Origin: Aerococcus urinaeequi
GTDB lineage: Bacteria > Bacillota > Bacilli > Lactobacillales > Aerococcaceae
Assembly (NCBI RefSeq): GCF_001543205.1
Contig: NZ_CP014162.1
Span: forward strand, 1,922,001 to 1,986,000
DNA: 64,000 bases
Direction of reading: 5' to 3'
Shown: positions 1 to 64,000 of the stretch, one piece after another
How positions within the stretch are numbered: the stretch's first letter is position 1
Layout of the letters: each line of letters starts with the position of its first letter
Program-made: the position numbers and the translations under genes
The notes under the pieces: generated by a model
What the model was told of the DNA's origin: nothing
Seen by the model: the letters and a program-made list of their open reading frames with translations, nothing else
Database searches by the model: none

Positions 1-153
1 GCGACAACAAAAACTGAAATTCGGCAAGCCTTGGATGATCTTTACGAAGAGTATGTAGGGATCCACTTAAAAAGTAAGCATTTTATCAGCCAAATGGAAA
101 CTTTCGTCAATCCGCTTGACGACAAAAGAGAAAAAAAGTATGATAATAGCTGA
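1..153 (+). CDS. recO: DNA repair protein RecO, C-terminal end (5' truncated by window)
   Basis: Only the last 50 codons are visible, in frame from base 1 to a TGA at 151-153. The fragment contains YEEYVGIHLKSKHF, which resembles the C-terminal helix of Firmicute RecO proteins. RecO loads RecA onto SSB-coated single-stranded DNA in RecFOR gap repair. In many Lactobacillales recO lies directly before glyQS, which fits the neighbour here. The final charged tail (DDKREKKYDNS) is not conserved in the family. The identification rests on a short fragment and on synteny, so it is good but not certain. Confidence 0.8.
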   Translation, partial: ATTKTEIRQALDDLYEEYVGIHLKSKHFISQMETFVNPLDDKREKKYDNS

Positions 154-156
154 ATA

Positions 157-363
157 AAAGAAGTGCAGTGAAAATACTAAGTAAGAAGATGTAGATTCCA
201 AAGCGAAGCCGGATAGTGGGAGCGGCTGGATTGAAACCTTGTGAAGGCATATTGGAGCACTTAACAATAAAGTGCTGATGGATTTTATCCGTTAGAAGTA
301 GGGTGGAACCGCGAGATAATCGTCCCTATGTGTTTGTTTTTTCAAATACATAGGGGCTTTTTT
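157..363 (+). promoter_or_regulatory. Glycine T-box leader of glyQS
   Basis: The conserved T-box sequence AGGGTGGAACCGCG is at 300-313. Its TGGA (304-307) would pair with a tRNA ending in UCCA, as expected for tRNA-Gly with discriminator U. Stem I is closed by AGTGC near 161 and GCACT near 259. A GGC glycine codon at 246-248, in the context GAAGGCA, is the likely specifier. Uncharged tRNA-Gly should stabilise the antiterminator and let transcription enter glyQS. Confidence 0.93.
324..363 (+). terminator. T-box-controlled intrinsic terminator
   Basis: A 12-bp stem forms between 324-335 (CCCTATGTGTTT) and 344-355, followed by a run of T. Its 5' arm lies next to the T-box sequence, so terminator and antiterminator are mutually exclusive. 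Confidence 0.9.
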
Positions 364-423
364 GTGTCTTCTGATGTATTTGACCACTATCATAATAGAT
401 TAAAAAATGAGGAAGTGAACATC

Positions 424-1341
424 TTGGCAACGAATCAAAAAACATTTCAAGATATAATTTTAACTTTACAAAACTACTGGGCTGAACAAGGTTGTTTAGT
501 TTTAAACGCTTATGATACAGAAAAAGGTGCGGGTACCATGTCACCTTATACTTTCTTGCGTGCAATTGGTCCTGAACCATGGAACGCTTGTTACGTAGAA
601 CCATCTCGTCGTCCAGCAGATGGTCGTTACGGTGAGAACCCTAACCGTTTATACCAACATCACCAATTCCAAGTGGTGATGAAACCAAACCCAGATAACA
701 TTCAAGAATTATACATTGAAAGCTTGAAACAATTAGGAATTGACCCATTAAAACATGATATTCGTTTTGTAGAAGACAACTGGGAAAACCCATCACTTGG
801 CTGTGCTGGTTTAGGTTGGGAAGTTTGGTTAGATGGGATGGAAGTCACTCAATTTACTTATTTCCAACAAGTTGGTGGTTTAGAATGTAAACCTGTTACA
901 TCGGAATTAACATATGGTTTAGAACGTTTAGCTTCTTACATCCAAGAAGTAGATTCAGTTTACGATATTGAATGGGTTGAAGGCGTTAAATACGGTGAAA
1001 TTTTTGGTCAAGCAGAATACGAGCATTCAGTTTACTCATTTGAAGAATCGGATGTAGATATGTTATTCTCTGCCTTCAATAAGTATGAAGCTGAAGCCTT
1101 GAAACAAATCGACAACGAATTAGTCCACCCAGCTTATGACTACATTTTGAAATGTTCACATGCATTTAACTTACTAGATGCTCGTGGTGTGATTTCTGTT
1201 ACTGACCGTGCAGCTTACCTTGCTCGTATCCGTAACATGGCCCGCCGTGTAGCTAAAATGTTTGTGAAGAAACGTGCTGACTTGGGTTACCCATTGTTAG
1301 ACCGTGAAACAGCAGAAGCGTTATTGAAGGAGGAAAAATAA
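424..1341 (+). CDS. glyQ: Glycine-tRNA ligase alpha subunit
   Basis: GlyQ is the catalytic class II subunit of the heterotetrameric glycyl-tRNA synthetase and makes glycyl-AMP and Gly-tRNA. The 305-residue product is of family length and carries the typical N-terminal block with [12 protein letters not shown] at about residues 35-46, followed by the [16 protein letters not shown] stretch. I chose the TTG at 424: it follows a GAGGAAG ribosome site at 409-415 and gives the usual N-terminus ([15 protein letters not shown]). An ATG at 328 in the same frame lies inside the T-box terminator and would add 32 non-homologous residues. The last base overlaps the ATG of glyS, so the two are translationally coupled. 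Confidence 0.96.
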
Positions 1342-3419
1342 TGAGCCAACATACATTTTTATTTGAAATTGGTTTGGAAGAAGTACCTGCTCAATACGTA
1401 CGTAATGCCGTGAACCAATTAAAATCACTAGTAGAAAACTTTTTATCAGACAACCGTTTAACTTTTGACAATGTCGAAACATTTGCGACACCTCGCCGTT
1501 TGACTGTACGTGTTAATGGTTTAGCCGACAAGCAAACAGACTTTTCTGAAGTAGCTAAGGGACCTGCTAAACGTATTGCCCAAGATGAAGAGGGTAATTG
1601 GACCAAAGCTGCCCAAGGTTTCGCTCGCGGTAAAGGTGCCTCTGTTGAGGATATTTACTTTGAAGAAGTTAAAGGTGAAGAGTATGTTTTCATTAATATT
1701 TCGGAACCAGGTAGCCAAGCGGCCGACATTTTACAAGATGTGGTTTCAGTTATCGACCAAATGTCATTCCCTGTTTCAATGCACTGGGCGTCTTATGACG
1801 TTAAATACATTCGTCCAATCCACTGGATGGTTGCCTTATTAGATGACCAAGTCTTACCGTTAACATTCTTGAATCTAACAGCTTCAAATATCTCTCGCGG
1901 ACACCGTTACCTAGGTTCTCAAGAGGTTGTGATTGTGGACGCTAATGCTTATGAAGCAGCCTTGGCAGATGAATTTGTTATTGTAAACCAAGACGAACGA
2001 AAAGCATTAATCGAACAACAAATCGAACAATTAGCGAATGAAAACAAATATCAAATCGATATCGATGCTGACTTACTTGAAGAAGTTACCCAAATTGTTG
2101 AATACCCAACTGCCTTTATCGGCAACTTCGACGACAAATACTTAGCGTTACCGGATGAAGTATTGATCACTTCAATGAAGAACCACCAACGTTACTTCTA
2201 TGTTAAAGACCAAGTAGGCAAATTGTTGCCATTATTCTTAGCTGTTCGTAACGGTAACGCTGATCACTTAGATAATGTCCGTAAGGGTAATCAAAAAGTC
2301 CTGACTGCACGTTTGGAGGATGGTTTCTTCTTCGTCAATGAAGATAAAACCAAAACGATTCAAGACTTCCAAGACCGTTTAGCTAAGGTAACTTTCCATG
2401 CTGAAATTGGTTCCTTACAGGAAAAAATGGCCCGTACTGGTCAAATCGCCAAATATCTAGCCGAAAAATGGTCCGGTCAGTTAGCTGACGTCCAAACCGG
2501 AGACATCACTCGTACTGGTGAAATCTACAAGTTCGATTTAATGACCGGTATTGTGGATGAGTTCTCAGAATTACAAGGGATTATGGGTGAAAAATATGCC
2601 TTAGCCTTTGGTGAAGTACCTGCAGTTGCTACTGCTATTCGCGAACACTACATGCCAATTTCTGCTGAAGGTGAATTGCCTGCTAGCCAATTGGGTAAAT
2701 TGTTTGCTGTGTCAGATAAACTAGATTCAGTGATTTCATTCTTTAATATTGACCGAATTCCTTCTGGTTCAAACGATCCGTTTGCTTTACGTCGACAAAC
2801 ATCAGGAATTGTGCGTATTCTAATCGAAAATGAGTTAACTTTTGACTGGAAAACTGATATCATTAGTATCTTGCAGACTGTTTATGGTATTGAAGACCAA
2901 GAGCGCCTAGTTGAATTACAAACAGCTTTAAGCCAATTTGTGAATGACCGCTTGAAAGCTATCTTAAATGACCAAGAAGTTCGTTACGATATTGCGGATG
3001 CTGTTTTGCAAAGTCGTTCAGCGGATATCTTAAGAAAACTAGCGGCAAGTAAAGTCTTACAAGCAGCTAGTGAAAAAGCGTCATTTAAAGAAACGCTTGA
3101 AGCATGGAACCGTATTTTGAACTTGGGTGCGAAAGCCCGTGAATTAAATGTCCAAGATGTTACAATAGAAGAAAGTCGTTTTGAATCTGATTCAGAAGCT
3201 GCATTATTCAATGCCGCCAAAGGCTTAGAGATGACAAATGACATGCAGGACAACTATAATCAACTTGAGGCTTTAACACCAGTTATTACTGAATTCTTTG
3301 ATAACAACATGGTATTTGCTGAAGATCAAACAGTACAAAACAACCGGTTAGCCATCTTAAGCATGATTGCGCAAGCCATTTTAACGCTTGCTGATACAAA
3401 CCGTATTAACACGAAATAA
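1341..3419 (+). CDS. glyS: Glycine-tRNA ligase beta subunit
   Basis: GlyS is the tRNA-binding beta subunit that partners GlyQ. The 692-residue length is normal for the family. The N-terminus FLFEIGLEEVPAQY is characteristic, and FATPRRLTVRV, GPAKRIA and RNGNADHLDNVRKGN are conserved family blocks. The middle carries the HD-like domain and the C-terminus the DALR-like anticodon-binding helical region. The start ATG overlaps the glyQ stop (TAATG) behind an AAGGAGG site. Expression is governed by the glycine T-box upstream of glyQ. No terminator is evident before obgE, 37 bases on, so some read-through is likely. Confidence 0.96.
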   Translation: MSQHTFLFEIGLEEVPAQYVRNAVNQLKSLVENFLSDNRLTFDNVETFATPRRLTVRVNGLADKQTDFSEVAKGPAKRIAQDEEGNWTKAAQGFARGKGASVEDIYFEEVKGEEYVFINISEPGSQAADILQDVVSVIDQMSFPVSMHWASYDVKYIRPIHWMVALLDDQVLPLTFLNLTASNISRGHRYLGSQEVVIVDANAYEAALADEFVIVNQDERKALIEQQIEQLANENKYQIDIDADLLEEVTQIVEYPTAFIGNFDDKYLALPDEVLITSMKNHQRYFYVKDQVGKLLPLFLAVRNGNADHLDNVRKGNQKVLTARLEDGFFFVNEDKTKTIQDFQDRLAKVTFHAEIGSLQEKMARTGQIAKYLAEKWSGQLADVQTGDITRTGEIYKFDLMTGIVDEFSELQGIMGEKYALAFGEVPAVATAIREHYMPISAEGELPASQLGKLFAVSDKLDSVISFFNIDRIPSGSNDPFALRRQTSGIVRILIENELTFDWKTDIISILQTVYGIEDQERLVELQTALSQFVNDRLKAILNDQEVRYDIADAVLQSRSADILRKLAASKVLQAASEKASFKETLEAWNRILNLGAKARELNVQDVTIEESRFESDSEAALFNAAKGLEMTNDMQDNYNQLEALTPVITEFFDNNMVFAEDQTVQNNRLAILSMIAQAILTLADTNRINTK

Positions 3420-3456
3420 AAGCAAAAATAAAAGAAATTGAAAGGAGGGGTAACAT

Positions 3457-4782
3457 ATGTCAACATTTTTTGATTATGCCAAGATCTGGGTAAAAGCAGG
3501 TAAGGGTGGCGACGGTATGGTTGCCTTTTTACGAGAAAAATATCGTCCAGATGGAGGTCCAGCTGGAGGAGATGGCGGTCGCGGAGGCGACATCATCTTC
3601 AAAGTTGACGAAGGGTTAAGAACCTTGATGGATTTCCGTTACAACCGACACTTTAAGGCGAAACCAGGTGAAAATGGGATGCCAAAAGGTATGTACGGTC
3701 GTGGTGCAGAGGATATGTATGTCGCTGTACCCCCTGGAACTGTTGTCAAAAACTTTGACACTGGTCAAATTATTGGTGATTTAGTGGAGAACGGTGAAGA
3801 GCTCATCGTTGCACATGGTGGTCGTGGTGGCCGTGGAAACATGAAATTTGCGACTCACAACAACCCGGCACCAGAAATCGCTGAAAATGGTGAACCAGGT
3901 GACGAAATTACCCTACAACTAGAATTGAAATTGATCGCGGATGCTGGATTAGTTGGTTTCCCATCAGTTGGTAAATCAACCTTACTATCTGTTGTTACAG
4001 CGGCAACACCTAAAATTGGTGATTACCACTTTACAACAATTACACCGAACTTGGGTGTGGTAAATACCCGTTCACATGAATCTTTTGTATTAGCCGATTT
4101 ACCAGGGTTAATCGAAGGGGCTGCTGACGGTATTGGTTTAGGGTTCCAATTCTTACGCCACGTTGAGCGTACTAAGGTGATTTTACATGTAATTGATATG
4201 GGTGGTTCTGAAAACCGCGACCCATTTGATGACTATGTAGCCATCAACAAAGAATTAGATAATTATGATGATAATTTGATGTCTAGACCAACGATTATCG
4301 TAGCCAATAAAATGGATATTCCTGAAGCTGAATTATATATTGAAGAATTCAAGGAAAAACTTGCAAGTTATTTTGCAGAAAACTATCCAGACTTGGAATT
4401 GCCAGAAATCTTCCCAATTTCAGCTTATACTAGAGAAGGCTTAGATCCTTTAATGGACCATACGGCTGAATTGATCCGTTTAGAAGAAGAGCGCATTGCT
4501 GAAGAAGGTAAACAAGCGTCTACTGAAACAGTGATTTATGAAATTCCTGAAGACGAAGAGCCGCCATTCTATGTAGGCCGTGAATCTGATGGTACCTTCT
4601 ACCTGTACGGTGACAAGATTGAGAAAACATTCAAGATGGCGAACTTGGAATATGATGAGTCGGCATTACGATTTGCTCGTCAGTTGAAGAATATGGGCGT
4701 TGATAAAGCCTTGGCTGCACGTGGTGCGAAACAAGGGGATATTATCCGTATTTTAGATTACGAGTTTGAATTCCAAGAATAG
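3457..4782 (+). CDS. obgE: GTPase ObgE/CgtA
   Basis: Obg is an essential GTPase that binds the 50S ribosomal subunit and links ribosome maturation to growth and stress signalling. The 441-residue protein has the three expected domains: a glycine-rich Obg domain (about 1-160, with [10 protein letters not shown] and GGRGGRGN), the G domain (about 160-335) and a C-terminal OCT domain (about 355-435). G-domain motifs are the P-loop GFPSVGKST near residue 167, DLPGLIEGA near 215 and NKMD near 284. The start follows a strong AAAGGAGGGG site. A structured, terminator-like stretch lies directly downstream. Confidence 0.97.
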
Positions 4783-4784
4783 TA

Positions 4785-5007
4785 GGTGCGACAAAAGTCG
4801 TTTAGAATTGACGGGCCGGATCAAAAGCCGAACAATTACTTTAAAAGTAATTGGCGTATTTTGGGAAGCATCGTATAATTCTGACTTTGGGCGCCTGATA
4901 TCATGAGGATTGTTGGTGGGGGGTGACTCTTTAGTCTCAAACCCATCAAAAGACGAGCGCACATTGAACAGGGAGACTTGGATTTAATGTGCGCTCTTGA
5001 TTTTTTT
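4785..5007 (+). ncRNA. Possible structured RNA between obgE and rnz
   Basis: This 220-base stretch has no open frame resembling a gene but several stacked helices. CGAC/GTCG closes a small hairpin at 4790-4800. CAATTACTT/AAGTAATTG is a perfect 9-bp stem with a 3-base loop at about 4833-4853. TTGGTGGG near 4912 pairs with CCCATCAA near 4941. The last element is an 11-bp terminator. This could be a small RNA with its own terminator or simply a folded obgE 3' UTR. I see no clear promoter and do not recognise the family; a diverged 6S-type RNA is a guess. Confidence 0.35.
4955..5007 (+). terminator. Intrinsic terminator before rnz
   Basis: GAGCGCACATT (4955-4965) pairs perfectly over 11 bp with AATGTGCGCTC (4986-4996), followed by TTGA and seven T. 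It should end transcription from obgE or from the candidate structured RNA. Confidence 0.88.
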
Positions 5008-5039
5008 ACGAATATATAAAATAGAAATGAGCGAAAAAA

Positions 5040-5960
5040 GTGGAGATAACTTTTTTGGGAACAGGTGCTGGCGTTCCGAGTAGAAGCCGTAATGTGACAA
5101 GCATCATGTTAAAACTATTAGACGAAAGTAATGAAATGTGGATGTTTGATTGTGGGGAAGCAACGCAACATCAAATTATGAAAACCACATTGAAACCGCG
5201 TAAAGTTACTAAAATATTTATCACGCATTTACACGGAGATCACATTTTTGGCTTGCCAGGATTTTTATCTTCAAGAAGCCATCAAGGCGGGGAAGCTCCG
5301 GTGACCATTTATGGACCTAAAGGGATTAAAGCTTATATTGATAACTTTCTTAAAGTTACCCGTACGACCTTAGGATATGATCTAATCATTCAGGAGTTAG
5401 CCGATGAAGGTATGGTCTTTCAAAATGACCAATACCAGGTCATCTATAAGACTTTAGACCACGCCGTTCAGTCTTATGGCTTTAGAATCATTGAGGCAGA
5501 CCAAGTAGGGGAGTTGTTGATAGATAAGGCTAGGGAAGCGGGCGTACCAAATGGGCCTTTACTAGGTCAATTAAAACAAGGTAAGACCATTACTTTAGAA
5601 GACGGTACCCAGTTAGATGGTCGTGACTTTATTGGACCTGACAAAAAGGGCCATATAGTAACCGTCCTAGGTGATACCCGTTATAACCAAAATGCGGTAG
5701 CTCTTGCTAAAGATGCGGACCTTTTAGTGCATGAGGCGACCTTTGCTGCCGGCGAGGAACGCATGGCGCGTAATTACTACCATTCAACCGCTAAACAAGC
5801 TGGTCAGGTGGCTAAGGAAGCCAATGTCAAGAAATTATTACTAACCCATATCTCAGCTAGATATGTAGGAAAAGCCTCACAACAACTAGAGGCAGATGCC
5901 AAAAAAGTGTTTGCCAATAGCCAAATTGTAAAAGATTTTGATTCAATCAGTCTCGGATAA
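5040..5960 (+). CDS. rnz: Ribonuclease Z
   Basis: RNase Z is a metallo-beta-lactamase-fold endonuclease that trims the 3' trailer of tRNA precursors lacking an encoded CCA. The 306-residue product starts MEITFLGTGAGVPS, matching the family N-terminus. The zinc motif THLHGDHIFGLPG sits at about 62-74 (His63, His65, Asp67, His68), with further ligands in LDHAVQSYGF and in the C-terminal LLLTHISARY block. The start is a GTG at 5040. Its ribosome site is weak (only AATGAGCG upstream), but the N-terminal homology leaves little choice. Confidence 0.95.
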   Translation: MEITFLGTGAGVPSRSRNVTSIMLKLLDESNEMWMFDCGEATQHQIMKTTLKPRKVTKIFITHLHGDHIFGLPGFLSSRSHQGGEAPVTIYGPKGIKAYIDNFLKVTRTTLGYDLIIQELADEGMVFQNDQYQVIYKTLDHAVQSYGFRIIEADQVGELLIDKAREAGVPNGPLLGQLKQGKTITLEDGTQLDGRDFIGPDKKGHIVTVLGDTRYNQNAVALAKDADLLVHEATFAAGEERMARNYYHSTAKQAGQVAKEANVKKLLLTHISARYVGKASQQLEADAKKVFANSQIVKDFDSISLG

Positions 5961-5987
5961 GTAGCCACATTTATAGGAGTGATGAAA

Positions 5988-6785
5988 ATGTCTCAAACAT
6001 ACACAGTCATTACGGGTGCATCTTCTGGAATCGGTCAAGCTTTTGCTTATAAAATGGCCAGCGAAGGTAGAAATATCATCATCAACGGTCGGAATAAAAA
6101 GCGGTTGGACGAAACAAAGAAACAGGCCAAAGAATTAGGTGCTGGACAAGTTTTAGCTTATACAGCCGACTTAGTGACTGGTGACGAAGCCGAGAAATTC
6201 GCCCAATATTGCTTTGACAAAGGACAAATCGAAAATTTTGTCCATTGTTTAGGCTTCGGTGATTTTTCAACAATTAGTGACCAAGCTTATACGCAAATCG
6301 CAAAACTGACCCATACAAATTTATTATTAACCATGTTTCTTTCAAAACGCTTTGCTGCTGGGATGTTACACCAAGATACGAAAGCCAATAACATCACCTT
6401 AATTGCGTCAGTTGCTGGCTTAATTCAAACGCCTAAATCAGCTGTCTACGCAGCCAGTAAAGCGGGCGTTCATGCCTTTGCCAACGGCTTAAGACAAGAT
6501 TTGTGGTCAACCAAGATTAAAGTGACTTGTATCTTGCCTGGTCCAGTTGACACTGCCTTCTTTGATATCGCGGATAAAGATGGGTCATACTTTAAAAATG
6601 TCCAATCTTTTGCCACCACACCAGAGATTGTTGCTGACAAAATGGCAACCGCGATTGAACGTGGCCAGTTTGAGGTAGTCGTGCCATTTTACTACGACAT
6701 TATGAACCGTCTAATGAGATTGGCGCCAAGCCTAGCCTATCGCTTGATTCATATGACCTATGAAAAAGGCCAATTTAGAGACTAA
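5988..6785 (+). CDS. SDR family NAD(P)-dependent oxidoreductase
   Basis: A classical short-chain dehydrogenase of 266 residues. The Rossmann glycine motif TGASSGIG is at about 9-16, the catalytic Ser is near 141 (ASVAGL), and the Tyr/Lys pair of YAASK is at 154 and 158. LPGPVDTAFF is the usual post-catalytic loop. The ATG at 5988 follows AGGAG (5974-5978) at good spacing; a GTG/ATG pair just upstream would sit on the ribosome site. The substrate cannot be read from the sequence. It belongs to the DltE/YqjQ-like group of Firmicute SDRs and lies between rnz and recJ, so it is probably co-transcribed with them. Confidence 0.88.
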   Translation: MSQTYTVITGASSGIGQAFAYKMASEGRNIIINGRNKKRLDETKKQAKELGAGQVLAYTADLVTGDEAEKFAQYCFDKGQIENFVHCLGFGDFSTISDQAYTQIAKLTHTNLLLTMFLSKRFAAGMLHQDTKANNITLIASVAGLIQTPKSAVYAASKAGVHAFANGLRQDLWSTKIKVTCILPGPVDTAFFDIADKDGSYFKNVQSFATTPEIVADKMATAIERGQFEVVVPFYYDIMNRLMRLAPSLAYRLIHMTYEKGQFRD

Positions 6786-6817
6786 TTTTCTACGAAACTT
6801 AGAAATGAGGACAAATT

Positions 6818-9163
6818 TTGTTGCAATCAGTTTATGAATGGATAGAACCTGAATACTTAAGCAATGCAGATGATACAGCTGCAGCCTTTATCCAGCAGCT
6901 AGCTGAAGAACTATCCTTACCAAAGATGGTCGTACAGGTCATTTATGATAAGGGCTACCAAACACCTGAAGCGATTCAAGCTTTTATCGCTAAAGAGCCC
7001 GTATTTCATGATCCATTCTTATTAAAAGATATGGAAAAGGCCGTTTCAAGACTACAACAAGCGGTTGAAGACTATGAAGAGATTTTAATCTACGGGGATT
7101 ATGACGCAGATGGGATCACTTCAACGACTATTTTGTATGAAACCCTAGAAATGCTTGGGGCCAATGTATCCTTCTACTTACCTAACCGGTTTGAAGATGG
7201 GTACGGACCAAACAAGGATGTCTATGCTTATTACATCAAGAAAGGGACCCAACTAATCCTTACTTGTGATAATGGGGTAGCAGGACACGAAGCCGTAGCT
7301 TACGCCAAAGACCAAGGTGTTGACGTGATTATCACGGACCACCATGAAATTGGAGACAGCTTGCCGGAAGCCTATGCCATCGTCCATCCACGCCACCCAG
7401 AAGGCCAATATCCTTTTGGTGATTTAGCAGGTGCTGGTGTCGCCTTGAAATTAGCCACAGCCTTACTTGGTGAAACGCCAAGTGATTTACTGGATGTTGC
7501 CGCTATTGGCACTGTTGCTGACTTGGTGTCATTAACTGACGAAAACCGAGTTATTGTGGCATCTGGTTTAGACCAAATGAAGCATACCGAGCGGTTAGGC
7601 TTACAGATGTTCTTTGAAAAAGAAAGCATTCAGCCAGACCAAATCGATGAGCAAACGATTGGTTTTATACTGGGACCAAGATTAAATGCTTTAGGTCGTT
7701 TAGGCGATCCAAACCCTGGTGTGCGGTTCTTAACCTCTTTTGATGACCAAGAAGTTGGTGAATTGGTTGAGTTACTAGACTCAGAAAATAACGCCCGTAA
7801 AGCCATCGTTGATGAGATGGTGAAGGAAGCGGAAGCTTTAGTTGACGGTGAAAGTCAATTACCGCAAATGATTATCTTGAGCCAAGAAGGTTGGCATGAA
7901 GGAGTCCTTGGAATTGTAGCCAGCCGTTTGGTTGAAAAATACCACCGACCAACCATTCTACTAAGTAAGAATACTGAAAATGGCAGCTATAAAGGCTCTG
8001 GCCGTTCGATAGAAGGGATTGACCTTTTCCAAGTATTACAAGCCGGTAAAGACTATGCGGACAAATTTGGTGGTCATGAAATGGCCGCTGGGATGACTGT
8101 AGCTATCGACCAGTTTGAAGCTTGGAAGACGGCTTTACTTGACCGAGTGGCTGAATTTGAAGCCGTACTTACTGAGCAAACACCTCTAAAACTTGATGGG
8201 ATTATTGGGATTACAGACATTACCCTTGAAAACATCAAAGCCCTTGACCCAATTAAACCCTTTGGTACCGATAATCGACAGCCCTTGTTTTTAATAAAGG
8301 ACGTCCAATTATCACAAATCCAATTGATTGGGAAGGACAAGAATACTTTAAAACTGACAGTAGCAGATGCAGATGTCAAAACAAGTATGATTGCTTTTAA
8401 ATCTGGCGCCTTAGCCAAACAATTAGTAGCGAACGAACCAATCGATGTGGTGGTGACCTTGTCCATCAACGCATGGAACGGGAACCAATCACCGCAAGCT
8501 CAAATCAAGGATATTCGCCAGTCTAGTAAAAGTATTTTTGACTTGCGAAATATGCGTGAGCGTGATCAAATTATGTCAATTGAAAATGCCACTTATGTCT
8601 TTGAAAATGCGCCGTTTTTCAAAGCTTATAAAGACGAAATCCCTTTCACAAGTGAAGCCATCATGACCAGTGAGATTGATCAAATACTTGAAAAAGGATC
8701 AGCATTTGCTAGAAAGAATAGCTTAGTTATTTTTGATATTCCAAAGGACTTATCAGCAGTTAAAAACCTGATAAACCAGGCGGCCATTGATAATATTTAT
8801 ATCTATGCTTATTCTGCGGTCAATGCCTACATGGTTGGAAAGCCAACCCGGCAAGAATTCGGCCAATTATATAAATACTTACAAGGCCACGGAACAGTTC
8901 CACTGGCGGGTAAGGAACAGGCATTGGCAGATTTCTTCAAAATTTCTAAAGTGAAACTTGATTTAATGGTGAAAGTCTTAGAAGAAGCGGAATTGGTTAA
9001 ATGGCATAACACAGATTTAGTGACCTTACCGGTAAATGAAAAGGTAGACTTATTGGCTACTCAAACCATGGCCGATTGGGAAACCCAAATCAATAATGAA
9101 CGACTCTTACGGTATAATGATGTTACGATGATTAAAGATTATTTCTATTCAGGAGGAAAATAA
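6818..9163 (+). CDS. recJ: Single-stranded-DNA-specific exonuclease RecJ
   Basis: RecJ is the 5'-3' single-strand exonuclease acting with RecQ-type helicases in RecFOR recombination and in mismatch and base-excision repair. The 781-residue product has the DHH phosphoesterase core: [11 protein letters not shown] near residue 92, the DHHE motif near 174, and a DHHA1-like [11 protein letters not shown] block near 410. It then carries the OB-fold and the extra C-terminal domain (about 560-781) typical of Bacilli RecJ. The start is TTG at 6818 (or 6821), seven bases after GAGG. The stop overlaps the apt ATG. Confidence 0.96.
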
Positions 9164-9675
9164 TGGATTTTAAACAATATATTGCAGACGTACAGGACTT
9201 CCCAGAGAAAGATATTTTATTTAGAGATATCACGCCTTTGATGGGGAATGGCCCAGCCTTCCACGAAGCAATTAATGAAATCGTGGAATTTGCACGTGAG
9301 AAAGATGTAGATGTGGTTGTTGGACCAGAAGCCCGCGGATTTATCGTTGGTTGTCCAGTTGCTTATGCATTAAATATTGGCTTCGTTCCCGCACGTAAAA
9401 AAGGTAAATTGCCTCGTGAAATCGAGTCAATCGATTACGGTTTGGAGTACGGTCAATCAACCCTACAAATCCATAAAGATGCGATTAAACCTGGCGATAA
9501 AGTCTTAATTGCAGATGACTTATTGGCAACTGGTGGTACCATCGAAGCTTGTGTATCATTAATTGAAAAATTAGGAGGCGAAGTTGTCGGTGCAGCCTTC
9601 TTAGTAGAATTAGATGAATTCAAAGCCAGAGAAAAAATTGCTGGTACTGACGTATTCTCATTAATGCACTACTAA
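9163..9675 (+). CDS. apt: Adenine phosphoribosyltransferase
   Basis: Apt converts adenine and PRPP to AMP in purine salvage. The 170-residue length is typical. The N-terminus [16 protein letters not shown], the GPEARGF block near residues 57-63 and the PRPP-binding loop [13 protein letters not shown] near 113-125 are all family signatures. The start codon overlaps the recJ stop (TAATG) behind AGGAGG, so the two genes are coupled. A recJ-apt order is common in Firmicutes, where apt often precedes relA. Here a terminator follows instead. Confidence 0.97.
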
Positions 9676-9697
9676 TATGAAGTAGTAAAATAACAGA

Positions 9698-9743
9698 AAA
9701 CATGACCAAATCCCCATAGGGCGAGACTTGGTCATGTTTTTTT
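9698..9743 (+). terminator. Terminator after apt
   Basis: AACATGACCAA pairs with TTGGTCATGTT around a 16-base loop and is followed by a T run. It closes the rnz-SDR-recJ-apt run. Confidence 0.9.
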
Positions 9744-9784
9744 GCATAAATAATAGCATTTTGGTCGAACAATCATCATAAGGC

Positions 9785-10265
9785 GGTAATATTCAATTCA
9801 GATACAGCTCATAAGACGGTAGCCCCGGCCAACGTGACCTGATCTTCACTAACAGAACATCTTACGGTCCCGTCCAAGCTTCTTTAGGACTTACGCTTAG
9901 TAAAGCTACTATTGCTTCGCTTACAGAAACAGGTTGCAATTTATAAAACGGGGAGGCCATGACCGATTGGTCACCATCACAAGTTACTGTTAATTGACCA
10001 CTAAGTGTATCAAAAGAAACTTGAATCGATATAGTTCATGATGACGAAAGCTGTCGCAGGTCCACGAAAATCAATTTACCGTCGAGGGTAAACTAACGTA
10101 AATGGTAGTTGCCAGCTTCTTTAACCGCGATGGCTGTTTCTGACAGGATATTTTCCTTTGTGATGTTAATTATCAAGTTTTCTGGTAACTAATTGTCTAA
10201 AATACAGAAGCAGGATTAGCTTCAAGTAATTGTTCTGCAAATGCATCGACGATATATTGCTTCAT
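9785..10265 (-). pseudogene. Decayed PhzF-family isomerase remnant
   Basis: Read on the minus strand from an ATG at 10265, this gives MKQYIVDAFAEQLLEANPAS, which matches PhzF-family N-termini. The homology continues only by changing frame at least three times. Recognisable pieces are LPENLIINITKEN, LSETAIAVKEAGNYHLR, ATAFVIMNYID, SFDTLSGQLTVTCDGD and FYKLQPVSVSEAI. At least two stops replace expected Trp codons (TGG to TAG). The homology fades after PKEAWTGP, roughly half of a normal 290-residue protein. PhzF proteins are diaminopimelate-epimerase-fold isomerases. The gene is clearly dead and its 3' half is gone. Confidence 0.82.
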
Positions 10266-10374
10266 ATACTTTACGCCTGCAATCTGGAATATCTCTTGCG
10301 ATTAATTTAGTGGATATTTCAAAAATGTAAATAGGTGATTGTCGTATAGGCATCGACATGGTTAATTTGAGTGC

Positions 10375-10418
10375 AAAAAAACCATGATGATCATCGGATA
10401 ATGGATGCCACCATGGTA
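10375..10418 (-). terminator. Terminator after lexA
   Basis: On the minus strand ACCATG and CATGGT pair, with partial pairing extending inwards, and a T run follows. It sits just beyond the lexA stop. Confidence 0.75.
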
Positions 10419-10425
10419 TAAGGAA

Positions 10426-11037
10426 TTAATAAGTATGTTCTCTAAATAAACTGATTACGCGTCCTAAAATTTGTACGTCTGGTAAAATAATAGGCTCTAA
10501 GCTATGGTTTTCTGGTTGTAGGCGAATATACCCATCCTCTTTAAAGAATCGTTTACAAGTAGCTTCACCTTCGTCTGTCATGGCGATTACAATATCACCA
10601 TTTTGGGCAGATAATTCTTGACGAACGATAACGAAGTCTCCGTCTAAGATACCCGCTTCAATCATTGAATCACCACGGATTTTCAGCATAAATAGGGATT
10701 CTGATTGGTTCTTCAAAGTAGGTGGAATAGGGAAATAATCTTCAATATCTTCAACGGCAGTAATTGGTTGACCGGCAGTTACCGTACCAATCATTGGGAT
10801 ACCTTGACTAGATACACCTAGTAATTCCAAGCCTTTTTCTGTGATTTCCATAGCACGCGGTTTAGTCGCGTTCCGAAGTAGATAACCTTGCTTTTCTAAT
10901 TGAGAAAGGTGGCCATGGACTGTAGAAGTTGAAGATAGGTTCACGGCTTCACAGATTTCCCTTACTGTTGGGGGGAACCCTTGACTTTGAATGTTTGAAT
11001 AGATACATTTTAGAATTTGCAGATGACGTTCTTTCAT
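10426..11037 (-). CDS. lexA: SOS response repressor LexA
   Basis: LexA represses DNA-damage genes and self-cleaves when stimulated by RecA filaments. The 203-residue product has an N-terminal winged HTH (about 1-65, with [19 protein letters not shown]) and a C-terminal S24 peptidase domain. The Ala-Gly cleavage site lies in TVTAGQP near 87. The catalytic Ser is in GDSMIEAG near 125 and the Lys in ATCKRFF near 163. It is transcribed divergently from a lipid kinase gene. The shared intergenic region holds two SOS boxes, so lexA is probably autoregulated. Confidence 0.97.
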
Positions 11038-11097
11038 TAGCTGTACTCCTTTTTTGTGGGTTATGAGTTCTAACTATTCACGTTTTATTTATAATCA

Positions 11098-11125
11098 GTA
11101 TAGCACATACGTTCGGTCAATACAA
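11098..11125 (-). promoter_or_regulatory. lexA promoter
   Basis: On the minus strand TTGTAT (11125-11120) is followed after 16 bp by TATACT (11103-11098) with a TGC extension. The first SOS box lies within the spacer, so bound LexA would block polymerase. Confidence 0.6.
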
Positions 11126-11136
11126 ACGTACATTCG
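11103..11136. promoter_or_regulatory. Two LexA (SOS) boxes
   Basis: On the minus strand CGAACGTATGTGC (11115-11103) and CGAATGTACGTTTG (11136-11123) both fit the Gram-positive SOS consensus CGAAC-N4-GTTCG with one or two changes. They lie between lexA and the divergent gene. Confidence 0.8.
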
Positions 11137-11182
11137 ATGAATGTGAAAATACTGACCAATATTCGTCTGATAGCCTAGTGTT

Positions 11183-11191
11183 TGGTATAAT
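11183..11191 (+). promoter_or_regulatory. Extended -10 of the diacylglycerol kinase gene
   Basis: TGGTATAAT is an extended -10 element about 46 bp before the start codon. I see no convincing -35, as is usual with extended -10 promoters. Confidence 0.6.
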
Positions 11192-11236
11192 AGAGGGCAT
11201 AATCATACACGTAATAAGATAAAAGAGGTGTCAAAC

Positions 11237-12160
11237 ATGGGAAATAAGGGTTTCTTATTTATTTTTAACCAAGCTGCTGGGAAAAAGAAGAAGGCCGATA
11301 TAAATGCATTGGTATTAGACCGGGCTTCAAAAGCAGGATTGAATAAAGACGATATCTTTTTAGTGTATTCGACATCAAAGGCGTCTAGCCAATTTTTGAT
11401 TGACCGTTTTTCAGAAAAATATCGAGATGGGGTAGTTGTTGCCTGTGGTGGCGATGGAACTGTCCATTCAATCGGGAATTTGATGATAGATACTGCGCTT
11501 ACTTTTGCTATCTTGCCCTTAGGTACTGGGAATGACTTATATACTGGCTTATATGGCAACCGTTCGGTTAAAGACCAGATTGACCATATTTTTAAGGGTA
11601 AAACGAGCGAAACGGATGCCATTTATATTCCTGAATTAGACTTGTATACTATGAATATTTTGAGTGTTGGCGCCGATGCGAATGTTGTTTTTCAAGCCAA
11701 TGACTTTAAAGAAAAGCATAAATTCTTGCAAAAATACGCCTACATGGCTTCGATTCCAAAGGCCTTACAAGCCGGTACGGCATTCGATATTCGCCTAACA
11801 GCCAGAAAAGAAGGGGCAGAGTTGATGCTGATGGATGGGCCATATATTCTGGCCGCATTATGCAATGGGGTTATGTATGGTGGAGGTTTTAAGATCAACC
11901 CTGATGGTCAAGTGAATGACGGCCTTCTAGAATTGGTTTATGTACAAACTATGCCTATGAATAAAATTTGGACTGTCCTATACAAGTTTTTCGCTGGAAA
12001 CCATGAAGATTTGGAAGAGCTACGTAATGTATTATGTGATGAAGTGGTTTATGCCAGTAAGGATGGCAGCCCGATGGTTCTGAACTGTGATGGGGAAATT
12101 TATCAATTACCAACATTTACCTGTCAGGTGAAGAAACACGCTTATAAACGGATTATTTAG
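11237..12160 (+). CDS. dagK: Diacylglycerol kinase-family lipid kinase
   Basis: A DagK/YegS/BmrU-type cytosolic lipid kinase of 307 residues. The family recycles diacylglycerol from lipoteichoic acid synthesis to phosphatidic acid. Visible motifs are FIFNQAAGKKK at the N-terminus, the nucleotide-binding GGDGTVHS near residue 72, and LPLGTGNDLYTGLYG near 95-109. The C-terminal beta-sandwich contains ALCNGVMYGGGFKINPDGQVNDG. I chose the ATG at 11237, six bases after AGAGGTG; a GTG at 11228 would overlap that site. It is divergent from lexA and ends at its own terminator. The exact lipid substrate is inferred from the family. Confidence 0.9.
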   Translation: MGNKGFLFIFNQAAGKKKKADINALVLDRASKAGLNKDDIFLVYSTSKASSQFLIDRFSEKYRDGVVVACGGDGTVHSIGNLMIDTALTFAILPLGTGNDLYTGLYGNRSVKDQIDHIFKGKTSETDAIYIPELDLYTMNILSVGADANVVFQANDFKEKHKFLQKYAYMASIPKALQAGTAFDIRLTARKEGAELMLMDGPYILAALCNGVMYGGGFKINPDGQVNDGLLELVYVQTMPMNKIWTVLYKFFAGNHEDLEELRNVLCDEVVYASKDGSPMVLNCDGEIYQLPTFTCQVKKHAYKRII

Positions 12161-12175
12161 AAAATATATGTAGTA

Positions 12176-12248
12176 AAAAGACCGACTGGTTTGATGACTA
12201 CCCTTGCTAGCGAGCTAGGGGGTGAGCAATCTGCCAATCGGTCTTTTT
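12176..12248 (+). terminator. Terminator after dagK
   Basis: AAAGACCGACTGG pairs with CCAATCGGTCTTT, followed by T residues. The loop contains a second small helix (CTACCC with GGGGGT). It could also serve rqcH on the other strand. Confidence 0.8.
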
Positions 12249-12281
12249 GCATATTCAGTGATGAGTTTTTAATATCTACAC

Positions 12282-13946
12282 TTAAACGATTTTTGTTGGT
12301 GTGACAAAGATGGTTTTTTGTTCAAAGTAATTCACGAATCCAGGTTTACTTCCGTTTGGTTTTTTTACGTGTTTTACTTGTGTGTAATCAACGGGCACAT
12401 TATTGGATTGGCTATATTTTGAAAAGGCTGCGGCTAATTCAGCTGCTTGGATGATTTCAGCTTCACTAGGTTCATCGGTTTCTAAAATAACATGTGAACC
12501 AGGAATATCCTTGGTATGGAACCAAAAGTGGTTTTTATTGGCCTGGCGCATGGTTAATTGGTCGTTTTGTTTGTTGTTTCGACCAACTAAAATCCGGTTA
12601 CCTTCCACTGTTTTATATTCACGCGGTTTAGCTGAGGCATTATTTGACCGTTTTTTCTTATCTTGTTTTTGTTTTTTAAGATAACCCTGGTCAATTAATT
12701 CATCCCGTATATCCGCCAACTCATTTGGTTCGGCGAAGTTCAATTGGGTTTGGATGGATTCTAAATACTGGATCTCAGCTTCAGCAACGACTTTTTGTTT
12801 TTCGATATGATTTATGGCATTCCGTAGTTTATTGTACTTATGGTAGTATTTCTGCGCATTTTGTGACGGTGTCAAGGCAGGGTCTAAGCTAATGGTAATG
12901 GGTTGATCATTGTCGTAGTAGTTGGCTAAAGTTACTTCAGTTTGGCCTTTTTCAATTTGATAAAGGAAGGTTGTCAATAATTCACCTTTTAACTGGAAAG
13001 TATCGGCCTTAGATGATTTCTCCATATCCTGGTTTAAATTGGCCAACCGTTTATGTTGGTGAGTCAGATTTTTCTCAACGACTTGAATAATGGCGTTACC
13101 CACCTGACGGACATAATCATGCTTACTTTTCTTTGCATAATAAGCCGTTAATAGGGCGCTCAAATCGTCATAATGACTTTCTTCCCCTGAAATTGTTGTG
13201 TAAGGGAAGACTAAGAAATGTTGCTTATCATCTTGGACCACTAAGGTTGGATTTGGATTTTCAAAGTCCGCACAGAAGTCTTGAATCACTTGATAAGGTT
13301 TACGACTATCTTTTTCAATTAAGCTTGCCAATTCAATTGCTGAATCACGACCTAACCCCATGAGTTGACTCTGTAGGAACTTGGCCGTCATTAAGGACTT
13401 GTCCTTTTCAAAGTTTTCGCCAACCTTAAAGGGGTTAACCTGGTTTTGGATTGGGGGCAGTTGGTAAGTCGCCCCAGGTAAGATCGTTCTAAAAGTATTT
13501 TGGTACATGGGCACATGTTTGATGGCATCGATAATCTTTTTATCCTTATCTAATAAGAAAATATTTGAATGACGACCCATAATTTCAACAATCAATTGTT
13601 GCTGGCTAGCGTCGCCTAATTCATCTCGTCTAGTTAAATTGAAGATGATAATCCGGTCATTGTCGTACTGTTCAATGCTATCAATAATGTTCCCTTCAAC
13701 GTACTTACGCAATACCATAGTAAAGTTTGGTGGGGTTTCTGGGTTATTATAAGCTTGTTCTGTAACTTGGATACGCCCAAAACTTGGATGGGCTGAAATC
13801 AATAATTTGTGGTTTTTGCGATTTGCGCGGATTGTTAAGACCAACTCCATCTCGTATGGCTGTTGGATTTTATGAATGCGTCCGCCTGCAAATGTTGTGT
13901 TTAGTTCTTTAATTAATGCATGGGTAAACATACCGTCAAAAGACAT
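12282..13946 (-). CDS. rqcH: Ribosome quality control protein RqcH (NFACT family)
   Basis: RqcH is the bacterial Rqc2/NEMF homologue that binds stalled 50S-peptidyl-tRNA complexes and directs C-terminal alanine tailing. It was formerly annotated as fibronectin-binding protein (FbpA/PavA). The 554-residue protein has the expected layout: NFACT-N (about 1-180, starting MSFDGMFTHALIKEL), helix-hairpin-helix and long coiled-coil segments (about 270-420), and NFACT-R near the C-terminus with NHFWFHTKDIPGSHVIL. A lysine-rich linker precedes NFACT-R. The ATG at 13946 is the usual family start. It faces dagK convergently. Confidence 0.94.
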   Translation of the reverse strand: MSFDGMFTHALIKELNTTFAGGRIHKIQQPYEMELVLTIRANRKNHKLLISAHPSFGRIQVTEQAYNNPETPPNFTMVLRKYVEGNIIDSIEQYDNDRIIIFNLTRRDELGDASQQQLIVEIMGRHSNIFLLDKDKKIIDAIKHVPMYQNTFRTILPGATYQLPPIQNQVNPFKVGENFEKDKSLMTAKFLQSQLMGLGRDSAIELASLIEKDSRKPYQVIQDFCADFENPNPTLVVQDDKQHFLVFPYTTISGEESHYDDLSALLTAYYAKKSKHDYVRQVGNAIIQVVEKNLTHQHKRLANLNQDMEKSSKADTFQLKGELLTTFLYQIEKGQTEVTLANYYDNDQPITISLDPALTPSQNAQKYYHKYNKLRNAINHIEKQKVVAEAEIQYLESIQTQLNFAEPNELADIRDELIDQGYLKKQKQDKKKRSNNASAKPREYKTVEGNRILVGRNNKQNDQLTMRQANKNHFWFHTKDIPGSHVILETDEPSEAEIIQAAELAAAFSKYSQSNNVPVDYTQVKHVKKPNGSKPGFVNYFEQKTIFVTPTKIV

Positions 13947-14040
13947 GTAAGCACCACCTTCCTAACATTTCATTATAAGGGTTATTGGCAATTTTGGCAA
14001 AAAAGGCGATTTTTCACCGACAAAATTTTTTCTAGGCAGA

Positions 14041-14077
14041 ACTTGTCATTTTTCAGATATTATACTTGTCATTTTTC
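14041..14077 (+). repeat. 14-bp direct repeat ahead of the trp transporter leader
   Basis: ACTTGTCATTTTTC occurs at 14041-14054 and again at 14064-14077, 23 bp apart. The second copy contains the -35 hexamer. It may be an operator or just a local duplication. Confidence 0.6.
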
Positions 14078-14094
14078 TCATGATTTGTTAATAT
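14066..14094 (+). promoter_or_regulatory. Promoter of the trpXYZ leader transcript
   Basis: TTGTCA (14066-14071) and TAATAT (14089-14094) are separated by 17 bp. The start would lie near 14101, about 30 bases before the leader peptide ATG. Confidence 0.6.
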
Positions 14095-14133
14095 TTGTTT
14101 AATGAGATATCAAAGACGAAGGGAGCTACTCAA

Positions 14134-14184
14134 ATGTTAACTGCTGTGCAAACAATGAAATACTGGCAAAGCCACATTAATTAG
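14134..14184 (+). CDS. Putative Trp leader peptide (16 codons)
   Basis: A short frame, MLTAVQTMKYWQSHIN, starts at an ATG ten bases after an AAGGGA ribosome site and ends with TAG at 14182-14184. It has one Trp codon (TGG, 14164-14166) next to a Tyr. The stop codon overlaps the base of a perfect 10-bp hairpin. It lies at the head of a predicted tryptophan importer with no T-box. The leader function is inferred from position, ribosome site and the folded RNA behind it. Confidence 0.6.
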   Translation: MLTAVQTMKYWQSHIN

Positions 14185-14352
14185 TTGTATCTGCACGAGT
14201 GCGCATAGATACAACTTCAGTTTTCTGGACTGTATTTATGTGGAGATAAAATTTGAGCCTTTCAAAATAACCCCACATAGACATGATAGTGATGATTTAT
14301 CAATCAACTATGTGGGATCTAGCGTCCTACAGTTTAGAGTGGGGCGTTTTTT
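14183..14352 (+). promoter_or_regulatory. Attenuator with mutually exclusive hairpins ahead of trpX
   Basis: Hairpins in order: 14183-14192 with 14207-14216 (10 bp, perfect), which competes with 14210-14220:14225-14234. Next, 14237-14243 with 14273-14279, competing with 14272-14280:14308-14316 (9 bp). The final terminator is 14323-14330 with 14339-14346 plus six T. An antiterminator can form from 14312-14317 and 14325-14330. No T-box sequence is present. The switching order is inferred from pairing alone. Confidence 0.65.
14323..14352 (+). terminator. Intrinsic terminator inside the trpX leader
   Basis: CGTCCTAC pairs with GTGGGGCG over 8 bp around an 8-base loop and is followed by TTTTTT. 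It lies 25 bases before the trpX start, so it must be bypassed for expression. Confidence 0.75.
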
Positions 14353-14376
14353 ATTGTCAAAATTAGGAGGAAACAC

Positions 14377-15444
14377 ATGAAAAAAATTTCAAGTATGGGT
14401 GCGGTATTAGTGATTGCCCTTTTTGCATTATATCTAGCAATGCCAACCCTTATTGCAAAACGAGAAGGGCTAGAAGCTACAGGTCAAGAGGTGGATGAAA
14501 CGCAATTAGTGGAAACAGATGAAGACATCACTATCGGTTTATTACAATTTATCCAACATCCTTCATTAGACCAAATTAAAGATGGTTTCTATGATGGCAT
14601 GGCTGAGCGTGGCTATGTAGATGGTGAAAACATCACAATTGACTACCAAAATGGCCAAGGAAACCAATCTGATTTAGCCATGATTGCGAATGCTTTTCTT
14701 GCTGAAAATGCAGATATTTTAGTCGGCATCGCAACGCCAGCTGCTCAAGCTTTAGCCAATGCTGCTAACGGCGATCGTCCGGTGATCTTATCTGCGGTAT
14801 CAGACCCAGCTAACAACGGTTTTATCGCTTCTGATGAAAAACCAGGGGCTAATGTAACAGGGGTTACAGATATGGCACCAGTTGCAGAACAATTTGATTT
14901 AATGCAAGAAATTTTACCAGATATGGAAAATGTCGGCATTATTTACAATTCTTCAGAATCGAATGTAACCAAAACGGTTAATGAAGCCAAGGCTGAAGCT
15001 GAATCAAGAGGATTGAACGTAGTAGAATCTACCATTACTTCAACAAATGACCTAGCATCAGTTGCAGAACAATTGGCTGGTCAAGTGGATGTTATCTGGG
15101 TACCAAATGACAATACAATTGCTAGTGCTATGGATACCTTAATTCAAGTAACAGATGCAAATGGCATTCCAGTTATTCCAGTAGTAGACGCTATGGTTGC
15201 TGACGGTGGGTTAGCGACAGTTGGTATCAACCAATATCAATTCGGTTTAGATACAGCGACGGTAGTAGCAGATGTCATTGAAGGCGCAGATACGGCAACT
15301 TATCCAATTATCTATAATGATAAGACAGATACTTACATCAATACAGCTAAAGCTGAAGAATTAGGCATTAAACTACCTCAAGAATTGATTGATGCGGCAA
15401 TTGATGTTAACAGTGACGAATATGCTAAATTAGTTGGCGAATAA
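14377..15444 (+). CDS. trpX: Tryptophan-type ABC transporter substrate-binding protein
   Basis: This 355-residue extracytoplasmic binding protein belongs to the ABC_sub_bind family, whose streptococcal members TrpX are predicted tryptophan receptors. It has an N-terminal hydrophobic segment (about 4-25) but no lipobox cysteine, so it may stay membrane-anchored or be cleaved by signal peptidase I. Two lobes follow, with DITIGLLQFIQHPSLD near 50 and VDVIWVPNDNTIAS near 229. The start follows a perfect AGGAGG. The permease and ATPase genes follow within 15 bases. The tryptophan assignment rests on family and on the Trp-codon leader; other aromatic ligands remain possible. Confidence 0.82.
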   Translation: MKKISSMGAVLVIALFALYLAMPTLIAKREGLEATGQEVDETQLVETDEDITIGLLQFIQHPSLDQIKDGFYDGMAERGYVDGENITIDYQNGQGNQSDLAMIANAFLAENADILVGIATPAAQALANAANGDRPVILSAVSDPANNGFIASDEKPGANVTGVTDMAPVAEQFDLMQEILPDMENVGIIYNSSESNVTKTVNEAKAEAESRGLNVVESTITSTNDLASVAEQLAGQVDVIWVPNDNTIASAMDTLIQVTDANGIPVIPVVDAMVADGGLATVGINQYQFGLDTATVVADVIEGADTATYPIIYNDKTDTYINTAKAEELGIKLPQELIDAAIDVNSDEYAKLVGE

Positions 15445-15456
15445 GGAGGAGACCAT

Positions 15457-16347
15457 ATGGACATGATAATTAGTGCTTTTTCTCAAGGGACAATCTGGGC
15501 TGTAATGGGTCTCGGAATCTATATTACTTTTAGAATTTTAAATGCACCGGATATGACGACTGAAGGGTCGTTTGTATTGGGTGGTGCCATTGGTGCCCAA
15601 ATGCTTTACTTTAATATTGATCCTTTTATGACATTGTTGATTTCATTTTTAGCAGGTATGGCTGCAGGTGCTATTACAGGGTTTTTAGTAACCCGCTTGA
15701 AAATTAATCCGTTATTAGCAGGGATTATTACCATGACAGGGATTTACTCAATCAACTTGAAAATCATGGGTAAGGCCAACATGTCATTATCAACGGTGAC
15801 GACTTTAAAAAACGCGATTGCTGGTTTATCCTTGCCACGTAATGTAGACACCATTGTGATTGGTTTAATCGTTGTGGCAGCTATTATTTTCCTGTTAACT
15901 TATTTCTTTAAAACAGAAATGGGGCAAGCTTTGATTGCAACAGGTGATAACATGCAAATGGCTAAATCACTAGGGATTGAAACGTCAGAAATGACTATGC
16001 TTGGTTACATGCTAGCCAATGGATTGATTGCTGTGTCAGGTTATATTGTCTCTACTGATAACGGCTATGCTGATATTCAAATGGGTGTTGGTACTGTTGT
16101 TATCGGTTTAGCTTCTATTATTATCGGGGAAGTCCTCTTCCGCAATGTGAAATTAGGGGTTCGCTTTATCACAATCCTAGTGGGTTCAATTATTTACCGT
16201 TTACTATTAACGATTGTCTTAATGATGAACTTTGAAGCGAATGACTTCCGTCTATTCTCAGCAATTATCGTTGCTTTATGTCTGGCTGTTCCAACCATTC
16301 AAAATAAAGTGGCTGACTACCGTGAATACAGAAAGGTGGCTAAATAA
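15457..16347 (+). CDS. trpY: Tryptophan-type ABC transporter permease
   Basis: A 296-residue polytopic membrane protein with eight or so hydrophobic segments, of the branched-chain amino acid permease-like fold (BPD_transp_2) that accompanies ABC_sub_bind receptors. It contains NAPDMTTEGSFVLGGAIGA near residues 29-47 and a conserved IATGDNMQMAKSLGI cytoplasmic loop near 165, the likely ATPase contact. It begins 12 bases after trpX with AAGGAGGAG. Its stop overlaps the ATG of the ATPase gene. Substrate is inferred from trpX and the leader. Confidence 0.85.
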   Translation: MDMIISAFSQGTIWAVMGLGIYITFRILNAPDMTTEGSFVLGGAIGAQMLYFNIDPFMTLLISFLAGMAAGAITGFLVTRLKINPLLAGIITMTGIYSINLKIMGKANMSLSTVTTLKNAIAGLSLPRNVDTIVIGLIVVAAIIFLLTYFFKTEMGQALIATGDNMQMAKSLGIETSEMTMLGYMLANGLIAVSGYIVSTDNGYADIQMGVGTVVIGLASIIIGEVLFRNVKLGVRFITILVGSIIYRLLLTIVLMMNFEANDFRLFSAIIVALCLAVPTIQNKVADYREYRKVAK

Positions 16348-17147
16348 TGACGACCTTATTAGAAATTAACCAAGCGAGAAAAGTATTTAACAAACGAACA
16401 CCGGATGCCTTTGCAGCCCTAGATGACTTATCATTAACAGTAGAGAAGGGCGACTTCATTACCATTGTTGGGGGTAACGGGGCAGGGAAATCAACCCTAT
16501 TGAACGCCATTGCCGGCACCTTCCTGTTAGACTCCGGTGCCATCACTTTAAACGATAAAGTTATTAGTCGTCTTGCTGAAGAGGACCGGGCTAAATTTGT
16601 TTCCCGCGTATTCCAAAACCCGTCAATGGGGACAGCACCACGTATGACCGTTGAAGAAAACTTATCATTAGCTTTGAAACGCGGTCAAAAACGAGGTCTA
16701 GGTTTAGCTATTAAAGAGGACAACCGCAAACAATTCCAAGAGGCATTAAGCCAATTGCATTTAGGCTTAGAAAATCGATTGGATGCTGAAATCGGCTTAT
16801 TATCCGGAGGGCAAAGACAAGCGATTGCCTTATTAATGGCAACTATCACTAAACCAGATATTTTACTATTAGATGAACATACAGCAGCTTTAGACGCAAA
16901 GACATCTAAACGTATTCTAGAAATTTCATCTGACCAAGTAAAAGACCACAACCTAACAGCCTTAATGATTACTCATAATCTACAAGATGCCTTACTATAT
17001 GGTAACCGGATGATCCTTTTACACCACGGTAAAATCATTAAAGATTTTAGTAAAGAAGAAAAAGACCAGTTAACAGCAGGTGATTTATACCAAATCATGG
17101 CTGACTTGGCTGAATCAGACTATCAAGAACAAGAAAGTTCTATTTAA
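16347..17147 (+). CDS. trpZ: Tryptophan-type ABC transporter ATP-binding protein
   Basis: A 266-residue ABC ATPase that would energise TrpXY. Walker A GGNGAGKST is near residues 44-52, the signature LLSGGQRQA near 151-159, and Walker B DILLLDEHTAALD near 170-182, followed by the switch His in MITHN. The second residue after the catalytic Glu is His-Thr rather than Pro-Thr, as is usual in this subfamily. The ATG overlaps the stop of the permease gene. A strong terminator follows, closing the trpXYZ operon. Confidence 0.9.
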   Translation: MTTLLEINQARKVFNKRTPDAFAALDDLSLTVEKGDFITIVGGNGAGKSTLLNAIAGTFLLDSGAITLNDKVISRLAEEDRAKFVSRVFQNPSMGTAPRMTVEENLSLALKRGQKRGLGLAIKEDNRKQFQEALSQLHLGLENRLDAEIGLLSGGQRQAIALLMATITKPDILLLDEHTAALDAKTSKRILEISSDQVKDHNLTALMITHNLQDALLYGNRMILLHHGKIIKDFSKEEKDQLTAGDLYQIMADLAESDYQEQESSI

Positions 17148-17155
17148 CCAAATAA

Positions 17156-17216
17156 AAGCGTCACAGTCCAAATCCTAAATCATGATGATGAGGAAAAGGG
17201 CGTGACGCTTTTTTTA
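17156..17216 (+). terminator. Terminator after trpZ
   Basis: AAGCGTCAC (17157 on) pairs with GTGACGCTT (17202 on), followed by TTTTTTT. The loop is long (about 35 bases) but the stem is perfect. Confidence 0.85.
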
Positions 17217-17219
17217 TAA

Positions 17220-17250
17220 AAACGACTGAAGCTTATCCTTCAGTCGTTTC
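17220..17250 (-). terminator. Terminator after nrdH
   Basis: AACGACTGAAG and CTTCAGTCGTT form an 11-bp stem with an 8-base loop. On the minus strand it is followed by a T-rich stretch, fitting the end of nrdH. Confidence 0.85.
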
Positions 17251-17261
17251 ATTTAATTTGA

Positions 17262-17483
17262 TTAAACTAATTTTGCTAAACGGTCTGGTTGGAAACCGTA
17301 GAAAGCTTCTTCGTTTTCAGCAACGATTACAGGTACAGCTTGGAAGCCCATGCCTTTAACTTCAGCTAATGCTTCTTCTGATTCTGTAATATCGATTGTT
17401 TGAAATTCGATTTCTTTTTCAGTTAAATATTTTTTTGTGAAATTGCATTGCATGCAATTTGGTTTTGTATATACAGTTACCAT
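17262..17483 (-). CDS. nrdH: Glutaredoxin-like protein NrdH
   Basis: NrdH is a thioredoxin-fold redoxin that supplies electrons to class Ib ribonucleotide reductase. The 73-residue product has the redox motif CMQC at residues 10-13 and the C-terminal GFQAVPVIV and GFQPDRL blocks that distinguish NrdH from glutaredoxins. It is not next to nrdI, nrdE or nrdF here. The upstream region contains an NrdR-type box, which fits the same regulon. The start is preceded by AGGGGG on the minus strand. Confidence 0.93.
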   Translation of the reverse strand: MVTVYTKPNCMQCNFTKKYLTEKEIEFQTIDITESEEALAEVKGMGFQAVPVIVAENEEAFYGFQPDRLAKLV

Positions 17484-17490
17484 TATTATC

Positions 17491-17546
17491 CCCCTAAATA
17501 TGCCACATGTAGTTGTGATTTATCTTATGAACACAATATATAGGGT
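17491..17546 (-). promoter_or_regulatory. NrdR-type boxes upstream of nrdH
   Basis: ACACAATATATAGGGT at 17531-17546 fits the NrdR consensus ACACWATATMTWGKGT at almost every position. A weaker partner (GTGGCATATTTAGGGG on the minus strand, 17506-17491) lies 24 bp away. NrdR boxes normally come in phased pairs. Confidence 0.65.
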
Positions 17547-17751
17547 TTATGGTCCTGAGTCAAGTTGTTTAGCCCAAAATCTTTTTGCAAAAAATGTAAC
17601 TCGTTCTAAAAGCTTGATGTATGGGAATTTCCAAATCTAGCAAAATTTAATGAGTATTTAGAAGTGCAAATTTGGTACTTCATTCATTATTAATGATCGA
17701 AATAACCAAGTTTTAATTCTACCAAAAATAAAAGCCCTTGTCACTTGTAAC

Positions 17752-17779
17752 TTGAAAACAAGGGGGACAATTGTATAAT
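17752..17779 (+). promoter_or_regulatory. Promoter of the oppA-like gene
   Basis: TTGAAA (17752-17757) and TATAAT (17774-17779) are 16 bp apart. A 7-bp inverted repeat (CCCTTGT with ACAAGGG) spans the -35. No other feature was seen in the gap 17484-17817 beyond this promoter and the NrdR boxes. Confidence 0.75.
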
Positions 17780-17817
17780 GAATCAAATGCTATCAAGAAA
17801 TGTGGGAGGAAATATAT

Positions 17818-19428
17818 ATGAAGAAAATAGCGTTGGGACTAGTGGCAGCAGCAATGCTTGCGGCTTGCGGTGATTCGGGCGAAAGTACAGAAAAGATATT
17901 GAATATCCAATCCACGGATGAAATTCAATCAGCTGATACGGCCTTTGCAGCATCGAATATTGCGACCATCACAGCCAATATGAACTTTTATAACGGTTTG
18001 TACACGTATGATTTGGACAACCAATTAATTACGGCTGATGCAGACGATATGCCGACAGTTTCCGAAGACGGAACTGTCTACACCATCCAGTTGAAGGAGG
18101 CAGCGACTTGGTCAAACGGCGACCCTGTAACCGCAGGTGATTACGTCTATGCATGGCAACGAATGGTTGAACCTGACTTGGGTGCACCCTATGCCTATAT
18201 GTTTGACGGTACAATCAACAATGCCACAGAAATCATGGCTAGCGAATTAGATACCAGTGAATTAGGTGTTCGGGCAGTGGATGATAAAACTTTGGAAATC
18301 ACCTTAGAAAATCCAACAGCTTACTTTAAAGATCTTTTGACCGTACCTGCTTACTACCCTCAAAATCGAGAGGCAGTTGAAGCAGCAGGTGACCAATACG
18401 GGTCTACCAGTGACTCTGCTGTCTATAACGGACCATTTGTTTTGACTGAATGGGATGCAGCGACTGGAAACACTTGGACTTTTGCAAAAAATGACCACTA
18501 CTGGGATGCTGACAATGTGAATTTAGATACGGTTAATTTCCAATACCTACCTGAAACAGCAACCGCACTAAATTTATACGATTCTGGCCAATTAGATGTC
18601 ATCGAATTAACTGGTAACTTTGCGGTCCAAAATCAAAACAATGAAGACTACAAAACTTATCCAATCCCGCGGACGAATTATATCGAAGTTAACCACGAAA
18701 CACCGGGATTAGATAACTTGAATATCCGCCGTGCCCTCTACAAAGCCATCGACCGGGAAGCTTTTGTAAATAATATTCTACAAAACGGTTCAATTGCTAC
18801 CAACGGCTTTGTATCACGTGAAGTGGCTTGGAACCCTGAAACTGAAGCTGATTTTAGAGATGATGCGACGATTGAAACAGATTACGATTTAGAAGTTGCC
18901 CAAGAAAATTGGGAAAATGGTTTGGCGGAGGCTAACCTAGAAGGATTATCTTTAGAGATGGTTGCGGCCGATGACGAGGAAAGTCAAATTTTTGCGGAGT
19001 ATATTCAATCGCAATTAACAGAAAACCTACCGGGTATTGAAGTTACCATAAAGACTATGCCGTCATCTGCTCGATTTGCAGCCTTATCTGATGGAGACTA
19101 TGACTTAGGCGTCACTTTCTGGCAAGCTGATTTCGGGGACCCAATAAACTATTTAGAACGTTTTGATTCTACTATTACCCGGGGGAACTACCAATACGAA
19201 CAATTAGATGAATTGGTGGCCCAAAGCCGCGCGCAAGCCCTTGACCCAAGTGGTAGATGGGAAACGCTGATTGCGCTTGAAAAAGCTGGTTTAGATGACT
19301 ATGCTGTTCAAATTCCAGTGTATCAGTCCTATCAAGCAATTTTACAAAATCCACAAGTATCTAATATCAACCGACCAGGTCAATCTTATATCAACTATAG
19401 ATGGGCCGATATTCAGACAGCGGAGTAG
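17818..19428 (+). CDS. Peptide ABC transporter substrate-binding lipoprotein (OppA-like)
   Basis: A 536-residue SBP_bac_5 family lipoprotein. The signal peptide MKKIALGLVAAAMLAAC ends in a lipobox with Cys17. Family blocks include ATWSNGDPVTAGDYVYAWQR near residues 93-112, PTAYFKDLLTVPAYYPQN near 167, and NLNIRRALYKAIDREAF near 300. The ATG at 17818 follows GGGAGGA; an in-frame ATG at 17800 lies upstream of that site. No permease or ATPase gene is adjacent, so it is an orphan receptor that probably feeds an Opp system elsewhere or acts in peptide signalling. Confidence 0.92.
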   Translation: MKKIALGLVAAAMLAACGDSGESTEKILNIQSTDEIQSADTAFAASNIATITANMNFYNGLYTYDLDNQLITADADDMPTVSEDGTVYTIQLKEAATWSNGDPVTAGDYVYAWQRMVEPDLGAPYAYMFDGTINNATEIMASELDTSELGVRAVDDKTLEITLENPTAYFKDLLTVPAYYPQNREAVEAAGDQYGSTSDSAVYNGPFVLTEWDAATGNTWTFAKNDHYWDADNVNLDTVNFQYLPETATALNLYDSGQLDVIELTGNFAVQNQNNEDYKTYPIPRTNYIEVNHETPGLDNLNIRRALYKAIDREAFVNNILQNGSIATNGFVSREVAWNPETEADFRDDATIETDYDLEVAQENWENGLAEANLEGLSLEMVAADDEESQIFAEYIQSQLTENLPGIEVTIKTMPSSARFAALSDGDYDLGVTFWQADFGDPINYLERFDSTITRGNYQYEQLDELVAQSRAQALDPSGRWETLIALEKAGLDDYAVQIPVYQSYQAILQNPQVSNINRPGQSYINYRWADIQTAE

Positions 19429-19510
19429 GGTAATGACAGATAATCTAACGTAATAGCCAGTACTTTCAAAATTCTGTGTAAAAATGTTTATCATTTTGTC
19501 ACAAAAAACT

Positions 19511-19538
19511 TTTCTTATTTGGTGATTTTGTATATAAT
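19511..19538 (+). promoter_or_regulatory. Likely gdhA promoter
   Basis: TATAAT at 19533-19538 is clear. The best -35 is a weak TTTCTT at 19511-19516 with a 16-bp spacer. Confidence 0.45.
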
Positions 19539-19570
19539 AATAGCAGTTCTCATTATATTGTAATAATTAA

Positions 19571-20935
<1,365 letters not shown>

Positions 20936-20962
20936 TTCAAATACATTACACACGATGTGTAA

Positions 20963-20998
20963 GCGAGAGGTTGGCTAATATGGTCAACCTCTTTGCGT
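20963..20998 (+). terminator. Probable terminator after gdhA
   Basis: AGAGGTTG and CAACCTCT form an 8-bp stem around an 11-base loop. The T tract is short (CTTTG), so termination may be partial. Confidence 0.55.
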
Positions 20999-21057
20999 GT
21001 AAAGGGTTAGGCATATTCTTTTACTAGTGCTAGAATGAAAGAAAAGGGGTGAAGTTT

Positions 21058-21948
21058 GTGACATTATCAAAGGTTGATTTGAATTTAACGGGTGTTAAAA
21101 GACTCATACCAGTTCGTGACGAGGACGCCTATAAAAACCTGTTTGGTCATGTCCTGATTATTGCGGGGAACCATGCCATGGGTGGAGCTGCCCAATTGGC
21201 GACCATGGCTACAATCAATTCGGGGGCAGGTTTAACCACGATTGCAACTGATTCAGCTAACTTGCGCGCTATCCATACTGTTTTGCCGGAAGCCATGATT
21301 ATCGATTGGACGGATGTGTTTGCTATCAAGAAGATGATTGAGAAAGTGGATATATTGTTGGTTGGACCTGGATTCGGGATGGATAACCTGGACTTATGGA
21401 AGCTAATCAAAACCACAATTGCATCCTCCAAACGCTCGTTGAAGATCATCTTGGACGCAGATGCTTTAAATTTACTGGCGGCAGATTTGGCAGAAGATGA
21501 GGATAAGAAAATCCAAGAATTACTTTCCCCTGATAATCAACATGAAATCATTTTGACACCCCATCAAGGAGAATGGCATAGACTAACTGCAGGAAAAGTC
21601 CAGGCCGACGACCAAGAGAGCATTCAAAATTGGGTAGACCAAGCGGGTGCTATCCTAGTATTAAAAGGGTCATCAACGGAAATTTATGTGCCAAATGAGT
21701 CGGTAAGTTACCGAAATCCTGGTGGTAATCCTGGCATGGCAATTGGCGGTATGGGGGACACGCTAGCGGGGATGATTGCTGGTTTAGCAGGTCAATTAAA
21801 CAAAACTGCAGATGCAGTTAAGCTGGCGGTTTTCTTACATTCCTACATTGGTGACCAGCTGTATGAAGATCATTACGTCGTCCTACCTAGTCAAATTAGC
21901 AAACAAATTCCTTATGCAATGAAAGAAATCTCAAAGAAAGAAATTTAA
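21058..21948 (+). CDS. nnrD: ADP-dependent NAD(P)H-hydrate dehydratase
   Basis: NnrD repairs hydrated NAD(P)H (NADHX/NADPHX) in a reaction coupled to ATP or ADP hydrolysis. The 296-residue product is the stand-alone ribokinase-fold CARKD/YjeF C-terminal domain; the epimerase domain NnrE is not fused. Motifs are GHVLIIAGNHAMGGAA near residues 24-39, DADALNLL near 140, the substrate-site LTPHQGEW near 167, and GGMGDTLAGMIAG near 227-239. I chose GTG at 21058, eight bases after AAGGGG; the GTG at 21049 lies on that site. Spacing to the next gene is small, so co-transcription with the Nudix gene is likely. Confidence 0.9.
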   Translation: MTLSKVDLNLTGVKRLIPVRDEDAYKNLFGHVLIIAGNHAMGGAAQLATMATINSGAGLTTIATDSANLRAIHTVLPEAMIIDWTDVFAIKKMIEKVDILLVGPGFGMDNLDLWKLIKTTIASSKRSLKIILDADALNLLAADLAEDEDKKIQELLSPDNQHEIILTPHQGEWHRLTAGKVQADDQESIQNWVDQAGAILVLKGSSTEIYVPNESVSYRNPGGNPGMAIGGMGDTLAGMIAGLAGQLNKTADAVKLAVFLHSYIGDQLYEDHYVVLPSQISKQIPYAMKEISKKEI

Positions 21949-21973
21949 AAGTACAGTTAGAAAGTGTGATGAA

Positions 21974-22444
21974 ATGGCAAGTAGGAAATCGCGATATAAA
22001 AACCCTTCAGCGGGCATATTAATTTTAACCCGGGAATTGGACGGAAAAAAGCAAGTCCTGTTACAACACAGAGGGCAAACGGAAATGTTAGCGAATGTGT
22101 GGGATTGTATATCTGGACATGTTGAAGCGCAGGAAACGGTACGCCAAGCCATGGTTCGAGAAGTCTATGAAGAATTGGGCATTCAAATTCAGGCAGACGA
22201 TTTAGAATTTGTGGGTTTAACCCACCTACGTGTAGATGATGAAACTACTTACTATAATATTTATCTGACGTGCAATCGATTTGTGGGTACCCCGCAAATT
22301 ATGGAAACCGATAAACATGATGATTTAAAATGGGTGAACTTGTCCGATTTACCGGCTATGGCGGATGAAATCGTCCAAAATCGTTACCATGCCATCCAAC
22401 ATTTGGGGCAGCCACCATTCTATTCAGAAGAAGGATTTGCGTAA
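21974..22444 (+). CDS. Nudix hydrolase
   Basis: A 156-residue Nudix hydrolase. The full Nudix box is present from about residue 48: GHVEAQETVRQAMVREVYEE then LGI, with the metal-binding REVYEE glutamates intact. The N-terminal part (VLLQHRGQTEMLANVWDCIS) resembles IDI-like Nudix proteins acting on organic diphosphates. The substrate cannot be predicted reliably. The ribosome site before the ATG at 21974 is weak (AAAGTGTG), consistent with coupling to nnrD 25 bases upstream. Confidence 0.88.
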   Translation: MASRKSRYKNPSAGILILTRELDGKKQVLLQHRGQTEMLANVWDCISGHVEAQETVRQAMVREVYEELGIQIQADDLEFVGLTHLRVDDETTYYNIYLTCNRFVGTPQIMETDKHDDLKWVNLSDLPAMADEIVQNRYHAIQHLGQPPFYSEEGFA

Positions 22445-22475
22445 AAGGCGGTAATAAAAAAGTATTTTTTATGGT

Positions 22476-22507
22476 AGAGGACATGAATTTTGCTGTTCTC
22501 TTTTTTA
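22476..22507 (+). terminator. Terminator after the Nudix gene
   Basis: AGAGGAC pairs with GTTCTCT (one wobble) around a 12-base loop, followed by six T. Confidence 0.75.
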
Positions 22508-22523
22508 TTTTGAAAGAAAATGA

Positions 22524-22552
22524 TTGATTCTGAATGTTTTTGCGTGTATAAT
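22524..22552 (+). promoter_or_regulatory. fruRKA promoter
   Basis: TTGATT (22524-22529), a 17-bp spacer and TATAAT (22547-22552) form a good sigma-A promoter ahead of fruR. Confidence 0.8.
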
Positions 22553-22565
22553 GGTTGTGGTATCG

Positions 22566-22580
22566 AGTAAGCGTTTGCAT
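22566..22580 (-). promoter_or_regulatory. cre site in the fru leader
   Basis: The minus strand reads ATGCAAACGCTTACT, a full match to the cre consensus WTGNAANCGNWNNCW. It lies just downstream of the -10, where bound CcpA would block transcription when better sugars are present. Confidence 0.82.
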
Positions 22581-22620
22581 CTCCTTTACAAAATATTTAC
22601 ATGAAAGGAGTTCGAAAAAG

Positions 22621-23391
22621 GTGTTATTAGAAGAACGAAAAACCATTATCTTAGATTACTTAAACCAGCACCATATGGTCGATTTGCAGACCTTAGTCAC
22701 CATGACTAATGCCAGCGAGTCAACCTTGCGTCGTGATTTAGATAGTCTGGAAGATGAAGGACTCTTAATTCGCGTTCATGGTGGTGCCAAGTTGAAGAAG
22801 GGTGCTAATCCTGTAATTGGAGAAGAACCCCGATTTAGTGACAAGGTACTCGATAATGCAAATGAGAAGCGAATGATTGCCCAATATGCAGTTAGTCTGA
22901 TAGAAAAAGGCGAAACTATTTATCTAGATGCCGGTACAACTTCTTTACTAATGCTTGATTTCATCACACCAGACATGCAATTAAATATCATCACGAATGG
23001 TGTCAATCAAGCGATTGTTGCAGCTGGTAAAGGCTTGAATATCCAATTATTAGGGGGCACCTTACGGGGTAATACCCAAGCAATTGTTGGTCAAAGCGCT
23101 CATAAGCAATTAAAGAAATACCATTTTCACCATGTGTTTTTAGGAATGAATGGGATCGATTTAAATGATGGACTGACGACAACTGACGAAGCGGAAGCCT
23201 TTTTGAAAGAGCAAGCAGCCTATCAAAGTATAGACGTTCATGTCATGATTGACCAAAGTAAGTTTGAGAAAACTTATCCAATCACGGTAACCTTAAATTG
23301 TGAATTTCAAGTCGTTACAAATATTTTTAAAGACCGACATGCAAAAGAAGATTTTACTCAAGTATATAAAATAAAGGAGGTAAACAATTGA
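22621..23391 (+). CDS. fruR: DeoR-family fructose operon regulator
   Basis: A 256-residue DeoR/GlpR-type repressor. The N-terminal winged HTH (about 5-57) contains NASESTLRRDLDSLEDEGLL, and the C-terminal DeoRC sugar-phosphate sensor contains YLDAGTTSLLM near 103 and TNGVNQA. Its natural inducer in the family is fructose 1-phosphate. I chose the GTG at 22621, ten bases after AAAGGAG. The ATG at 22555 lies within the promoter region and would add 22 unrelated residues. Its stop overlaps the start of fruK, and the operon order fruR-fruK-fruA is the classical one. Confidence 0.93.
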   Translation: MLLEERKTIILDYLNQHHMVDLQTLVTMTNASESTLRRDLDSLEDEGLLIRVHGGAKLKKGANPVIGEEPRFSDKVLDNANEKRMIAQYAVSLIEKGETIYLDAGTTSLLMLDFITPDMQLNIITNGVNQAIVAAGKGLNIQLLGGTLRGNTQAIVGQSAHKQLKKYHFHHVFLGMNGIDLNDGLTTTDEAEAFLKEQAAYQSIDVHVMIDQSKFEKTYPITVTLNCEFQVVTNIFKDRHAKEDFTQVYKIKEVNN

Positions 23392-24305
23392 TTTATACAC
23401 TAACGTTAAATCCCTCAATCGATTACTTAATGTACATTGATGAGATCCAAGCAGGGAAGACGAATAGATCAACGCGTGAACAGATGTTACCAGGTGGGAA
23501 AGGGATTAATGTATCCCGAATCCTAAACCAATTTGAAGTACCCAATATTGCCTTAGGTTTTGTAGGTGGTTTCTCAGGGGACTTTATACGCGAATGGTTG
23601 GAAAAAGAAGGGTCATCTACTCAATTTATCGAAATTTCTAGTCCAACACGTATCAATGTGAAGACTAAAGGAACAAATGAAACAGAAATTAACGGTGCCG
23701 GCCCTGTCATTGATGAAGAGGCAATTAACCAATTGCGCCAACAAATTCAAATGATGACTTCAGAAGACTTGATAGTCCTTTCAGGTAGTAAAGCACAAGG
23801 GTTACCGGAAGATTTCTACTTAAGCTTAATTAGCTTATTGAAAGAACGTGGTATTCCATTCATCTTCGATACAGCAAGTCAAGAATTAATCAAAGCCTTA
23901 CCAATGGCACCACTTTTAGTCAAACCAAACCAGGATGAGTTAGGTGACTTATTCGGTGTTGAAATCAATTCACTAGATGACGTTGTATTATATGGTAAGA
24001 AGTTACAAGAATTAGGTGCAGAAAACGTCGTTGTATCACTAGGTGGTGACGGTGCCTTATTTATTGACAAAGAGCGTATTGTTAAGGCTGATGCACCTCA
24101 AGGTAAAGTCATCAATACAGTTGGGTCTGGTGACTCAATGATTGCCGGATTTGTTGCTGGATTACAACAAGGTTTACCAGCTTCTCAAGCCTTTGTGCTA
24201 GCGGTACAAAGTGGGAGTGCCACAGCATTTAAAGAAGACTTGGCAGAGAAGGAAGACATTGATGCTTTAAACGGAGCAGTGGGTCTATCATTTTTACATA
24301 AATAA
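23388..24305 (+). CDS. fruK: 1-phosphofructokinase
   Basis: FruK phosphorylates fructose 1-phosphate, made by FruA, to fructose 1,6-bisphosphate. The 305-residue PfkB-family protein has the N-terminal LNPSIDYLMY and PGGKGINVSRIL near residue 37 and the C-terminal nucleotide-site motif NTVGSGDSMIAGFVAG near 241-256 with the catalytic Asp. The start is a TTG at 23388 behind AAAGGAGG, overlapping the fruR TGA by four bases. The GGKG and GSGDS pair identifies the PfkB subfamily of hexose-phosphate kinases. Confidence 0.96.
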   Translation: MIYTLTLNPSIDYLMYIDEIQAGKTNRSTREQMLPGGKGINVSRILNQFEVPNIALGFVGGFSGDFIREWLEKEGSSTQFIEISSPTRINVKTKGTNETEINGAGPVIDEEAINQLRQQIQMMTSEDLIVLSGSKAQGLPEDFYLSLISLLKERGIPFIFDTASQELIKALPMAPLLVKPNQDELGDLFGVEINSLDDVVLYGKKLQELGAENVVVSLGGDGALFIDKERIVKADAPQGKVINTVGSGDSMIAGFVAGLQQGLPASQAFVLAVQSGSATAFKEDLAEKEDIDALNGAVGLSFLHK

Positions 24306-24335
24306 GGTATACAATCGTAAATGAAGGAGATAGAT

Positions 24336-26249
24336 ATGAAAATTACGGATATTCTACGTGAAGAGTTAATGATTCTTGATGTAAAGGCAGATAATAAAGC
24401 CGCTATTTTAGACGAGATGGCGCAAAAATTAGTGGATACTGGGGCAGTGAGCGACTTTGATAGTTTCCGTTCAGACATCCAAAAACGTGAAGATACTATG
24501 AGTACTGGTTTAGGTAATGGTATCGCTATGCCTCACGCGAAAAATGAAGCAGTTACCAAAACTTCAGTTGTATTTGCTAAAAAACAAGGCGGTTTAGACT
24601 TCGAATCTTTAGACGGTCAACCAGCTGAATTATTCTTTATGATTGCTGCTGAAGGTGGCTCTGCGGACACGCATTTACAAGTACTTGCTGAACTTTCTAA
24701 GTTACTAATGAACGAAGACTTCATTGCTGCTTTAAAAGGTGCCCAAGATACTGCAGCTGTTACAGGTATTTTAAACTTAGCACAAGCACAATTAGACGCA
24801 GAAAACAAAGAAGAAGAATCTTCTACTGATGTTTCTGCAGCTGACGTTGACGAAAAGCAACCATATATCATTGCGGTAACTGCTTGTCCAACTGGTATTG
24901 CCCACACTTATATGGCTGAAGATGCTTTGAAGAAAAAAGCAAAAGAACTAGGCGTACAAATTAAAGTTGAAACACGTGGATCTGAAGGCGTTAAACATGG
25001 TTTAACTAAAGAAGACATCGACAAAGCTGACGGAATCATTGTTGCGGTAAGTAAAAATGTCCCAATGGGTCGTTTCAACGGTAAAAAAGTGGTTGAACGT
25101 CCAGTTGCTGACGGTATCAACAAAACTGAAGAATTGATTAATTTAGCTTTATCTGGCGACGCACCAGTTTACACAACTAACCGTCAAGACGAAGATGATG
25201 CTTCAAGTGAAGACGGTGCAGGTTCAGGTCGTTTCAACTTCAAATCATTATATAAAGATTTAATGAACGGTATCTCAGCAATGTTACCATTCGTTATCGC
25301 TGGTGGTATTATTATTGCCATTTCATTCTTAATTGAACGATTTGCAGGTAGCGAATCTGCCTTATTCTTAGGTTTCAATGGTATCGGTTCTGCAGCCTTT
25401 GCTTTCCTAATTCCAGTATTTGCTGGTAATATCGCTAAATCTATCGGTGGTCAACCAGCCTTAGTAGCCGGATTCTCTGCAGGTGCTTTAGCAAATACTG
25501 CTGGTGCCGGATTCCTAGGTGGTTTAGTTGGTGGTTTCCTTGCTGGTTATGTGACAATCTTAGTCATTGAAATGCTTAAAGGGTTACCAAAATCACTTGC
25601 AGGTACTAGAACAATCCTATTCTACCCAGTACTTACGTTATTAATTACTGGTGTTATCATGTACTTTGTATTAGGGCCAATTTTTGCTGGTATCAATACC
25701 GGTATGTTGAACTTACTTGAAAGTTTAGGTACTGCTAACTTAGTATTACTAGGTGCCTTACTTGGTGGTATGATGGCAATCGATATGGGTGGTCCATTCA
25801 ATAAAGCAGCTTATGCCTTCTCTATCGGTATCTTTACAGATACAGGTGATGGTAAATTCATGGCGGCAGTTATGGCCGGTGGTATGGTGCCACCATTAGC
25901 AATCGCTTTGGCGTCAGTTTTATTTAAAAATAAATTTACTAAGACAGAAAAACAATCAGGTTTAACAAACTTCATTATGGGTCTAACATTCATTACAGAA
26001 GGTGCTATCCCATTTGCTGCTGCTGATCCATTACGCGTGATTACTTCTAGTGTACTAGGTGCTGCTGTTGCTGGTGGTTTAACACAATTCTGGACAACTA
26101 ATGTACCTGCACCACATGGTGGTATTATCACTATGGTGGCGTTAGGTAACCAACCATTACTACTAATCTTAGCGGTAATTATCGGTTCAATTATCTCAGC
26201 CTTAGTTTTAGGTCTGTGGAAAAAACCAGTAGCTGAAGAAGACAGATAA
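24336..26249 (+). CDS. fruA: PTS fructose transporter subunit EIIABC
   Basis: FruA imports fructose and phosphorylates it to fructose 1-phosphate. The 637-residue protein carries three fused domains. EIIA covers about 1-150, with the phosphorylated His67 in GIAMPHAK. EIIB covers about 170-275, with Cys184 in ACPTGIAHTYMAE. The EIIC membrane domain covers about 300-630 with around nine hydrophobic segments. The ATG at 24336 follows AAGGAG; the ATG at 24321 sits upstream of that site. A serine- and acid-rich linker (DDASSEDGAGSG) precedes EIIC. A terminator closes the operon. Confidence 0.96.
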   Translation: MKITDILREELMILDVKADNKAAILDEMAQKLVDTGAVSDFDSFRSDIQKREDTMSTGLGNGIAMPHAKNEAVTKTSVVFAKKQGGLDFESLDGQPAELFFMIAAEGGSADTHLQVLAELSKLLMNEDFIAALKGAQDTAAVTGILNLAQAQLDAENKEEESSTDVSAADVDEKQPYIIAVTACPTGIAHTYMAEDALKKKAKELGVQIKVETRGSEGVKHGLTKEDIDKADGIIVAVSKNVPMGRFNGKKVVERPVADGINKTEELINLALSGDAPVYTTNRQDEDDASSEDGAGSGRFNFKSLYKDLMNGISAMLPFVIAGGIIIAISFLIERFAGSESALFLGFNGIGSAAFAFLIPVFAGNIAKSIGGQPALVAGFSAGALANTAGAGFLGGLVGGFLAGYVTILVIEMLKGLPKSLAGTRTILFYPVLTLLITGVIMYFVLGPIFAGINTGMLNLLESLGTANLVLLGALLGGMMAIDMGGPFNKAAYAFSIGIFTDTGDGKFMAAVMAGGMVPPLAIALASVLFKNKFTKTEKQSGLTNFIMGLTFITEGAIPFAAADPLRVITSSVLGAAVAGGLTQFWTTNVPAPHGGIITMVALGNQPLLLILAVIIGSIISALVLGLWKKPVAEEDR

Positions 26250-26272
26250 TCATTTAAATAGATACAAGAAAT

Positions 26273-26311
26273 GCACGAAATTGCCGAGAGGTTAGTTTCG
26301 TGCTTTTTTTT
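26273..26311 (+). terminator. Terminator after fruA
   Basis: GCACGAAA (26273-26280) pairs with TTTCGTGC (26296-26303), followed by eight T. The remaining gap up to 26537 is A/T-rich with a possible -10 (TATGAT near 26495). Confidence 0.9.
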
Positions 26312-26537
26312 GGTTAATAATATCATGTATTGCAAAATTGGAAAGCGAATCTGCTATATGAGAAATAGCACATATTTTATAAAGCGGCTCTAGTGATTGT
26401 CTTATTTTTGTATTTTTTGAAAAATAAATCAGTAAAGAATTGTTTAAGATAATTGATAAAGACTTAATTACGCCAACTAATCAAAAATTAATGGTATGAT
26501 ATTTTAGAATGAAAATAATCGTGCTAGGAGAGAGTGT

Positions 26538-28247
26538 ATGCGGGTTAAAGATATATTACTTAAAAATAAAGGCCAAGCCTTTTTGGCATTTGTGGCTAAA
26601 GTAGCCGAAGCCATTTTAGAGTTATTAGTGCCTATCGTGATGGCTACATTGATTAACATGGGGATTAATCAAGACAATCCATCAGTCATCATAAGACAAG
26701 GTATCTTGTTAGCAGTATTGCCTTTACTAGGTTATTTAACGGCCTTGGTTTGTCAATATTTGGCTTCTAAAGTTGCCCAGGATATTGGGACTGAAGTGCG
26801 GCTAGAAATGTTTAAAACATTAAACCGTATGGATAGAAAGCAATTGGATACTATTACAGCTTCGTCAGTAGTTCTAAGAATTGAAAATGACACTCAGAAC
26901 TTACAATTGGCCATTGCCTTAATGATTCGTCTAGGTTCTCGTGTGCCAATTTTATTAATCGGTTCAATTGTGATGGCCTTTTATGTGAGTCCAACATTGG
27001 CGCCTATATTTGTCATCGGTGGATTAATCATTGGTGCTATTTTGATATACATTAATATTTTTACTAATAAACAAAATGGCCAAATCCAACGTCGTATGGA
27101 TCAATTATCGCGCATCGTGCGTGAAAACTTTTCGGGCATCCGGGACATTCGTGCCTTCGCCAACGAAAAACATGAAGTCGACCGATTCGAAAAACAAAAC
27201 CTGACTTTAAGAGGCGAGCAATTAACCATGGGCGCCTTCCAAGCGCTGGCTAACCCGTCAAGTCTTTTCTTAGTCAACTTAGCCATTGCTTTTATCTTGT
27301 TCTTCGGTGGAAGACTGGTAAATAATGGCCAGTTTATGCAAGGGGATGTCGTTGCCTTAGTTCAATATATGAATAATATTCTCTTGGCTTTAAATGTACT
27401 CGTGAATATCTTACTTGTATTTAGTCGAGGGATTGCTGGGATTAACCGAATTGATGAGGTTTTAGCCATTAAACCAGAAATCTTAAGTGGCCAGGAAAAA
27501 CTTTCTGGGCATGAACCCTTAGCCATTCAATTTGATGATGTAACTTTTGGATACGGAGAGCGGAATACCATTGAAAATATCACAGCTGATATCAAACCTG
27601 GTTCTTTCTTTGGAATTATCGGGGGGACGGCATCCGGTAAATCAACCTTAGTTAACCTGTTGTTACGTAATGACGATGTCAACCAGGGCCAAATTATCAT
27701 TAACGATAGCTTGATTCAAAACTTAGACCTGAATGCCTACCGTCAAAAAATTGGTCTAGTCCCTCAATCAGCCTCTTTATTTACAGGGACCCTTAGAGAT
27801 AATCTATTGATGGGCAAAAAGAACATCAGTGACCAAGACTTGTGGCAAGCTTTAGAAATTGCACAAGCGAAGGACTTTGTCGCTCAAAATGACCAGGGCT
27901 TAGACATGCCCGTTCGACAAGGTGGTAAAAACTTTTCAGGTGGACAAAAGCAAAGGCTAACGATTGCCCGTGCCTTAGTTGGCCAACCGCAAGTTTTAAT
28001 ACTAGATGATTCATCAAGTGCCTTAGACTTCGCCACTGAATCGAAATTACGCCAAGCATTAAGCAAATTAAATACTACTATTATCATGATTTCACAGCGA
28101 GTATCTTCAGTACAACAGGCTGATCAAATTTTAGTTATGAATAATGGACGCAGTGCTGGTGTTGGTAGTCACGATGACTTATTAGTAAACAGTGACATAT
28201 ATCAAGCGATTGTTGCTTCGCAAATGCAGGAAGAAAAGGAGGATTAG
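26538..28247 (+). CDS. Heterodimeric ABC exporter, first half (degenerate catalytic site)
   Basis: A 569-residue half-transporter with six membrane segments (about 15-300) and a nucleotide-binding domain. Walker A is GGTASGKST near residue 362, the signature is FSGGQKQRL near 468, and Walker B is VLILDDSSSALD near 489. Asp replaces the usual catalytic Glu after Walker B, the pattern seen in the degenerate subunit of heterodimeric exporters such as LmrC, BmrC or EfrA. Its partner begins four bases after its stop. Substrates in the family are drugs, lipids or peptides; none can be assigned here. Confidence 0.9.
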   Translation: MRVKDILLKNKGQAFLAFVAKVAEAILELLVPIVMATLINMGINQDNPSVIIRQGILLAVLPLLGYLTALVCQYLASKVAQDIGTEVRLEMFKTLNRMDRKQLDTITASSVVLRIENDTQNLQLAIALMIRLGSRVPILLIGSIVMAFYVSPTLAPIFVIGGLIIGAILIYINIFTNKQNGQIQRRMDQLSRIVRENFSGIRDIRAFANEKHEVDRFEKQNLTLRGEQLTMGAFQALANPSSLFLVNLAIAFILFFGGRLVNNGQFMQGDVVALVQYMNNILLALNVLVNILLVFSRGIAGINRIDEVLAIKPEILSGQEKLSGHEPLAIQFDDVTFGYGERNTIENITADIKPGSFFGIIGGTASGKSTLVNLLLRNDDVNQGQIIINDSLIQNLDLNAYRQKIGLVPQSASLFTGTLRDNLLMGKKNISDQDLWQALEIAQAKDFVAQNDQGLDMPVRQGGKNFSGGQKQRLTIARALVGQPQVLILDDSSSALDFATESKLRQALSKLNTTIIMISQRVSSVQQADQILVMNNGRSAGVGSHDDLLVNSDIYQAIVASQMQEEKED

Positions 28248-28250
28248 CAG

Positions 28251-29990
28251 ATGGATAAAACAACATTCTCATGGCTGATGGATTACATTAAACGTTACCG
28301 TTGGACTACAATCGGCTTATTCCTATTTTCAACAATTACCGTCCTTTTTCAAGTTTTAATACCCATTCAAATCGGACAGGCAGTGAATGAAATCGTTGGT
28401 TTGGACCGAGTGGATTTTGAAGCCCTGTGGCAAGCCATTATCTTGCTGGGTGTGTTCGCTCTAATTGCAGCTCTAGCTCAGTATTTACAAAATCAGATGT
28501 CTAACCGATTAACCTACCATATTATTGCGGACTTACATAGAGACGCTTTTAATAAGATTCAAAAACTGCCTTTATCATACGTGGATAAACATTCTTTAGG
28601 GGACCTTGTTTCTCGTGTCATTAATGATGTCGATTTAGTCGGTAACGGTTTATTACAAAGTTTCAATAACTTATTTTCCGGCCTGATTTTAATTGTCGGG
28701 GTTATCGTGATGATGTTATCCCTAGATGTTAAAATCGGACTGATTGTCATTATTTTGACCCCAATTTCTGTGGTTGTTTCTTATATCATTGCCAGTAGAA
28801 CCTACCACCGCTTTACTGAACAGGTCAATTTACGTGGCGAACTCGGTGGATACGTGGATGAAATGGCTCAAGGGCAAATGATTGTCCGTGCCTTTACCTT
28901 TGAGGACGACGCCATTGAACAGTTTACAAGTATTAACCAGAAAGTGCATGAGTCAGGTATGTGGTCACAATTTTATGGGGCTTTAATTAACCCAACGTCG
29001 CGTATTTTAAACTCTATTGTTTATGCTGTTGTGGGCGTGGTCGGTGCCTTTACCGTATTATCTGGCCAATTGAGTGTGGGGATTTTCTCTTCATTCTTAA
29101 CTTACGCCAACCAATACAACAAGCCATTTAATGATATTTCTTCTATTATTAATGAAATGCAAACATCTTTAGCTGCGGCTACTCGCGTACATGAACTGAT
29201 GGGTGCTAAAGAAGAGACCCCTTCACGTGACCAAGCAGAGCTTGTAACGGTTGAAGGTGCAGTTGATTTTAAAGACTTAACCTTCCATTATGATAGCCAA
29301 CGACCTTTAATTGAAGACTTAAACGTCCATGTCAAGGCTGGGGATACGGTAGCCATTGTAGGTCCTACTGGGGCTGGGAAAACGACCCTTATCAACCTTC
29401 TGATGCGATTTTATGACCCAGTAGCCGGCGGGATTCATATTGACGGTGTCAACACCTTAGATATGCAACGTAGCTATCTACGACAAAACTTTGGGATGGT
29501 TTTACAGGATTCTTGGATTTTTGAAGGAACCATTTTCGACAATATTGCATACGGTAAGTCGAGCTCAACCATGGAAGAAGTGGTTGCTGTGGCTAAAAAA
29601 GCCCAGATCCATGACATGATTATGCAGATGGACCAAGATTATCAGTTTAAATTAAGTGAGAATGGGGCCAACATTTCTAAAGGGCAACAACAATTAATTT
29701 GTATTGCGCGAATTATGCTCACTGACCCCGATATGTTGATATTGGATGAGGCCACATCTTCAATTGATACGATGACGGAGAAGGCGATTCAAGAAACCTT
29801 TGATGCAATGATGGTCAACCATACAACCTTTATCGTAGCCCACCGATTATCAACGATTGAAAATGCCGACCAAATCTTATATATGGAAAACGGCCATGTC
29901 TTAGAACAAGGCAGCCATCAAAGTTTATTAGAAAAAGAAGGTAAGTACTTCAATCTATACCAATCGCAATTTGATCACCAAGCTGAATAA
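28251..29990 (+). CDS. Heterodimeric ABC exporter, second half (canonical Walker B)
   Basis: A 579-residue half-transporter forming a pair with the preceding gene. Membrane segments occupy about 15-310. The ATPase domain has Walker A GPTGAGKTT near residue 371, an altered signature (ISKGQQQLI) near 476 and a canonical Walker B MLILDEATSSID near 497, followed by the switch His in IVAHRL. So the intact catalytic Glu is here and the intact signature is in the partner. That complementarity is typical of heterodimeric ABC exporters with one functional ATP site. The gene ends at a strong terminator. Confidence 0.92.
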   Translation: MDKTTFSWLMDYIKRYRWTTIGLFLFSTITVLFQVLIPIQIGQAVNEIVGLDRVDFEALWQAIILLGVFALIAALAQYLQNQMSNRLTYHIIADLHRDAFNKIQKLPLSYVDKHSLGDLVSRVINDVDLVGNGLLQSFNNLFSGLILIVGVIVMMLSLDVKIGLIVIILTPISVVVSYIIASRTYHRFTEQVNLRGELGGYVDEMAQGQMIVRAFTFEDDAIEQFTSINQKVHESGMWSQFYGALINPTSRILNSIVYAVVGVVGAFTVLSGQLSVGIFSSFLTYANQYNKPFNDISSIINEMQTSLAAATRVHELMGAKEETPSRDQAELVTVEGAVDFKDLTFHYDSQRPLIEDLNVHVKAGDTVAIVGPTGAGKTTLINLLMRFYDPVAGGIHIDGVNTLDMQRSYLRQNFGMVLQDSWIFEGTIFDNIAYGKSSSTMEEVVAVAKKAQIHDMIMQMDQDYQFKLSENGANISKGQQQLICIARIMLTDPDMLILDEATSSIDTMTEKAIQETFDAMMVNHTTFIVAHRLSTIENADQILYMENGHVLEQGSHQSLLEKEGKYFNLYQSQFDHQAE

Positions 29991-30015
29991 GTCCTTGTTG
30001 AAGAAGGCGCACATC

Positions 30016-30048
30016 AAAAAGCTAGCGGCAATTTTCGCTAGCTTTTTT
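30016..30048 (+). terminator. Terminator between the ABC exporter and the CBS gene
   Basis: AAAAGCTAGCG pairs with CGCTAGCTTTT around an 8-base loop, with T runs on both strands, so it can serve both convergent genes. Confidence 0.9.
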
Positions 30049-30061
30049 GTCTACCTTCGTT

Positions 30062-30823
30062 TTATAGATAGTTTAGAATCGTCGTAATATCCCGTTGAGT
30101 GACAATTCCAATAATGTCTTCAGGTTTACGGACATCGTCTTTTTCCGAAATCAATAAGACTTCATTTCGGTTGTTGCGCATCAAGTCGACCATAAAATCA
30201 TCTAATTCAAAAATTGGGGTATCTGGTGAAATGATTTGTTTACGGGTAATTTTCTTATGTTGGCTATGATTGATGATTTGCTTTACTTGATATTTGGAGA
30301 AGTCCATATAGAACCAAGAATTTTTAGTAATTTCATCCGCAATAAATTTAGTGATCAATTCTGCAGAAATAACGGATACCAAACGATCCTTATTAAAGAC
30401 GGGTAATTGGGATACTTGATGGTGGTGTAAATCAGTCAAGGCTTTTTCTAGACTATCATCCATATTAATGGCAAAAACTGGTTTAATAAATTTTCTGGTT
30501 GACGGAATTTCTGTCAGTAATTTGTTGATTTCAAAGAGTTGTTGATTGGTTTCTTCAGAAGGATAAGCCAGGTTTACTTCAACCTCTGTCTTGTGGTGGG
30601 TCAACAAGTTGCGTAACTGGCGAATCTGGTCTAAAAATTGATGGTTACGTTTGATTACTTGGTTCGTTTTGGCTAATTCTTCTACACACTGGAAGAAAGT
30701 AGCATCATCATTGACTAATAATCCCTTCATGGTTTGGTGTAGGGCGTTAAAGTGGCTAATAAAAGCGACTGTTACTGAATAGGGTTTATCCCTGGTAAAT
30801 TCTTCAGAATAATGACTGGTCAT
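30062..30823 (-). CDS. CBS-domain protein with helical N-terminus
   Basis: A 253-residue cytosolic protein. The C-terminal two thirds hold a CBS pair: the first CBS motif around 125-165 (ALTDLHHHQVSQLPVFN, then VISAELI) and the second around 205-250 (DDFMVDLMRNNRNEVLLI, then GIVTQRDI). CBS pairs usually sense adenosine nucleotides or second messengers such as c-di-AMP. The N-terminal 110 residues are helical and contain RNLLTHH near residue 71, a pattern resembling a HEPN Rx4H motif. I do not recognise a named family. It is monocistronic and convergent with the ABC exporter. Confidence 0.8.
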   Translation of the reverse strand: MTSHYSEEFTRDKPYSVTVAFISHFNALHQTMKGLLVNDDATFFQCVEELAKTNQVIKRNHQFLDQIRQLRNLLTHHKTEVEVNLAYPSEETNQQLFEINKLLTEIPSTRKFIKPVFAINMDDSLEKALTDLHHHQVSQLPVFNKDRLVSVISAELITKFIADEITKNSWFYMDFSKYQVKQIINHSQHKKITRKQIISPDTPIFELDDFMVDLMRNNRNEVLLISEKDDVRKPEDIIGIVTQRDITTILNYL

Positions 30824-30931
30824 CTTGGCAACCTCCTTCTATCTACTGCTTTGATTATAACAAAAAGATGATGGAATAATGAAATGCAATACCCTTGAGC
30901 AAATAAATTAAAAATCTTGATATGATTTTTA

Positions 30932-30986
30932 GATAATCCGTTATCGCTTATAGGTATAAGCTTTTGAAAATATTGAGTGCTAGAAT
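30932..30986 (+). promoter_or_regulatory. Operator and promoter of the first binding-protein gene
   Basis: Two adjacent inverted repeats, GATAATCCGTTATC (30932-30945) and CTTATAGGTATAAG (30947-30960), precede an extended -10 TGCTAGAAT (30978-30986) that lacks a good -35. The second repeat would be centred near -40. This layout suggests an activator site. The same arrangement recurs before the paralogue. Confidence 0.65.
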
Positions 30987-31027
30987 TACGCTAAGCTTGA
31001 AAAATATTTTATTAGGAGGTACTTTTG

Positions 31028-31813
31028 ATGAAGAAATTCTTAAAATGGGTCGTATTTTCAACTGTGGCGTTGCTATTAACGGCATGTGGTAATACAAGTT
31101 CAGCGGAAACATCCGAAGATAAAGTCATACGAGTTGGGGCAACGGGGCAATCTTTCCCAAACTCCTACCAAGAAAACGGGGAGTTAACAGGTTTTGATGT
31201 TGAGGTATTCGAAACAGTGGTAACTAATTTAGGCTACACTATTGAATGGACTACTGGAGGTTTCGACGGATTGGTTACACAATTAAATACTGGCAAACTT
31301 GATACAATTGCTAATAACTTTGCGCAAACAGAAGAACGGGCAGAGGTTTATCAATTCTCAACGCCATACGCATACGCACATACAACCTTAGGTGTGCTAG
31401 CCGATTCTGACATTCAAACGATTGAAGACTTGGAAGGTAAAACAATTGGTTTGGTTGCAGGGTCACATAAGGTAGATATCATGAAAAAATATATAGGAGA
31501 TAACGGTTTAGATATTGAAATCCGTACTTATGAAAATCGTGAAGGACCTGAGTTAGATGTTGAGAAAGGTCAGATCGATGCCTATGCTCAGGATTATACG
31601 ATAATTCAAGCGAGCATCCAATTGAAGGACAAACCATTCCGTACGCTAGACCAGACCTTCTCAAACGACAATGTGGTCTTCCCATTTGCCAAAACTGAAG
31701 AAGGGACAGCTTTTAAAGAAGCCTTTGACGCAGAACTTGAAAACTTGCGTGAAGATGGCACTTTAGCTGAAATATCTAACAAATACTACGGCGAAGACGT
31801 AACACAAGGATAG
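31028..31813 (+). CDS. Cystine/2SC-type amino acid ABC transporter binding lipoprotein (copy 1)
   Basis: A 261-residue family 3 solute-binding lipoprotein. Its signal peptide ends in the lipobox LLLTAC (Cys20). The mature part contains RVGATGQSFPNSYQENGELT and GFDVEVFE, as in the TcyJ/TcyK and YxeM group that binds cystine or S-modified cysteines. The ATG at 31028 follows TAGGAGGT; a TTG directly before it is less well spaced. It has its own promoter and terminator. A close paralogue of identical length follows 335 bases later. Confidence 0.88.
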   Translation: MKKFLKWVVFSTVALLLTACGNTSSAETSEDKVIRVGATGQSFPNSYQENGELTGFDVEVFETVVTNLGYTIEWTTGGFDGLVTQLNTGKLDTIANNFAQTEERAEVYQFSTPYAYAHTTLGVLADSDIQTIEDLEGKTIGLVAGSHKVDIMKKYIGDNGLDIEIRTYENREGPELDVEKGQIDAYAQDYTIIQASIQLKDKPFRTLDQTFSNDNVVFPFAKTEEGTAFKEAFDAELENLREDGTLAEISNKYYGEDVTQG

Positions 31814-31830
31814 GTGAATAAGCATCATCG

Positions 31831-31867
31831 AGAGGTATCTTAGATTATCAGGATACCTCTTTTTCTA
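31831..31867 (+). terminator. Terminator after the first binding-protein gene
   Basis: AGAGGTATC pairs with GATACCTCT around a 12-base loop and is followed by five T. The rest of the gap to 32148 is A/T-rich and carries the duplicated promoter. Confidence 0.88.
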
Positions 31868-32052
31868 TTTGTATAGAGAAATGATCATTTATTAGTAAAT
31901 GTCTTGATTAAATGATATATCAATATCCGACATTATCCAGTTAAATATAGCTAAAAAGATATAAATAAATATTTTTCAATGATTCTGAGCAAAAAACTAG
32001 AGATTTTATTGAAAAATGCTTACAATTTTAAATTGTATTGATATGATTTTTA

Positions 32053-32107
32053 GATGACTCGTTATCGATTATTGGTATAAGTGTTCATACATATTCAGTG
32101 CTAGAAT
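32053..32107 (+). promoter_or_regulatory. Operator and promoter of the second binding-protein gene
   Basis: GATGACTCGTTATC (32053-32066) and ATTATTGGTATAAG (32068-32081) align with the two inverted repeats before the first copy, and TGCTAGAAT recurs at 32099-32107. Spacing is the same in both copies, so these positions are likely functional. Confidence 0.65.
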
Positions 32108-32148
32108 AATTCTATGTTCAAAAACTATTTATTAGGAGGCAGTTCAAG

Positions 32149-32934
32149 ATGAAGAAATTATTTAAATGGGTCGCATTTGCAGCTATCGCTTTGGTGCTAG
32201 CAGCTTGCGGTAATGGTAGCTCGGAGGAAGCATCCGGCGATAAAGTATTGCGTGTTGGGGCTACAGGTCAATCTTTCCCAAACTCTTACCAAGAAGACGG
32301 TGAGTTAACCGGGTTTGACGTTGAGGTATTGGAAACAATCGCAGCAAATTTAGGTTACACAGTTGAATGGACAACTGGTGGATTCGACGGTTTGGTAACA
32401 CAATTGAATACGGGTAAATTAGATACTATTGCCAATAACTTTGCGCAAACTGAAGAACGTGCAAAAGTTTATCAATTCTCTACACCATATGCATACGCAC
32501 ATACAGCATTAGGTGTATTGGCTGATTCAGATATCCAATCAATTGAAGACTTAGAAGGTCAAACTATTGGTGGGGTTGCGGGTTCAAATAAAGTAGATAT
32601 TATAACCAAATATATTGAAGAAAATGGTTTAGATATCGAAATCCGTACTTACGAAAACCGTGAAGGACCTGAATTAGATCTTGAAAAAGGTCAAGTCCAA
32701 GCCTATGTACAAGATTACGCGATTATCCAATCAAGTATCACATTAAAAGATAAACCATTCCGTACTTTAGAAGAAACATATTCAGATGACAGCGTGGTAT
32801 TCCCCTTCGCACAAACTGATCAAGGTACTGAATTGAAAGAAGCTTTTGACGCAGAACTTGAAAAATTACGTGAAGATGGTACTTTAGCTGAATTATCAGA
32901 GAAATACTACGGCGAAGACATTACCCAAGAATAG
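32149..32934 (+). CDS. Cystine/2SC-type amino acid ABC transporter binding lipoprotein (copy 2)
   Basis: A 261-residue paralogue of the preceding gene, colinear along its whole length, with lipobox LVLAAC (Cys20). Shared blocks include RVGATGQSFPNSYQE, WTTGGFDGLVTQLNTGKLDT and RTYENREGPELD. Differences cluster in the signal peptide, around 145-155 (GGVAGSNKVDI versus GLVAGSHKVDI) and near the C-terminus. It starts behind TAGGAGG and is followed 27 bases later by the MmgE/PrpD gene with no terminator. This copy therefore heads the operon whose permease and ATPase lie further downstream. YxeM of Bacillus is the likely functional relative. Confidence 0.88.
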   Translation: MKKLFKWVAFAAIALVLAACGNGSSEEASGDKVLRVGATGQSFPNSYQEDGELTGFDVEVLETIAANLGYTVEWTTGGFDGLVTQLNTGKLDTIANNFAQTEERAKVYQFSTPYAYAHTALGVLADSDIQSIEDLEGQTIGGVAGSNKVDIITKYIEENGLDIEIRTYENREGPELDLEKGQVQAYVQDYAIIQSSITLKDKPFRTLEETYSDDSVVFPFAQTDQGTELKEAFDAELEKLREDGTLAELSEKYYGEDITQE

Positions 32935-32961
32935 TTTAATAAAACTCAAGGAGGGGCAGAT

Positions 32962-34323
32962 ATGAATGAAAACCTAGGGATCAAATGGATTAAACAATTG
33001 ATCGAAGCAGACCCGACAACAAATGAAGATGCTGTCCGGGAAGCGAAAAAGGGCATTCAAGATTATCTTGCTGCCTCCTTTTTTGCGAATAGGGAAGCAA
33101 TACCAAAGCAATTAAATAATGGCCAGCCTTTCACTTACTGCACGTCGAACAGCCCAATAGATAAAAAGCAAAGGATTACCTTTGCTTCTAGGCATCATGC
33201 CCTTGTTAACGGCTTTCGGGCCCATTACTTAGACATTGACGACACCCAACCGTCCATGCGGGGTCATGCTAGTGCAGTCATCCTTTCAGCCTTATTTGCG
33301 GTTGTCCATCCAAATGACGATGGTCAGGACGTCATCTCTGCCTACATTGCCGGCGTTGAAATTGGTGGACGGCTTGGGAACTTATTCAATCCAGACCTTT
33401 ATCAAAAAGGCTGGCATGCAACTGAATTCATCGGCGGTTTTGCAGCAACAGCAGCCTTAATCAAATACTTGAACTTAAACGAAAGTGAAGCTACTAATGC
33501 TTTTTCACTCGTTGCCAGCCAGGCTTCAGGATTTCGCTTCCAGTTTGGAACAGACGCCAAACCGCTACAAGCAGGTATCGCAGCTAGAAATGCCATTGAA
33601 GCGGTAGATTGGACCTTAAAGGGTGTCCAAGGGTCAGAAGACTTTTTATTCGGTGACAGAGGTCTATTTGAAATTTTTGAAATTGACCAAGCGACTGGTC
33701 AGGAAGTCCTAACTGCATCATGGGATGGGGACTTACAGATATGCAAACCGGGCCTATGGTTTAAAGCCTACCCATTTTGTTCGGCAGCCTTTAGAGCGGC
33801 GGACGCAGCAGTGACTATTTTCCGAACAACAGGATACGAATTCTTAGATATTGAACAGGTGACGATTTCCTTTAACCCAGGCCGGGACGCAGCTTTAGTT
33901 TACACTACACCAACCACTGGACTTGAAGGCAAGTTTTCAGCAGAATATATTACTTATCTGGGCTTGAAAAAGGGCTACTATGAACCAGCTGACTTTACGA
34001 CTGACCCAATCGATGAGGGTATTCAAGCCGAATTAGCTAAGTACAGGCGGATTATCACCCCCGAAACGGACAAGGGCTTATCTTCGACAGTGAAAATCAC
34101 CTTTAAAGATGGTTTATCTGTCCAAGAAGAGGTATGGTATCCAACTGGGTCACCGGAAAATCCCCTATCTAACAAGATGCAATTTAATAAGCTTTCGGAC
34201 AGCCTGCAAAATAAACTATTAGCTGAAAATATTCAGCGGGATATTCAAACACTGGATCAAACAAAAATCAACACATTTTTAAAACATATTAACGGAGGCA
34301 ATTCATGGGATCACATGCACTAG
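32962..34323 (+). CDS. MmgE/PrpD family protein (YxeQ-like)
   Basis: A 453-residue member of the MmgE/PrpD family, which includes 2-methylcitrate dehydratase and cis-aconitate decarboxylase. The helical N-terminal half contains RGHASAVILSALFAVV near residues 95-110. A second domain follows with KPGLWFKAYPFCSAAFRAAD near 262-281. In Bacillus subtilis the yxe operon for S-(2-succino)cysteine breakdown carries a family member of about this size (YxeQ) whose role is unclear. Here it lies between the binding protein and the lyase. Its 3' end overlaps the lyase start by 19 bases, implying coupled translation. A simple citrate-pathway role is unlikely in this context. Confidence 0.8.
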   Translation: MNENLGIKWIKQLIEADPTTNEDAVREAKKGIQDYLAASFFANREAIPKQLNNGQPFTYCTSNSPIDKKQRITFASRHHALVNGFRAHYLDIDDTQPSMRGHASAVILSALFAVVHPNDDGQDVISAYIAGVEIGGRLGNLFNPDLYQKGWHATEFIGGFAATAALIKYLNLNESEATNAFSLVASQASGFRFQFGTDAKPLQAGIAARNAIEAVDWTLKGVQGSEDFLFGDRGLFEIFEIDQATGQEVLTASWDGDLQICKPGLWFKAYPFCSAAFRAADAAVTIFRTTGYEFLDIEQVTISFNPGRDAALVYTTPTTGLEGKFSAEYITYLGLKKGYYEPADFTTDPIDEGIQAELAKYRRIITPETDKGLSSTVKITFKDGLSVQEEVWYPTGSPENPLSNKMQFNKLSDSLQNKLLAENIQRDIQTLDQTKINTFLKHINGGNSWDHMH

Positions 34324-35678
34324 ATTTAATCACAATCGGCAATAATTTTGGGACGGCAGAAATGCGCGCCTTATGGGACGATAAAGCCCGTATCCAAAAA
34401 CAATTAGACACAGAAGCAGCCCTGTCTCAAGCAGAGGGTCAGTTGGGCATTATCCCAGTTGACGCTGCCGCTAAAATCAAAGAGGCAGCGAATGTCGACC
34501 TATATGATATTGAAGATATCGCTGCTGAATCGGCACGTTTACGTCATTCTTTAATGGGGACGATAAACGCCTTAGAACGCCAATCTGGTGAGGCGGGAGA
34601 ATTTGTCCATTTTGGTGCTACCACCCAAGATATTGTGGATACAGGGATGATGTTACAATTGCGGGATGCCTATGACATTATCGAGCGCGATGTGGCGATT
34701 GTTTTAGACTTGTTAGCTAAACTAGCTAAAACCCATCAGGATACGGTTATGATTGGTCGAACACATGGTATGCATGCCTTACCAACAACTTTTGGCTTTA
34801 AGGTTGCTGTTTGGGTGGATGAATTCATCCGTCATGCAGAACGTTTAAAGGAATCTAGAGATCGAATTTTTGTTGGTAATATGAACGGGGCGGTTGGAAC
34901 ATATGCCTCATTTGGGCCTAAAGGTAGCCAGCTCGAAGCAGCGACTATGGACATTTTAGGTCTAAATACGCCTAATATCGGCTGGCAATCAGCTCGTGAC
35001 CGTTTTTCAGAATTTGGTAATATTGCGGCATTAATTAGCGGAACTGCTGGTAAGATCGGGAATGAATTTTATAATTTAATGCGGACGGATATTGGAGAAA
35101 TTGAGGAACCCTTTAGTAAGGGTGAGATTGGTTCTTCAACCATGCCACACAAACGAAACCCAGCTTTATTTGAAGGCCTAGCATCATTGACGCCGCCAGT
35201 TTTGAAATCGGTCGCCCTTTTGCATGAATCAATGGGTACTGAACATGAACGAGACGCTATGCATTGGCGCCAAGAGTGGGTGGCTTTACCTGAAATTGCT
35301 ATCTACCTATCTGGTCAGTTAAATACCTTGAAAAATGTATTAGACGGTTTAACTGTACGGGAAGACCGGATGCAAGCCAACTTAAACCGGCAAGCTGGCT
35401 TAATTATGTCTGAAAAAGTCATGTTTGAATTATCTGACTCACTTGGTAAGCAAACTGCCCACGCTAAGGTTTATAGTTTAGCTATGCAATCATTTGAAGA
35501 GGGGCTTGACTTTGGGGACGTTTTAAAAGATGACGCTGAAATTTCTGCCAACCATCAACCTGAAGAAATTGACCAGTGGTTAGACCCGAGTGCTTATACA
35601 GGATTGGCCCACGAGAAAGTAGACCAAGTCCTAGCAGCTTACCAAGCCTTTAAGGCAGGTCTTGCTGATGGTAAATAA
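34305..35678 (+). CDS. Fumarase/adenylosuccinate-lyase superfamily lyase, candidate S-(2-succino) lyase
   Basis: A 457-residue member of the aspartase/fumarase superfamily. Region C1 is HFGATTQDIVDTG near residue 103, C2 is IGRTHGMHALPTTFGFK near 150-166, and the catalytic-serine loop C3 is GSSTMPHKRNPALFE near 275-289. All are intact. The sequence resembles PurB and PcaB, but the context is a yxe-like transporter and acetyltransferase cluster. Published work describes a superfamily lyase that replaces the monooxygenase YxeK in some yxe clusters and splits N-acetyl-S-(2-succino)cysteine into fumarate and N-acetylcysteine. That is my preferred assignment. Ordinary adenylosuccinate lyase is unlikely because no purine gene is near. 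Confidence 0.75.
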   Translation: MGSHALDLITIGNNFGTAEMRALWDDKARIQKQLDTEAALSQAEGQLGIIPVDAAAKIKEAANVDLYDIEDIAAESARLRHSLMGTINALERQSGEAGEFVHFGATTQDIVDTGMMLQLRDAYDIIERDVAIVLDLLAKLAKTHQDTVMIGRTHGMHALPTTFGFKVAVWVDEFIRHAERLKESRDRIFVGNMNGAVGTYASFGPKGSQLEAATMDILGLNTPNIGWQSARDRFSEFGNIAALISGTAGKIGNEFYNLMRTDIGEIEEPFSKGEIGSSTMPHKRNPALFEGLASLTPPVLKSVALLHESMGTEHERDAMHWRQEWVALPEIAIYLSGQLNTLKNVLDGLTVREDRMQANLNRQAGLIMSEKVMFELSDSLGKQTAHAKVYSLAMQSFEEGLDFGDVLKDDAEISANHQPEEIDQWLDPSAYTGLAHEKVDQVLAAYQAFKAGLADGK

Positions 35679-36168
35679 GGATTTAACGTTTAGACGATTA
35701 CATATGACGGACCAACCAGCTTATCAAGACTTGATTCACTCGGCTTACGGGTCGATTGACCAAAGTGTGATATCTTTTGAAGCGGCTAGTGAAAGCCAAG
35801 CGGATAATATCCACTGGTTGAAGAGTGTGCCAACATTTGGCCTCTTCAATGAAGACGGTGATTTGGTGTCAGGGGTGTCTTTACGATACCCTTGGGGGCC
35901 AGAACCGGGTCCTAAACCTTATCCTCATATCGGACGCTTGGCAACTCATGCGGATTTTAAGGGTCACGGCTATGCTAGGATCACATTTGATTATATAGAG
36001 GATTATTTACGTGATGAATTGAAATGCCCAGTGGTTACGCTAGGGACTGCTGATCAGTTGCCCTGGTTAGTTGCCATGTATGAGCGGTGGGGTTTTGTTG
36101 AATTCGCCCGAAAACGATTGGGCAATAAAAAGCACATCACTGTTTATTTACAAAAAAACCTTATATAA
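35668..36168 (+). CDS. GNAT family N-acetyltransferase (YxeL-like)
   Basis: A 166-residue GNAT protein. The acetyl-CoA-binding beta4-alpha3 region reads HIGRLATHADFKGHGYARI near residues 90-108, with the Gly-rich pyrophosphate loop, and the C-terminal MYERWGFVEFARKR is typical. YxeL of Bacillus has nearly the same length and acetylates S-(2-succino)cysteine as the first catabolic step. The ATG at 35668 overlaps the end of the lyase gene and follows AAGGCAGG. The tight overlap with the lyase supports a joint pathway. Confidence 0.82.
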   Translation: MVNKDLTFRRLHMTDQPAYQDLIHSAYGSIDQSVISFEAASESQADNIHWLKSVPTFGLFNEDGDLVSGVSLRYPWGPEPGPKPYPHIGRLATHADFKGHGYARITFDYIEDYLRDELKCPVVTLGTADQLPWLVAMYERWGFVEFARKRLGNKKHITVYLQKNLI

Positions 36169-36243
36169 TTCTCCATATTTGGAAACCAGGATAGTGCCTG
36201 ATATAGGCAACAAGAATGCAAAGGATTTACAAAAAGGAAGTGA

Positions 36244-36918
36244 ATGAATATGGATTTTCCATACATGCTAGAAATCTTACCAGAAGTTGCTAGCTACATA
36301 CCTACAACGCTTGTTCTAGCGTTTGTCTCTATGTTTTTCGCTGTGGTGATTGGGTTAATCGTAGCCTTTGGTCGCCGTAGCAAAAATAAAATTATCTCAA
36401 ATTTATCAGCCGCATATATTTCTGTATTCCGCGGGGTACCAACCGTTGTGCAATTATTTATTATCTACTTTGGGCTCCCACAATTATTCCCGTCTATGTC
36501 TAACTTGTCTGCAATGAGTGCAGCGATTATCGGTTTATCTTTTAAAGAAGCCTCTTATTTAGCGGAAATCTTCCGTGCAGCTCTAGACTCTGTAGATAGC
36601 GGACAAATTGAAGCTGGTTTATCAGTAGGGATGAAACCTTGGAAAATTTACCAAACTGTAGTCATCCCACAAGCAGTTGTGAATGCTGTACCGGGTACTT
36701 TAAATGTCTTTATTTCTCTAGTTAAAGAATCGTCAATCGTCTTTACTTTAGGGGTAACCGAAGTCTTTGCTTCAGCGAAATTGATTGCTTCATCATCAAT
36801 GCTGTATTTTGAAACCTATGTTGTAGTTGGTTTCATTTACTGGGTAATCATCGTGATCATTTCATGGTTACAAGGCAAACTAGAACGCAAGATAGCTGTT
36901 CCTTACAAACGCAGCTAG
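36244..36918 (+). CDS. Amino acid ABC transporter permease (YxeN-like)
   Basis: A 224-residue HisM/GlnP-type permease with about five membrane segments. The family loop that contacts the ATPase reads FKEASYLAEIFRAALDSVDSG near residues 100-120, followed by GQIEAGLSVGMKPWKIY. The length equals that of YxeN. Two ATGs are possible (36244 and 36250) behind AAAAAGGAAG; the second has better spacing, the first was kept for completeness. It follows the GNAT gene after 75 bases without a clear terminator and precedes the ATPase gene by 15 bases. Confidence 0.92.
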   Translation: MNMDFPYMLEILPEVASYIPTTLVLAFVSMFFAVVIGLIVAFGRRSKNKIISNLSAAYISVFRGVPTVVQLFIIYFGLPQLFPSMSNLSAMSAAIIGLSFKEASYLAEIFRAALDSVDSGQIEAGLSVGMKPWKIYQTVVIPQAVVNAVPGTLNVFISLVKESSIVFTLGVTEVFASAKLIASSSMLYFETYVVVGFIYWVIIVIISWLQGKLERKIAVPYKRS

Positions 36919-36933
36919 GAAAGGAGTACCAAT

Positions 36934-37686
36934 ATGATTACAGTTGAAAAATTAGTGAAAAAATTTGGCGATAACACCGTATTGAAGGGAATTGACTTTC
37001 AAGTGAATGAAGGGGAAGTTGTCGCAATTATCGGGCCGTCAGGTTCAGGAAAATCGACCTTTTTGCGGAGTTTAAACTTACTGGAATCACCAGAATCAGG
37101 AACCATTGTAATTAACGGGGTTAAAGTCATAGCACCGGATATCAAGAAGCAAGATGCCTTTGCCTTAAGACAGCAAACTGCCATGGTATTCCAACACTAT
37201 AATTTGTTCAGAAATAAGACAGCTTTAGAGAACGTTACTTTATCGTTAATTTCAAATAATGTCATGAAAAAAGACGAAGCTGCTGAGTTTGGTGAAAAAT
37301 TATTGAAACAAGTGGGCTTGTCAAAACAAAAAGACCAATACCCAGTGACTTTATCAGGTGGGCAACAACAACGCGTAAGTATCGCCCGGGCACTTGCTGT
37401 ACAACCTAAAGCAATTCTACTAGATGAGCCAACGTCTGCCTTAGACCCAGAATTAGTGAATGAGGTGCTTGAAACCATCGAACACCTGGCAAAAGGGCAC
37501 ACAACACTAGTTATCGTGACGCACGAAATGAATTTTGCCCGCAAAGTGGCGGACCGGGTTGTCTTTATGAACGATGGTGTAGTTGTAGAATCAGGTCGTC
37601 CAGAAGAAATATTTACAAATCCCAAAGAAGAGAGAACTAAACAATTCTTGAAAGAGTATATTGGGGTTAATGAATACGTGATTTAG
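36934..37686 (+). CDS. Amino acid ABC transporter ATP-binding protein (YxeO-like)
   Basis: A 250-residue polar amino acid ABC ATPase. Walker A is GPSGSGKST near residues 34-42, the Q-loop is VFQHYNLF near 87, the signature LSGGQQQRVSIARAL near 139-153, and Walker B ILLDEPTSALDPELV near 162-176, with His in VTHEM. It completes the importer with the upstream permease and binding protein(s). The start lies behind AAAGGAG. The following gap contains the promoter of the nitroreductase gene and only weak inverted repeats, so the operon end is not sharply marked. Confidence 0.93.
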   Translation: MITVEKLVKKFGDNTVLKGIDFQVNEGEVVAIIGPSGSGKSTFLRSLNLLESPESGTIVINGVKVIAPDIKKQDAFALRQQTAMVFQHYNLFRNKTALENVTLSLISNNVMKKDEAAEFGEKLLKQVGLSKQKDQYPVTLSGGQQQRVSIARALAVQPKAILLDEPTSALDPELVNEVLETIEHLAKGHTTLVIVTHEMNFARKVADRVVFMNDGVVVESGRPEEIFTNPKEERTKQFLKEYIGVNEYVI

Positions 37687-37760
37687 AGTGCTTAATATAC
37701 ATACAAAATAAACTTTTTATAACTTAAAAGTATAAGATTGTATATTATTGAACTTACTAA

Positions 37761-37789
37761 TTGACTTTTAAAAAGTAAGCGTGTAGACT
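37761..37789 (+). promoter_or_regulatory. Promoter of the nitroreductase gene
   Basis: TTGACT (37761-37766), a 17-bp spacer and TAGACT (37784-37789). CTTACT and AGTAAG flank the -35 as an inverted repeat, a possible operator. Confidence 0.7.
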
Positions 37790-37851
37790 GGAAATAGTTC
37801 TAAATGGAACTTGTTATTGATAAAAATGGATTTAAGAGGAGTAAAATTAAC

Positions 37852-38448
37852 ATGTCAGATTTTAAAGACTTATTAACTAAACGTCGTTCTCATTACGCTA
37901 TCGGTGCTAACACTGATGTGACTGCTTCAGATGTAACTGCTGCTTTAAACGAAGTGATTCCAACTGTACCAAGTGCATTTAACTCACAAGGTGTACGTGT
38001 TGTTGTCGTTTCTGGTGAAAAAAACCAACAACTTTGGGACTTGATTAAAGGTGTACAAACAGAAGTATTAGACGAAGGTACATTAAACTACATGACACCA
38101 ATCATGGATGGTGCGCGTGAAGCAGTTGGTACAATCTTATTCTTCGAAGACCGTGACGCTGTTGAAGCAGGTATCCCTGGTAACCCAGAACGTCGTTCAG
38201 TTTACAAAAATCACGAATCAGCAAATGCGCAATTAACAGCTTGGTTAGCATTAACTGAATTAGGTTTAGGTGCAAACTTACAACATTTCAACATTGGCTA
38301 CGAGCAAGGATTTGACGCAGCAATTCGTGAATTGTTAGATTTACCTGAAGCTTGGGAACTAGTTGCTGAAATGCCATTCGGTTCAATTGAAGCACCTGCT
38401 GCAGAAAAAGAAGTTATTGCTGCTGAAGAACAAGTTATCTTAAAATAA
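37852..38448 (+). CDS. Nitroreductase family protein
   Basis: A 198-residue FMN-dependent nitroreductase-fold protein of the Frm2-like group. The N-terminal FMN phosphate contact is KRRSHYAIG near residue 9. NPERRSVYKNHESANAQLTA near 117 and LTELGLGANLQHF near 141 are the other cofactor and dimer segments. I chose ATG at 37852, seven bases after AGAGGAG; the ATG at 37804 has no ribosome site. Codon use is strongly biased (GAA, GGT, CGT, TTA), as in highly expressed genes. The substrate is unknown; members reduce nitroaromatics or quinones or act in oxidative stress. Confidence 0.88.
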   Translation: MSDFKDLLTKRRSHYAIGANTDVTASDVTAALNEVIPTVPSAFNSQGVRVVVVSGEKNQQLWDLIKGVQTEVLDEGTLNYMTPIMDGAREAVGTILFFEDRDAVEAGIPGNPERRSVYKNHESANAQLTAWLALTELGLGANLQHFNIGYEQGFDAAIRELLDLPEAWELVAEMPFGSIEAPAAEKEVIAAEEQVILK

Positions 38449-38470
38449 TCACGTCATATTAGACGTTAAC

Positions 38471-38509
38471 AAAAAGGATCATTTACCTCATGGTAAGTGA
38501 TCCTTTTTT
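38471..38509. terminator. Bidirectional terminator between nitroreductase and araC-type genes
   Basis: AAAAAGGATCA and TGATCCTTTTTT, with the inner TTTACC/GGTAAG, form a strong stem with T runs on both strands, serving the convergent genes. Confidence 0.88.
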
Positions 38510-38513
38510 GTGT

Positions 38514-39341
38514 TCATTCATTGGTTTTACGGAATTGAAGGGGACTAACCTGATAAGTTTTCTTAAATGCCTTACTAAATGCTAAAGGATCAGTAAAACC
38601 CACGGAACTAGCAATTTGAGAAATGGTCAAGGAGGAATTGATTAACAAATCACAACTTTTCTTCATTTTGACCATTAATATATAATCTTTTATTGACTGT
38701 CCTGTTTCTTCCTTAAATATCTTATAAAGATAACTGCGGTTCAAATTTAATTTTTCAGCTATTGTGGTAACTTGTAGGGGGGTATCATATTGACTATGAA
38801 TAATCTTCAAAGCTTGCTTCATATACTTCTTGTGGTTGTTATGACTTTCCTGCGCTTCCTGGTTTGGAAATTCTTCAATCAAGAAAGCCAACAATTTATA
38901 TAATTCACCTATAATTTCTAATTCATTACTTTCAGTAAATTTTTTATCCGCATAGGCAATTAAACGATACATTTGATTCAAAATTTTTGAATCCTTTTGA
39001 CTTGTGGCAAAACATTTTGCCATAAGACTAGATTGCAATAAAATGCTTTCCGCTCTCGATCCGGAAAAACCAACCCATATGTAAGACCACGGCTGATCAC
39101 CATCTGCTTGATAGTAAGTGACGGCATCTTTAGGTAGGATAAAAATATCTCCAGCACCTAATGACGTCACCTTATTATATATGGTGAATTGCCCACTTCC
39201 TTCAATAATATAATGTAGTACAAAGTTATTACGAACGCTTGGACCGAAAGCATAATTCGGGGGACAGGATTCAAACCCATAATGATCAATGTTTAAATCA
39301 AAATTATTATTATCAAATTCATTGTATGTATTTAAAGTCAT
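38514..39341 (-). CDS. msmR: AraC-family regulator of the msm/aga locus
   Basis: A 275-residue AraC/XylS-type activator. The N-terminal cupin (about 10-150) contains NNFVLHYIIEGSGQFTIYNK and LGAGDIFILP. The C-terminal double HTH (about 175-275) has LNRSYLYKIFKEETGQSIKD and VGFTDPLAFSKAFKKTYQVS. It is divergent from the alpha-galactosidase gene. MsmR of Streptococcus mutans has the same family, size and position and activates the multiple sugar metabolism operon. The inducer there is a galactoside such as melibiose or raffinose, which I infer here. The symbol is by analogy. Confidence 0.85.
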   Translation of the reverse strand: MTLNTYNEFDNNNFDLNIDHYGFESCPPNYAFGPSVRNNFVLHYIIEGSGQFTIYNKVTSLGAGDIFILPKDAVTYYQADGDQPWSYIWVGFSGSRAESILLQSSLMAKCFATSQKDSKILNQMYRLIAYADKKFTESNELEIIGELYKLLAFLIEEFPNQEAQESHNNHKKYMKQALKIIHSQYDTPLQVTTIAEKLNLNRSYLYKIFKEETGQSIKDYILMVKMKKSCDLLINSSLTISQIASSVGFTDPLAFSKAFKKTYQVSPLQFRKTNE

Positions 39342-39400
39342 CTTTTATGCCTCCCTAATTAGGCAACATTATACCATGTTTAGGAAACAAAATGCCATTT

Positions 39401-39413
39401 GTAAAGCGCTTAC
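39401..39413. promoter_or_regulatory. Near-palindrome GTAAAGCGCTTAC, possible LacI/CcpA-type operator
   Basis: The core AAGCGCTT is palindromic and resembles LacI-family operators, but one extra A prevents a match to the strict cre consensus. It lies 65 bases before the aga start codon. Confidence 0.5.
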
Positions 39414-39427
39414 TTATTGGTAAACTT

Positions 39428-39457
39428 TTAGTAAATAAATTAGTAAATCAATACTAA
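39428..39457 (+). promoter_or_regulatory. TTAGTAAA repeats upstream of aga
   Basis: TTAGTAAA occurs at 39428-39435 and 39440-39447 (12-bp period). The second copy also forms the inverted repeat TTAGTA-N6-TACTAA (39440-39457). The same pair occurs upstream of galK, so one regulator may control both. Confidence 0.6.
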
Positions 39458-39477
39458 TGAATCAAAAGGAGAAAATT

Positions 39478-41676
39478 ATGGCTCATTTCATCACATTTGA
39501 TACGGAAACACAGGTTTTTCACCTGAGAAATGCAAGTATTTCATATCTGTTAAGCGTTGAAGAAGGTGGCTTATTAAGTCATCTGTATTTCGGATCACGT
39601 ATTGAAAACTATCATGGACAAAGAAAATACCCACGTATAGACCGTGGTTTTTCAGGTAATTTACCAGATAGTATAGATAGAGGCTATTCACCTGATACTT
39701 TGCTGAGAGAATATAGTGGCACTGGTGAAGGTGACTACCGTATTCCAGCAATATTAGTGAAACAAGGGAATGGTAGTCAAGCCACTCGATTCATATATAA
39801 TCGCTACGAAATTATTACAGGCAAGCCCAAACTAGAGGGACTTCCGTCATCTTACGTAGACCATGATGATGAGGCTGAAACGTTAGTCATTTGGTTAGTT
39901 GATGCCCGTGCTGGTCTTGAATTAGCATTATCCTATACCATATATGCTGAACGTTCTGTCATAACGCGGTCAGTAAAATTACATAATATTTCCAATCAAA
40001 CTATTATGATTGATAAAATCGCATCTATGGCACTCGATTTACCTGCGCAAGATTTTGATTTGATTTCCTTACCTGGAGCTCATGTCAATGAACGTCATAT
40101 TAGCCGACAATCATTGACATATGGCCAAACACGTTTAGCAAGTCGTCGCGGCACCTCAAGTCATCAAATGAATAATACGATGATTTTGGCGCAAAGACAT
40201 ACCGACGAGTTTCATGGTGAAGCCTATGGTTTTGCGCTTGTATATTCAGGAAATCATGCGTTAGAAATTGAACGCGATCAGATTCAACAAACCCGTGTGG
40301 TGATTGGTATTAATGAAGAACTTTTTTCTTGGCAACTTGCATCCGGCGAAAGCTTCCAAACACCTGAAGTCATCATGGTGTATGCCAATAACGGTTTAAA
40401 TCAAATGAGTCAAACATTCCACGGATTGATTCGTGACCGCGTGGCTCGAGGAAATCATCAACACGCACTTCGCCCAATCTTGGTGAATAATTGGGAAGCA
40501 ACTTATTTTGATTTTAACGAGGAAAAATTGCGTCCAATCGTAGATGAAGCCAAGCAATTAGGTATTGAAATGTTCGTATTAGATGATGGTTGGTTTGGAC
40601 ACCGAGATAATGATGATAGTTCACTTGGAGATTGGTTCGTAGATAAACGGAAATTCCCTAAAGGATTACGTCAATTTGCCGATTATGTCCACGGTCAAGA
40701 TTTAAAATTTGGCTTATGGTTTGAACCAGAAATGATTTCTGAAGATTCTGAATTATTACGTAAACATCCTGACTATCGTTTAGCAGTCCCAGGACGAACA
40801 CCATACCCGAGTCGTCAACAATTTGTATTAGATATTGGCCGTAAAGAGGTTAGAGATAATGTCATCGCCCAAATTGAAGCCATTTTAGATGAAGGCTACA
40901 TTGACTATATTAAATGGGATATGAACCGACATATTTCAGATATTTATTCGGCCAATTTACCTGCACATAAACAGGGTGAAGTCTTACATCGATATACTTT
41001 AGGTTTGTATGAAATGCTAGAACACTTAACAACAAAATACCCTGATATTTTATGGGAAGGTTGTTCAGGTGGTGGTGGTCGTTTTGATGTTGGTTTCGCA
41101 TATTACATGCCTCAATCATGGACGAGTGATAATACAGATGCCATTGCACGGTTAAATATCCAATACGGGACATCCTTATTTTATCCAACTTCATTGATGA
41201 CATCACATGTATCCGCAGTACCCAATCATCAAACAGGGCGTATTACACCGTTTGATACCCGCGGTGACGTAGCAATGAGTGGTGTATTGGGCTATGAGTT
41301 AGATTTAACGCAACTAAGTCCGGCAGAAAAAGACTTAGTCAAAACACAAGTCGCCGCTTATAAAGAGATCCGACCACTCGTACAATACGGTGATTTCACT
41401 CGTTTAGAAAGTCCTTTTGAAGGTAACGAAACGGCATGGATGTTTACCAATGAAGACAAATCTGAAATATTAGTTTTTACTTTTGGGGTATTGAATACAG
41501 CCCAAGCATCGATTCATCAAGTGAAATTACATGGACTTCAATCAGATAAAATCTATGAAAATGTGGCTAGTAAAGAAGTTTTTACGGGTAGCGAATTGGA
41601 GTGGATGGGATGGTATGAAGCGCCAATGACAGAAGATTTTGTTTCGCACCGTTATCATTTTAAAGCAATGAATTAG
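39478..41676 (+). CDS. aga: Alpha-galactosidase, GH36
   Basis: This enzyme removes terminal alpha-1,6-galactose from raffinose, melibiose and stachyose. The 732-residue length fits the GH36 tetrameric alpha-galactosidases of Gram-positive bacteria. The N-terminal beta-supersandwich is followed by a TIM barrel. The nucleophile Asp481 lies in KWDMNRH, the acid/base Asp551 in TSDNTDA, and VLDDGWFGHRDNDDSSLGDW is near 365-384. There is no signal peptide, so it is cytosolic and acts after MsmEFGK import. The ATG at 39478 follows AAAGGAGA; an upstream ATG at 39457 precedes that site. Confidence 0.96.
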   Translation: MAHFITFDTETQVFHLRNASISYLLSVEEGGLLSHLYFGSRIENYHGQRKYPRIDRGFSGNLPDSIDRGYSPDTLLREYSGTGEGDYRIPAILVKQGNGSQATRFIYNRYEIITGKPKLEGLPSSYVDHDDEAETLVIWLVDARAGLELALSYTIYAERSVITRSVKLHNISNQTIMIDKIASMALDLPAQDFDLISLPGAHVNERHISRQSLTYGQTRLASRRGTSSHQMNNTMILAQRHTDEFHGEAYGFALVYSGNHALEIERDQIQQTRVVIGINEELFSWQLASGESFQTPEVIMVYANNGLNQMSQTFHGLIRDRVARGNHQHALRPILVNNWEATYFDFNEEKLRPIVDEAKQLGIEMFVLDDGWFGHRDNDDSSLGDWFVDKRKFPKGLRQFADYVHGQDLKFGLWFEPEMISEDSELLRKHPDYRLAVPGRTPYPSRQQFVLDIGRKEVRDNVIAQIEAILDEGYIDYIKWDMNRHISDIYSANLPAHKQGEVLHRYTLGLYEMLEHLTTKYPDILWEGCSGGGGRFDVGFAYYMPQSWTSDNTDAIARLNIQYGTSLFYPTSLMTSHVSAVPNHQTGRITPFDTRGDVAMSGVLGYELDLTQLSPAEKDLVKTQVAAYKEIRPLVQYGDFTRLESPFEGNETAWMFTNEDKSEILVFTFGVLNTAQASIHQVKLHGLQSDKIYENVASKEVFTGSELEWMGWYEAPMTEDFVSHRYHFKAMN

Positions 41677-41688
41677 GAGGAAAGTGGC

Positions 41689-42945
41689 ATGAAAACGTTT
41701 AAAAAGCTCCGTTATTTGGTTATTGCCACTGCCAGTGTGCTTGCGTTAGCTGCATGCGGTAATACTGAAGAAACAAGTACGAATGGCAAAACGGTCATTG
41801 AATTTTTTAATCAAAAGAAGGAGATGGAGGGTACTATAGAAGAAATTATTCAAGATTTTGAAAAATTACATCCGGATATAGATGTGCAAATGACGAGTGT
41901 ACCGGATGCTGGTACTGTCTTAAAAACGAGAATGCTATCAGGTGACGTTCCAGATGTTATCAACTTATATCCACAAAATATTGACTTCCAAGAATGGGCA
42001 AATGCTGGTTACTTCTATGATATGACTGGTCAAGATTATCTAGATAATTTAAAAAATCAATACGCTGATAAATATGCCATTAACGGCAAGGTATACAATG
42101 TGCCCTTAACAGCGAATGTATCAGGCATATATTACAATAAGACAAAATTTGAAGCATTAGGGTTAAAAGCGCCTGAAACATGGGATGAATTTGTCCAACT
42201 AGTGGATGAAATCAAGGCAGCCGGTGAAACACCATTTTCTATCGCAGGGACAGAAGGTTGGACCTTGAATGGTTACCATCAATTATCTTTAATTACAACA
42301 ACTGGCAGCGCCGATGCTGCAAATGAATACTTGCGATATTCACAACCAAACAGTATCTCAGATGATGATATCTTAAAAGCTGATGCTGCAAAACTAGATT
42401 TACTGGCTGATGAAGGCAATCAACAAGCTAATTGGAAAGGTGCCTCTTATAACGATGCCATTGTTGCATTTACATCTGAAGATGCTTTAATGACGACCAA
42501 TGGATCATGGGCACTAGCAGCGATGCGACAACAAGAGCCTACTTTTGAAATTTCTACCTTTGCGTTCCCAGGTGAAGAGCCCGGACAAAGTGCTACTGTG
42601 GGAGCTGGTGATTTTGCCTTGTCTATCGCTGCAGAGACGGAAAATTTAGAAGCAGCAGAAACTTTTGTTGCCTACATGACAACGCCAGAGCCTATGCAGA
42701 AATATTATGACGTGGATGGTTCGCCAGTTGCCGTAATTGGGGTGGAAGAAGATAGTGATTCACCACTAAAAGCCTTAAATGAACTAGCCTTCACTGACAA
42801 ACATTATGTATGGATGGCGCAACATTGGACGAGTGAAGATGATTTCTTCACCGCAACAGCCAACTACTTAATGACGCAAGATATAGAAGCTTTAGCGGAT
42901 GAACTGAATGCCTTCTTCAATCCAATGAAAGCAGACCTAGACTAG
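41689..42945 (+). CDS. msmE: Sugar ABC transporter binding lipoprotein
   Basis: A 418-residue family 1 (SBP_bac_1) lipoprotein with the lipobox LALAAC (Cys23). Family segments include GTVLKTRMLSGDVPDVI near residues 85-101 and VPLTANVSGIYYNKTKFEAL near 139-158. It starts 12 bases after aga behind TAGGAGG. Position and order (aga-msmE-msmF-msmG-gtfA-msmK) copy the Streptococcus mutans msm operon, whose MsmE binds raffinose, melibiose and isomalto-oligosaccharides. The ligand here is inferred from aga, gtfA and dexB. Confidence 0.92.
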   Translation: MKTFKKLRYLVIATASVLALAACGNTEETSTNGKTVIEFFNQKKEMEGTIEEIIQDFEKLHPDIDVQMTSVPDAGTVLKTRMLSGDVPDVINLYPQNIDFQEWANAGYFYDMTGQDYLDNLKNQYADKYAINGKVYNVPLTANVSGIYYNKTKFEALGLKAPETWDEFVQLVDEIKAAGETPFSIAGTEGWTLNGYHQLSLITTTGSADAANEYLRYSQPNSISDDDILKADAAKLDLLADEGNQQANWKGASYNDAIVAFTSEDALMTTNGSWALAAMRQQEPTFEISTFAFPGEEPGQSATVGAGDFALSIAAETENLEAAETFVAYMTTPEPMQKYYDVDGSPVAVIGVEEDSDSPLKALNELAFTDKHYVWMAQHWTSEDDFFTATANYLMTQDIEALADELNAFFNPMKADLD

Positions 42946-42958
42946 GGGGAAAGATCAC

Positions 42959-43825
42959 ATGAGAAAAACAATTAATAAATATTGGGGTTGGGCCTTTTTA
43001 ATTGTCCCACTACTACTTCAAGCTATTTTCTTCTATTTCCCCATGTTTCAGGGGGCCTTTTACAGTTTTACCAACTGGACTGGGTTAACATATAACTTTG
43101 ATTTTGTTGGCCTAAACAACTACATTATCTTGATGTCTGATAGTAAATTTATGAAAGCAATTGGATTCACCTTGATTTTAACTGTGTCTTTAATCGTCGG
43201 TGAAATTGTGATTGGCATTTTAATTGCCCGGTTATTAAATTCAAAAATCAAGGGACGCACCTTTTTTAGAGCCTGGTATTTCTTTCCAGCAGTGCTCTCC
43301 GGATTGACCGTATCGTTAATTTTTAAACAGGTATTTAACTATGGTTTGCCGGCTATTGGTCAAGCACTGAATATTGGCTGGTTACAAGAGTCTCTACTAG
43401 GTTCAACTAGTGGCGCCGTATTTGCAGCTATCTTTGTCCTTTTATGGCAAGGTGTGGCTATGCCAATTATCATTTTCTTAGCTGGTTTACAAAGCATTCC
43501 CGAAGAAATAATTGAAGCGTCTGCCATTGACGGTGCTAACAGCCAACAAACATTCTTCAGTATCGAATTACCGTACTTGTTACCAAGTATCTCTATGGTA
43601 TTCATCATGGCATTAAAAGGTGGCTTAACAGCCTTTGATCAAATTTTTGCCTTAACCGGTGGTGGTCCAAGTAATTCAACAACTTCAATCGGTCTGTTAG
43701 TTTACAACTATGCCTTTAAGAGTAATCAATATGGTTATGCCAACGCAATTGCCATCGTCTTATTCTTAATTATCGCTGTTGTCTCTATTATTCAAATTCG
43801 CTTGTCACGTCGCTTTGAAATCTAG
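42959..43825 (+). CDS. msmF: Sugar ABC transporter permease MsmF
   Basis: A 288-residue MalF-type permease with six membrane segments. The conserved EAA loop reads EEIIEASAIDGANSQQTFFS near residues 181-200 and would contact the ATPase MsmK. The N-terminus has the usual PLLLQAIFFYFPMFQGAFYS segment. It lies 13 bases after msmE and 12 before msmG. Confidence 0.94.
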   Translation: MRKTINKYWGWAFLIVPLLLQAIFFYFPMFQGAFYSFTNWTGLTYNFDFVGLNNYIILMSDSKFMKAIGFTLILTVSLIVGEIVIGILIARLLNSKIKGRTFFRAWYFFPAVLSGLTVSLIFKQVFNYGLPAIGQALNIGWLQESLLGSTSGAVFAAIFVLLWQGVAMPIIIFLAGLQSIPEEIIEASAIDGANSQQTFFSIELPYLLPSISMVFIMALKGGLTAFDQIFALTGGGPSNSTTSIGLLVYNYAFKSNQYGYANAIAIVLFLIIAVVSIIQIRLSRRFEI

Positions 43826-43837
43826 GAGGAAAACCAT

Positions 43838-44671
43838 ATGAAAAATGAAGAACGATTCAATCTAATTTGGAAATACGTCCTCCTAATTGTTGGAGCAATC
43901 TTAATCTTGATTCCGCTTTTAGCGACAGTATTTTCATCATTTAAAACAACACAAGACATCATGCAACATTTCTTTGCCTTTCCAAATCCAGCAACACTTG
44001 ATAATTATGCTCGGTTGATTGCAGATGGTATAGGGCATTATTTCTGGAATTCCGCGGTTATTACGGTACTGTCTGTAATCCTTGTAACCCTATTTATCCC
44101 AGCAGCAGCCTATTCTATCGCCCGAAACATGTCGAAACATAAAGCCTTTGCGATTATGTATTCACTATTGATCTTGGGAATCTTTGTACCATTCCAAGTA
44201 ATTATGATTCCAATCACTGTCATGATGAGTCGCTTAGGCTTAGCAAATATGTGGGGTTTAATCATCTTGTACCTAACATATGCCATTCCTCAAACCTTAT
44301 TCCTATACGTGGGCTATATCAAATTGAGTGTACCGGATAGTTTAGATGAAGCCGCTATGATTGATGGTGCAGATCGTTTTACGACTTATCGTAAAATAAT
44401 CTTCCCAATGCTGAAACCAATGCACGCAACGACACTCATCATTAATGCTTTATGGTTCTGGAACGACTTCATGCTACCTTTGCTGATTCTAAACAAAAAT
44501 GCTGAAATGTGGACATTACCTTTATTCCAGTACAACTATACAGGCCAATACTTCAACGATTACGGTCCAAGTTTTGCATCATATGTGGTCGGTATCATCA
44601 CGATCACAATCGTTTACCTGATTTTCCAAAAGAATATCATCTCTGGTATGAGCAACGGGGCCATCAAATAA
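43838..44671 (+). CDS. msmG: Sugar ABC transporter permease MsmG
   Basis: A 277-residue MalG-type permease with six membrane segments. Its EAA loop is PDSLDEAAMIDGADRFTTYR near residues 166-185. FWNDFMLPLLILNK near 208-221 is the typical MalG segment following the loop. It starts behind TAGGAGG, directly after msmF. Together with MsmF it forms the membrane channel for the oligosaccharide importer. Confidence 0.94.
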   Translation: MKNEERFNLIWKYVLLIVGAILILIPLLATVFSSFKTTQDIMQHFFAFPNPATLDNYARLIADGIGHYFWNSAVITVLSVILVTLFIPAAAYSIARNMSKHKAFAIMYSLLILGIFVPFQVIMIPITVMMSRLGLANMWGLIILYLTYAIPQTLFLYVGYIKLSVPDSLDEAAMIDGADRFTTYRKIIFPMLKPMHATTLIINALWFWNDFMLPLLILNKNAEMWTLPLFQYNYTGQYFNDYGPSFASYVVGIITITIVYLIFQKNIISGMSNGAIK

Positions 44672-44698
44672 TCTACTACTGAGAAGAGGAGCATATAC

Positions 44699-46144
44699 AT
44701 GACATTTCAAAACAAAACCATGTTGATTACCTATTCTGATAGTTTAGGTAGCAACTTAAAAGAATTGAAGACGAATATCGACCAATATTTTGGTCAAGCC
44801 ATCGGTGGTGTGCATCTACTGCCATTCTTTCCCTCTACAGGTGATAGAGGGTTTGCTCCGGTTGACTACGGTCAAGTAGATCCAGCATTTGGTAACTGGG
44901 ATGATATCAAAGCCCTAGGTGACAAATACTATCTCATGTTCGATTTTATGATTAATCACATCTCCCGCCAGTCCACGTATTACAAAGACTTTCAGGAGAA
45001 AAAGGACGCTTCTGACTATGCCGATTTATTTCTGAGATGGGAAAAATTCTGGCCAAGTGGACGACCAACACAGGCCGACATCGACTTAATCTATAAAAGA
45101 AAAGATAAAGCCCCCATGCAAGCCATCACCTTCGCCGATGGTACTACGGAACATTTATGGAATACTTTTGGGGAAGAGCAAATCGACCTAGATATACGCC
45201 ATCAAGTCACAATGGACTTCATCAAAGATACGATTGAACAGCTAGTGGCAAACGGTTGCGATTTGATTCGACTTGATGCCTTTGCCTATGCAATTAAAAA
45301 ACTAGATACCAATGATTTTTTCGTGGAACCAGAAATTTGGGACTTACTAGACCGAGTGCAAGCGGTTGCCCAAGAAGCAGGCGCGGATATTTTACCTGAA
45401 ATTCATGAACACTATACAATTCCTTTTAAACTTGCTGATCACGGCTACTTTGTTTATGACTTTGCTTTACCAATGGTTACCTTGTATTCACTGTTCTCGG
45501 GTAACACAGACCAATTAGCTAAGTGGTTGAAGATGAGCCCCATGAAGCAATTTACCACCTTGGATACCCATGACGGAATAGGGGTTGTCGATGTAAAGGA
45601 TATTTTAACCGACGAAGAAATTGATTTTACATCCAAAGCCCTTTATAAGGTAGGGGCTAACGTTAAACGCAAGTATTCTTCTGCAGAATATAATAATTTA
45701 GACATCTATCAAATCAATACCACCTATTATTCAGCGCTAGGTGACGATGATAAGAAATATTTCATCGCGCGATTGATTCAAGCTTTCGCACCAGGAATTC
45801 CACAAGTGTATTATGTGGGTCTACTTGCTGGTAAAAATGATCTAGAACTCTTAGAAAATACCAAAGAGGGGCGTAATATCAATCGCCACTATTACACTAG
45901 TGATGAAATTGGACGTGAAATACAACGTCCATTGGTCCAAAAATTATTGCAATTATTTACCTTCCGTAATGAAAGTGAAGCTTTTGATTTAGCTGGTGGT
46001 ATCGAGGTTGCTACACCGGATGCACATACGATAATCATTACACGCTATAATGCTGACAAATCAGTAATTGCTGAAGCAAACATAAACTTACTTGATTTAC
46101 GCTACAGTATCTTTGAAAACGACCGTCCCGTTCATTTTGAATAG
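44699..46144 (+). CDS. gtfA: Sucrose phosphorylase
   Basis: GtfA splits sucrose with phosphate into glucose 1-phosphate and fructose, saving one ATP. Sucrose is what remains when Aga removes galactose from raffinose. The 481-residue GH13 subfamily 18 enzyme has the nucleophile Asp193 in IRLDAFAY and the acid/base Glu234 in ILPEIHEHY, with [12 protein letters not shown] near 284 for the transition-state Asp. The early [19 protein letters not shown] is diagnostic of sucrose phosphorylases. There is no secretion signal. It sits within the msm operon, 27 bases after msmG. Confidence 0.95.
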
Positions 46145-46158
46145 AAAGAGAGTATAAC

Positions 46159-47292
46159 ATGGTAGAATTAAACCTAAACCATATTTACAAAAAATACCCC
46201 GACGCCACTGACTACGCTGTAGAAGATTTTAATTTAGATATTAAAGATAAAGAATTCATTGTATTTGTCGGACCTTCTGGTTGTGGTAAATCCACTACAT
46301 TACGTATGGTCGCTGGATTAGAGGAAATAAGCCAGGGGGAACTAAAAATTGATGGTGAAGTAGTGAATAACAAATCACCTAAAGATCGTGATATTGCGAT
46401 GGTATTCCAAAACTATGCTTTATACCCACATATGACGGTTTACGATAACATGGCTTTTGGTTTGAAATTACGTAAATACGACAAAGTTGAAATTGACCGT
46501 CGCGTGAATGAAGCAGGAGAAATACTAGGTTTAACTGATTTCTTACAACGTAAACCAGCAGACCTATCAGGTGGGCAACGACAACGTGTAGCTATGGGAC
46601 GAGCAATTGTCCGTGATGCTAAAGTATTCCTAATGGATGAACCTTTATCAAACCTTGATGCCAAGTTACGTGTTTCCATGCGGACAGAAATTGCCAAAAT
46701 CACTCGTAAAATTGGGGCAACGACCATTTATGTTACACATGATCAAACCGAAGCAATGACATTAGCAGATCGAATTGTGATTATGAATGCAACGAAAAAT
46801 TCTGATGATTCAGGCACAATTGGTCGCATTGAACAAATTGGTACACCACAAGAATTATATAATGAACCCGTAAGTAAATTCGTAGCTAGCTTTATTGGAA
46901 GTCCTTCAATGAACTTCTTTACAGTAACAGTAGGGGAGAATCGTATTACCAATCAAGATGGTTTGGACATTGCTATACCAGAAGGCCAAGCTAAAATCTT
47001 ACGTGACCGTGGTTACCTGGGTAAAGAAGTCATTTTCGGTATTCGTCCAGAAGATATCTTGGATACTAATATTGCCATTGAAGCCTACCCAGAGGATACC
47101 GTGACAGGTGAGGTAGTCGTTTCTGAATTACTTGGTCCTGAAACCATGTTATACCTAAAATTAGGTCAAACTGAATACGTTGCACGTGTATCTGCTCGTG
47201 ACACATTTGAAGCGGGTGACAAAGTTGCCCTAACCTTTAACATTACGAAGGGACATTTCTTCGACTTGGCAACAGAACAAGCAATTCGTTAA
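46159..47292 (+). CDS. msmK: Multiple-sugar ABC transporter ATPase MsmK
   Basis: A 377-residue MalK-type ATPase that would power MsmEFG. Walker A is GPSGCGKST near residues 38-46, the signature LSGGQRQRVAMGRAI near 135-149, and Walker B VFLMDEPLSNLDAKLR near 155-170, with the switch His in VTHDQTEAM. The C-terminal TOBE/MalK regulatory domain (about 240-377) contains GIRPEDI. In streptococci a single MsmK serves several sugar importers, so it may do so here. A terminator follows. Confidence 0.95.
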   Translation: MVELNLNHIYKKYPDATDYAVEDFNLDIKDKEFIVFVGPSGCGKSTTLRMVAGLEEISQGELKIDGEVVNNKSPKDRDIAMVFQNYALYPHMTVYDNMAFGLKLRKYDKVEIDRRVNEAGEILGLTDFLQRKPADLSGGQRQRVAMGRAIVRDAKVFLMDEPLSNLDAKLRVSMRTEIAKITRKIGATTIYVTHDQTEAMTLADRIVIMNATKNSDDSGTIGRIEQIGTPQELYNEPVSKFVASFIGSPSMNFFTVTVGENRITNQDGLDIAIPEGQAKILRDRGYLGKEVIFGIRPEDILDTNIAIEAYPEDTVTGEVVVSELLGPETMLYLKLGQTEYVARVSARDTFEAGDKVALTFNITKGHFFDLATEQAIR

Positions 47293-47309
47293 TATGCGAA
47301 GCATATCTT

Positions 47310-47339
47310 AGCTGGGGACAAAACTTCCCAGCTATTTTT
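47310..47339 (+). terminator. Terminator after msmK
   Basis: AGCTGGG (47310-47316) pairs with CCCAGCT (47327-47333), followed by ATTTTT. It separates the msm operon from dexB. Confidence 0.78.
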
Positions 47340-47349
47340 GACATTATTA

Positions 47350-47364
47350 ATGCAAACGCTTGCA
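47350..47364 (+). promoter_or_regulatory. cre site upstream of dexB
   Basis: ATGCAAACGCTTGCA matches the cre consensus WTGNAANCGNWNNCW in full and is nearly palindromic. It lies just ahead of an extended -10. Confidence 0.85.
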
Positions 47365-47369
47365 CAAAC

Positions 47370-47378
47370 TGGTAGAAT
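47370..47378 (+). promoter_or_regulatory. Extended -10 of dexB
   Basis: TGGTAGAAT is an extended -10 about 39 bp before the dexB ATG. The cre site occupies the -35 position, so CcpA would compete with polymerase. Confidence 0.55.
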
Positions 47379-47404
47379 GGACTTAACAACATAAAACATC
47401 ATAA

Positions 47405-49030
<1,626 letters not shown>

Positions 49031-49040
49031 AAAATAATAT

Positions 49041-49084
49041 CAAAAAAGGGTAACCGCAATCGTTTGCGGTTACCCTTTTTTGAT
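49041..49084. terminator. Bidirectional terminator between dexB and galR
   Basis: AAAAAAGGGTAACCGCAA pairs with TTGCGGTTACCCTTTTTT around a 4-base loop, with T runs on both strands. Confidence 0.93.
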
Positions 49085-49086
49085 AT

Positions 49087-50192
<1,106 letters not shown>

Positions 50193-50223
50193 AAAATTAT
50201 CATATAAATCAAGGAGATTGCTT

Positions 50224-51396
50224 ATGGACACGACAACATTAAATCAAGCTTTTACAGACATTTTCAACGAACAAGCTGATGCAACTTTTTTCTCACCAGG
50301 ACGTATTAACCTAATTGGTGAACATACAGATTACAACGGGGGCCACGTATTCCCAGCAGCTATTTCACTGGGCACTTATGGTGTTGCCCGTAAACGAGAT
50401 GACCAAATCTGTCGCTTTTATTCAGCAAATTTCAAAGATGATGGCATTATTGAAATTAACCTAAATCAACTGATTCTAACAAAGGAAGACGGTTGGACGA
50501 ACTATCCTACAGGGGTCATTAAATTTTTAATAGAAGCGGGTCATCCAATTGATACCGGTTTTGACCTATACGTATATGGGAATATTCCAAATGGTTCCGG
50601 TCTTTCATCATCAGCTTCACTTGAATTACTCACAGGGATAGTTGCGGAAGAATTGTATGATTTAACACTAGAAAGACTAGATTTAGTAAAAATTGGTAAA
50701 AAAACCGAAAATGATTTTATCGGTGTCAATTCGGGTATTATGGATCAATTTGCCGTCGGGATGGGGGCAGATAAACGTGCGATTTATCTGGATACAAATT
50801 CTCTCGACTATGAACTCGTTCCGCTAGATTTAGCTGATAACGTAATTGTAATCATGAATACCAATAAACGCCGTGAATTAGCCGATTCTAAATACAATGA
50901 ACGCCGGACTGAATGTGAAACAGCACTCGCCGAACTTAACCAAAAGTTGACCATTGATTCACTGGGTGCGATTGATGCCAACACCTTTGATCAATATGCT
51001 TATTTAGTTCAAGATAGTAATCGTTTGAAACGTGCACGACATGCTGTTTGGGAAAACCAACGAACGTCACTTGCACGACAAGCATTGCAAACTGGGGATC
51101 TATTAGCATTTGGTCGCTTAATGAATGCCTCCCATGTATCATTAGAACACGATTATGAAGTTACCGGAATCGAGCTAGATACCCTGGTCCATACAGCATG
51201 GGCACAGGAGGGTGTATTAGGCGCGCGTATGACGGGCGCAGGATTTGGAGGATGTGGCATTGCCATCGTCGCAAAAGACAAGGTGGATGCTTTTAAAGAG
51301 CAAGTAGGATGTGTATATACTGAAACAATCGGCTATCCACCACAATTTTATATCGCAGAAATCTCAAGTGGCGCGCGTGTACTAACAAGGAGATGA
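50224..51396 (+). CDS. galK: Galactokinase
   Basis: GalK phosphorylates alpha-D-galactose to galactose 1-phosphate, the first committed Leloir step. The 390-residue GHMP kinase has the galactokinase signature [15 protein letters not shown] near residues 25-39, the ATP-binding [13 protein letters not shown] near 120-132, and the C-terminal [16 protein letters not shown] near 337-352. The catalytic Asp is in [11 protein letters not shown] near 174. The ATG at 50224 follows AAGGAGA; the TTG at 50218 is too close to that site. galT follows four bases after the stop. Confidence 0.96.
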
Positions 51397-51400
51397 TGAC

Positions 51401-52882
51401 ATGGCAAAACTAATTGATGCCTTTGTTACACAGGTTATTGAAAATAGTGATTATACAATAGACGACCATTTTTATTTACGCAATCGAATCTTAGCATTAA
51501 CTGGTGAAGCAGGTGCCAATCAAGAAACAACTAGAACCACCCTTATTTCCTTACGTGATGCCTTAGTAGATGTTGCTGTTGACAACGGAAAAGTAGGGGA
51601 TTTAACAGAAGAGCGAGATACTTTAGGCGCTGCATTAATGGATTTTATCACGCCAGCCCCTAGTGTTTTAAATCAACACTTTTGGGATACCTATCAAATT
51701 TCTCCAGAACAGGCCATCCAGGAATTTTATGCGCTGAGTCAACGTAATGACTATATTAAAGTAGGGGCCATTGCTAAGAACATTGCGTATACAAGTCAAA
51801 CAGCCTATGGACCAATGGAAATTACCATTAACCTTTCAAAACCTGAAAAAGATCCCAAGGCAATCGCCGCCGCCAAAAAAGCGCAATCTTCTAGTTATCC
51901 TCTTTGCCAGCTATGCATGGAAAATGAAGGGTACCAAGGACGAATCAACCATCCGGCGCGCGCTAACCACAGAATTATTCGTCTTCAATTAGGCGATGAG
52001 AAGTGGGGGTTCCAATATTCACCATATGCCTATTTCAATGAGCATAGTATTGTATTAAACACACAGCATGTCCCCATGGTTATTTCAAAACAAACATTTG
52101 AACAATTATTAGACATTGTAGCTATTTTTCCTGGATATTTTGCTGGATCTAATGCCGATTTGCCGATTGTAGGAGGTTCAATTCTAACGCATAATCATTA
52201 TCAAACGGGACGTCATGATTTCCCTATGGCTAAGGCACCCTTTGAAAGTCAATTCACGTTTGAAGGTTACCCAAACATCCAAGCTGGGATTGTCAAATGG
52301 CCCATGTCTGTGATACGTCTACAAGGAAAAGAACGCGGAGATTTGGTGACCCTGGCCGATAAAATCCGACTGGCTTGGCAAACATATGAAGATCCAAATC
52401 TAGATGTAATTGCATATACAGGGGACGAAGCTCATCATACAATTACACCTATCGCCCGCAAAAATGGGGACAAATTCGAACTAGATTTGGTTTTACGTGA
52501 TAATCATACTTCATCACAATATCCAGATGGCGTTTATCATCCGCATCAAGATGTGCAACATATTAAACAGGAAAATATCGGTTTAATTGAAGTAATGGGC
52601 TTAGCTATATTACCATCACGCTTAAAAGATGAAATCTCGGCAGTTGCTGACTATCTATTAGATAAAGAAAATAATATTGCAGCTTATCATTTAACATGGG
52701 CACAAGAATTAAAGCAAAATTATCACCATACTTTTACTCCAGATACAGTGCATACTATTTTAAAAGATGAAATTGCAAATGTTTTTGTACGCGTCTTAGA
52801 AGATGCTGGTGTGTATAAAGATACACCAGCAGGAAAAGATGGCTTTAATCGATTTATTCAATCGGTAGGTATCGTTTCTTAA
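51401..52882 (+). CDS. galT: UDP-glucose-hexose-1-phosphate uridylyltransferase, class II
   Basis: GalT exchanges galactose 1-phosphate with UDP-glucose to give glucose 1-phosphate and UDP-galactose. The 493-residue length and sequence are those of the Gram-positive class II GalT, not the short enterobacterial type. Visible blocks are [20 protein letters not shown] near residues 166-185 and [19 protein letters not shown] near 258-276, including the His-rich active-site region. It overlaps the end of galK in spacing and starts behind AAGGAGATG. galE, needed to regenerate UDP-glucose, is not in the window. Confidence 0.95.
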
Positions 52883-52892
52883 ACTTTTGATG

Positions 52893-52930
52893 CCCTCGTT
52901 TCTTGCTATTTGGAGACGGGGGTTTTCTTT
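52893..52930 (+). terminator. Terminator after galT
   Basis: CCCTCGTTTC pairs with GGAGACGGGG (some G-T pairs) around a 9-base loop, followed by TTTTCTTT. Confidence 0.78.
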
Positions 52931-52991
52931 TTCTCTAATGAAAATCAAATGCTATAATGGCATTAATGAAATTTAGAGGAGAGAACGTCTG

Positions 52992-53909
52992 ATGCAAAAA
53001 GAAGTAATAAAGCTATATAATGATCGTGATGATGTGACCTTAACTAGCTACGTGATTGATCCAATCCGCACAAGTAATGTGAATATTGAACGACCGGCCG
53101 TGATTATCTGTCCCGGTGGTTCATATATGTACTGTTCAGATAGAGAAGCTGAACCAGTGGCATTGGCATTTAATGCTATGGGCTTTCACGCATTTGTCTT
53201 GCGATATTCGGTCTATGGGCAAGGGAAAACAACTGCAGAAATCATTGCAGAAGGGCAATTTCCGGTTAAACCTGATGTTATTTTCCCCCATGCGCTACAA
53301 GAAACTGCTAAGGCATTTGAAATTTTGCATCAATATGCGACTGAGTGGCGCATTGATACTGATAAGATTGGCCTAGCAGGATTTTCTGCTGGTGGTCACA
53401 ATACCGGGATGTACAGTAATGTATGGCATGAAGATGTGATTCAAAATGCAACAAATTTGAAGGGCAAAGCCTTGAAACCAGCATTTAATATTTCTGCCTA
53501 CGCCCTAACTGATATTGCCTATTATTATCACCAAAACATTGCCAATTCTGACCCAAATATCAAGGCCTATGCAACAGCCATATCTTTAGCTTGCTTTGGA
53601 AAACCACTACCTAGTGAAGCAGAAATTGAACGTTATTCTGTCCCAGCTACTGTGAATGAACATACTGCACCAACTTTTATTTGGGCAACACGTGAAGATG
53701 ATGTTGTTAACGTACGTGATTCCTTATCACTAGCCTTAGCATTAGAAGAAAATCACATTCCGTTTGAAATGCATATCTTCCAAGAAGGACCACACGGCCT
53801 TTCAGTGGCTAACGAGCTTTCTGCAACCATGCCCAATCAAGTGAATAAAACTGCCGCGCAATGGATACCTTTGGCAGAAACTTGGTTAAAAGAATTGATT
53901 TTAAAATAA
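52992..53909 (+). CDS. Alpha/beta hydrolase, acetyl-esterase-like
   Basis: A 305-residue cytosolic alpha/beta hydrolase. The oxyanion HGG-like motif is CPGGSYMYCSDREAEPVA near residues 40-57. The nucleophile Ser is in LAGFSAGGH near 132-140, Asp lies in WATREDDVVNV near 238 and His in EGPHGLS near 262. This fits esterases of the BD-FAE/acetyl-xylan-esterase type. Its place after galT, behind the galT terminator with AGAGGAGAG before the ATG, suggests a role in removing acyl groups from sugars. That is inference, and the substrate is unknown. Confidence 0.82.
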   Translation: MQKEVIKLYNDRDDVTLTSYVIDPIRTSNVNIERPAVIICPGGSYMYCSDREAEPVALAFNAMGFHAFVLRYSVYGQGKTTAEIIAEGQFPVKPDVIFPHALQETAKAFEILHQYATEWRIDTDKIGLAGFSAGGHNTGMYSNVWHEDVIQNATNLKGKALKPAFNISAYALTDIAYYYHQNIANSDPNIKAYATAISLACFGKPLPSEAEIERYSVPATVNEHTAPTFIWATREDDVVNVRDSLSLALALEENHIPFEMHIFQEGPHGLSVANELSATMPNQVNKTAAQWIPLAETWLKELILK

Positions 53910-53911
53910 AA

Positions 53912-53954
53912 CAAAAACGGCAACTCCAGCTCATTATGAAAGTTGCCGTTTTTA
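53912..53954. terminator. Bidirectional terminator between hydrolase and chorismate mutase
   Basis: AAAAACGGCAACT pairs with AGTTGCCGTTTTT around a 17-base loop, with T runs on both strands. Confidence 0.9.
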
Positions 53955-53962
53955 TTTTGCGG

Positions 53963-54241
53963 TTATTTTTCTTCTTGTTGAGCCATCCAATGCTCCTGAT
54001 GACCGCGAGATATACGCATGATTTCAGTATATAAATCAGCTAATTCTTCTTTTAGTTCAGGGTTTTCTAAGTAGCCTTGAACTTTCTCAATGACTAACGC
54101 TTCACGACCAGCATCTAAAATGTCTTTATTATTTGCTAGCTTAACTTCAGCTACCTGTTCAACCATTTTCGTTCTTTCCTCAAATAATTTCACGATTTCT
54201 CGGTCAAGGCGGTCAATCTCTGTACGTTCTTTTTCTAACAT
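53963..54241 (-). CDS. Chorismate mutase, AroQ class
   Basis: A 92-residue helical protein of the CM_2 (AroQ) family, which converts chorismate to prephenate for Phe and Tyr synthesis. EIDRLDREIVKLFEERTKMV near residues 8-27 and AEVKLANNKDILDAGREALV near 31-50 carry the expected Arg, Lys and Asp positions of the active site. No other aromatic pathway genes are near. Stand-alone chorismate mutases of this size are common in Lactobacillales. The start lies behind AAAGGAGA on the minus strand. Confidence 0.9.
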   Translation of the reverse strand: MLEKERTEIDRLDREIVKLFEERTKMVEQVAEVKLANNKDILDAGREALVIEKVQGYLENPELKEELADLYTEIMRISRGHQEHWMAQQEEK

Positions 54242-54478
54242 GTCTTTCTCCTTTAATGGGTCATTTAACTTTGTGATTTTTGTAAGTCTAGAATTTTATA
54301 TCGGGAGGCGGATGACGAAGACAATATACTAGCTAGCTTGTCCGAACAATCCACTTTATCTAAGATATTTATTTTTCATAATATTGATTTAAACATTACT
54401 ACTTCGTCTAATCCATTATAAGTAAGGACCAAATCAAAAGCAATTGCAAATGGGGATTGTCTACACTATCTAAATTTA

Positions 54479-54507
54479 TTGACGAACGCGGAAAAAATCG
54501 TTATGAT
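54479..54507 (+). promoter_or_regulatory. dsdA promoter
   Basis: TTGACG (54479-54484), a 17-bp spacer and TATGAT (54502-54507). The rest of the gap 54242-54478 is A/T-rich; I see no gene, terminator or clear operator in it. Confidence 0.75.
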
Positions 54508-54563
54508 TTTTGAGTTGAAAAATGTGCATTATACAAAATAAATAATATGAAGGGTGGATAGAT

Positions 54564-55916
54564 ATGTCAACAGAATCTATATCTAAAACAAGAGAACAGG
54601 TGAATCAAAGAACATTAGGTGATATTCGTGACCGTAAGCCCGTTTTTTGGGAGAATGATAGCCATGTACCTTTCAAGAACTTAAAAGGGCAACTGGATGT
54701 GTCAGTCCTAGAGATTAAAGACGCAGAGGCACGATTAAAACGATTTGCACCATTTATCAAAGCAGTCTTCGAAGATACGGTGGCTTTAGATGGTCTGATT
54801 GAATCGCCAATTTCTGACATTGACAAATTCAAGAACGCGTTAGAAACCACTTATGATTTTTCATTTCCTGGCCAAATGTTCCTAAAACGGGATGACTTAT
54901 TACCGATTGCCGGTACTATTAAGGCTCGAGGGGCTATTTATGAAGTCTTGCATCATGCTGAAGCATTAGCCTTTGAAGAGAAATTATTATCAGGTTATGA
55001 CGATGACTATTCGAAATTTGCGACTAAGACATTCCAAGATTTCTTTAAACAGTACACTGTAGTAGTTGGGACGACTGGTAATCTTGGTATATCTTCAGGT
55101 GTGATGTCTGCCAAAATAGGCTTCAATGTCCAAGTTCATATGTCCCACGAAGCCAAGCAATGGAAGAAAGACTACCTAAGAAGCCACGGTGTCCAAGTTA
55201 TCGAACATAAGACCAACTTCACAGAAGCCGTAGACCAAGGGCGTCAATCAGCTCAATCAGATCCCTATGCTTACTTTATTGATGACGAACATTCAATTCA
55301 ATTGTTCTTAGGTTATACAACTGCAGCGTCAAGACTAGAAAAACAGTTAGCTGATCAAGGAATCGTTGTCGATGAAGACCATCCACTTATGGTGTATCTA
55401 CCATGTGGTGTGGGTGGTAGTCCAGGTGGTATTACTTATGGTTTGAAACAAATTTACGGTGATCATGTTCACTGCTTCTTTGCTCAACCAACTCATGTAC
55501 CATCTATGTTACTAGGGTTAATCTCTAAGAAATTTGCAGATATTTCAGTCTATGACTTTGGGATTGATGGCTTAACCGTTATGGACGGTCTAGCAGTACC
55601 TAGAACCTCTCAAATCGTGGCTAAATTAATGTCAGGTATCTTTGATGGTGGTTATACATTGACTGACAAAGAGTCTAATCGCCTATTAACAACACTGAAA
55701 GATGTAGAAGATATTTTTGTAGAGCCAGCAGCCACAGCAGGATTAGTTGGTCCACAAAGACTCTTCACTACTGAAGCGGGGCAAAACTATCTGCGTCACA
55801 AGAACTTAACAGATAAAGTAGCTAACATGACCCATATTGCGTGGGCAACTGGTGGGTCAATGGTACCAGCAGACGAGCAAGTGTTATTCTACGAAAATAG
55901 TAAAGCCAATCAATAG
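54564..55916 (+). CDS. dsdA: D-serine ammonia-lyase (dehydratase)
   Basis: DsdA is a PLP enzyme that converts D-serine to pyruvate and ammonia. The 450-residue length and blocks match the family. The PLP Lys120 lies in PIAGTIKARG. The phosphate-binding glycine loops are VGTTGNLGISSG near 172-183 and PCGVGGSPGG near 280-289. MSHEAKQWKKDYLRSHG near 194 and the C-terminal HIAWATGGSMVP are further signatures. It has its own promoter and terminator and no adjacent dsdC or dsdX gene. The neighbouring GPH transporter is separately transcribed. Confidence 0.95.
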   Translation: MSTESISKTREQVNQRTLGDIRDRKPVFWENDSHVPFKNLKGQLDVSVLEIKDAEARLKRFAPFIKAVFEDTVALDGLIESPISDIDKFKNALETTYDFSFPGQMFLKRDDLLPIAGTIKARGAIYEVLHHAEALAFEEKLLSGYDDDYSKFATKTFQDFFKQYTVVVGTTGNLGISSGVMSAKIGFNVQVHMSHEAKQWKKDYLRSHGVQVIEHKTNFTEAVDQGRQSAQSDPYAYFIDDEHSIQLFLGYTTAASRLEKQLADQGIVVDEDHPLMVYLPCGVGGSPGGITYGLKQIYGDHVHCFFAQPTHVPSMLLGLISKKFADISVYDFGIDGLTVMDGLAVPRTSQIVAKLMSGIFDGGYTLTDKESNRLLTTLKDVEDIFVEPAATAGLVGPQRLFTTEAGQNYLRHKNLTDKVANMTHIAWATGGSMVPADEQVLFYENSKANQ

Positions 55917-55951
55917 TGTGAATCGATAAGTCGAAATCACTATAGAAGAAA

Positions 55952-55988
55952 AGGGTAATTGAGTGTCAAAGCTCACTTACTCTTTTTT
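55952..55988 (+). terminator. Terminator after dsdA
   Basis: AGGGTAATTGAG pairs with CTCACTTACTCT (one mismatch) around an 8-base loop, followed by six T in total. Confidence 0.85.
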
Positions 55989-56043
55989 ATTTTGCCCAAT
56001 TTTTAGCAACAATTGCTCTCAACCTATATCTCAAAAGCTAAAA

Positions 56044-56113
56044 TATTGCAAAAAATTATCAGATTGCAAAAAGAGTGTTTTTAAAAAGAACAACTTTTGT
56101 TCTTAAAAGTTGT
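56044..56113 (+). repeat. ATTGCAAAAA direct repeats and a hairpin upstream of the GPH gene
   Basis: ATTGCAAAAA occurs at 56044-56053 and 56063-56072 (19-bp period), and TTGCAAAAA again near 56300. A perfect 9-bp inverted repeat, ACAACTTTT/AAAAGTTGT, lies at 56090-56113. No gene is seen in 55989-56337; these are candidate regulatory elements. Confidence 0.5.
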
Positions 56114-56219
56114 AAAATTTGTCCAAAAGCCGGAGTTTAAATTAAAGTTGTACTTTAAGAATCTTGTTAAAACCTACAATCCTTTGATGTTTCTTAAAAA
56201 TAAGTTTGCAATTTTAATA

Positions 56220-56256
56220 ATAAACCGTTTACATTCTTGACGCTATTGAGTACAAT
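56220..56256 (+). promoter_or_regulatory. GPH transporter promoter with overlapping cre-like site
   Basis: TTTACA (56228-56233), a 17-bp spacer and TACAAT (56251-56256). On the minus strand ATGTAAACGGTTTAT (56234-56220) matches the cre consensus with one change and covers the -35, implying CcpA repression. Confidence 0.65.
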
Positions 56257-56337
56257 ATTAACTATAAATAAGTGCACTAATTAATTTATATTGTGAAATT
56301 TGCAAAAATCACTTGAGACAAAATTGTGGAGGTTATT

Positions 56338-57726
56338 ATGAGTCAAGAAAATAAATTGAGAGTAAGCCGTTCTTTCGGCATGCGCGACAAGCTAGGTTAT
56401 TTGATTGGGAATATCGGTAACGATCTAACATTCTTCCTTGCTTCAAACTATTTCATGGTATTCTATACAAACGTTATGGGTGTTTCACCAGCAATGGTTG
56501 GTACACTATTTGGTATCGCTCGTTTAGTTGATGCTTTTACTGATGTTGGTATGGGTGTTATTGCGGATAATGCTGTTACAACTCGCGTAGGTAAATTTAA
56601 ACCTTGGTTACGTAGAATGGCTTTACCGGTCGGAATTGCAAGCGCTTTAATGTATAACAGTTTCATTATAGACTGGACACCAACAGCTAAAGTTATTTAT
56701 ATGTTTGTTACTTATTTATTATGGGGATCAATTTTCTATACTTCAATCAACATTCCTTACGGTTCATTAGCATCTGTGGTATCTGGTAAATCAGAAGACC
56801 GTGCGAACTTATCTACTTTCCGTTCAATGGGATCTACTTTAATCCAATTTAGTTTAGGTTTCGTTGTACCATTAATTGCCTATAGTGCAGACGGTAAAGT
56901 ATTAGCTGATAACTTCATGTGGTTAGGTGTTGCCTTAGGTTTAGCCGCTGCTTTATGTTACTTAGCTTGTTACGGTATGGTTGAAGAACGTGTTGAATTA
57001 CCACAAGGTGAAAAATTCAGTGTCGGACAAATGTTATCTGACCTTGGTGAATTGATTAAAGACCGTGGATTCTTAGGTTTAATGTTCTCTACAATGTTTA
57101 TGTTGGCTGGTTTAATCTCATTAGGTCAATTATTACAGTACATGTACTTAGACTACTTCCAAAATACACGTATCTTAACAATTGCCACTGCAGGTATGAC
57201 TTTAAGTGCTTTATTAATCGCACCATTTGTAAGTTCAATTACGAAAAAATTTGGTAAAAAAGAAGCTGGATCATTCGCCCTAATCGGTGCAGGCTTAATC
57301 TATGTCATTGCTTTCGTATTAAGAATTCAAAATCCATTAGTATTTGCCATCTTAGTTATCGTTGCTGGTATGGTTATGGGTTACTACACTATGGCAATGT
57401 ACTCTTACGTAACAGACGTTATTGATGACTTCTACATCAAACGTGGTACACGTAAAGATGGTACAATCTACTCAGTTTACTCATTTACACGTAAAGTAGG
57501 TCAAGCGATTGCTGGTCTCTTAGCCGGTGCTTTACTAACACAAATTGGTTATGTTTCAGGTGCTGAACAACAAACTGCTGAAGTAGCGAATAGTATCTAC
57601 AGCCTTGGTACAATATTACCAGGTGGATTACTATTAGCAGCAGGTTTAATCTTGTTATTCATGTATCCGCTAAACAAACAAAAAGTAAACGAAAATACAC
57701 GTATTATCGAAAGCGAAACCAAATAA
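56338..57726 (+). CDS. GPH-family sugar:cation symporter
   Basis: A 462-residue membrane protein with about twelve hydrophobic segments, of the glycoside-pentoside-hexuronide:cation symporter family (MelB/XylP/UidB-like). The N-terminal GYLIGNIGNDLTFFLASNYF and VDAFTDVGMGVIADN near 60-75 contain the conserved Asp positions used for cation coupling. IPYGSLASVVSG and the late DVIDDFYIKRGTRKDGTIYS near 365-384 are also typical. It lacks the C-terminal EIIA domain of LacS. I chose ATG at 56338 after GGAGG; a GTG at 56326 is on that site. The sugar is unknown. Confidence 0.9.
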   Translation: MSQENKLRVSRSFGMRDKLGYLIGNIGNDLTFFLASNYFMVFYTNVMGVSPAMVGTLFGIARLVDAFTDVGMGVIADNAVTTRVGKFKPWLRRMALPVGIASALMYNSFIIDWTPTAKVIYMFVTYLLWGSIFYTSINIPYGSLASVVSGKSEDRANLSTFRSMGSTLIQFSLGFVVPLIAYSADGKVLADNFMWLGVALGLAAALCYLACYGMVEERVELPQGEKFSVGQMLSDLGELIKDRGFLGLMFSTMFMLAGLISLGQLLQYMYLDYFQNTRILTIATAGMTLSALLIAPFVSSITKKFGKKEAGSFALIGAGLIYVIAFVLRIQNPLVFAILVIVAGMVMGYYTMAMYSYVTDVIDDFYIKRGTRKDGTIYSVYSFTRKVGQAIAGLLAGALLTQIGYVSGAEQQTAEVANSIYSLGTILPGGLLLAAGLILLFMYPLNKQKVNENTRIIESETK

Positions 57727-57782
57727 TTCTTTTTGTAAAATGAATGCTTTATTCAAGCATTCATGAAAACGCTTCATTATAG

Positions 57783-57841
57783 AACGTTCTTAGTTTTATC
57801 CGATGATCAGTCATCATCAGGTTAACTAGGGGCGTTTTTTT
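57783..57841 (+). terminator. Terminator after the GPH transporter gene
   Basis: A 13-bp stem forms between AACGTTCTTAGTT (57783-57795) and AACTAGGGGCGTT (57824-57836) with some G-T pairs, followed by T residues. A smaller hairpin (GAATGCTT/AAGCATTC) precedes it near 57742. Confidence 0.82.
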
Positions 57842-57880
57842 CTTGGCTTTTTCAATTAAAGAATGATTCGTCATTTTGCA

Positions 57881-57922
57881 AAAAGCACCGAACCTTTCCA
57901 ACTAAAGTGAAGGTTCGATGCT
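57881..57922 (-). terminator. Terminator of the acd-etf-crp operon
   Basis: On the minus strand AAGCATCGAACCTT pairs with AAGGTTCGGTGCTT, followed by TTTTGC. It lies about 40 bases after the Crp/Fnr gene. Confidence 0.85.
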
Positions 57923-57960
57923 TATAGGCGTTTATGAAGTTGAATTTAACTCAATATTTC

Positions 57961-58611
57961 TCAACAAAAGACTTCAATCTGATGGTTATGCTGTTCTTTA
58001 ATCTTGCCTTCATCAGCTAATTGATGCAGGGACCGGCTAAGCGTTTCAGATGACATACCTAAAAATCCTGCTAAAAACCGCTTCGTTTCCTCGTGATAGA
58101 AGATTCGGTGGCCATTCACCAACTCGGCTTCCTTACAAATGAAATTGAATAACCGGTCTTTTGCGGTACAAGTAGATAACAACATGGATTGCTCTTCTGA
58201 AGCGTGTAGCCGCTGAGACAGGGCCTCAATCATCTTAAGGGATAATTGCGGGTAGTCCACCAGCAATTGTTTAAATTGTTGATTTTCAATCAGGTAAATT
58301 TCACTTTTTACCATAGCTACGGCATGCGCCTTGCGGATACCTTCAAATAGGGCTAGTTCACCAGTAAATTCCATCGGTGCAATCATCCGGATGATTTGTT
58401 CGTTTCCCAACTCTGATAATCTAAAGATCTTTACTTTACCAGTTAATACAAAGAGAAAATAGCGGGCTTCTGTATTGGTTGCGTAGACCACTTCATTTCG
58501 TTTGTACAAGCGTTTAGTAAAATAAGGGACAATTTGTTCAAGCGTTTGACAATCAAGCTCTTTGAATAGGTCAAATTGTCTTAGATCATTGATTTTATCC
58601 TGGGCTAACAT
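57961..58611 (-). CDS. Crp/Fnr-family transcriptional regulator
   Basis: A 216-residue Crp/Fnr protein: cNMP-binding-like beta-roll (about 15-125), dimer helix, and C-terminal winged HTH (about 150-205). The recognition helix SSETLSRSL has the E--SR pattern of FNR, which reads TTGA half-sites, rather than the RE---R pattern of CRP. There is no N-terminal cysteine cluster for an iron-sulfur centre; cysteines sit at 21, near 147 and 158, and at the C-terminus. It ends the acd-etfB-etfA operon, 15 bases after etfA. The effector is unknown. An FNR-like box precedes the operon. Confidence 0.88.
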   Translation of the reverse strand: MLAQDKINDLRQFDLFKELDCQTLEQIVPYFTKRLYKRNEVVYATNTEARYFLFVLTGKVKIFRLSELGNEQIIRMIAPMEFTGELALFEGIRKAHAVAMVKSEIYLIENQQFKQLLVDYPQLSLKMIEALSQRLHASEEQSMLLSTCTAKDRLFNFICKEAELVNGHRIFYHEETKRFLAGFLGMSSETLSRSLHQLADEGKIKEQHNHQIEVFC

Positions 58612-58626
58612 ATTTTCACCTCATTG

Positions 58627-59619
58627 TTATTTACTTTCTACTTGTTTAGCTAAAGCTTTGGCAAAAGCAACCGCATCGCCGACATACCCGACATCTGATT
58701 CTTTAAAGATAGCGGCTTTCGGGTCCTTATTTACAGAAAATACAAATTTTGCCTGATTCATCCCGACAGTATATTGGATGGCGCCCGCAATCCCGAAATT
58801 CAAGAGTAATTGCGGTTGGATAGTGACCCCACTTTGACCAATTTGCTCGTCATGTGTGTACCAGCCGTTCTCTGCTAGGGGACGGGTAGCACCAACTTTT
58901 GCGCCAAGTAGGTCGGCTACTTTTTCAGTATAGACTAAATTGTCTTGCATCTTCATCCCGCGACCAACAGCAACAACCTTATCTGCCTCAGTGATTTGAT
59001 TCGTTTGTGGTTGACCTGGAATTCGTTCCAAGACTTGGTAGGTATAAGGCCGTTCTAAGGCAATCGTTAGGTCTATAATAGCACCTTGACGGGTATTGTC
59101 AAAGGGGAGAGTGTTAAAGACATTTGGCCGGACTGTGGCCATTTGTGGACGACGGGTTGGTGTTAGAATTGTACACATCAAGTTGTCCCCGTATGAGGGT
59201 TTAATCTGTAGCAACTGACCCTTATCATTGATAGATAGGTCGAGGCAGTCTGCGGTTAAACCCGTTTGCAGGGCACCTTGTAGTCTTGGCGCTAAAGCTC
59301 TTCCTTTAAGAGTGGCTGCGAATAGAATAATATTTGGTTGGTAATCGTCAGCTAATTGCTTGATAGCTGTTTTTGATAATACAGGATCAAAGTCAGCGAA
59401 TAAGTCATTTTTCACAACAAACACTTGGTCAGCACCGTGGCCAATAAGACTTGCTGCGTGATTAGTTTGACTTGTTTCTAAGAGGATGGCTGTTACACTA
59501 TCTTGGCTATTTTGACTCATTTCATGGGCTTTACCTAATAATTCTAGCGTTGAAGGGTGGATGATTTCTTCTGAAATTTCAGCAACCACCCATATACCTG
59601 ATGATTTTCCTTGATTCAT
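58627..59619 (-). CDS. etfA: Electron transfer flavoprotein subunit alpha
   Basis: EtfA binds the electron-shuttling FAD and, with EtfB, accepts electrons from acyl-CoA dehydrogenase. The 330-residue protein has the N-terminal ETF fold and the C-terminal FAD domain with VAVGRGMKMQDN near 212, GATRPLAENGWYTHDEQIGQ near 238-257, FGIAGAIQYTVGM near 274-286 and FSVNKDPKAAIF near 294. These match the ETF alpha signature. It follows etfB by 12 bases behind AGGAGGTAAG. Confidence 0.93.
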   Translation of the reverse strand: MNQGKSSGIWVVAEISEEIIHPSTLELLGKAHEMSQNSQDSVTAILLETSQTNHAASLIGHGADQVFVVKNDLFADFDPVLSKTAIKQLADDYQPNIILFAATLKGRALAPRLQGALQTGLTADCLDLSINDKGQLLQIKPSYGDNLMCTILTPTRRPQMATVRPNVFNTLPFDNTRQGAIIDLTIALERPYTYQVLERIPGQPQTNQITEADKVVAVGRGMKMQDNLVYTEKVADLLGAKVGATRPLAENGWYTHDEQIGQSGVTIQPQLLLNFGIAGAIQYTVGMNQAKFVFSVNKDPKAAIFKESDVGYVGDAVAFAKALAKQVESK

Positions 59620-59631
59620 GGACTTACCTCC

Positions 59632-60426
59632 TTAGATGATATGTTTGTCTGACAAAATGGCTAACAATGCTTCGGCCGCTTCCGTCGGGGACCCTTCAAG
59701 CATGGTCATCTGACGGACTGATTCTTCCGGCACAAAGCTTTCAGTCACAATAGTAGGGGACCCTTTGATACCGATTCTATCAAGGTCACAATGTAGGTCA
59801 CCCTCGTTCCATACCGTAATCTCTTTTTGCATAGATTGTTTAATCAAAAGAGGCGTTTGATACCGCGGTTTATTGATTTCATCACCAACACTCATAACTA
59901 AGGGGTAAGAAACACGGATGACTTCTTGGTCCACTTCCAAATGTCTTTTGACATCAATGGTTTGATTAACTGAATCAAGGTCGACTATACCGGATGCGTT
60001 GGTGATTTGTGGTAGATCCAACTCTTCAGCAATTAATGGGCCAACTTGTCCTGTATCCGCATCAATTGCCTTTAAACCTGTCAAAATAAGATCCACGTTC
60101 CCAATCTTGCGTACAGCTTGAGCTAGGGTATAAGCAGTTGCTAAGGTATCAGACCCAGCAAAGGCACGTGAAGATAGTAGATAAGCCTCGTCACAACCCA
60201 TGGCTAGGGCTTCATGCAAGCTCAATTTAAAAGAATCAGGGCCCATGCTGACAACAGATACTGTACCACCAAATTTTTCTTTTAACTGAACAGCAGTCTC
60301 AATGGCATGTTCATCAAAGGGGTTAATACGGCCGCGAACACCACTCCGAATAAGGTTATTCGTTTCTGGGTCAATTCTAACGTGGTTACTGATAGGGATT
60401 TCTTTTATAAATACGACGATTTTCAT
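59632..60426 (-). CDS. etfB: Electron transfer flavoprotein subunit beta
   Basis: EtfB is the small ETF subunit, binding AMP or, in bifurcating types, a second FAD. The 264-residue product has MKIVVFIKEIP at the N-terminus, NPFDEHAIETAVQLKEKFGG near 36-55, and the nucleotide loop DADTGQVGPLIAEEL near 120-134. The ATG overlaps the TGA of the acyl-CoA dehydrogenase gene by four bases, so the two are translationally coupled. Whether this ETF bifurcates electrons cannot be decided from the sequence by eye. Confidence 0.93.
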   Translation of the reverse strand: MKIVVFIKEIPISNHVRIDPETNNLIRSGVRGRINPFDEHAIETAVQLKEKFGGTVSVVSMGPDSFKLSLHEALAMGCDEAYLLSSRAFAGSDTLATAYTLAQAVRKIGNVDLILTGLKAIDADTGQVGPLIAEELDLPQITNASGIVDLDSVNQTIDVKRHLEVDQEVIRVSYPLVMSVGDEINKPRYQTPLLIKQSMQKEITVWNEGDLHCDLDRIGIKGSPTIVTESFVPEESVRQMTMLEGSPTEAAEALLAILSDKHII

Positions 60427-61580
60427 AGCATAAATTCCTCTCTAGATTCAAATAAGACTGAATTTGCGATGTCTAATTGGAGTTTTTCATACGCACCTTC
60501 AGCATATTGCAAGGCCTTAGCGTCACGCCATAAGTGCTCAACTGGATATTCTTTGGAGTAACCATAAGCCCCAAAAATCTGCATAGCGTGGTTAGCCGCT
60601 TTCAAGGCTTGGTCTGAGCCAAATAATTTAGCGGTTGTTGTTTCCATCTTATGGTCAACTTCTTGATCTCTTAACCAGGCAGCTTGGTAGATGATTAGTT
60701 TTGTTGCATGTAAGCCCATGGCAATATCAGAGATTCTAAATTTAATCCCATCAAGGTGAGACATCTTACCACCAAATAGTTCACGCTCTTGAATATAGTT
60801 GATAGAAGCTTTCAAGGCGGCATCTTGAATACCAGCCGCTAGTGCACCCATTAAAAACCGGGCTGTATGGTGGGCATTGTGTCCAATTTCCATCCCTTGA
60901 TCAATAGCACCTAAGCGGTCAATATCCGGTACAAGGGCATCTGACAAGTAAATATCGCCGACTGGACATCCGCGCATCCCCACAAAGTCTTCAACACGAC
61001 CGTTTTCAAAACCAGGATTTTGATTATCTAAGATAAAGACAGTCCGGCTATGTTCGGTATCTTTTTCAGGACTGGTAATGGCTAAAATAAGGTACATAGA
61101 TGCGGCTTTGACACCGTTGGTTAAGAAAGCCTTATTCCCATTCAATAACCAACCATCTGGAGTCTGAACAGCTGTTGTTTGTTGGGTAGAAGCATCAGAC
61201 CCACTAGCTGGCTCAGTCTGTCCAAAGGTAAATAACTCCCGATTAGCCCTAGGTAACCAACGGGCCTTGATTTCTTCACTACCATAAATGACAAGCTGGT
61301 CGATTGCTTTCCAGTGGGCTTCGAGGGTAAAGGCAACACCAGGGTTAACTTTTGCTAGTTCAGCAATCACCATAGTCTGGGTTACAAAGTCGTAGCCAGC
61401 GCCACCATAAGCCTCAGGGACAGCAATCCCTACAATCCCAACATCCGCCATCTTATCCGTTAGGTCTTGTTGGTAGCCTTCCTTTTCAATCTCTTCGTAT
61501 CTTGGGGCAATTTCTTTTTCCGCAAACTTTTGAATCATCTTACGGAGTAGTTCTTGTTCATTAGTGAGTTTAAAATCCAT
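60423..61580 (-). CDS. Acyl-CoA dehydrogenase
   Basis: A 385-residue acyl-CoA dehydrogenase of the short/medium-chain class, oxidising an acyl-CoA to the enoyl-CoA (or reducing it) with FAD and ETF. Visible are GIAVPEAYGGAGYD near 49-62, the FAD/substrate segment FGQTEPASGSDAS near 121-133, and the C-terminal AEGAYEK, where Glu361 aligns with the catalytic base. The first gene of an acd-etfB-etfA-crp/fnr operon. No thiolase, enoyl-CoA hydratase or CoA ligase gene is nearby, so the substrate is open. The start lies behind a modest AAAGTGGTG site. Confidence 0.92.
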   Translation of the reverse strand: MDFKLTNEQELLRKMIQKFAEKEIAPRYEEIEKEGYQQDLTDKMADVGIVGIAVPEAYGGAGYDFVTQTMVIAELAKVNPGVAFTLEAHWKAIDQLVIYGSEEIKARWLPRANRELFTFGQTEPASGSDASTQQTTAVQTPDGWLLNGNKAFLTNGVKAASMYLILAITSPEKDTEHSRTVFILDNQNPGFENGRVEDFVGMRGCPVGDIYLSDALVPDIDRLGAIDQGMEIGHNAHHTARFLMGALAAGIQDAALKASINYIQERELFGGKMSHLDGIKFRISDIAMGLHATKLIIYQAAWLRDQEVDHKMETTTAKLFGSDQALKAANHAMQIFGAYGYSKEYPVEHLWRDAKALQYAEGAYEKLQLDIANSVLFESREEFML

Positions 61581-61625
61581 GTATTTTCACCACTTTCAGT
61601 ATATTGTGTACTATTTCACCACCCA

Positions 61626-61668
61626 AGTATACGCTAGACAGATTGTCATTTTCCTTGACTTATATCAA
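61626..61668 (-). promoter_or_regulatory. acd operon promoter with FNR-like box
   Basis: TTGAC-TTAT-ATCAA (61655-61668) differs from the FNR consensus TTGAT-N4-ATCAA at one base. On the minus strand TATACT (61631-61626) is a good -10 without a -35. The box centre would be about 42 bp upstream of the start, the classical class II activator position. Confidence 0.7.
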
Positions 61669-61762
61669 ACTTTTGACTAAAAAAATTAAAAATAAAGTGC
61701 TTACATAGATTTGATGGTTCAACTTTATATCTTATAAGTTTAAGTGAAGAGGGTCACAAAAA

Positions 61763-61802
61763 ACATCTTACTTAACGATCGCCTAAATCGCTAAATAAGA
61801 TG
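61763..61802 (-). terminator. Terminator after satE
   Basis: ACATCTTACTTA pairs with TAAATAAGATGT around a 16-base region and is followed by a T run on the minus strand. The region 61681-61762 is A/T-rich with nothing else recognised. Confidence 0.85.
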
Positions 61803-61806
61803 TCTC

Positions 61807-62538
61807 TTAAAATATAAAAAAGTATGATACGACGACAAATAGAATGGAAAATAAGGTACCGATTAAATAGTATTCGGCGAATCCTTGGTTTTCCTCAATC
61901 AGTTTAAAGCGGGCAATAGACTTCGCAGTATAGATTAAGCCGATGGAAGATAGGGCATTTAATGACAGGAATATAGCTGATAAAATTCGTTCTAAATTCC
62001 CAATCATAGCGCCTGCACCAGGAACAGTGACTATTTCAGTTTGGTCAACTGTATCGTCGGTGTAATTTTGATATTGATTGAAAAGCACTTTAAAGGTAAC
62101 GTTCGCGGGTTTGGTTATTAATACCGTCAGTAAGGTCCATTTCAAGACCAATGTAGGTATGGATACGGAGACGTCACCGGATGCCGGGAAAACAACCTGA
62201 CTTAAGACGACAATCAATGAAATATGTAGCAATTGATCAATCAGATAAATATAAGGAATCTGTTCTGCCTGGAATATCCACTTCCGCTGTAGGGTCACCT
62301 TCAGTAAATCAATGATGATATGTCCTAGACATACAGCTGAAAATAAGAGAATCATATTCGACTGCCAAGTGAGTAACCATGATATAAACAAAAGTAATCC
62401 ATGGATAGCTAGGTGTTTAGCAAGAGCGGCGTGACTCTTTCTCTTGGCTTCTGACAGTTTCTCACTTTGAAAATGGTAATCACCTAGAAAGTGGGCAATT
62501 AATAATACGAGTGTGATGGCATTATGAATCAGTATCAT
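61807..62538 (-). CDS. satE: DUF3307 membrane protein (SatE-like)
   Basis: A 243-residue membrane protein with about six hydrophobic segments (roughly 3-20, 43-60, 63-80, 100-118, 130-145 and two near the C-terminus). The early motif LIAHFLGDYHFQSEKLSEAK, with its charged HFLGDY core, is the DUF3307 signature. The corresponding Streptococcus mutans gene satE lies after satD in the secretion and acid tolerance operon. No biochemical function is established. The start overlaps the 3' end of satD by 17 bases, so the two proteins are probably made together. Confidence 0.82.
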   Translation of the reverse strand: MILIHNAITLVLLIAHFLGDYHFQSEKLSEAKRKSHAALAKHLAIHGLLLFISWLLTWQSNMILLFSAVCLGHIIIDLLKVTLQRKWIFQAEQIPYIYLIDQLLHISLIVVLSQVVFPASGDVSVSIPTLVLKWTLLTVLITKPANVTFKVLFNQYQNYTDDTVDQTEIVTVPGAGAMIGNLERILSAIFLSLNALSSIGLIYTAKSIARFKLIEENQGFAEYYLIGTLFSILFVVVSYFFIF

Positions 62539-63187
62539 CGACCTCCTGAATGAAACGTGCCAGCTGTTCTTTTCCAGCTAGATAGATTTTAATATTGGCT
62601 GAATTTAGTCGTTTACTTAAAGCTGAGGGTGATAATTCTAATTTTTTAGCAAGTGCTTTTTGATTAAATGATTGCCGGTAAATCCCCGTCTCTAAAAGTC
62701 CATTGAAGACATATAGCTGGGTTTTAGTCCAACTTGACCGGATAGTATCCGTCAGTAAGAGCAGGGTATTGATGGTGTCATCTTTTCCCTCTAGACCAGT
62801 AAAGACTTGACGTAAATTACCGCTGTAATCGTGTTGCTTGACTGATTCAATGGCGCTTCTAGCGTGCCAGTATGCAGGGCCATCTGCGCCTATACTGACT
62901 TCAGGATCAATCTCTGTGGCTATTGACCCGTAACCAATCCCAAAGCGAATGGGGTGGGGTATGAGTCGTTGGATGTCATCTATCATTTGAAACACTTGAT
63001 GATGGGGTTTAATCAACACTTGAAATTCATCACCTAAGGTTATCGTTAATTTTGACACGATGATGTCACCGTAGTTTTGGTTAATTGTAGCAAAACTTTC
63101 TAATAAGATTTCTTGTAAGTTTTCTCGGTCAGCTGATTTTTTTGAATCAATTAAGTCACCGATAATCGCTATATAGTTTTTAGACAT
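62522..63187 (-). CDS. satD: SatD family protein with nucleotide-cyclase-like motifs
   Basis: A 221-residue SatD family member, named after the Streptococcus mutans acid-tolerance operon. The N-terminal part has IIGDLIDSKKS (Asp11), TLGDEFQVLI (Asp53) and RFGIGYGSI near 81-89, then GADGPAYWHARSA near 100-112. This order resembles class III nucleotide cyclase or GGDEF-type palm domains, with both metal-binding Asp positions kept. The C-terminal part (about 172-205) is an HTH with LAKKLELSPSALSKRL. The family function is not established, and the cyclase-like reading is mine. It is followed by the overlapping membrane gene satE. Confidence 0.8.
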   Translation of the reverse strand: MSKNYIAIIGDLIDSKKSADRENLQEILLESFATINQNYGDIIVSKLTITLGDEFQVLIKPHHQVFQMIDDIQRLIPHPIRFGIGYGSIATEIDPEVSIGADGPAYWHARSAIESVKQHDYSGNLRQVFTGLEGKDDTINTLLLLTDTIRSSWTKTQLYVFNGLLETGIYRQSFNQKALAKKLELSPSALSKRLNSANIKIYLAGKEQLARFIQEVDDTDS

Positions 63188-63207
63188 GAGGCACCTCCTT
63201 GATATCC

Positions 63208-63271
63208 ATTATAACGGAAATTATATTTAATTGCCAATATTACGGAAACTAAACGATTAAAATATCCGTTA
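63208..63271 (-). promoter_or_regulatory. satD promoter with three TAACGGAAA-type sites
   Basis: On the minus strand TTGGCA (63237-63232), an 18-bp spacer and TATAAT (63213-63208) form the promoter. TAACGGAAA (63212-63220), TTACGGAAA (63240-63248) and the inverted TATCCGTTA (63263-63271) lie in and upstream of it. The sites overlap the -10 and flank the -35, suggesting repression, perhaps by the HTH of SatD. Confidence 0.6.
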
Positions 63272-63393
63272 TTTAGGAAATTTATAAAAATTGTCTTTAT
63301 TTTCGCCATACTTCACAATGTATGCACTACATCACATCTGTTCGGTAATTAATGTGTTTCAATTTTAGACCAATAATGACCGATATTCGATTA

Positions 63394-63421
63394 TTTACTA
63401 TAAAATCCTGAGTGCTATACT
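63394..63421 (+). promoter_or_regulatory. Promoter of the cation symporter gene
   Basis: TTTACT (63394-63399), a 16-bp spacer and TATACT (63416-63421) with the extension TGC. Confidence 0.65.
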
Positions 63422-63438
63422 ACGACACAAGCTATTAG

Positions 63439-63469
63439 AGACCTATTGCTAACAAACTAAAGTAGGTCT
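63439..63469 (+). other. Leader hairpin of the cation symporter gene
   Basis: AGACCTA pairs with TAGGTCT around a 17-base loop in the 5' UTR. No T run follows, so it is not an intrinsic terminator; it could affect mRNA stability. Confidence 0.5.
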
Positions 63470-63493
63470 TGATAAATGATTGGAGGAATATGA

Positions 63494-64000
63494 ATGTTTA
63501 AAAAACCTAATTTATTGGTACAGATACTCATAGTTGCCATTTTAGGTATCGCCGTTGGGTACTTTTTCCCAGGCATCAGTAGTCATTTTGGTATGCTGGG
63601 AGATCTCTTTATGAACCTCATCCAAATGCTCGTCGTGCCACTCGTTTTTCCATTAATTGTCTTATCAGTGGTAGAAATCGGTGGTGGGAATCAACTAGGG
63701 AAGGTCATCTTTAAGGCAATTGGCTACTTTTTCCTCGTAACCACCTTTTTGATTGGCTTGACCTTGGTATTTGGTAGACTAGTGAATGTTGGCGGTGATG
63801 TAGCACTTGGTGAAATCTCTACCGAATCACTTGATGGGATTGCGACTGGGATTAACTTACAAGATTTCATCTTGAGTATTATTCCAAGCAATATCTTTCA
63901 AACTTTAGCTGATGGTAGCTTATTGCCAATCATTTTCTTTGCTATTTTCCTTGGTATAGGCCTAATCGCAATTGGTGATGAAGCAAAGCCAGTTATCTCT
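63494..64000 (+). CDS. Dicarboxylate/amino acid:cation symporter (3' truncated by window)
   Basis: The first 169 codons of a DAACS-family (GltP/DctA-like) transporter that imports glutamate, aspartate or dicarboxylates with protons or sodium. The N-terminus MFKKPNLLVQILIVAILGIA leads into the first membrane helix. LGDLFMNLIQMLVVPLVFPL near 38-57 is the family signature of helix 2, and SIIPSNIFQTLADGSLLPII near 130-149 is also typical. ATG at 63494 follows GGAGGA; an ATG at 63490 is out of frame. It runs off the window end. Confidence 0.9.
   Translation, partial: MFKKPNLLVQILIVAILGIAVGYFFPGISSHFGMLGDLFMNLIQMLVVPLVFPLIVLSVVEIGGGNQLGKVIFKAIGYFFLVTTFLIGLTLVFGRLVNVGGDVALGEISTESLDGIATGINLQDFILSIIPSNIFQTLADGSLLPIIFFAIFLGIGLIAIGDEAKPVIS

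Follow-up and report, generated by a model that had tools for sequence, protein, structure and literature searches.

A Predicted Lyase-Type yxe Locus in an Aerococcus-Type Genome Suggests an Epimerase Role for YxeQ

Gene Content and Organization of the Locus

The window, that is, the whole 64-kb stretch of DNA that was analyzed, belongs to an Aerococcus-type genome and carries a compact operon of seven intact ORFs, all on the plus strand and with the same limits as in an earlier sequence-only reading. A profile search gave a strong family match for each of the seven genes, which confirms the families given in that reading. The first two genes encode binding proteins of the YxeM type (PF00497, SBP_bac_3), namely SBP1, a family-3 solute-binding lipoprotein which is the duplicate copy (31028–31813, 107 bits), and SBP2 (32149–32934, 114 bits). 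The start of SBP1 is the ATG at 31028, with an upstream TTG (31025) in the ORF list. They are followed by an MmgE/PrpD protein related to YxeQ, the proposed succino-carbon epimerase (32962–34323; N and C domains, PF03972/PF19305), a predicted S-(2-succino) lyase (2SL; 34305–35678; PF00206/PF10397, Lyase_1 and ADSL_C), a GNAT N-acetyltransferase of the YxeL type (35662–36168, with an ATG at 35668; PF00583, Acetyltransf_1), an ABC permease of the YxeN type (36244–36918; PF00528, BPD_transp_1), and an ABC ATPase of the YxeO type (36934–37686; PF00005, ABC_tran). The end of MmgE and the start of the lyase overlap (34305/34323), and the end of the lyase (35678) is overlapped by the start of the GNAT gene (35662, or ATG 35668). 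The GNAT is 46% identical to its counterpart in the Enterococcus italicus cluster, and the permease and the ATPase are 53% and 61% identical, respectively, to those of the Bacillus spizizenii yxe operon.

The absence of the monooxygenase YxeK, claimed from the sequence alone, was borne out within the 64-kb window, where tblastn (E 1e-3) with the B. spizizenii and Paraburkholderia YxeK as queries gave no match. A yxe (scm) locus is defined as a cluster of at least three out of five enzymatic components, i.e., YxeK, YxeL, YxeMNO, YxeP, and YxeQ (PMC9706529). Three of the five are found here (YxeL, YxeMNO, and YxeQ types). The same clustered gene set recurs in other species, which indicates more than chance. 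For instance, A. agrisoli shows the same gene order as the window but with one SBP instead of two. On these sequence grounds, the locus is very probably a 2SL-type yxe (scm) locus for the uptake and cleavage of S-(2-succino)cysteine (2SC), the adduct formed when fumarate damages cysteine. This suggests a known kind of system, to which an epimerase role for YxeQ is the proposed addition.

The closest published relative is the yxe locus of E. italicus DSM 15952 (PMC9706529), which has the same MmgE-2SL-GNAT order together with SBP, permease, and ATPase. Unlike the window, it has a T-box leader and includes YxeP (M20) among its clustered genes, and it lacks the duplicated SBP with its own leader. 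Compared with the yxe/scm operon of Bacillus subtilis, judged via B. subtilis-group relatives, counterparts of YxeL, M, N, O, and Q are common to both. On the contrary, the B. subtilis operon has YxeK and the deacetylase YxeP, whereas the window has a lyase in the place of YxeK and no YxeP.

A nitroreductase gene (37804–38448) was considered as a further member of the operon and rejected, since a congener that lost the locus still has this gene. It also had no match in the stretches of A. agrisoli, the congener G091, or E. italicus that were compared.

The Duplicated Receptor and Its Leader

SBP1 and SBP2 are 81% identical, and A. agrisoli has just one SBP, with 87% identity to SBP2. Each gene is preceded by a copy of a directly repeated leader on the plus strand. 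The first copy (30917–31024) is the leader/promoter region of SBP1, and the second (32038–32148) is the likely promoter of the main operon. The repeat spans 93 nt (30917–31009) and is 78% identical to 32038–32130, and part of the SBP1 leader is also conserved ahead of the SBP gene in A. agrisoli. The receptor pair comes from a tandem duplication in which the leader was copied together with its gene. A terminator-like hairpin follows SBP1 (31830–31861, plus strand; 12-pair stem, then a T run), as a consensus match only; 7.9 kb held 8 such sites, where shuffled sequence gave 6.0 on average.

No Rfam element reached the gathering threshold in window positions 28000–40000. A leader motif common to both SBP copies and to A. 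agrisoli matched the genome exactly at those two copies only. A further 18 places match with two mismatches, compared with 21 for the reversed control pattern, and thus no regulon can be read from this motif.

SBP1 has a unique change in one loop, which we take to be ligand-binding, so that a broader substrate range from the duplicated SBPs is possible. Of the sequence-only reading, the presence of two receptors stands, as a tandem duplicate with leader copies; the wider range of adducts that it attached to them is a possibility.

The Lyase in Place of YxeK

The window lyase has 65% identity to its counterpart in the E. italicus DSM 15952 yxe locus, an enzyme that, from strain and context, is probably UniProt E6LDH5. 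Its identities to other cluster lyases are 85% (A. agrisoli), 57–58% (Kosakonia), and 56–57% (Trichococcus), and it is 34% identical to the genome's own PurB, encoded separately at genome positions 490585–491805. In the IQ-TREE phylogeny of 39 rows, the lyase falls in a set of six with E. italicus (98/92), and five PurBs form another set (100/99). A phylogeny had been named beforehand as the test of the lyase-for-YxeK replacement, with a grouping with true PurB speaking against it. Instead of that grouping, the tree puts the lyase among its counterparts from yxe loci, the E. italicus DSM 15952 enzyme being one of them, which supports the replacement.

A 2SL is taken here as a lyase class I enzyme that replaces YxeK in a yxe locus and is related to a characterized 2SL. 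By kinship and place the window lyase belongs there, as it lies in a supported set with the E. italicus enzyme and in a window without YxeK. The 2SL of E. italicus DSM 15952 cleaves N-acetyl-2SC and complemented B. subtilis yxeK (PMC9706529). By homology, the window lyase is predicted to cleave N-acetyl-2SC to fumarate and N-acetylcysteine.

The Missing Deacetylase

The 2SC breakdown pathway proceeds by acetylation, cleavage, and deacetylation (PMC9706529, PMC12757645), and the YxeP expected in the cluster for it is missing here. No match was found by tblastn in the 64-kb window (E 1e-3) with B. spizizenii and E. italicus YxeP as queries, and YxeP is also absent within the examined stretches around the A. 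agrisoli and G091 clusters. Nine M20 proteins were found in the genome, of which eight were compared and the ninth (about 42 bits) was left out. The best of the eight is 31–33% identical to six reference YxePs, which are at least 45% identical among themselves, and it has a 97%-identical counterpart in a congener that lost the locus. This protein (L007) is unsupported as the missing deacetylase because of its low identity to YxeP and because its closest kin are in congeners, one of them without the locus. For B. subtilis, PMC12757645 shows that this step can be taken over by deacetylases encoded away from the cluster. In two other clusters (L061 and L062), an M20 gene is present on the opposite strand.

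The recovery of cysteine from succinated thiols, as first read from this DNA, needs correcting. The lyase-type locus is there, but free cysteine requires an N-acetylcysteine deacetylase, for which there is neither a YxeP in the cluster nor a close M20 protein among the eight compared.

Family and Distribution of YxeQ

The best PDB match of the window MmgE is 7BRA (237 bits), followed by the iminodisuccinate (IDS) epimerase (142 bits). The latter (2HP0/2HP3) is of the same MmgE/PrpD family and has the catalytic His/Tyr/Lys set in common with the window protein, at 27% identity and in another genetic context. IDS epimerase pairs with its own lyase. The (S)-(R)-methylsuccinate isomerase, compared through the residues named in PMC12290011 only, is also of this family and differs in genetic context.

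The residue roles were taken from PMC7347537 and PMC12290011. The window MmgE keeps the catalytic residues H102, Y147, H152, K200, and K268. Across 30 MmgE sequences, H88, D91, H102, H152, K200, and K268 are invariant and Y147 is found in 26, all as in IDS epimerase. Thus, the catalytic His, the second-base Tyr, and the carboxylate-binding His/Asp/Lys set of an MmgE/PrpD epimerase are all present. On the contrary, the protein does not fall with the cis-aconitate decarboxylases (IRG1), given the low score of the mouse enzyme (72 bits only) and its Ile aligned to Tyr147.

MmgE follows the C–S-cleaving enzymes closely. All nine lyase-bearing genomes (lyase identity of 56% or more) out of 395 Lactobacillales searched also carry MmgE, and so do all 13 out of 247 Enterobacterales (E 1e-120 for the lyase and 1e-40 for MmgE), although in two of the 13 MmgE is located away from the lyase. 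Fisher p values, uncorrected for kinship, are 4e-16 and 9e-21, respectively. The single genome of Enterobacterales with MmgE but without 2SL carries YxeK. Among 27 named MmgE loci, 13 have 2SL, 11 have YxeK, three have neither, and none has both. The MmgE tree shows two or more exchanges of the partner enzyme. Such exchanges would be expected of a protein whose target is the substrate common to both enzymes rather than their different products (fumarate, oxaloacetate).

Proposed Pathway and Alternative Explanations

From the gene content, the kinship of the lyase to yxe-locus 2SL, the co-occurrence, and the conserved residues, we infer a substrate, a set of activities, a stereospecific lyase, an epimerization, and a final deacetylation step. 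2SC would be bound by SBP1 or SBP2 and imported via the permease and the ATPase. The GNAT would acetylate it to N-acetyl-2SC, from which the lyase would release fumarate and N-acetylcysteine by beta-elimination. The last step, from N-acetylcysteine to cysteine, would fall to a deacetylase whose gene lies elsewhere. The YxeQ-type MmgE/PrpD protein would interconvert both configurations at C2 of the succino group by removing and then restoring its proton (His102/Tyr147), letting both diastereomers from spontaneous succination reach a stereospecific lyase. As spontaneous succination is not enzyme-controlled, both configurations are expected at the new carbon. If 2SL and YxeK each took one of them, YxeQ would open the whole pool.

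The function of YxeQ is given as unknown in PMC9706529, and the protein is also named in PMC8752978. Among the literature matches listed, neither a report of a 2SC epimerase nor the name ScmQ was found; Niehaus 2018 (JBC) and Matthews 2022 (FEBS J) lay outside this search. The comparative data suggest for YxeQ a role that the sequence-only reading lacked. A possible argument against strict stereospecificity comes from published equilibrium data: the substrate:product ratio of 2SL was equal from the breakdown and the synthesis sides (PMC9706529), which is unexpected if a stereospecific lyase is given a mixture made by chemical synthesis. For this reason we consider it an even question whether YxeQ-type proteins are 2SC or N-acetyl-2SC epimerases. 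The same paper describes the substrate as made chemically at first and with 2SL later, and an enzyme-made substrate may hide stereospecificity in assays.

It is quite possible that MmgE/PrpD is a decarboxylase, a dehydratase, or an accessory protein of minor importance. 7BRA was published as the B. subtilis cis-aconitate decarboxylase IRG1 (PMC7347537), and this protein is most likely YxeQ itself. The main text of that paper has no word beginning with "assay", PMC12290011 reports no evidence of enzymatic activity for 7BRA and places it outside the decarboxylase clusters, and the mouse decarboxylase scores low and is without the Tyr. This alternative would agree with the identities between the window and A. 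agrisoli (55% for MmgE, 84–87% for the lyase and transporter), by which MmgE diverges fastest in the cluster, with the replacement of Tyr147 by Lys in 4 of the 30 sequences, and with the published 2SL data, in which breakdown and synthesis came to one equilibrium in the absence of YxeQ. Against it, MmgE is kept with two unrelated C–S-cleaving enzymes.

If the epimerase proposal is true, YxeQ gains a function, the solved structure 7BRA would be re-annotated, and 2SC repair would stand beside IDS epimerase with its lyase and methylsuccinate isomerase with a CoA transferase (PMC12290011). With an epimerase-like active site in a protein kept beside two chemically unrelated C–S-cleaving enzymes, the function is now simply testable.

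The substrate itself may be another S- or N-succino-type adduct (another thiol adduct, an itaconate-derived cysteine adduct, or iminodisuccinate), which we regard as unlikely. The published 2SL accepts various small thiols (PMC9706529), the substrate of the related IDS epimerase is an N-linked disuccinate, and the N-acetylcysteine deacetylase for a self-contained cysteine recovery is missing from the cluster; yet the lyase resembles its E. italicus yxe-locus counterpart (65% identity), and both have the same neighbors (GNAT, SBP, permease, ATPase, and MmgE). For the lyase, a role as a second adenylosuccinate lyase, or as some other member of the aspartase/fumarase superfamily that was recruited to an importer of amino acids, is very improbable: it passes the cut-off of the purB model TIGR00928 (382.9 vs. 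326.2 bits), but so do the E. italicus and Kosakonia cluster lyases, and a separate PurB is encoded in the genome, split from it in the tree, with 59 columns fixed in six cluster lyases and fixed otherwise in three PurBs.

Under the 2SC reading, an Aerococcus-type organism would join E. italicus and D. dadantii, in which lyase-based 2SC salvage was tested. A cysK-type synthase is also encoded in the genome, so 2SC salvage may be non-essential, and it can be lost between close relatives in its lyase-type form. No FumC was found in the genome of the window by a search that did not cover class I fumarase. In the G091 cluster, a FumC gene directly follows the ATPase and is a sink for fumarate. In another genome (G004), a remnant of the ATPase gene is present.

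Gene Order of the Locus

The genome that carries the window consists of one contig of 2.01 Mb. On the forward strand at 31028-37686 are located ORFs for two family-3 solute-binding proteins (SBP1 and SBP2), a MmgE/PrpD protein (MmgE), a Lyase_1 enzyme, a GNAT protein, a permease and an ATPase; all seven match their Pfam families strongly. The genes from SBP2 to the ATPase are arranged as in an operon, being tightly spaced according to the ORF coordinates, with those of MmgE, lyase and GNAT overlapping, and SBP1 stands apart from this series. The G+C content is 0.43-0.46 at 33000-35999 and 0.35-0.41 in the remaining kilobases of 26000-41999. Aerococcus agrisoli is the nearest named relative found at the locus. 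Compared with this species, the lyase and the transporter show 84-87% identity, GNAT 64% and MmgE 55%; within 32962-36168, MmgE and GNAT are diverging much faster than lyase and transporter. A CBS-domain protein on the reverse strand (30062-30823) weakly matches a CBS-domain anti-phage family (30 bits vs. a cut-off of 260).

Phylogeny of the Lyase

The sequence-only reading of a lyase-type locus for utilization of S-(2-succino)cysteine (2SC) was right in substance, as indicated by the gene set and by the placement of the lyase (34305-35678) with that of the Enterococcus italicus strain known for its S-(2-succino) lyase (2SL). In the maximum-likelihood tree of 39 rows, which was the proposed check against PurB, the window lyase is found among the cluster lyases and five PurBs form a separate clade (support 100/99). 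A Paraburkholderia homologue, presumed to be PcaB, falls outside. The window lyase belongs to a clade of six (98/92) with those of A. agrisoli (85% identity), E. italicus (65%), the congener G091 (61%), a Streptococcaceae MAG (60%) and Enterococcus sp. MMGLQ5-1 (59%), and the cluster lyases of Kosakonia (57-58%) and Trichococcus (56-57%) adjoin it. The 11 cluster lyases together have a support of just 88/89, which becomes 97/92 once the lyase of genome G276 (38%) is included. The latter gene has those for an ABC importer and a lipoate-protein ligase as neighbours (L043:7428-11746), perhaps another lyase-plus-importer system.

The E. italicus genome compared is that of DSM 15952, whose 2SL was reported to be purified, to cleave N-acetyl-2SC and to complement B. 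subtilis yxeK (PMC9706529); we infer that the lyase of its locus is UniProt E6LDH5. The genome carrying the window encodes three Lyase_1 proteins, one of which is a separate PurB, 34% identical to the window lyase. The window lyase passes the cut-off of the purB model TIGR00928 and, since the E. italicus and Kosakonia enzymes also pass it, an automatic PurB label would be misleading.

Distribution and Probable Loss

Among 395 Lactobacillales genomes, the lyase (≥56% identity, E 1e-100) was found in nine, and two extra matches of 38-39% have other gene surroundings. MmgE was detected in 12, one as a 95-residue stretch, including all nine lyase-bearing genomes. Lyase, GNAT and MmgE occur together in all eight clusters besides the window; five also contain SBP and ATPase, and the three without them are from Trichococcus. 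In 247 genomes of Enterobacterales, the order of Kosakonia, the lyase (E 1e-120) is present in 13 and MmgE (E 1e-40) in 14, with 13 in common. By coordinates, the pair lies within 5 kb in 11 of these 13, and MmgE is elsewhere in G527 and G599. In the 14th MmgE genome (G639), MmgE accompanies YxeK, GNAT and YxeP. At L156:9174-10502 and L158, from two Enterobacterales genomes, a YxeQ-like gene stands apart from the 2SL cluster, in L156 located 3′ of a putative AraC-type regulator (judged by eye).

The lyase occurs in 2 of the 15 genomes from the genus. The congener G004 has no counterpart of window bases 30913-36958, and its flanks are 94-98% identical. A remnant remains between them (a short SBP fragment fused to an ATPase gene without its start, G004:C1 ~1840000-1840370, L151), and loss of the locus from this congener is the most likely explanation.

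MmgE as a Proposed Epimerase

Judged by its sequence, the locus is a clean, unexceptional member of the 2SL-type yxe loci. Such loci are already known, and the new element is a concrete, cheap test for YxeQ as an epimerase.

The window MmgE (32962-34323) is the YxeQ relative, and its top PDB match is 7BRA (237 bits), followed by iminodisuccinate (IDS) epimerase (142 bits) and cis-aconitate decarboxylase (72 bits). 7BRA, named "B. subtilis IRG1", shares 92% identity across 428 positions with the MmgE encoded in the B. spizizenii yxe operon, located 3′ of YxeK (PF00296), GNAT, SBP, permease, ATPase and M20. For this reason, 7BRA and 7E9D are most likely YxeQ and not cis-aconitate decarboxylase. 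The active site of 7BRA was described as conserved in full between this protein and IDS epimerase, and two residues that matter in mammalian IRG1 as not conserved (PMC7347537); the main text of that work contains no word starting with "assay". The 7BRA protein has been set outside the decarboxylases without an assigned function, and another MmgE/PrpD protein was shown to be a (S)-(R)-methylsuccinate isomerase, for which a His/Tyr mechanism was proposed (PMC12290011). Across 30 MmgE sequences, many of which come from near relatives, residues H88, D91, H102, H152, K200 and K268 do not vary; Y147 is found in 26, with Lys in the other four (L019, L035, L061 and L062). The clusters of the Streptococcaceae MAG (L061:4476-6615) and Enterococcus sp. 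MMGLQ5-1 (L062:4513-6652), whose MmgE proteins have Lys for the catalytic Tyr, also code for an iron-type alcohol dehydrogenase and for a class I/II aminotransferase.

We propose that YxeQ-type MmgE may be an epimerase of the succino C2. Addition of a thiol to fumarate creates a new stereocentre, and the non-enzymatic reaction is expected to give both configurations. The MmgE/PrpD family, as movers of C2 protons in substituted succinates, would be a natural tool for 2SC epimerization. When N-acetylcysteine was chemically succinated with maleic anhydride, three peaks with the same mass were obtained, considered by the authors as structural isomers or enantiomers (PMC11820211).

The 27 named MmgE loci collected by two peptide patterns are an incomplete set. 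By tblastn, 2SL (≥54% identity to the window lyase; the L072 genes are fragmented) is the partner in 13 of them and YxeK in 11, with no case of both. All three loci with neither (L051, L058 and L066) come from contigs 3-8 kb in length; an 87-residue lyase piece is present in L051. Well-supported branches of the MmgE tree force at least two exchanges of partner type (three by parsimony), long branches making the placement partly unsure. YxeK yields oxaloacetate and 2SL yields fumarate; because these products differ, a role of MmgE on the products fits poorly, whereas one on the common substrate fits both partners.

Against the proposal, with 2SL one substrate:product ratio was reached from both directions (PMC9706529), which, if the substrate was a chemical mixture, counts against a strictly stereospecific lyase. 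The fast divergence of MmgE, the Lys for Tyr in four sequences and the two unlinked MmgE genes are also against an epimerase. In PMC9706529, substrates were chemically synthesized at first and made by 2SL after its discovery, and the complementation hosts were B. subtilis yxeK mutants, in which yxeQ is presumably intact; for these reasons the tests may be blind to stereospecificity.

Completeness of the Pathway

The suggested recovery of cysteine holds in part: uptake, acetylation and cleavage of 2SC are well supported by sequence, and a gene for deacetylation is what the cluster lacks, with no YxeP in it. Of eight M20 proteins of the genome compared, out of nine found, the best (L007) shares 31-33% identity with YxePs, and congeners conserve it too. 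For B. subtilis, it is reported that enzymes encoded elsewhere than in the cluster can carry out the deacetylation (PMC12757645). A cysK-type synthase is present, and a search for FumC-type (class II) fumarases found none in the genome. In G091, a class II fumarase gene is directly 3′ of the ATPase gene (L034:12113-13477), a likely sink for the released fumarate.

Leaders and Receptors

T-box leaders precede 2 of the 14 clusters scanned, in E. italicus (L048:8700-8914) and G262 (L035:13486-13703). Under the usual register rules, the triplets after the GAA motif would be AAU and GAU, or both AUG if shifted by one, and not UGC.

In the window, a leader plus SBP unit is repeated with a period of 1121 bp (30917-31813 and 32038-32934); the leader copies are 78% identical over 93 nt, the proteins 81%, and a terminator-like hairpin lies 3′ of SBP1. 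One SBP is present in A. agrisoli, with 87% identity to SBP2 and 82% to SBP1. A loop reading GSH in SBP1 is GSN in all nine other SBPs compared. We take this loop to be ligand-contacting in related binding proteins, and through it the ligand range of SBP1 has possibly changed.
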